A stretch of 28,912 nt of DNA from Pilasporangium apinafurcum (lineage: Eukaryota > Oomycota > Peronosporomycetes > Pythiales > Pythiaceae): assembly GCA_001600495.1 (NCBI GenBank), contig BCKE01000027.1, positions 411,051 through 439,962 on the forward strand. Reading direction: 5' to 3'. The translations under genes and the position numbers were made by a program. The notes below the pieces were generated by a model. It saw only the letters and a program-made list of their open reading frames with translations. It was not told where the DNA came from and did not search any database. This document shows, in pieces, positions 1-28,912 of the stretch. The first letter of the stretch is position 1. Each line of letters starts with the position of its first letter.

Positions 1-137
1 CGCAAAGCACCGTCGATAGCTTCGGCATCGGGTGTCTTGACGTTTTGGTATCCGTCTTCATCCTTGCCAACGCCAGAGGCGTTGCTCAAGTACGAGACAC
101 GATCGGGAATATCTTTAGTGTTGCTGGGCTTGTGCAT
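1..137 (-). CDS. Folate-biopterin (BT1/FBT) transporter paralog, N-terminus only
   Basis: Reading the minus strand from the ATG at 135-137 gives MHKPSNTKDIPDRVSYLSNA and continues open to the window edge, about 45 codons. This matches the first residues of the complete FBT transporter at 2621-4300, which starts MHKPSNTSDIPDRVSYLSNA, and then drifts. The DNA just upstream of both ATGs is also alike (runs such as cttggcacttgtg and cttggtgcttgtg, then a gaattga run). Duplication therefore included the leader. The membrane domains lie outside the window. FBT proteins move folates or pterins across membranes; only the cytosolic N-terminal tail is visible here. The start is secure because both copies share it. 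Confidence 0.85.
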   Translation of the reverse strand, partial: MHKPSNTKDIPDRVSYLSNASGVGKDEDGYQNVKTPDAEAIDGAL

Positions 138-300
138 TGTGGCTCTGTGTTTTCTTCGAGTCTTGGCACTTGTGGTGAAGCCGGTGAATTGAGCAATGAC
201 CAATTTGCAAGCCAACGCAATTTAAGGCTGAGCGGGGCGAAGAGAAGGGGGAGCTACAGTAGGCACAGGCTCAAGGGGTTTTAGTTTCTGTTTTTCGTTG

Positions 301-2560
301 ATTAGCTATCAAGTCGCGCCTATGTCGTCCTGTTCGTTGCACATCTGCATGCGGACGAGCTCCCCTTTCGTCTGACAGAAGGGATGAGAGTCGGTCTGAC
401 ACAAAATTACAGTAATTACCTGGCACATCCTACAGATCATTTGCAACTGAGGTGGGACGCCAAGAGGAGCATTACATCTGGTAATGGTACCTCTTGCCTA
501 TCTGATTAAAGAAATAATAATAATAATAATAATAATGCTATCGTAAGTGATCCGTGCTAGAGAAAACGTGAAGCTTCAGCATGGCATGTATGCATTCATT
601 GTCTAGCATCATCGAATGTGTAGGAATAGGAGGAATATCATTTCGCTTTCATGTGGATATTAATTAATACCCGTGAAAGTGCATGTTCAGAAAAGCCCAA
701 GAAAATATATCTTGAAATCGATAATTGATGATGCTACTGTTTTATGTTCTTTGTACCGCGGTGTCCAATCACGTCATGTTCGAGGGAATTGCTCTGACTC
801 ACCATAGTATATCCTTGGCTTTTCTTTGGCTTTATGAGGTGAGCATTAATTTGTGGGCCAACATAAAATTGTTTTTTGTATGAGCTGATCATTACTAAAG
901 AACTATGTGTATAGATTCATTAACATTCCAACAAATCGCATTCATCGAGACCCTTTTCTGCTGCTATTGAGGAGTAAAATTGATAGTTGATATTTGTGGA
1001 CTTCTTGCAAGATGTCAGAAGGGCCATTTTTTTTGAAAAGAGAGAATGTACCAACAAAATGACCGTGCGAGAGAATGGCCAGATGAGCCTTCGCTCGCAA
1101 CCATCTGTTGATGAAAAAAAGCATCAAGGCACTCGTCAACCAGAAATTCACAAATTGGAATTAATTTTGTGAAGGATCAGAAACGATTAAGAAATACGAC
1201 GTCACAACTTTGGACGTAGTATGCTTTTTTCTTGCTAGACATGAAGAAATTATGGCATGAAAAGAAAATAATCAAGCTAAAGTTATGAAATGAGGCCATG
1301 GTGTTTCTGTGTTCGGAAGACTTCGAAGTCTTCAGTCACAGTCGCGATTGTTGCCACATCATCTACTCTGATTTGCTTATTGCGACGACCCATCTCGCAA
1401 TGTTGGGAAGGGAGATGCTCCATAATGAAGGTTAGGGCTAGATGTATGTGAAATCTGTTTACTTGTGCTGGGCTTCTGGCCACCTGGGAGACCCCAATGC
1501 TGGTTTCTGTCGCTGGTGTAAGTATCGTGATTTGATGCTCCTGCTTTGATGTTTACAGATCCACGTGTTGTCGAGATTTTTTCACTTTCTTTTATTGCAT
1601 ATACCAGCAATATGCCTTTAAACCTAGTTGTCTCTCTTTTTCAGAGTGTGATAAAGAAGTGCCTCTCTTGCCTTAGTTTGGAGTGACGCGCGACGCGTCT
1701 TCTTCATACTTGCATCCTAATGGCTGAGTTTTTCACGCACTCACCAAGTGCTGACAATCGCAGTGACATAATCAGGACGCGAGGATCACCATAGTGAGCA
1801 TTGGGCATCTTTATTTTCGAACAAAGCCAGGCGAAAAATACGACGAGTGCACCTCACAAGTGTAGATTTTGTAGCGTGCATGGTGGTATTTGTGAGCACA
1901 GACAGTCGCTCTTGACAGACGAAAAAGTAATGTAAACTCGCTTCGTTTTTTTTTTCGATTGTTACATTTGCCACAATCATTTTCCATACCAAAGGGTAAC
2001 TTCCAGCTTCCTCTCTACAAATTTTTTCTTTGCTGATTTACATGTCCTACCTAAAACTTTCTGATTCCTACAAAAGTCGTTTACCTCTGTGGTACGTTTT
2101 CACAAAATTATGTGCATACGGATCCTGTCACTGGGAACGAATTAGCTATGTGGTAGTTGTTAGTAAGCCAATGATCAGCAATGCGCCTCTCATCTACCTG
2201 TACTCCGAAACCATCGTCTGCTCTATGACACCTTCGAGGGATTTGCATCAAGGTTGTGATGATTGAACGTACATTTTTCATCTCCATTCACTTCGATTCG
2301 TTTTTGGGATAGGCGGTATCGAGCCGCAACTGTTTTAGCCACCCGTGATGCTTCAGGATGAAAATCATCCCCCTTCCTTCATTTCCTATCCTCTGGAGCT
2401 AGAATGAGCCGGATTCCTACCCGCAGCCGTTCTTTTTTTTCTCTGTCTGCACCTGAGAATATCATCAACAAACTTGAATGCGTACCATCGTGTATTCAAA
2501 TGTAAAGTGAGCCATTTGTATTGAACATTAAGTACCACCCTTCAACGATCCGTCGACGAA
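301..2560. other. Intergenic gap between the two FBT genes
   Basis: I see no gene in this 2.3 kb. Open frames are short, lack recognisable motifs and overlap on both strands. The stretch holds an (AAT)8 microsatellite and several T- or A-rich runs. It separates two tandem FBT paralogs, so it should contain the 3' end region of the first duplication unit or an old insertion, but no terminal repeats are evident. Confidence 0.5.
513..536. repeat. (AAT)8 microsatellite
   Basis: Eight uninterrupted AAT units, seen directly in the sequence. No adjacent element ends are visible. Confidence 0.95.
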
Positions 2561-2620
2561 CCTACATCGATCGTCGACGAGGGTAAGATGACAACATGGA
2601 TGCGACACGACGAATGAAGA

Positions 2621-4300
2621 CTAGCAACCGCTGCCACCAGCGATAACGAGGCATGCCGTGCTTGGGTAGATGGCCATAATATTGGTCATCACCGACCACA
2701 CGAGACCAAAGATCATGTAGAAAAGTGTGAGGGAGCCTAACAAGAAGCTCGAGCCACCAGAGCGCACCAATTCTTGTGTTTCTGCCTTTTGACGAGGCAA
2801 GAAAACCAAGAAACCCCATGAGACAATGGTCATGGCGTACATGAGGATGACAGTGTACGTGATATCCAGTCGGATCGAATGGTCGTCGACCTGCACACGT
2901 TCGTTGGTAATGTTGAATTCCTGATTAACGATACGGGTCATAGTCGAAGCAAACGGGGACGACAAATTCGACACTGTTGTCATCAAACCGTAGACGGCAC
3001 CTTCGCTGCCGATGCGGGCAATTTCGACCGTCACAAACGTACCAATAATAAAGTTGATGCCGTATGGTACGTAGACAGCAATGGGAAGACCCAACCAGAA
3101 CCATTGACTGCGATAGACATCCCAGATCGTGATGAACGTGCAGAGACCGTCGCCAAGCATGACCAAGAAGCCCGTGAACACCGTCATAGTACGCCAGTTC
3201 CAGTGAAGACCCCATTTGCCCGTGATAGCAATACCAGCCAAGAAGACAAAGTTACCGAGAATACTACTGAACGTGCTGTTCAACGGAGTAACTTTAGCCC
3301 AGTACAACTGAATGAGTGACGACGCAATGTACGAGAAGTTGGCGAAGATACCGCTGAAGAAATTGTAGAAGATAACTTGGTACATCGCGCGAGTCTGAAT
3401 CAACGACCAGAGATCCTTAATGTAAGTGATGAAGCTGATGCGTTCATATTTTTCTTCCTTGAGCAAGAACCACGTCGCTGGAATCACCGGAAGCATCCCA
3501 ATACCAATAACTAACATAAGCTGTGGAAAGGAGAGCGAGAAGTCAAAGTCACCAGCGTAATCTTCACCGTTAAAGCAGAAACCAGTTAAACATTGACCGA
3601 TGATGACAAACGCCGTACGGGTTGCGTAGATGGCGGACTGGGTGCGACCACGGATAGCTTCAGGTTCACGTTGAGCAAANTCCACAACGACACCATCAGC
3701 AGATACATCAGCCATCAAGTATCCGAACGCAGCAAGCATCATCAACATGACGTACTTGCCACCCTTGTCTTGGGCACTGAAGTTGATCCGCTCCAAATCT
3801 TCATCCGTGTAATCATCGGGTGACTTTTCACGGAGTTCAGAGTCTGGGTAGTAGGGATCACCCACTGGTGTGCAGGCCATGATCATGAGCATAAGGAAGC
3901 AGATGCTCCAGCCCAAAACCATATACGGACGACGACGATAGCCGAAGATTGGGAAGCAATCAGATACAATACCATAAAAGACCTTGAACGACCAAGGAAG
4001 ATCAACCAACTGGGACGCAGCACTGTACACGTTACCAGTGACGTTCAAGTACGCCTGAAGGAAAGGGTAGATCGTCGCAGGTAAGGTACCATAGACCAGA
4101 CCGACAGCGGCGTACTGGCAGAGGAGACCAATGCAATCTTTGCTGAAAAGGTTAGGAGCGCCACCTTCACGGAGAGCACCACCTTCGACGACCGGAGTCT
4201 TGGCGTCGCTGTACCCTTCTCCCGCTTCCTTGGCACCAGAGGCATTGCTCAAGTAGGACACACGGTCCGGAATGTCAGAAGTGTTGCTGGGCTTGTGCAT
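2621..4300 (-). CDS. Folate-biopterin transporter (BT1/FBT family)
   Basis: A 559-residue multi-pass membrane protein, intact apart from one ambiguous base (N at 3680, residue 207). Family marks are the motif around residues 103-125 (SFKVFYGIVSD, then PIFGYRRRPYMVLG) and the block ADVSADGVVV near 197-206 followed by AQREPEAIRGR. These are typical of BT1 proteins, which belong to the major facilitator clan. About twelve hydrophobic segments can be read, with a polar N-terminal tail of ~50 residues and a hydrophilic loop near 150-180. Such proteins import folate, pterins or related compounds in trypanosomatids, plants and oomycetes, where the family is expanded; the substrate here cannot be read from sequence. 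The ATG at 4298-4300 is shared with the truncated paralog at the left edge. The open frames antisense to it are shadows. Confidence 0.93.
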   Translation of the reverse strand: MHKPSNTSDIPDRVSYLSNASGAKEAGEGYSDAKTPVVEGGALREGGAPNLFSKDCIGLLCQYAAVGLVYGTLPATIYPFLQAYLNVTGNVYSAASQLVDLPWSFKVFYGIVSDCFPIFGYRRRPYMVLGWSICFLMLMIMACTPVGDPYYPDSELREKSPDDYTDEDLERINFSAQDKGGKYVMLMMLAAFGYLMADVSADGVVVXFAQREPEAIRGRTQSAIYATRTAFVIIGQCLTGFCFNGEDYAGDFDFSLSFPQLMLVIGIGMLPVIPATWFLLKEEKYERISFITYIKDLWSLIQTRAMYQVIFYNFFSGIFANFSYIASSLIQLYWAKVTPLNSTFSSILGNFVFLAGIAITGKWGLHWNWRTMTVFTGFLVMLGDGLCTFITIWDVYRSQWFWLGLPIAVYVPYGINFIIGTFVTVEIARIGSEGAVYGLMTTVSNLSSPFASTMTRIVNQEFNITNERVQVDDHSIRLDITYTVILMYAMTIVSWGFLVFLPRQKAETQELVRSGGSSFLLGSLTLFYMIFGLVWSVMTNIMAIYPSTACLVIAGGSGC

Positions 4301-6200
4301 TGCTCGCTTCTCTTGTCGCTTGGTGCTTGTGCCGAGGCTGGAGAATTGAAGAATGAGGACTAGCGGAGTGAGTCAAAATCCAAAGCCAGGAGAACGGACG
4401 AACCCAAGCGTTGACGAGCTCCATTACTAAGTCTACAAGCATGATTGGGCATCAATATGGAACATATATACAACGATATCGTGAGGGATGCAGCAGTTAT
4501 TAATGAGCGCAGAGAAGAGCCACGAAAGTCTGATAAAACGAGCGTGAAGATGGGGATTGTGAGCACATGTTACCTCTGTCCTTTAATTCCCTTCGGAAAA
4601 GATATGCTTCATATCGAAAATGCAATTGTTTTTGCCTCTTATAATACATAACGGAGAAGATGAACAAATAAGTCTACTCCTTTTCAAACCAGATATAGTA
4701 AGCAGGTATTCCCTCCAGAAAATCCCTCCTGTGGCATCAATGCAATCGCGAATTGTAATCTGAGGTTTAATATAGCAGACTTGGGAACCAAAAGAACGTC
4801 ACTTTCACTTTGATCTAAGATGCAGCGAACCATACACCAAGTTCACCCACAACTTTTTTTTAATTTGGCAAAAGGAAAGGTTTTGCATTAATCATTTTTA
4901 GTTTTGGTGGGAGCAAAACTCAGGAGAGATTAAAAGCGCCATAAAAAAGGCTTTAATCACGTGGTAACCATCGCGGTAACCGTCTGAGCAATTTCTGGCC
5001 TAGGGTGATCTGCTGACGAAACATACATGGCTGAGAGTAGGACAGCTTCCGGACAGACGGCATTACCATCTCCGTTGGGTGATGGCCAAACCATAGCACT
5101 CCACCTGCACGAGAGATGCGACAGTAAGTGTTTATTAGGAACTCCCACTCTCTTCATGTTTCTGTCCAAGATTATAGTTATCATCCCACTCTTGAGTGAG
5201 CGAGAGAGAAGACGTTATGCATACGGGATAGCGTCCGCCCATTCCATGTGCAACTCTTAACGTCACTAATCCTATGTCAACAATGTGTAAAGGGGAAAAA
5301 AATGAAGGTTGTGAAGAGAAGACTTAGCTATGTACACTCCCACAAAATATCACTACGAAAGCCGAAGTCATTTCCATCGCAACCACTACAAATGGTAGTG
5401 ACGCCTAAACCGCACTTCGATCAATTTCAGAAATCTAACGGAGCCGATTTATGGCAATGAGGCTTTGTCCGTCTACCGTCGAAGTTTTAGCACATCCATG
5501 AAGATAAGAAAGCTGAAACTTTGCGGTCACACAAATGGTTACCCACGTCGATGACCTTTTTTTGCTTCTTCGTGGTATCGTTCGTGTGAAGAATGAGAGA
5601 AAAAAAAGAGAGAGGGCAAGAAAAAGAATCCGAGAGAGAAAGACGAGAGAGGCCAAACGCAATCTCAGATGCACATAAAGTTGAAAGCATGGTTAGGTCA
5701 AAATGTTCGAGAAGCTACGCGTTTATGCTCATATAGTGGTCTTGATTGCTTTGTGCATAAATATCAATCAGAGGCATATTGTAGACACTACAATGCACAT
5801 TATGAGAAGGTAACGATCAAAAGGATTAGCATGGAATGGTGCTATTTGCCAGCTCTTTAGTCATATTCAACAGTGATTCACCCAGAGATAAAGAATAACA
5901 ACAAAAGAAAAAGTGGATTTTAATGCGGGAATACCGTAGAAATTGGCGATGCTCCATTCATTCATTCATTCACCCTCCATTCCCATCTCCATTTTCGTCG
6001 CAAGGTGACTGTTTTGCTTGCATTCATTTACATCCCATCAACCCATTCAATCATCGAGTGCCAAAGAAAGGCAATGCGGCTGACTTCTAACTGCTCCATT
6101 TGCGAAATCATCGTACATTCGTGTGCATCTTCGTTGACTTCCCTAACCATTTCCAGATGTCAACTATTTCTCTTGGCTATGCCATAACCTTAGCACTACG
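4301..6200. other. Gap: FBT upstream region and unassigned DNA
   Basis: The first ~80 bases are the FBT leader, shared in part with the left-edge paralog. Beyond that I find no gene. Short open frames on both strands carry no recognisable domain. There is a purine-rich tract near 5590-5650 and a short (ATTC) run near 5955. The right end meets the 3' side of the Fanzor relic. Confidence 0.45.
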
Positions 6201-6202
6201 CA

Positions 6203-6275
6203 CTGGCATATGGACTAACTGTGTGGACACGTTTGAGAGATTATTAGACTTTCCCACTGTTCATGGATACTCTTC
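6203..6275 (-). ncRNA. Candidate Fanzor guide-RNA region (3' flank of copy B)
   Basis: Read on the minus strand, the ~70 bases after the Fanzor1 copy B stop match, at about 80% by my eye count, the 3' flank of copy E at 8773-8841 in inverted orientation. In TnpB and Fanzor loci the omega/fRNA scaffold comes from the 3' end of the gene and the following non-coding sequence. Conservation past the stop codon fits that. The segment ends near GTTAGTCCATATGCCAG. No expression evidence is available, and the boundary toward a guide is unknown. Confidence 0.4.
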
Positions 6276-6282
6276 CTACAAT

Positions 6283-8248
6283 CTATTCTGCACGTCGTAA
6301 CTCTAATGGTCTTGGAAGTCTACGTGGGAGATACATGGCAAGTGTAAGGATGTTTTTCGACGCATTGACATCTCACTTCCATGTGATTCTGCACTGGTTG
6401 TTATTGCAGCGGAAAACCTGGTGGGAAAGTTTGGCGTCTGCGCTTCCATCAGCTTTTTTTATCGGGAATGGTGTATCCTCAAGCTGCCGGTAGCGCTCGG
6501 AGCATCGCTGACTCGTGTAGTACTTGTCGATCTGTAACCTGGTCGTGCATGTTGCCAGCTCGCGTGTAAACTGCTTCACGGGTCCACGCGTACGACACTT
6601 GATGAAGTCCTGTCGACTTCAGTCACCGAGGCCAATGCAAACCTGAGGACTTGGCGTGGGTACCAACCACTTTACTAGATATCCCAACGTCTTCCGACTA
6701 AATCTTGACTGAAGGAAACGTCATTTACGAAATGGATGCCTTGTACAAAAGCTCACCAAGAAGTCGAGATGCCTCCACACGTACTTGACGTTTGTCATAT
6801 ACTGCTCATACGACGCTGCCTTGAACGAAGGCATCTCCCGGATAATCCTTCCGTACTCATGTTCCCGCTGCTTCAATTTCTTGTGCCAGAACGTACAGTT
6901 GTTCATCCCAGCGAGATGCCTGTACTCTCACGTAGATACCTGTTGAATGTTGTACTGCTGGTTACTAGCTCGCTTGCATCGACCACCGTGCTTGTATCTC
7001 CTCTTCCTTTTCTTCTTCCCCTTCTTTCATCGTTTCTGCTTCGACTCTTTCACTTAATTCTGCTTGGGTTCCTTTCTATTGCATTTCGCTTTCTCCTCTT
7101 CCACATCAACTTCTCGCACTCGAATGACAGTGCAGAGCGATTGCGTACCGGGGTCGATCCCAACAACAGTATCAGGAACGTAATTATCAGGAAGTACCAT
7201 CATATTTTCGTCTTTCTCTTTCACGAGGCGCTGCTGAAGTAAAGACGCGCTGTAGCTGTTCATCGTGATCTGGTACACAAACTTGCGATTCTTCGTCTCG
7301 AACTTGCGAATGTGGAAGCCCTTCTCCCAATGCTCGTCTCGTTCGACTTAAAGCTCTTCGTTGGTTGGGTGATGCTTGGGCTTGTTGCTTGAGATAATGG
7401 AGAAGACATCGATCTTTTTGCGTTCGCAGGATGCGCGTATTCATTTCATTTAAGACGGTCATATTGATCATAGTGTGTACTGGGATGAAGGATGTCAGCA
7501 ATGGCAGTAGCGAGAACACACGACATCCTGCTAGCTCTAGTTCCTTCGATGCTCGAAACCCCATATACTGCAGCATTTCGTACGTTTTACGCAGAAAGTG
7601 AGAGAGATTTACTTTTATCGTCGATTTTGATGGTGGATACGCCTCCAGCCACTCGTGAAACTCGGTCTCTTCACTCGTAAACACTTCATCTTCGCGAAAA
7701 CAGCTCGATATCAATGCTCTCGTCTCTTTGTCATTCGTTCCATAGCAAAGCTGGATATAACGATGGAGCCGTCGATCAAAGCTCGCCACGATGTGGTTTG
7801 TTGCGTTCACATTCGTAGTGCTTGCCGGCTCATTGAGAGATTTGGAGACATTGGACATTTGTAGAGCCGAGCACTCGTCCGCAAACAACTGCCGTTGCGC
7901 TCGGTAGATCAGAAGCGTATCGTTAAGATTTTTATCGATGCACGTTTTTGCTGGCTTTCCATTTGCTTGTAAGAGTACCCCAGTACAGCATCTGTAAAAA
8001 CATGTCTGGGTGAGTTCTGGCAGCGGGATGTTGTCCTGGTGACAGCGAAGTACGTGCAGGTCCGCGACGTGCCAGGTTTTGATCTGGATTTTCTTCATCA
8101 CTAGCACTCGTTCGTCTACTTCTTGCTGGATGATGGGATTGTGGCAGAGCGTCGCCCACTTCATGGTGACAGTCGAGTACTTGAGTGCATCTTTTGTTAG
8201 TGCATCAGCCTCGTACTCGTCAGGCTTGCGCTTGGGTCTCTGGGTCAT
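6283..8248 (-). pseudogene. Fanzor1 (eukaryotic TnpB-like RNA-guided nuclease), broken copy B
   Basis: Starts MTQRPKRKPDEYEAD at the ATG 8246-8248. The first ~300 codons align with Fanzor copy A; shared landmarks are HVLR, FYRCCTG (FFNRCTS in A) and GCRVFSLLP (GCRVWSLLP in A). A frameshift near 7340-7380 moves the frame. The rest reads on with VVGIDPGTQSLC (RuvC-I, Asp codon 7153-7155), EYRHLAG, MPSFKAASYEQYM, a decayed zinc ribbon (TSQRCSER, then FRCNNNQC) and ITWK-stop-DVNASKNIL (RuvC-III, Asp at 6370-6372). In-frame stops include 7054-7056, 6721-6723 and the TGA at 6373-6375, where an Arg is expected. Zinc ligands are partly lost. Fanzors are RNA-guided DNA endonucleases carried by eukaryotic transposons. 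This copy is dead as read. The 3' end reads PRPLELRRAE before TAG. Confidence 0.85.
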
Positions 8249-8517
8249 CGAGTTGATGTGTGTGCTCGATGCACAACTTGTTCTTGCGAAGCGATTGGTG
8301 GACTATGATGGCATGGTCGAATGTATTTACACTGCACGACGTCATCCATGAGTCTTTTTTACTTGGTTATTTACCATATCTCACTCAAATCTACAAGATC
8401 TAACAAGTCGAAAACGCATACACACATGACAATTTGCAGCTTTCTGTCAACCAGAAATCACCACGAGACATCATATATGTGTATGAATGTTACTGTTGGT
8501 ATGCAGTCTGAGTGCAA

Positions 8518-8661
8518 TTAGTCGCTATCCGACTCGGATAATCCCTCTTCACTAAATTCTACTTCGCTGCCGCTCTCGCTGTCGTCGATATCTTCTATCC
8601 TCTGTATATGCTCGTAAATGTCTGCTAAATCATCATTTGCTTTGTCAACATACCTCTGCAC
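8518..8661 (-). pseudogene. Acidic C-terminal fragment of an unidentified protein
   Basis: An open stretch of about 47 codons on the minus strand without its own start. It reads VDKANDDLADIYEHIQRIED, then IDDSESGSEVEFSEEG, and ends ESDSD before TAA at 8518-8520. The strongly acidic Ser/Asp/Glu-rich tail looks like the natural C-terminus of a nuclear or transposon protein rather than random sequence. A stop just upstream (8662-8664) and the Fanzor copy E next to it show that it is truncated. I do not recognise the family. Confidence 0.35.
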
Positions 8662-8691
8662 TTATACAACAATTGAGAATAGTGGTTGCAG

Positions 8692-8769
8692 TCGAAGAAC
8701 ATTCTTACACGCGCCATGTGTCTCCTACCTAGACTTCCAAGACCACTCGAGTTACGACGAGCAGATTAG
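8692..8769 (+). pseudogene. Fanzor1 C-terminal end, copy E
   Basis: Plus-strand codons read SKNILTRAMCLLPRLPRPLE then LRRAD-stop (TAG 8767-8769). Copy B ends SKNILTLAMYLPRRLPRPLE then LRRAE-stop, so this is the extreme C-terminus of the same Fanzor1 subfamily, just after the RuvC-III aspartate motif. Nothing upstream in this frame belongs to it, so the fragment is truncated at its 5' side near 8685. It lies inverted relative to copy B, 0.4 kb from that gene's start. The longer open frame through this region at 8618-8953 uses another frame and is not a gene. Confidence 0.75.
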
Positions 8770-8772
8770 AGT

Positions 8773-8850
8773 ATCTATGGACAGCGGGAGAGTCTATCAA
8801 CCTTTCAAACGCGTCCACACGGTTAGTCTGTATGCTGGCAACCGCCAGAA
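8773..8850 (+). ncRNA. Candidate Fanzor guide-RNA region (3' flank of copy E)
   Basis: The sequence directly after the copy E stop is conserved with the flank of copy B for about 69 bases, with 14 differences by eye, 13 of them transitions. It contains GTTAGTCTGT at 8822-8831, a ten-base word also found in the 3' flank of Fanzor copy A. It ends in a perfect hairpin CTGGC-AACC-GCCAG at 8835-8848. Position and structure fit an fRNA scaffold. This is inference; transcription is not shown. Confidence 0.42.
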
Positions 8851-8934
8851 GAGAAAGTTACACCTCCACCTCAAGAGGTCATATGCGTTACCAAAGTACG
8901 AGAGGAGCTCCTGTTTTTCTTTGTTCGAGTCCGA

Positions 8935-9006
8935 CTTGACCAGCAAAAGTTAGTTGAGACTAGAGAACCGCGAAGTAGTCATCTCCAACACCTAGGCTCG
9001 GAGAAC
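8935..9006 (-). ncRNA. Candidate omega-RNA 3' end of Fanzor2/TnpB remnant F
   Basis: On the minus strand, from AGGTGTTGGAG to CTTTTG, this block matches the 3' end of Fanzor2-like copy C (12368-12417) at roughly 82% by eye, with one indel. Both contain CTACTTCGCGGT and TCTAGTCT. In copy C the segment folds into a hairpin; here the stem is partly eroded. It spans the last codons and the bases after the stop, the usual place of an omega RNA scaffold. Confidence 0.4.
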
Positions 9007-9420
9007 AAGTATTTGTTGTATAGTGTTCTTCACATTCAATCACGCGTCCTCCAGTTCTTTCCATCTTGTACTTCAGTAGGATGTTGAACTTGTAGTGAGA
9101 CCACGTGAGCATTCTTTTTGACACCTTGCCTGAAATTCTTTTTTGCTTGGATGTCAGCCCTGAAGTCCCGACGGATGGAAGAAGGACTCCATGGTAATAT
9201 CTTCACTATTTGGGAAAGCAGTCGATAGCAATGCTTTCTGTCGTACAAGATCGGATAGTTGGTTTAAGTGTGATAAAACTCGACAAGGAACAATTGTAGC
9301 TCTTTGTCAATCTCGGTGTCAGCATGATGGAATGACATCCATTCCTTGTTCCACATATAGAGGCGAACAAGACAAATTTGCAACTGGCCGCAAATGTCCA
9401 ATGCCTCGATTTTCTTAGTT
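8960..9420 (-). pseudogene. IS607-TnpB/Fanzor2-like nuclease remnant, copy F
   Basis: On the minus strand from about 9125 the frame reads SKRMLTWSHYKFNILLKYKM, then ERTGGRVIECEEHYTTNTCS, then jumps to a short tail ending at TAG 8960-8962. The pattern (mltWsHykF..L..K....G..v....E.yTs.TCs) is the conserved segment before the zinc ribbon in IS607-type TnpB and Fanzor2. After the first zinc cysteine, the zinc ribbon and RuvC-III are missing and sequence resumes in the conserved 3' end. Upstream, in another frame, KKIEALDICGQLQICLVRLY and FRQGVKKNA probably continue the same decayed gene to about 9420. RuvC-I was not found. The gene is inactive. It converges with copy E. Confidence 0.68.
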
Positions 9421-9435
9421 GTCAAGTTTGATTAC

Positions 9436-9490
9436 GCAGATTACGCCATCTTGGAAGTAGGAATTTGATGATGCAGATTACGCCATCTTG
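9436..9490. repeat. Two direct copies of an 18-mer
   Basis: GCAGATTACGCCATCTTG occurs at 9436-9453 and again at 9473-9490, 37 bases apart, just upstream of the membrane-protein gene. It could be a duplicated promoter element or an old minisatellite. Nearby, TGATTGAC at 9515-9522 and GTCAATCA at 9531-9538 form an 8-bp inverted repeat. Confidence 0.85.
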
Positions 9491-9700
9491 AGTCGGAGCC
9501 AATGAAAATTCAGTTGATTGACTAGCTATGGTCAATCAGGAGACTCGATTTTGATTGGATATTAAAGTTTGAAGTTCATTTAGTAGTGAGGATCTAAAAT
9601 TGTGCACCGCCCCAAACAGATCTTTCTCACTCTCCGTTTATCTCTTCACCAGAACGACTTGCATTACTACGTCGCGGACTGCTTTGACTAATTGACTGCT

Positions 9701-10724
9701 ATGGGTGCTGCAAGATTTGTGACTTCAACCTTCGGCCGGTCAGTTCTTGACTGGGAAGACGAGAAAGAGCAAGCCTCGACAATAAGAGTGACATTCGTAG
9801 TGATAACATTGCTTCTCGGATCAGGTGCTGCGATCCATGTCAGTCGCAGCCTTGGACGTATAAAGTTCTCAGATATTCGGCAGTGCTTCGGTGGTTGCTC
9901 AAGGTAAGGAATGCCAGCAGAAGGAAATGGACTGCAGCAAAGTTTACTCTGGCTTTCTTACCGACCATAGGGAAGAATGAATGCTAACTTTTCCTGTTGC
10001 TCTTAGAAGGTCTCGCACCGAATGGACTTACAACGCATTGCCGTTTGTGGCAGCCTATCTTTGTCATCTGGTCATCCATACTGCACATTTCGCAGATAAC
10101 GTTGCAAGGCCAATGGCTTACTTTGAGCCTGAATGGCTTTATAAACGTTACCTATTGTCTACCATGGAAATTACCTTCTTCTTCAACATCCCAGCAACTA
10201 TATACGGAGCAATCTCTGCGTCAAAGCTAGTGAAAATACTCAAGACGAGTGATGACCTTCATTACCGAGTCGTACTTGGTGTGAGTCAGGCAAATAGAGC
10301 CAACCCTGTGGCTTGTGTCATCTTCCGAAGATTGCTAATCTACACCTCGATGTCGATATTGACCCTGATGCACTACATGGCGGAGCCTCCCCAATCATTC
10401 TCCCTCTTTGTGAACTTCACCATAGCAGGTGAAGGCTTGGCCGCGCTGGTCTTAGCTGGAGTTATCCGTGCAATTGAAAACGGCATGATCTTACAAGCAG
10501 AGGGAGAGGAAAGGACTGTCGCCGAAGAACACTTGCTGAAGTTAGGAGGCAGTATCAATATGTCGTCTGCTGCGGAGGTGGGCTCGGAAGGTTTGGATAG
10601 TCCAACAGGACCGATAGAAGAGAAGACGCTTTCATCAGAGCAAGTGACATCAGAGAAGCTTAATAAGGCACCGGTTAGGCATCGTTCACCCCTGCGAACC
10701 CAGGTTAAAAAGTTGAGTGAATAG
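9701..10724 (+). CDS. Multi-pass membrane protein of unknown function (two exons)
   Basis: Exon 1 runs 9701-9903 and exon 2 runs 10007-10724. The joined frame (TCA AG|A AGG) keeps phase and gives about 306 residues. Exon 1 begins MGAARFVTSTFGRSVLDWED and carries the first membrane segment (VTFVVITLLLGSGAAIHV). Exon 2 adds about four: around ALPFVAAYLCHLVIHTAHF, MEITFFFNIPATIYGAIS, LLIYTSMSILTLMHYM and NFTIAGEGLAALVLAGVI. A polar, Ser/Glu-rich tail of ~80 residues follows. The ATG at 9701 is preferred to the in-frame TTG upstream. I do not recognise a family. A membrane carrier, receptor-like or lipid-handling role cannot be told apart. AATAAA words at 10882 and 10984 may serve polyadenylation. 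Confidence 0.75.
9904..10006 (+). other. Spliceosomal intron of the membrane-protein gene
   Basis: Donor AAG|GTAAGG, a consensus-like branch point TGCTAAC at 9982-9988, a pyrimidine-rich stretch and acceptor CTCTTAG|A. The 103-base length is normal for oomycete introns. Unspliced, the frame hits TAA directly after the donor. Splicing restores one continuous frame with a membrane segment on each side. Confidence 0.82.
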
Positions 10725-11188
10725 AGTAACGGTGTAACCTCAATTAAAACACGAGCAGAGGAAATTTGCAGACTCATGAATCTCTATTGCTCTTTTGTCG
10801 ACGATCAATAGTGCTAAATGGACAAGGGGCGACCAAAGAAGACCCGATAATTGGTGCAAGCGTTTGTTGCAATTCTAGCACAATAAAAATACATATAGTA
10901 ATGAAAATTTCTCCCTACATGATATCCCCACTGTCGATCACTTAGTCTGTCTCATCAAGGCTCTGTAGTCTTAGTAGTATCGTAATAAAACTCGCATCCT
11001 AATGTTTCGAGCAATTTGTGGTGCCTTTTGGAATTTTTCGTTTTTTTCGTGCCATTGATCTTCGAACATGAGATGGCGTGGTTGCAGTTGTGATGTGCGC
11101 AGAATGATGGTCAAGCTGGATGACTCAGTTCCCCATCCATATCTTCATTTTAAAAGCAGAAAGCAACGAGCACCTTCTTACCGTGACG
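10725..11188. other. Gap: 3' region of the membrane gene and acetyltransferase promoter
   Basis: No gene. Two AATAAA words (10882-10887 and 10984-10989) suit 3'-end formation of the upstream gene. Close to the acetyltransferase, CTTCATTTTAAAAG near 11145-11160 resembles the oomycete initiator type (CATT followed by T/A-rich bases), about 35 bases before the preferred ATG. Confidence 0.4.
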
Positions 11189-11746
11189 ATGGAGAGCGAA
11201 AAGGACAAGATGCTGCGCGGCAAGCTCTTCAGCGACATCGGCGAGGAGCTCACGGGCGAGCGCAGGCGCGTGCGCGACGTGCTGCGCAAGTACAACCAGC
11301 TCACGATCTTTGATCCCGAGACGCCGCAAGTTTTAGAGTCGTTTCTGGGCACGACCGGCAAGGACGTGACGGTCGAGATGCCCTTCCGCTGCGACTACGG
11401 CTATAACATCCACTTGGGGGATGGTGTATATATGAACTTCAACTGCGTGATTCTGGACGTCTGTGCCATCCGCATCGGCGCGCGTACGATGCTGGGACCA
11501 GGTGTACACATCTACACAATCCAGCACCCACTCGACGTCACGACGCGCCGCACGAGACAGATGATCGGCAAGCCCGTCACGATCGAAGAGGACGTCTGGA
11601 TCGGTGGCGGCGCCATCATCCTGCCAGGCGTGACCATCGGTCGCGGATCAGTCATTGGCGCCGGTAGCGTCGTCACGAAAGACGTGCCACCCATGAGCGT
11701 ATATGCAGGTAATCCCGCGAAGCTCATCAAGAAAGTGGACGAGTAG
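11189..11746 (+). CDS. Maltose/NodL-type O-acetyltransferase (hexapeptide-repeat, CoA-dependent)
   Basis: From the ATG at 11189 (MESEKDKMLRGKLFSD) the protein has 185 residues, the usual length of Maa/NodL/LacA-type sugar acetyltransferases, which transfer acetyl from acetyl-CoA to a sugar hydroxyl. The N-terminal Maa-type helix region is followed by RCDYGYNIHLGDGVYMNFNC, then the left-handed beta-helix repeats (IRIGARTMLGPGVHIYT), the likely catalytic His in IQHPLD, and the end coil GGGAIILPGVTIGRGSVIGA with YAGNPAKLIKKV. An earlier in-frame ATG at 11120 would add 23 residues that do not fit the family and probably lies upstream of the transcription start. The ORF is visibly richer in G+C than its flanks, which fits an acquired gene but could also reflect codon bias in an expressed gene. 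Confidence 0.92.
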   Translation: MESEKDKMLRGKLFSDIGEELTGERRRVRDVLRKYNQLTIFDPETPQVLESFLGTTGKDVTVEMPFRCDYGYNIHLGDGVYMNFNCVILDVCAIRIGARTMLGPGVHIYTIQHPLDVTTRRTRQMIGKPVTIEEDVWIGGGAIILPGVTIGRGSVIGAGSVVTKDVPPMSVYAGNPAKLIKKVDE

Positions 11747-12000
11747 GCGCGGTCACGTCGCAGGAGTCCGAACATGAAGTTAACGATGTTGCCCAGTGTT
11801 GCCAACCGAAATCAAACAAACTCGTTCAGCTCTTCCGCCTCGACGACCAATGCACGAGCTCAGAAGTAGAGATCCATAAAGAATGTTCACATGGGGCAAT
11901 GTTTTGGTTTCATTTTTAAACCGATTTTGAAAAGGTCTTTTAACCTTTATTCCCCCACTTCTCCCACCGGTGGGATATACTTTGACGTATTTTTTTCTCT
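11747..12000. other. Short gap with a TTAA-type element end
   Basis: No gene. At 11940-11961 the sequence TTAACCTTTATTCCCCCACT matches the terminal repeat of the MITE at 20816-21036, followed by a 14-base palindrome TCCCACCGGTGGGA (about 11961-11974). No matching right end is seen nearby, so this is a lone end or solo remnant. Confidence 0.5.
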
Positions 12001-12405
12001 CTATCGATAGAAGCAGAAACTTGTTTCCAATTCTCTGCAATGAGCGCCATTCTTCTTTTCAAGAACGGGTGCGAAGCAATGACAGTGTATGCCCGAGGAG
12101 ATCAAGTGCGTGGAGAATCAAAGTAACTGTCCAGAAAATGTGGCACGATAGTATTGATGCGAAAGGAAGGCAAGCATCATACATACGACTATAAGGAACA
12201 CTTTAAAACAAAGACTTGTTCTCAGTATGGGAGAATCAACCACGCGATCGAGCACCAGAAAGTCTTTCAGTGCTCTCACTGCAAGTTCGTTCTCGAAAGA
12301 GATGTCAATGCTGCGTGGAACATCTTTCTTAAGAATGAGCACCTACTCTCCTGGACTCATCGAGTCCAGGTATCGGAGACGCCTACTTCGCGGTGTCTAG
12401 TCTAA
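12001..12405 (+). pseudogene. IS607-TnpB/Fanzor2-like nuclease C-terminus, copy C
   Basis: The frame reads DYKEHFKTKTCSQYGRIN, VFQCSHCKFVLERDVNAAWN and IFLKN, ending at TAA 12403-12405. This is the zinc ribbon plus RuvC-III aspartate (RDVNA) segment of IS607-type TnpB/Fanzor2. The expected second cysteine of the first zinc pair is Tyr (CSQY), a one-base change from Cys. Upstream the frame has a TAA at 12124-12126, beyond which residues such as AMTVYARGDQVRG may belong to the RuvC-II region; RuvC-I is absent. So it is a 5'-truncated, mutated copy. The last codons overlap two hairpins, treated as a candidate RNA. A Tc1 relic begins a dozen bases after the stop. The start coordinate is approximate. 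Confidence 0.75.
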
Positions 12406-12417
12406 GCTAGCTTTTGT
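12346..12417 (+). ncRNA. Candidate omega-RNA hairpins at the 3' end of copy C
   Basis: Two adjacent stem-loops overlap the end of the reading frame. CCTGGACTC and GAGTCCAGG (12350-12358 and 12362-12370) form a perfect 9-bp stem with a 3-base loop. AGACGCC and GGTGTCT (12377-12383 and 12392-12398) form a 7-bp stem with one G-T pair. The second part is conserved in remnant F. Overlap of the guide scaffold with the 3' end of the nuclease gene is characteristic of TnpB loci. Transcription is not shown. Confidence 0.45.
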
Positions 12418-13075
12418 TACAACCTGGGGCAAAACTTTGGAATAACAGGTTTTTTGCTCGAATCCTAGCGACTGGAAATCCGTTTGAGCTGAAGTTTGGC
12501 GTAAATACTCTAATTGGCATTTACCACAGGTAGGCAACACTTTTTTTGAAATCGCAATTCGTTCTAGTGCAAGAGATGCATTTGCCAGAAAGTGGAGGCG
12601 GTCCAAAGTTTGGAATAATTTTGAAAATCCCATGTTCTTTAGATTTCTAGAGCATCCTAGACTCATTGAATGAGCCTAGTATTCAGTCATTCCTCCATGC
12701 CTCTCCATGACGTCGTTGCAACGATCTGGCATTGATGTAACCAACGTGAGAAGCCGACCGTGACTCACGTTTTTCCATGCTCTCACAACTGTGGTTTTCA
12801 GCTCGATGATGCTGTTATACTTCTTTCCATCATCATAATTCCCTTTAACTAGGTCTCCCTAAGCATTTTCTATATGATTCAAATCCGGAGAGAGGGATGG
12901 TTAGTCGAGAATATCCACATTGAAGTCCCTCAAAAATGTTCGAGTGGAAATTGATGCATGAATACTCGCGTTATTGTGCTGGAAAATATATGAGCCATCG
13001 TGGACATTATCACCAAAAGGGAGCAAGTAGGTTGACAGCATTTCCTGATAATAAAAAAAATCTTGATGGCCTGTG
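12418..13075 (-). mobile_element. Tc1/mariner transposon relic with broken transposase
   Basis: Minus-strand codons read EMLSTYLLPFGDNVHDGSYI, FQHNNASIHASISTRTFLRD, FNVDILD-stop-PSLSPDLNHIEN, then GNYDDGKKYNSIIELKT and MPDRCNDVMERHGGMTEY-stop. This is the C-terminal half of a Tc1-type DDE/D transposase: the second catalytic Asp region is altered to HNNA, and the SPDLN..IEN block is kept. Two stops stand where Trp is expected (TGG to TAG). On the 3' side the sequence after TA at 12418-12419 (CAACCTGGGGCAAAACTTTG) resembles a Tc1 terminus. The other end is replaced near 13060-13090 by the repeat ORF. Confidence 0.82.
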
Positions 13076-13076
13076 C

Positions 13077-13355
13077 GGCCGTCCGGACTCGTGGATGCTG
13101 TCTCTCTTTCAAGCAAATCGAGTTAAACTCAATTGGCATTATATTAATGAAAACCTCCAAGAATGGATGTTCCAATTGTTACGATGGCATTCAGGTAAGC
13201 TCAATTGGTGTTATGTTTATGAAAATCCCCAAGAGTGGATGTTGCCGCTGCTACAAGCGAACCCAACTAAGCTCGATTGGTATCTTCTTTGTCATAACTC
13301 CCAAGAATGGACATCAATTTATTTGATTGGCTTATATACTGGAAAAATAAATACA
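13077..13355 (+). CDS. Fragment with 24-residue giant-virus-type 'NP-K-W' repeats
   Basis: Three full units and one partial unit start at 13092, 13164, 13236 and 13308, exactly 72 bases (24 codons) apart and all in one open frame. Units read like EWMLPLLQANPTKLDWYLLC followed by HNSQ; others have KLNWHYINENLQ and KLNWCYVYENPQ. The pattern (SEW..-LL-aNP-KldW--l--NP) is one I know from repeat proteins of giant DNA viruses of protists. The function is unknown, probably protein binding. The start is not visible: the frame runs upstream into the Tc1 relic, and the stop TAG is at 13353-13355. It is likely a fragment of a longer gene. Confidence 0.6.
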
Positions 13356-13420
13356 TAGCTGCGTTTTTTTCAACCAATAACGTGAGAGCTTTTGATGCAC
13401 ATCATTTACATCGACTCACC

Positions 13421-13546
13421 ATGTCAGCAAAAGCCAAACACAAGCGGAAGCGCCGACCAGGCGAGAGCGATGACAGTGACTTCAAGAAGGTCGTGCCGAA
13501 TCTTGCGCAGTTGTGGAGAAAGAAAACCCAAAGAGCAATTCTTTAA
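13421..13546 (+). CDS. Small basic ORF, possible first exon
   Basis: Forty-one residues, starting MSAKAKHKRKRRPGESDDSD and continuing FKKVVPNLAQLWRKKTQRAI. The Lys/Arg-rich start followed by an acidic patch looks like a nuclear-protein N-terminus and is unlike the random short frames around it. No continuation exon with convincing signals was identified. The adjacent frame at 13547-13802 is unrecognised. It may be the truncated start of a displaced gene. Confidence 0.3.
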   Translation: MSAKAKHKRKRRPGESDDSDFKKVVPNLAQLWRKKTQRAIL

Positions 13547-14379
13547 CACCGCATCATGCTTTTTTCTTCAAAGATTCAAAAGCGATTTCATCCCAAAAGC
13601 CTCTTACATATCACGGTTGGATCTTTCGAACATGCAGTTGAACGTAGTGTTCTCTGTATCTTTGATTGGCTATGAAACATTCTTTTCTATTAATCCTGGT
13701 GCAATAAGCCTCCACTATATATCAAATTCGCTGGGCTTGAAGGTGGGTCAAATCCGTTTCCGTTTGACAAAGTACGGTTTCCTGGTGTGTGAGAGAACAT
13801 GAGCATGGGTATCCACCATGGAGAAATACCCTTCCAAAAGCAACCATAGCGATCTTGGCGAAGAATGAGTTGATCATGTAGGTACGATCGCCTAGCTACT
13901 TTGCTGTCCCCCAGAACCAGCTATAAAGTCCCAAATTCCGTATCGCAATGAACGGTTCGATTTGGCAGGCGATTTGCTGGATTTGTGCTATTATCGTGGT
14001 CCATGTGATCCCAAATGGACGTGTAGCAATGCACGAACGCGCAAAGTGCAGCAGTGGAGCAACACGAATGCGTGTTGGTGTGCTACACAAGTGACCCAAA
14101 AACTGGACGCTTCGTGGCAGCGCGCGGGACAATTTAGTTCATGTTCACATCCAGTGATGCACAGCACTGTGTGCATGTTTGCATCACCAGAGATCATCAA
14201 AGCGTACGATATTTCTGTAGCTGGCTGTACCACCAAAGGTTTGAGATTTTATTTGAACACGTTTTGCAAGTGGAATTGCAGCGAGACGACATCTACCACC
14301 ATTTAAGTGGCGATCCCAGCATCCGATTGAAGTTAATGTCGTCCTACTTTGCTATATTGGAAATTATTGACCAAGTGGT
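13547..14379. other. Gap downstream of the ABC transporter
   Basis: No supported gene. The last part (about 14330-14379) is the 3' side of the ABC transporter, which ends here on the minus strand. Overlapping frames of 80-140 codons on both strands near 13900-14300 contain no motif I recognise and contradict each other. Confidence 0.4.
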
Positions 14380-18306
<3,927 letters not shown>

Positions 18307-18402
18307 ACACTCAGTTCTACATGTATTGTGGCCATTTGATTCATCAACAGTCTGTGCAGCGTATCAGTGTTACACACTGCTGCGGTGAGGCATGGTGTCT
18401 CC

Positions 18403-18420
18403 AAGCGCGCGTACGCGCTT
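18403..18420. other. GC-rich perfect hairpin
   Basis: AAGCGCG-CGTA-CGCGCTT forms a 7-bp stem with a 4-base loop. It lies between the ABC transporter start and the candidate Fanzor RNA, so it could be a terminus structure of the Fanzor element or part of the ABC promoter. No further support. Confidence 0.5.
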
Positions 18421-18518
18421 TGAGGGATTTTCTCAGTGGTGGTCATAGATGTTATGTAGAAAGAAACTAACGACAATATGGGCAGAGGTGATGTGGCGGG
18501 CTACACGTAACACTTCGC

Positions 18519-18591
18519 ACAGACTAACTACAACCGTCAGCAACGGCTTTCCTAGAGGGAAGAACTCTTTCCTAGCAGACCCCAGTTGTAG
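18519..18591 (-). ncRNA. Candidate Fanzor guide RNA scaffold (copy A)
   Basis: About 100-170 bases past the Fanzor1 copy A stop, the minus strand can fold into a closed multi-stem structure. CTACAAC (18585-18591) pairs with GTTGTAG (18528-18534). Inside are a 6-bp stem CTTCCC-TCTA-GGAAAG with one G-T pair (18547-18562) and a small CCGT/ACGG hairpin (18534-18546). GTTAGTCTGT follows directly (18519-18528), a word shared with copy E and mostly with copy B at equivalent positions. Position downstream of the nuclease, structure and shared word fit an fRNA. The 5' extent and the guide are unknown. Confidence 0.45.
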
Positions 18592-18691
18592 GGCGCGGTG
18601 ATTGCTACGAAGTAATTCTCAAACTGAATATATTTTGGTTGGGTTACACTCATCCGTTTCCGGAATCATAGTAGTGAGATCGTTTATCACC

Positions 18692-20589
18692 TCAGTTTTT
18701 GATTTCGAGTACCAATTCATTCTTTTTCCTCGTGAACGCCTCGAGTCTCCTCTTCTCCTTCACTTGGTCGATGAATAGTCTCAAAATGTTGATTGCGGCA
18801 TTGATGTCATGGTCCCACAATGTGTGATGGCATTCACTATTTTTGCAGTGTCGCACACCATAAAGACCGTCACTGACAACTTTTCCGTCAAGGACGAATC
18901 CCTTCATCTTCTTGTGACAAGCACAACACAGTTTGCTCGTCTTGTACTCGTCCACATCAACAACACGACACCTGGAACCAATTTCCTTCCATAGGGTCGT
19001 TGTGGGAACAGCAATGTTGCCTTTACCCAAGCTTGTGAAACTTGAATCTCCATACGCGATAGCGGTTCGTTTATTACCATCTATAAGGTTCTTGACTACC
19101 TTCTCGTACATCTGTTGTCGACGGATGTAGGTCGATCATCGTAGCCTCTTCATCCTCCTTGATGAATACACGTCAAGAAGACGATCCAAATACACGAGAC
19201 AAAATCTCACTCGTTTCAAATAGGAGACAAGGCTCGCAACTTTTGCCAAAGGAACGTTTTCACTGAAGGTTTCGATGTCAGGCTCAGCATCAATCCACTC
19301 TTTGATCAACTTTGTTCGTCTGTGGTAGCCGCACTCTCTGTAGAAACGACCCTTCGACCAATGGATGACTTCATGTTTCACGTACTCTCCTTTCGAGTTT
19401 TGCAGCGTAGCCATGCTTCATCTTTGTAGACAACAGCAGTGAAGATCTTCTTTCTCCCTGGATCTAAACCGATGATCTGGTCTTCAAGAGAAAATGTCTT
19501 TTTCTCTCTCGTGAGAAGCTTTGGACGGGAGATTGTCATACCAACTGACATACCGTCGGTCAAGATGAAGCGCTCAAACTCCTTTCGCTAGACTTTGGTC
19601 ACAAGATCTATATTGAAGTACGTGCGCCATAACTCAGCTTTGTCGGTGTAAAGTTCAACAGGATCACTCAAAGTCTTAGCAAGATGCTTCAGGACGGTGG
19701 TGCTGATCTTGATGAAAATGGGTTTGAAGTGCTTCTGTGGAAGCAGAGACCAGACTCGGCAACCCTTCATTCCATCATCCACGTGAGCTTGTATGTCTAT
19801 CAGCATTGTGCGGAGAAAGAGCATGTGACGTTCCGGTGATTTGTTCAAGTCGAGTGGCAGCGATCCGATCTCATTTCTCACTCTATCCGATAATTCCTGC
19901 ATCCAAACAATCTCCGCAGTAGGGATGGGATACTTCTTGAACCTGGAGTACGCGGGGATCAGGTTAGATAAGCTATGCTGAGTTTGGGTGCTCGCACGGA
20001 CCAGCAGTGAAACAGTACTCTTGATTATCTTGCCTTGGTGCTTTTCAAAATAGTCACTGCTGTGAAGACATATCTGCAGGCGCATCCACTTACACAACCG
20101 AGAGTAGAACGTCAATCGGTTGCTGACTTGAAAATTCTGCCTTGCTTGTTGAGCGATCATAACCAACATCTGAGCCATGTGGGGTCTTCGTTCTGTCAGT
20201 TCATAATCCGAAGGGTGTTGGATCCTGTAAAGGTCTAGACTGGTCTCCAAGTCAGAATGGACCTCTTCGCTGTCGGCCAAGTTGGTTATTGCAGATGTGC
20301 ATCGATTGAAGAAGTTATTATCCGATGGAGGAAGTTCTTCGCCAGCTTCCAATACACGCAGAACATGGACGGATGCCAGCATAGATGCCTCACATGCTAT
20401 TCTTGAACAAAGTCGCACAGCCTCATCAATCTTTTTTGCTATTCTTTTGTCTTTGCAAAACTTTCGCCANCCAGTCTTCACAGTGGGGTAGACGCTTTGC
20501 TTTTGTCGAACTTTCCGTTCCGCAAAATCTGGGCGGGTTCTCCGCTTTTTAGTGGTGTTCTCTTCAATACCGTTGCCCGTTGATGCCAT
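18692..20589 (-). pseudogene. Fanzor1 RNA-guided nuclease, nearly intact copy A
   Basis: Reads from ATG 20587-20589 (MASTGNGIEENTTKKRRTRP) to TAA or equivalent at 18692, about 630 residues, normal for Fanzor1. An N-terminal basic stretch (TKKRRTR) suits nuclear import. Next come the recognition region (HVLRVLEAGEELPP, FFNRCTS, GCRVWSLLP), RuvC-I IIGLDPGRKKIFTAVV (Asp codon 19462-19464), a region with AIAYGDSSF where the RuvC-II Glu would be sought, VDEYKTSKLCCAC plus HCKNSEC (zinc ribbon), and RuvC-III WDHDINAAINIL (Asp 18806-18808). Lesions are an in-frame TAG at 19588-19590, one frameshift near 19390-19410 and a TGA at 19136-19138. Otherwise the whole frame is preserved. Known Fanzors cut DNA under an RNA guide; this copy is presumably recently dead, unless the lesions are assembly errors. 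An upstream TTG frame extension is not needed. Confidence 0.9.
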
Positions 20590-20815
20590 TTTATCACAAC
20601 GTTCAAAAACAAGGATGCCTCGTAGTTGNTTTGATTTTTTGATTATGCTGTTTCTCAAAGCTGCAGTTCTTTCTATCTTGGCAAATGGTGTTGAAGCAAC
20701 ACTCAATGGATGGCCACTAGAACGTGAGGTGGTAAATACTTGAATTCAATATGCTTCGCTATTGAGAAACCCGAAACGATTCATTCAAGAGTTGATTTTT
20801 CTAACTCCATATATC

Positions 20816-21036
20816 TTAACCTTTTTTCCCCACCCAAGATGTATAATTTCATTTTTCTGGAAACGCGATTGATCGTCAACATGGCCTTTCAAGATGATTG
20901 CGCACGCAGCAAGAGCCACCAAGGAGTCTCTCCATCCAATGAATCCTAAAGTCTACTCTCAAGGCAATCTTAGTTTTAATCTTTATTCCCCACATCATTT
21001 GTACAACGCGTTGTACAAGTGGGGAATAAAGGTTAA
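20816..21036. mobile_element. TTAA-flanked MITE (piggyBac-like ends)
   Basis: The left end TTAACCTTTTTTCCCCAC (20816-20833) and right end GTGGGGAATAAAGGTTAA (21019-21036) are inverted copies differing at one base, with TTAA at both borders. TTAA targets and CCyT-type termini are typical of piggyBac elements. A second, internal left end starts at 20976 and makes 20973-21039 an almost perfect long palindrome centred on GTACAACGCGTTGTAC. No transposase is coded, so it is a short non-autonomous element, perhaps a nested or rearranged pair. It sits between Fanzor copies A and D. Confidence 0.7.
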
Positions 21037-21349
21037 AACGGTGTCGTACCGTAAATGACAACATTTCCTAATTATGTCTCCTGTGGTATATACGATCTTT
21101 TAATAGAACATCCACAGTATTAGCGCCCATCAAACTATCGTCCTACTGCATCAATGTAATGTCCCATCTCCCTTATCTTCTTTTCGCAAGCTGTCCGTCC
21201 GTGCGGAAAACGTATGAGATTCCATTTTGTCCGTCTGGCCAAACCTGTCATACTGACTAGAAAACCTGACAAACGAATTACCTCGAAATCTAATTTTCAG
21301 TATAACCAACTGTAAGTGTCTCTTTGCAACCAGTATGGGAATTTTTTGA

Positions 21350-21543
21350 CTGGTATGTCATTCGACAATTTACCACCAAATGGTCAACGGCGTTCCCGAT
21401 GGCACAATTGAATCTCGATCCGTTTTGCACTGTGAATCCAGTGAATGCAAGACGTTTTGGGATCGCGATGTGAACGCTTTGCTGAACATTTTGCGCGTGA
21501 CGACAGAACTTTTCAACAATCGGGCAAGACCAGAGTACTTGTA
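21350..21543 (+). pseudogene. Fanzor1 C-terminal fragment, copy D
   Basis: The frame runs from a TGA at 21347-21349 to TAA at 21541-21543. It reads LVCHSTIYHQMVNGVPDG, then SVLHCESSECKTFWDRDVNA and LLNILRVTTELFNNRARPEY-L. It holds one zinc pair (HCESSEC), the RuvC-III aspartate motif (WDRDVNA) and a C-terminal tail, and resembles copy A (HCKNSEC, WDHDINAAINIL). The rest of the gene is missing or unrecognisable upstream. The open frame on the opposite strand here is its shadow. Confidence 0.72.
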
Positions 21544-21675
21544 ACGAGAATCAAGTGAGTCGTAGAAGCGCAAAAAAAGCGTGAGCTCGGGGTCTTCGGA
21601 CTTGAACCTGCTCACACGGTACAGCCCGTATTCTACGTATAGGCAGTTGGTAGGCACAACGCGAAGCAAGTTGGA

Positions 21676-22129
21676 GTAACCTAGTTACATATGAATGTAA
21701 AAGGGTAACCCTTTTACTGGCTTACACTGTTGTGCAGTGAGGAAGCGCAATTGATTGGCGACAGACGTCGTCAATCAAGAGGAAAGGAAAGAGAGAAACC
21801 GAAAGAGACTTACTCTTTTGGAGGAAAATTAGGAACTGAATTATTGTTTTAATAAAGCTACCTAGAAAGTGAAATGAATGACTGATGTTCGAGTGTCCAA
21901 TTCGAACATACCCAACTATACAAAACCCTATATGTAAGGATTGTTTACTATTTCTTCCATGTCTTGTAAAACATGATGTATTTACGGACTAACCGTAAAC
22001 AATAAACAACCGCACCTAACAGAAGTTCATGTTTCCCACACACAGTAGGAAATCGTACTTTATCAACCCGTTCGAGTTTATCCCGTTTTCAGACCCGCTA
22101 GGTCTGATATGTAATGGAGACCCATTACA
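21676..22129. repeat. Hairpin-rich tract, possible LTR remnant
   Basis: Six clear stem-loops occur: GTAAC/GTTAC (21676-21688), GTAAAAGGG/CCCTTTTAC with a 3-base loop (21697-21717), CACTG/CAGTG (21725-21739), TTGATTGGCGAC/GTCGTCAATCAA (21751-21778), CAGACC/GGTCTG (22090-22106) and TGTAATGG/CCATTACA (22110-22129). The first four follow Fanzor copy D by 130-235 bases. The TGTAA..TTACA type hairpins also recall the starts of oomycete LTRs. No coding sequence is present. I cannot decide between a retroelement LTR and a guide-RNA region. Confidence 0.5.
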
Positions 22130-22325
22130 AAAGTCAATGGCAGGAAATGGTCGAAATGTGGAAGAGGCGGCCACAATGCACGCACATGCGATACCAGTTG
22201 AATAAATTATTAGAAAGCAATGAATCTGGTTGAATTCAATTTATATTTGGATAAGAAAGGGTGCAAATATAATTTTCCTATTTTATTGTCTCTTTTTTGC
22301 ATTACCCCTAAAAGAATACACCAAA

Positions 22326-23702
22326 ATGGACGAACATGCCGTGGTGACAGAGAAGGAAGTAAGCGGTCTCCACAGCTTTATCAGCGACGTGGACGAATTG
22401 CTGGCGGAGTCCGAGGCACTGCTCGATTCCCTTGACGCTGCACCCCTCGATGCTATCCCAGTCCTAGCTCTTGCTGCTTCTAATCCCCAGTATATAGCTG
22501 CTCAACAGGATCCCGGGGCTGAAAATGAAAACGAGAGAAGCAGGGACAGCAGTAGCAATCTAGCGGAACTGAAACTGACGACAGCAACAAAACCAGCCAA
22601 GAAGAAGCGCAGTCGAAACTCCACGCGCGACAGGGAGAAAGCTGAGCTCGAGTTTTTCAGGAAACAGGCCACCGAGCTGGAGAAGGAAGTGGCCGCATTA
22701 CGGAACGAGAGGGAAATCCACACGCAAGTGAGAAACACGCTTGCACCCGCGTGGCGCCGACTCGCAGACCGCCAATTACAAGGGAAGCGGAAGGCTGAGA
22801 GTGAGAACAAATATCTCAAAGCCATGGTGGAAGAAAATGCAAATACGATGAAGCGACTGTGGGAGATCTTGACCGAGCGATCCAAGCAGAGTTCGACTTA
22901 CTGCACTATGCTAAAAAACGAGCAGCAAAGGTGTATGGAGTGGAAAGACTCAGTTGTGTTTGAACGGCTGAAGGCAAAACTAGCCGATGCATATGCGAGA
23001 ACGGATGACGTGATTCGCGAAAGTAATATTGGCAGGATGCTGGATGAAGGTGTTGAGTATTCGCATACCAGGAAACTGCACTTGAAGAATGGACAGCAAA
23101 TTCATTGGAATGAGCTTGTCAACATCCGGCTCTTACCGTTTGACGCGTATATAGCTTCTAATGCGATGTGGCATGCTTCAATATCCCAGTTTTTTCAATG
23201 TTCATTTCATACCATGCAGCAATCAGATGACATATCTATTTGCTCCGGACACCAGGGAGTGGAGCAGCGAAAAGACATTTTTGCGGTAAAATTTCAGCGA
23301 AAGGTTCGTTTAGATGGAGTCGAAATCGTTTTCGATGCCATACAAATGATGCAACGCTACAAAGAAGAAGCAAGATATGTGCATTTGTGGCTAGCAGAAT
23401 ACTACAGCAATGTCCAAAATAATTTATCGACGGCAGATATGAATAACATAGGGTGGGTCATTTGGAAGAAAACGCCTTCATCATACAACTCATCAGTCGT
23501 GGGATCAATAACTCAGTCCAAAGTTGTTAACATTGCTGGGCATTATGATGATCCCGAGCACAGCAGTAACATCCTTACCAATTTATTCATGTCGTCCAAC
23601 GAAGTTTGTACGGACGAACTCAATATGCTTGTCGAAAATATGTTACTAGAAACCTCATTACCCACCAACGCTAGACTTTCGCGACGAGTTAATCATATAT
23701 AA
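22326..23702 (+). CDS. bZIP transcription factor-like protein, M96-like oomycete type
   Basis: From the ATG at 22326 (CCAAAATGG context) the protein has 458 residues. An acidic N-terminus is followed by a basic segment KPAKKKRSRNSTRDREKAEL (about residues 90-110) that runs directly into a heptad helix with Leu/Val positions (LEFFRKQATELEKEVAALRN). A second coiled-coil-like stretch and RLKAKLADAYARTDDVIRES follow. The C-terminal ~250 residues look globular. This layout matches the large oomycete family annotated as M96 mating-specific or bZIP-like proteins; I recognise it by layout, not by a decisive motif. It is expected to be nuclear and to bind DNA as a dimer. The Asn-to-basic spacing in the basic region is not the canonical N-x7-R. 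The in-frame TTG start upstream adds a hydrophobic stretch that does not belong. Confidence 0.75.
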   Translation: MDEHAVVTEKEVSGLHSFISDVDELLAESEALLDSLDAAPLDAIPVLALAASNPQYIAAQQDPGAENENERSRDSSSNLAELKLTTATKPAKKKRSRNSTRDREKAELEFFRKQATELEKEVAALRNEREIHTQVRNTLAPAWRRLADRQLQGKRKAESENKYLKAMVEENANTMKRLWEILTERSKQSSTYCTMLKNEQQRCMEWKDSVVFERLKAKLADAYARTDDVIRESNIGRMLDEGVEYSHTRKLHLKNGQQIHWNELVNIRLLPFDAYIASNAMWHASISQFFQCSFHTMQQSDDISICSGHQGVEQRKDIFAVKFQRKVRLDGVEIVFDAIQMMQRYKEEARYVHLWLAEYYSNVQNNLSTADMNNIGWVIWKKTPSSYNSSVVGSITQSKVVNIAGHYDDPEHSSNILTNLFMSSNEVCTDELNMLVENMLLETSLPTNARLSRRVNHI

Positions 23703-23992
23703 TCCGATTCGACTTGTTCAAATGTATAAATCTTGAATCGTTTTAGATCAATGTACGTGGATATCAAATTGTGGTCCAAGCGAAATATGTTAGAAGTGAC
23801 TCAGTCAACTTGTGGTTTTGCCACCACATAATTTCGCACTACATTCTAATCAAGGCAAAACTTGACCGAAACACACAAAAAATGGAAAGCATTCAAAACA
23901 ATGTGAATGGATCGTGAATAGCCAAAACAGAAGATTTATTGACCTACTGATGCACACATATAGCAAACAGTTATGACTGGGGTCCTGCTGCG

Positions 23993-24905
23993 CTACACCT
24001 TCATACCAGAATTACGTTTTGCGTCTTCAACGAGTTCGTGTAATCCACGAAATTGAATAGTAGGGAAATAGTCGGCATGGTCACACGTCACTTTGGTGAA
24101 AGCAAACTGACCTGCGCCAAGCATGGTGAAGACGTCATATTCAGTAGCCATATCTCCCAATTCCAGTGGCTTCACGACAGTGGCATTAATCAGCGTAGTG
24201 AGACTTCGAAACTCTACCTTCAAATTCAGAATACTTTCCTTAAAAAATCCGCAATCTTCAACCAAGAGGTTTCTTCGCCTCATGTGTACATATATAGTCT
24301 CCAGTTCTGAGATACTTTAGTAGCTGTACAATCGCCTGTGCCACATCTCGAGCTGCGTTCATGGCGAAGAGCTCTTTCTCCATCACAGGGATTGTGATGG
24401 TCTTGGTGTTCAGGTTGATTGGAAAGCCGAACTCGATATCCAAAAATTGTCGGTTGGAAGAAGGGACAAGGTCGTCCGCAACTTAATCCACGGAATTCAA
24501 CGTCCACTCGATCTCACCTTGGTTGCGTAATGCCTCTCTCGCAGGCTCATGATTTGGATATTAGAAGCTCAGTTAGTCCGGAAAGTCTTCAAGGTTCCCA
24601 CCGTAGTCGGCTGGGATGAAGCGCTTGCACTTGACACTTTGGTTGCACGTTTCAATCAAGGTGAAGGTGGCTTTGGTATACGCCATGTTGTAATCGAGGA
24701 TAACGCGGAGCAACGCATCACAACCACTAATCCGTTCAACTAACTGAGGAAGAAAATAATCCATGATGCGTTAAGAAGTACCTTTCTAACCATCGAGGAA
24801 CGGCTTGTGGGACATGGTGAGGATTTCGCCTTCGTAACCAGCTTTGGGAAGCTCCTCAGAGAACTACTTGGCTAGAGATCCACTTTCAGCGATTGTAACG
24901 CACAT
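23993..24905 (-). pseudogene. NmrA/isoflavone-reductase-like pseudogene
   Basis: Minus-strand frames from ATG 24903-24905 read MCVTIAESGSLAK, KAGYEGEILTMSHKP, VERISGCDALLRVILDYNMA, SVKCKRFIPADYGGNLEDFP, GEIEWTLNSVD, ADDLVPSSNRQFLDIEFGFP and AARDVAQAIVQLLKY. After a frameshift near 24270, the frame RNLLVEDCGFFKESILNLKV continues. The order (GcDa, kRFiPadyG, eWT, RDVA) is that of NmrA-like atypical short-chain reductases. At least six in-frame stops (for example before PNHEPARE and after EWTLNSVD) and the frameshift make it a pseudogene. The N-terminal dinucleotide-binding part is poorly kept. It is not a duplicate of the intact NmrA-like gene downstream, whose sequence differs clearly. Confidence 0.82.
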
Positions 24906-25717
24906 ATTGGATGGCGGGTTGATTAGAGAGGTGGTTGTGGTGTGCTGTGTCTCATTGACTTTGTAAATCCTAAAACGAAGACCGTTTCAAGAATCGTGTT
25001 GTTTCGATTTGCTTAAGTGTTGAGTATCGTCACTAGCGTGGAGAAGCTGATTAGTGCTGGCGAAAAACCATTACGATATAGGGTTCGAGAGAGAGTGTAT
25101 GTGTCTGGCATCAACTTTAGTAGCAAGTTTTCTTTCCGGTGAATGCATGGCATTCAGGATATTCATGATATTAGTCACATCTTTCAGATGTTGGATCTGT
25201 GACTAAACATAATGTACATAAACAACCCATAATTTGATAATGATTTGCTAAAACTGTGGAAGTAATCACATATAGATCAGATGCTACAGCCTGGTGACTA
25301 ATCAATTTCAGTTTTAAAGTATGGTGCATTACATTACGCTCAACAAACAAAAATAGCCGCGCTCCCCGTTACAACCCGGTGACTAAACTCCATAATGCTT
25401 GTGCATGGGCAAAACCAGAGAATAACGTTGGCGTGTGGTTGAGGACAAAGACATAAGAGCATGTCCTCTAGGATACAAGAAAAAAAGAAAACAACATAAG
25501 AGAAGCAAGAAGAAATAAGATTTAGCTTTTCATTAACTCACTTTTAATTTTACCAATAAACCAACAACCGTTCCTCAACACCAATCAAGCTTCGTTCGTC
25601 TCTTCTCCTACCAGACCATCCGTTTCGACCCGCCGTCTCGCAGCCACGCTTTCTCCATCTTGCTAAGTGCGCAACCCGTCCCTCATCCGTTTAGTGCGTG
25701 CGAACCAAGCGTAACAA
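24906..25717. other. Gap before the NmrA-like gene
   Basis: No gene. GTGACTAAAC or GTGACTAATC occurs three times (near 25200, 25294 and 25381), two of them preceded by TACARCCYG. An A-rich tract lies near 25480-25515. The last ~150 bases are pyrimidine-rich and probably hold the promoter and leader of the gene at 25718. Confidence 0.45.
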
Positions 25718-26737
25718 ATGGCGTCTGCACTGCCGTCCTCTTCACCCTCCTCTGCAGGAATTCTTGTGGTTGGCGCCACAGGGAACACCGGCACAAGTGC
25801 TGTCGAATGGCTCTCGCACCTCCTCTCCTCATCTTCCGTTCCCACATATTCTTCTTCCTCTCTCTCGGCTGGTGTGACTCCACTACGAGTAATCGCTCTA
25901 ACCCGCGATGCCGATTCAGAGCCTGCCAAGAATTTAGCCAAACTGGATCATGTGGAGGTGGTCCAGAAGGATTGGATGGAGATTGATAGCGAATGGCTCG
26001 CACAGTCCCATGTGCTTCGCGTGTACATCGCACCACACAATCTTCCGACGCAATTCGTGGATGAGAGTCGCTTTCTGATCGCCTGCAAAGACGCTAAGGT
26101 GGAATATCTTATCAAGCTCTCAACCAATGGTCCGTTCATCGCGCCAGACAGTCCCCTCTACTACGGCCGGTCTCACTGGGCAGTGGAGCAACTGCTGCGG
26201 GAGCCAGAGTTTAGCTCCATGCCGAGCACCGTCCTCCGCGCCAATGTTTTCATCAACACCCTTGTGCAGCCGTTCATCAGCTTCATCAGGGAGAAATTCC
26301 AGGCTGGAGGTGCTGTTGATAGACAACCCGTCCGGTTTGTGATGAGCAAGGACGCACCGGCTGCGCTAGTGAATCCCAAGGACGTCGGCGCAGCAGCAGC
26401 AGCGCTCCTCGCTCTACCAGATCCCTCGGCGCACCATGGACATACCTATAACCTTAGCGGACCGAACGATGTCTCCGGCGAGGATATCATCCGTCTGATC
26501 GAAGCGAAGCTGGGAGAGAAACTGACGGTTGACTACAAAAGCATGACGCTGATCAACGAGTTACTGGACAAATCAAACTACCCGGAGAATGTGAGTAAAT
26601 CGATTAAGCTTTCATACACCGAGTTCCTGTGGAAAGGCATGTCCAGGCTGAGCATGACAGAGAGCAGTCCAGAGCTGCTGCAGCTGAATATCCCTCGAAC
26701 GACAGTCGAAGAGTATATTGAGCGGGCTTTTGAATAG
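25718..26737 (+). CDS. NmrA-like NAD(P)-binding protein (atypical short-chain reductase)
   Basis: An intact 339-residue protein. Residues 13-24 read AGILVVGATGNTG, the GxxGxxG Rossmann nucleotide-binding motif of NmrA/NAD(P)H-azoreductase-like proteins. A Ser-rich loop of about 25 residues follows. The middle has AKVEYLIKLSTNGPF, then YYGRSHWAVEQLL, where the Tyr and the fourth residue after it (His instead of Lys) replace the usual YxxxK pair. Further marks are RANVFINTLVQPF, VNPKDVGAAAAALL and TYNLSGPNDVSGEDI. Family members sense redox dinucleotides or reduce quinone-like compounds. Loss of the Lys suggests sensing or binding rather than classic catalysis. The start (ACAAATGGC) is the only reasonable ATG. 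Cytosolic. Confidence 0.9.
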   Translation: MASALPSSSPSSAGILVVGATGNTGTSAVEWLSHLLSSSSVPTYSSSSLSAGVTPLRVIALTRDADSEPAKNLAKLDHVEVVQKDWMEIDSEWLAQSHVLRVYIAPHNLPTQFVDESRFLIACKDAKVEYLIKLSTNGPFIAPDSPLYYGRSHWAVEQLLREPEFSSMPSTVLRANVFINTLVQPFISFIREKFQAGGAVDRQPVRFVMSKDAPAALVNPKDVGAAAAALLALPDPSAHHGHTYNLSGPNDVSGEDIIRLIEAKLGEKLTVDYKSMTLINELLDKSNYPENVSKSIKLSYTEFLWKGMSRLSMTESSPELLQLNIPRTTVEEYIERAFE

Positions 26738-26880
26738 CTCACTACCTGCGAAGAAACAATTGCCATACCGATTTACATATACATACTTCTGCATGACATC
26801 TTCTGCTTCAAATACGGTCCAACAAGATCTTTTTTTTCTCTACAGTAGCTTGGAGATAGTAATTGGTTTCTTGCATGCTT

Positions 26881-27851
26881 TACTAAAGTCTATCCGAGAT
26901 AATAAGCGAATCGATTTTTACCAAAAACAGATAACAAAGCATTTGCCACATTATTGGATGAAATACGCTTTTTTCGAAAATAAACGCTGATTGACGAAAA
27001 AGCGGGAACGGAGAGCTTTGATCCAAGCACTCATTTGCCTGAACCTGTAGAATGGTTTGGGAGAAACGGCTTATCGAACGTGGTCGGTAGCAATGGCAAA
27101 AAGACTGCCGAGAAGAGAAAGCGCCGTTTCCGTGTCATCTCCCGCGATACTGCTGTTGCACTTAATGATTGCAGGACGTATTTTGAGTGGGAGGCAAGCA
27201 ACAAAAGTTGCCAGTGTTTCTCGTCCTGTAGATCGAACACCAGCGTGCTTCGACATCAGTCCTCAAACAGTAGTATCCATTAGAAAGAAGCTTGAAAGCG
27301 GTGAACCATTCAATGATGAAGAACAGCACGGTCGTATATGACACTTACGAGACTAGAGGTAGCAAAGCTGTGTAAGTCAAACGACCCCAAACCAATTTAC
27401 CAAGTGTCGGTTTTGGCGAAAGCATTCAACTGCAACATTCTGCTTCTGCCAGTTGGACATCCAGAGTTGAATCCAATTGAAATGGTGTGGGCACATGTGA
27501 AGGGATACGTGGCAAAACACAACGTAAAATTTTCATTGTCAGATGTAGAGAAGCATGCCCACGATGCTTTGGATGCATTTGATGAGCACATGTGGCAGCG
27601 GTACATGGCTCACTACGTGGGAGTTGAGAAAAAGTTTCTCGCGGTAACTGATGAAATTCCTCTCGATTTGGATGAATAAATGTTCTTGGCAATAACTTCT
27701 GCTATTCGTATCCAAATTTCATGCTTGAAAGTTGTAAAGAGCAAGAGGTCAATGTAGAATATTTTGGTAGAATATTGAACGCCATAGCCAAAACTTGAAA
27801 ATATAAAACAGAAAATTAGAGATCGCTTATTATCTCGGATAGACCTTAATA
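26881..27851. mobile_element. Tc1/mariner-type element with 29-bp terminal inverted repeats
   Basis: The left end 26881-26909 (core GTCTATCCGAGATAATAAGC) and the right end 27823-27851 are inverted copies that match at 27 of 29 positions, both bordered by TA, the target duplicated by Tc1/mariner elements. The 971-bp unit carries a transposase relic on the plus strand. It is too short for an autonomous element. The LINE relic lies directly beyond the right end. Confidence 0.9.
27057..27679 (+). pseudogene. Tc1/mariner (DDE_3-type) transposase, core deleted
   Basis: The N-terminal part reads RILSGRQATKVASVSRPVDR and DISPQTVVSIRKKLESGEPF, a helix-turn-helix DNA-binding region. After a frame change near 27330 the C-terminal part reads NCNILLLPVGHPELNPIEMV, WAHVKGYVAKHNVKFSLSDV and ends EIPLDLDE at TAA. 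NPIE carries the last catalytic acid. The segment with the first two catalytic Asp residues is missing, so it cannot be active. The terminal repeats surround it closely, so the element could have been mobilised only by an enzyme supplied from another copy. Confidence 0.85.
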
Positions 27852-27880
27852 ACGGTATTTGACTATATTCGTAATTTTGA

Positions 27881-27895
27881 GATGATGATGATGAT
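27881..27895. repeat. (GAT)5 microsatellite at the LINE 3' end
   Basis: Five GAT units, read as (ATC)n on the LINE strand, ~35 bases after the LINE stop codon. Many non-LTR elements end in a short simple repeat, so this probably marks the 3' terminus. Confidence 0.75.
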
Positions 27896-27929
27896 GAAAG
27901 GAATTCTATTTAACCTTAATCTTTAGGTT

Positions 27930-28912
27930 TTAGACTTCTCTCCTCTTGAATAGGGGTTTACAGCTCTGGTAATTTGCTGTAGCTGTTTGTATATCTTGAG
28001 ATATTGCGCTTTGCAACTTGTCCATTTCAACCAAGTTGGTTAATTCCTCCTCTGGATTCAGACGCTTTAGTGTGATCAAGTCAGTGAGTGCCACTTGTTC
28101 ACTGGGATTCAGCGGTAACCACTGAGTCCATTGTGCTTTACGCATGCTTTCTTGAAGAANGTTTCTTCCTCTATTTCGTCTTCTTCGCTTCAGTTCTTTC
28201 TGTTGCTTTTCGTCCGTCAGTAGTGTTAGAGATACTGCTTTCTCCTCCAGTTGTTTATGGATCGTCAGTAGGCTTTGTTGTAGAGCATTTCGCATTGCCT
28301 CCTGTTCGGGCTGTTCTGGTTCTACTGCTCGTATTCCATAGTCAATTACTCTCCATTTTTGTTCATGGTGGATGGCGATTATCCATGCCATGTCTCGTGC
28401 TCTAATTTCCCATCCCTTGAATACACCATAGGCTATGGTGATACTTGTGACTTTCAGTTTTTCTCGCTCTTGTGGGATTCTTACAAGTACGCTTATGCAC
28501 TGCTCCATACAAATACCGAGTATTTGCGTTCCTTGTTGCCTCTGTTTGGCGGTTGCTATTGCTGTCACTTGCCTCATTGTAGAATTCCATATTGATATTG
28601 TGGTTGCTGCACGTGTGATGGTTTCCTTCGAGTGGATTATCTTGTTCCGATACTGCCATAGCAGTGCTGGTATTGCTCTGCAACAGATGAACCATATTAT
28701 TTGTAATGCTCGGTGGTGATCTTCAGTGAAATATCCGTAGTCTCTCCTGAGTTGTGCAACTTGATGGGGATCGTATCGTGGCATTATGTTTCTGAATATT
28801 GCTCGCTTGGCTTTATTCCATGGTATCCCTCCTATCATTGTTGGGAGCCAGTGTTCCAATAGTTTGCTCCATACCTCTCTTGCTCGGGGGCACTCCCATA
28901 CAATGTGGCTTA
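27930..28912 (-). mobile_element. LINE (non-LTR retrotransposon) ORF2 C-terminus
   Basis: One open frame of about 327 codons runs from the window edge to TAA at 27930-27932. At its start SHIVWECPRAREVWSKLLEH is the zinc-binding zf-RVT motif that follows the reverse transcriptase in plant- and oomycete-type LINEs. The following ~300 residues are the long C-terminal tail, rich in Gln/Glu with a basic patch (KELKRRRRNRGRN). One N base at 28160. The reverse transcriptase proper lies outside the window. The frame is undisturbed here, so the copy may be young. Confidence 0.78.

Follow-up and report, generated by a model that had tools for sequence, protein, structure and literature searches.

How did so many remnants of RNA-guided nuclease genes come to lie within some 15 kb of one Pilasporangium apinafurcum contig, by repeated insertion or by copying in place? 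We analysed a stretch of 28,912 nucleotides (the window) around these remnants. Elicitins encoded by the same genome mark the host as an oomycete. With a probability of about 0.78, copies of at least five dispersed Fanzor-carrying DNA transposon families inserted here independently and then decayed, a history in which a piggyBac-like element would have served as carrier and an IS607 element would have been captured. The protein families, the element ends, the internal deletions and the recurrence of these families at other genomic places are direct results.

Fanzor-derived pieces in the window

Five separate Fanzor-derived pieces (I to V) lie between 6.2 and 21.6 kb, and a sixth (VI, 21.77-22.13 kb) is found just beyond the interval 6283..21543 (Table 1). 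The sequence-only reading had placed six loci in that interval, given without sub-coordinates; five stand, and our guess is that element II had been counted twice. It had also assigned four loci (A, B, D, and E) to Fanzor1 and two (C and F) to the IS607 type, where we find instead three Fanzor1-type pieces (I, II, and V) and three Fanzor2-type pieces (III, IV, and VI).

Table 1. Fanzor-derived pieces and their features, in window coordinates.
Feature	Position	Strand	Description
Element I	6206..8851	-	near full-length Fanzor1-type element, decayed; long terminal inverted repeats
Element I, ring and RuvC-III	6349-6534	-	PF07282, E 1.3e-4
Element I, RuvC-I DPG	7132-7164	-	VVGIDPG
Element I, N-terminal part of Fanzor1-type protein	7187..8248	-	353 aa open
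Piece III	8857..9353	-	internally deleted Fanzor2, L024 family; right end approximate (~8857)
Piece III, half domain	9002-9097	-	PF07282, E 7.6e-5
Piece IV	11940..12453	+	~0.5-kb mini-element of Fanzor2 family; NF038280 IS607_TnpB, E 5.1e-7
Piece IV, zinc ribbon	12196-12324	+	PF07282, E 9.2e-8
Element II	18642..21039	-	near full-length Fanzor1-type element, decayed; NF040570, E 1.2e-9
Element II, zinc ribbon	18785-18970	-	PF07282, E 8.3e-7
Element II, RuvC-I DPG	19441-19473	-	IIGLDPG
Element II, N-terminal part of Fanzor1-type protein	19588..20706	-	372 aa open
Element II, 5' end	20973-21039	-	67-bp palindrome, carries TTAACCTTTATTCCCC end
Piece V	21164..21560	+	fragment of further Fanzor1-type family; right end approximate (~21560)
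Piece VI	21774..22129	+	5' fragment with leader and initial codons; akin to the L020 family (young, Fanzor2-like)

Scanned with Pfam in all six frames, the entire window gives four matches to PF07282 (TnpB/Cas12f zinc-ribbon domain), the best that of piece IV; two pass the curated cut-off, and those of element I and piece III fall below it. The RuvC-III-type motif occurs 4 times (6349-6375 -, 12298-12324 +, 18785-18811 -, and 21464-21490 +), where 30 base-shuffled windows average 0.0, and the RuvC-I motif with DPG occurs twice, against 0.2 in such shuffles. Given the PF07282 matches and motif counts above those of shuffled windows, the pieces are real. The two matches below the cut-off might be taken to mean that the fragments reflect chance or an unrelated zinc-ribbon resemblance, but relatives of the window pieces score far above the profile cut-offs and the RuvC-III counts are not those of shuffled DNA, making this explanation negligible.

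None of the six pieces encodes an intact Fanzor protein, III to VI being fragments, and no piece in the window is able to make a whole nuclease. Tandem repeats and tRNA genes were sought in the window with nothing relevant found, and there is no Rfam match within it. Taken alone, the window is ordinary, consisting of decayed transposon copies of known enzyme families.

Element I retains terminal inverted repeats (6206-6361 and 8691-8835, 78%) and has decayed by one frame change, a stop at the RD of RuvC-III and the loss of one ring Cys. Its genome copies share 75-84% DNA identity, and its N-terminal part has at least 124 matching pieces in the genome (115 of 221 candidates scored). At L042, a young-family right end adjoins a family-I terminus, which is a nested insertion. 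Element II carries one stop and frame changes, and the 3' terminal hairpin of other family-II copies is apparently missing from it. Among the matches listed, family-II homology ends at 18641-18647 in 38 of 39 other copies and at 21036-21045 in 36 of 37. Element II is 88% identical to L048, and its 372-aa part, with 110 of 369 candidates scored, has at least 114 genome matches, of which the closest apart from itself are 80-88% identical.

L045, a relative of element I (34-40% identical), matches the solved Fanzor1 SpuFz1 (8gkh) with E 1.6e-6. With the ring of L037, a copy of family I, GtFz1 scores no better than E 0.037 and ranks below a DPY30-domain protein (0.0011). The Fanzor1 kinship of element II runs via family I (27% to element I; 23% to L045, E 7e-16): PDB searches with element II fragments, including the frame 18692-19111, found no Fanzor, and a three-sequence profile had SpuFz1 as its top match at only E 0.09. 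The alternative Glu that, by a rule from PMC10711439, precedes the first ring Cys by six residues is present in element II (EYKTSKLC) and in L037 (EYYTSQRC), with Lys in its place in element I. Through the SpuFz1 match of L045, elements I and II are kin to a verified Fanzor1, II being linked only through I and L045.

Piece III consists of a 5' piece (9202-9353) adjoining a 3' piece (9001-9195), with the ring cut short, and its right end, which is approximate and was compared by eye, abuts element I. It shares 69% amino acid and 79-81% DNA identity with L024. Piece IV runs from a left end, TTAA-CCTTTATTCCCC, through the remains of an SH3-like N-domain and about the last 70 Fanzor2 codons to a diverged inverted right end, and keeps TTAA on the left only. 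Of the 40 other copies listed (from 671 candidates, 40 of them scored), 36 match it at 87-94% from the left end through 12417-12419. Piece IV is a member of a large family, ~0.5-kb deletion derivatives in which the 3' region expected to hold a guide RNA is retained. Piece V has a left part (21164-21378, 92.6% to L043) followed by a C-terminus with half a zinc ribbon and RuvC-III (CESSEC..WDRDVNALLNIL), with 96% matches at C2:578012 and C64:146160. Piece VI is 81-86% identical in DNA to copies within L010-L025, and tblastn gives E 8.9e-6.

Dispersal and density of the families

For each piece, the best DNA match elsewhere in the genome lies at 81-96%, which fits the repeated insertion that had been proposed from the sequence. 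Local copying, proposed alongside it, finds little in its favor. Pieces III and IV belong to one family and share 57 columns at 81%, as expected if pieces had arisen from one another by duplication inside the stretch, but they are the only pieces that do so: at E 1e-5 no two of I, II, V, and VI match in DNA inside the window, and close copies of each family occur at many other genome places. No duplication tract covering two pieces and their flanks was found in the window. We therefore consider local duplication highly improbable.

The idea of a special genomic pocket also fails to gain ground. Our density count covers at least 356 distinct loci from the listed matches, with small remnants elsewhere left uncounted, pieces of one locus entered once, and repeated family-II rows left out. 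On this list, three or more loci fall together in six stretches of 15.3 kb, where a uniform spread predicts 3.2 (95% range 0-7). The interval 6283..21543, with V added, has four of the listed loci; in 15% of uniform simulations the densest stretch reaches as many. The comparison applies to listed loci and not to the density of all six pieces.

Transposon ends and a candidate carrier

The parent of pieces III and IV, L024, holds an IS607 transposase remnant and a Fanzor2 gene between TTAA-bearing inverted ends. Its protein, which has an IS605-type HTH, best matches the mimivirus Fanzor2 L79 (9b0l; E 6.3e-25), followed by an AI-designed nuclease (9.4e-16) and natural IS605 OrfB-type chains (from 6.8e-12). 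Together with the SpuFz1 match of L045, this bears out the earlier claim of at least two Fanzor lineages. IS607 TnpA remnants lie upstream of Fanzor2 in L024 (NF033518, E 8.2e-13) and L002; they are degraded, at 48 and 53 bits against a curated cut-off of 110, and pieces III and IV themselves have none. Resolvase-domain matches number three in the genome (15 of 15 candidates scored), each with a listed Fanzor ring ~1.1 kb downstream on its own strand. Long frames of 2332 and 8140 aa proved to span assembly gaps of N and were rejected.

TTAA stands at both ends of L024, L004, L006, and L007 and at 7 of 8 fetched mini-element right ends. The Fanzor1 family II ends in the same 16-bp end as the III/IV parent. 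With at most one mismatch, the TTAACCTTTATTCCCC end occurs at 505 genome places and its reversed control at 0; 100 listed places include 6 inward-facing pairs 0.3-2.7 kb apart, all of which enclose a family-II copy, and 11 left ends of listed mini-elements.

The SH3-like domain provides a further connection. The query lies directly upstream of an open piggyBac gene at C5, and the best other match directly upstream of a piggyBac gene at C40; PF13843 (DDE transposase) matches in the genome number three. A listed Fanzor ring (150 listed) lies 0.15-2.6 kb downstream on the same strand in 14 of 70 SH3-like matches and on the other strand in 0 (0.35 expected), and 53 of the 70, among which are the two piggyBac loci, lack an adjoining listed ring, mini-element or shared end. 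The alignments score 90 (L024), 104 (L007), and 87 (L004), against 39, 44, and 44 for the best of 1000 shuffles. These findings on the SH3-like domain, the TTAA ends and the 16-bp end of family II suggest that piggyBac-like transposons captured both Fanzor lineages, and the III/IV family resembles a bacterial-type element that became enclosed in a transposon of eukaryotes.

Another class of transposase with TTAA or hairpin ends could instead move families II and III/IV. The 5' end of family II is palindromic, a form not known from piggyBac; nor were the ends of the C5 transposase seen within 300 bp on each side, and no piggyBac gene was seen between TTAACCTTTATTCCCC ends. We nevertheless find such a mover rather unlikely, the SH3-like piece being directly upstream of both strong piggyBac genes and also in the Fanzor2 elements.

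A second alternative treats the Fanzor2 elements as ordinary IS607 transposons with their own serine recombinase, in which the TTAACCTTTATTCCCC end and the SH3-like piece would reflect nesting of IS607 in an older TTAA transposon and no joint unit. TnpA remnants are indeed present, and nested insertions do occur, for example at L042. However, the ~0.5-kb derivatives recur with the same left end and internal junction at 36 of 40 other listed places and with a TTAA right end in 7 of 8 fetched copies, from which we conclude that a unit spread with those ends; resolvase matches, moreover, occur at three places only. We judge this alternative unlikely.

Under the preferred history of independent insertion, each parent element would have encoded an RNA-guided nuclease with its guide RNA coming from the element's right end. 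Following the accepted TnpB/Fanzor model, the nuclease would cleave either the sister copy or the donor site left empty, and repair would restore the element. Piggybac-like (TTAA) transposons, mobilised in trans, would have been the carriers of families II and III/IV, the III/IV parent arising when an IS607 element (TnpA and Fanzor2) lodged inside one, and pieces like IV would be non-autonomous derivatives keeping both ends and the 3' guide-RNA region. Folding of the 3' hairpins is only moderate, with z at -2.2 for IV and close to -1 for L024 and L004, and their covariation does not exceed that of shuffles, 197 of 500 of which score at least as high. A bolder joint reading makes this an intermediate in Fanzor evolution, an IS607 cassette (serine recombinase and Fanzor2) in a piggyBac-like carrier whose ends an abundant Fanzor1 family uses as well. 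One type of carrier would then have recruited both lineages, and hundreds of ~0.5-kb derivatives would provide guide RNAs in trans for Fanzors encoded at other places, for example those of the young family; we offer it tentatively, as possible but with the odds against it.

Comparison with known Fanzor elements

Families I and II resemble Fanzor1 elements (SpuFz1, GtFz1; Bao and Jurka 2013, PMC3627910) in the RuvC-I DPG, in the C4 ring with RuvC-III, and in being inverted-repeat DNA elements that encode Fanzor alone. They differ in being decayed here and, in family II, in the TTAA/16-bp ends. Fanzor1 was reported earlier from Pythium, Phytophthora, and Albugo (PMC3627910), a paper in which "TTAA" is absent and the single mention of piggyBac does not concern Fanzor. 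No outside relatives were found in the viral contigs and prokaryote genomes scanned.

Fanzor2 in IS607 elements (mimivirus L79, ISvMimi) is like L024 in its protein, the IS605-type HTH and an upstream TnpA. IS607 elements are not known to have TTAA-bearing inverted ends, in contrast to the L024-type unit, which has them together with a leading SH3-like piece. IS607 elements are described in PMC10711439 as moving by crossover at GG dinucleotides.

Another likeness is Fanzor2* captured by cut-and-paste transposons of eukaryotes (Yoon et al. 2023, PMC10711439), where a Fanzor2 also sits inside an inverted-repeat element. Cases from Chloropicon and molluscs are termed non-IS607 in that paper, whose main text does not contain the word "piggyBac", whereas the oomycete element still has an IS607 TnpA remnant. 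For the step by which a bacterial IS607 nuclease gene turned into the cargo of many transposons in eukaryotes, an open question, Yoon et al. infer capture. With its IS607 transposase remnant still inside a unit ended by TTAA, a Fanzor1 family that shares the end, and a large set of mini-elements, this genome makes both capture and the supply of guide RNA in trans testable.

The mini-elements have a counterpart in ghost Spu-1 of Spizellomyces punctatus (134 loci; Saito et al. 2023, PMC10432273). Both are ~0.5 kb long with inverted ends, many copies and a retained 3' RNA region. Ghost Spu-1 is Fanzor1-derived with RNA evidence, and the IV family is Fanzor2-derived and known from DNA alone. Ghost Spu-1 has lost the nuclease gene, whereas the IV family keeps part of the coding region.

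Fanzor pieces of the window and their genomic setting

The window forms the terminal 28.9 kb of a 440-kb contig in a eukaryotic assembly of 36.5 Mb that contains gaps. The host is an oomycete, as indicated by the elicitin family, with 50 matches in its genome versus none in 14 control genomes; on contigs C5, C8, C16, C24, and C54 such matches are grouped, several per cluster. Genome comparisons refer to the matches listed and to 58 individual loci of the host genome (L numbers). Paired hits with equal scores on opposite strands at C22:329-379 kb, C50:193-199 kb, and C44:160-188 kb suggest inverted duplications or assembly artefacts.

The sequence-only reading had claimed six Fanzor/TnpB-like loci of at least two lineages within 15 kb. 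A Pfam search of all six frames found the TnpB/Cas12f-type zinc-ribbon domain PF07282, here called the ring, in four matches (E 9.2e-8 to 1.3e-4). Reading frames, counts of motifs, and DNA alignments to relatives assigned these matches to I, III, IV, and II and added V and VI. The claimed count was close; the assignment of lineages was right only in part. All Fanzor copies inside the window are dead. Between them lie a hexapeptide acetyltransferase and an ABC transporter frame of 1297 aa.

Features of the window and of related loci elsewhere in the genome
Feature	Coordinates	Strand	Description
I	6206-8851	-	decayed Fanzor1-type element
III	~8857-9353	-	internally deleted Fanzor2 piece
IV	11940-12453	+	internally deleted Fanzor2 piece
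II	18642-21039	-	decayed Fanzor1-type element
V	21164-~21560	+	decayed Fanzor1-type fragment
VI	21774-22129	+	Fanzor2-like 5' piece
Direct repeat	20-199 / 4183-4356		180 bases, 72% identity; unrelated to Fanzor pieces
Dispersed repeat	27881-27967		96.6% match to L020:5095-5181, beside a young Fanzor element
Young Fanzor2-like element	L020:2424-5079		one of 16 loci
Young-family right end	L042:510-630		directly adjoins a family-I terminus
TnpB-like gene	L009:4687-6759 (C135)		691 aa; second copy at L001 (C7, 875-kb contig)

The density test used at least 356 distinct loci, a count that does not extend to remnants of the III, V, and VI kind at other sites. Six 15.3-kb stretches, including this one, contain three or more listed loci, and uniform placement expects 3.2 (95% range 0-7). 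When V is counted together with the two copies listed for it, four listed loci fall here; 15% of uniform simulations reach such a maximum. There may be a mild local excess of Fanzor loci, since those remnants lie outside the count.

Element I spans 2.6 kb and has long inverted repeats, a layout common to many relatives. Element II is a 2.4-kb unit whose 3' limit recurs in 38 of the 39, and 5' limit in 36 of the 37, other copies listed. L045 is related to I and has an open frame of 423 aa; it matches SpuFz1 (E 1.6e-6). For the ring of one family-I copy, the alignment to GtFz1 has E 0.037 and ranks below that to a DPY30-domain protein (0.0011). Direct PDB searches with element II found no Fanzor. 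Its assignment to Fanzor1 comes from its own ring (NF040570, 1.2e-9) and from its kinship to I and L045: the N-terminal parts of I and II are akin (27% identity, E 8.1e-6) and share the motif GCRV[FW]SLLP, and L045 is 36-40% identical to I and 23% to II.

Fanzor2-type elements with TTAA ends

The parent family of III and IV is represented by L024, with a 504-aa frame in which HTH and ring domains score above the cut-off and an OrfB match slightly below it; its top PDB match is mimivirus L79. An IS607 transposase remnant lies 5' of the Fanzor2 in L024, and likewise in L002, and each of the three resolvase-domain matches in the genome has a listed Fanzor ring ~1.1 kb downstream. In piece IV, ~265 bases remain from the left end and ~235 from the 3' end. 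Of the 40 other copies listed (40 scored of 671 candidates), 36 have the left end and the junction of IV and stop matching at the same limit.

The elements at L024, L004, L006, and L007 start with TTAACC and have an inverted right end bearing TTAA; the latter is also found in 7 of 8 fetched mini-elements (~0.5-kb deletion derivatives like IV). The 16-mer TTAACCTTTATTCCCC occurs at 505 places in the genome with at most 1 mismatch, the reversed 16-mer at 0. Among 100 places listed, 40 have a listed family-II locus no more than 2.7 kb away, 11 coincide with the left end of one of the mini-elements listed, and six inward-facing pairs all enclose a family-II copy.

An SH3-like piece encoded in the left part of L024, L007, and L004 matches a stretch 5' of an open piggyBac gene on C5 (alignment scores 90, 104, and 87; best of 1000 shuffles 39, 44, and 44), and its best other match in the genome is directly upstream of the C40 piggyBac gene. 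Of 70 such matches, 14 are followed by a listed Fanzor ring on the same strand and 0 by one on the other; 53 have no listed Fanzor feature adjoining. Because of the shared TTAA/TTAACCTTTATTCCCC ends and this piece beside piggyBac genes, we propose that Fanzor elements were probably captured by a piggyBac-like carrier. No piggyBac gene was seen between the shared ends.

Young and TnpB-like families

The young Fanzor2-like family occupies L020 and 15 other loci, with 95-99% identity in the 3' part and 82-97% in the 5' part. Its ends are sharp (ACCG...GGCG), and by eye showed neither inverted repeats nor a consistent target duplication. The L010 and L020 frames are long, with DPG, ExxxxxxC, and RuvC-III motifs. 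Judged from these sequences the family could still be active, a claim weakened by their gaps and single Ns. At L023, unlike in other copies, the 11-base word CACGACGTCAC stands at the left junction and in the right flank. The L042 junction is a nested insertion in which one Fanzor element landed next to or inside another.

The 691-aa TnpB-like family has the RuvC-I DPG; its RuvC-II Glu (IIFLEKF) is apparently the canonical one, and a Glu ahead of the ring is lacking. Fanzors of this kind are mis-annotated prokaryotic TnpBs, according to passages of Yoon et al. (PMC10711439).

Comparison with known systems

TnpB and Fanzor work as RNA-guided nucleases. In the model set out in passages of PMC10432273 and PMC10711439, RNA from the element's right end guides the nuclease. 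On this established model, the parent elements of the window pieces would have encoded nucleases, with guide RNAs from their right ends.

Oomycete Fanzors, copies in the hundreds, and ghost elements are already published, as passages of PMC3627910, PMC10432273, and PMC10711439 state. None of the literature titles listed on Fanzor, eukaryotic TnpB, and piggyBac/TTAA places Fanzor inside a piggyBac-like element or a TTAA element; as far as these titles and passages go, Fanzor elements that combine TTAA ends with an IS607 remnant are therefore a variant not described before.
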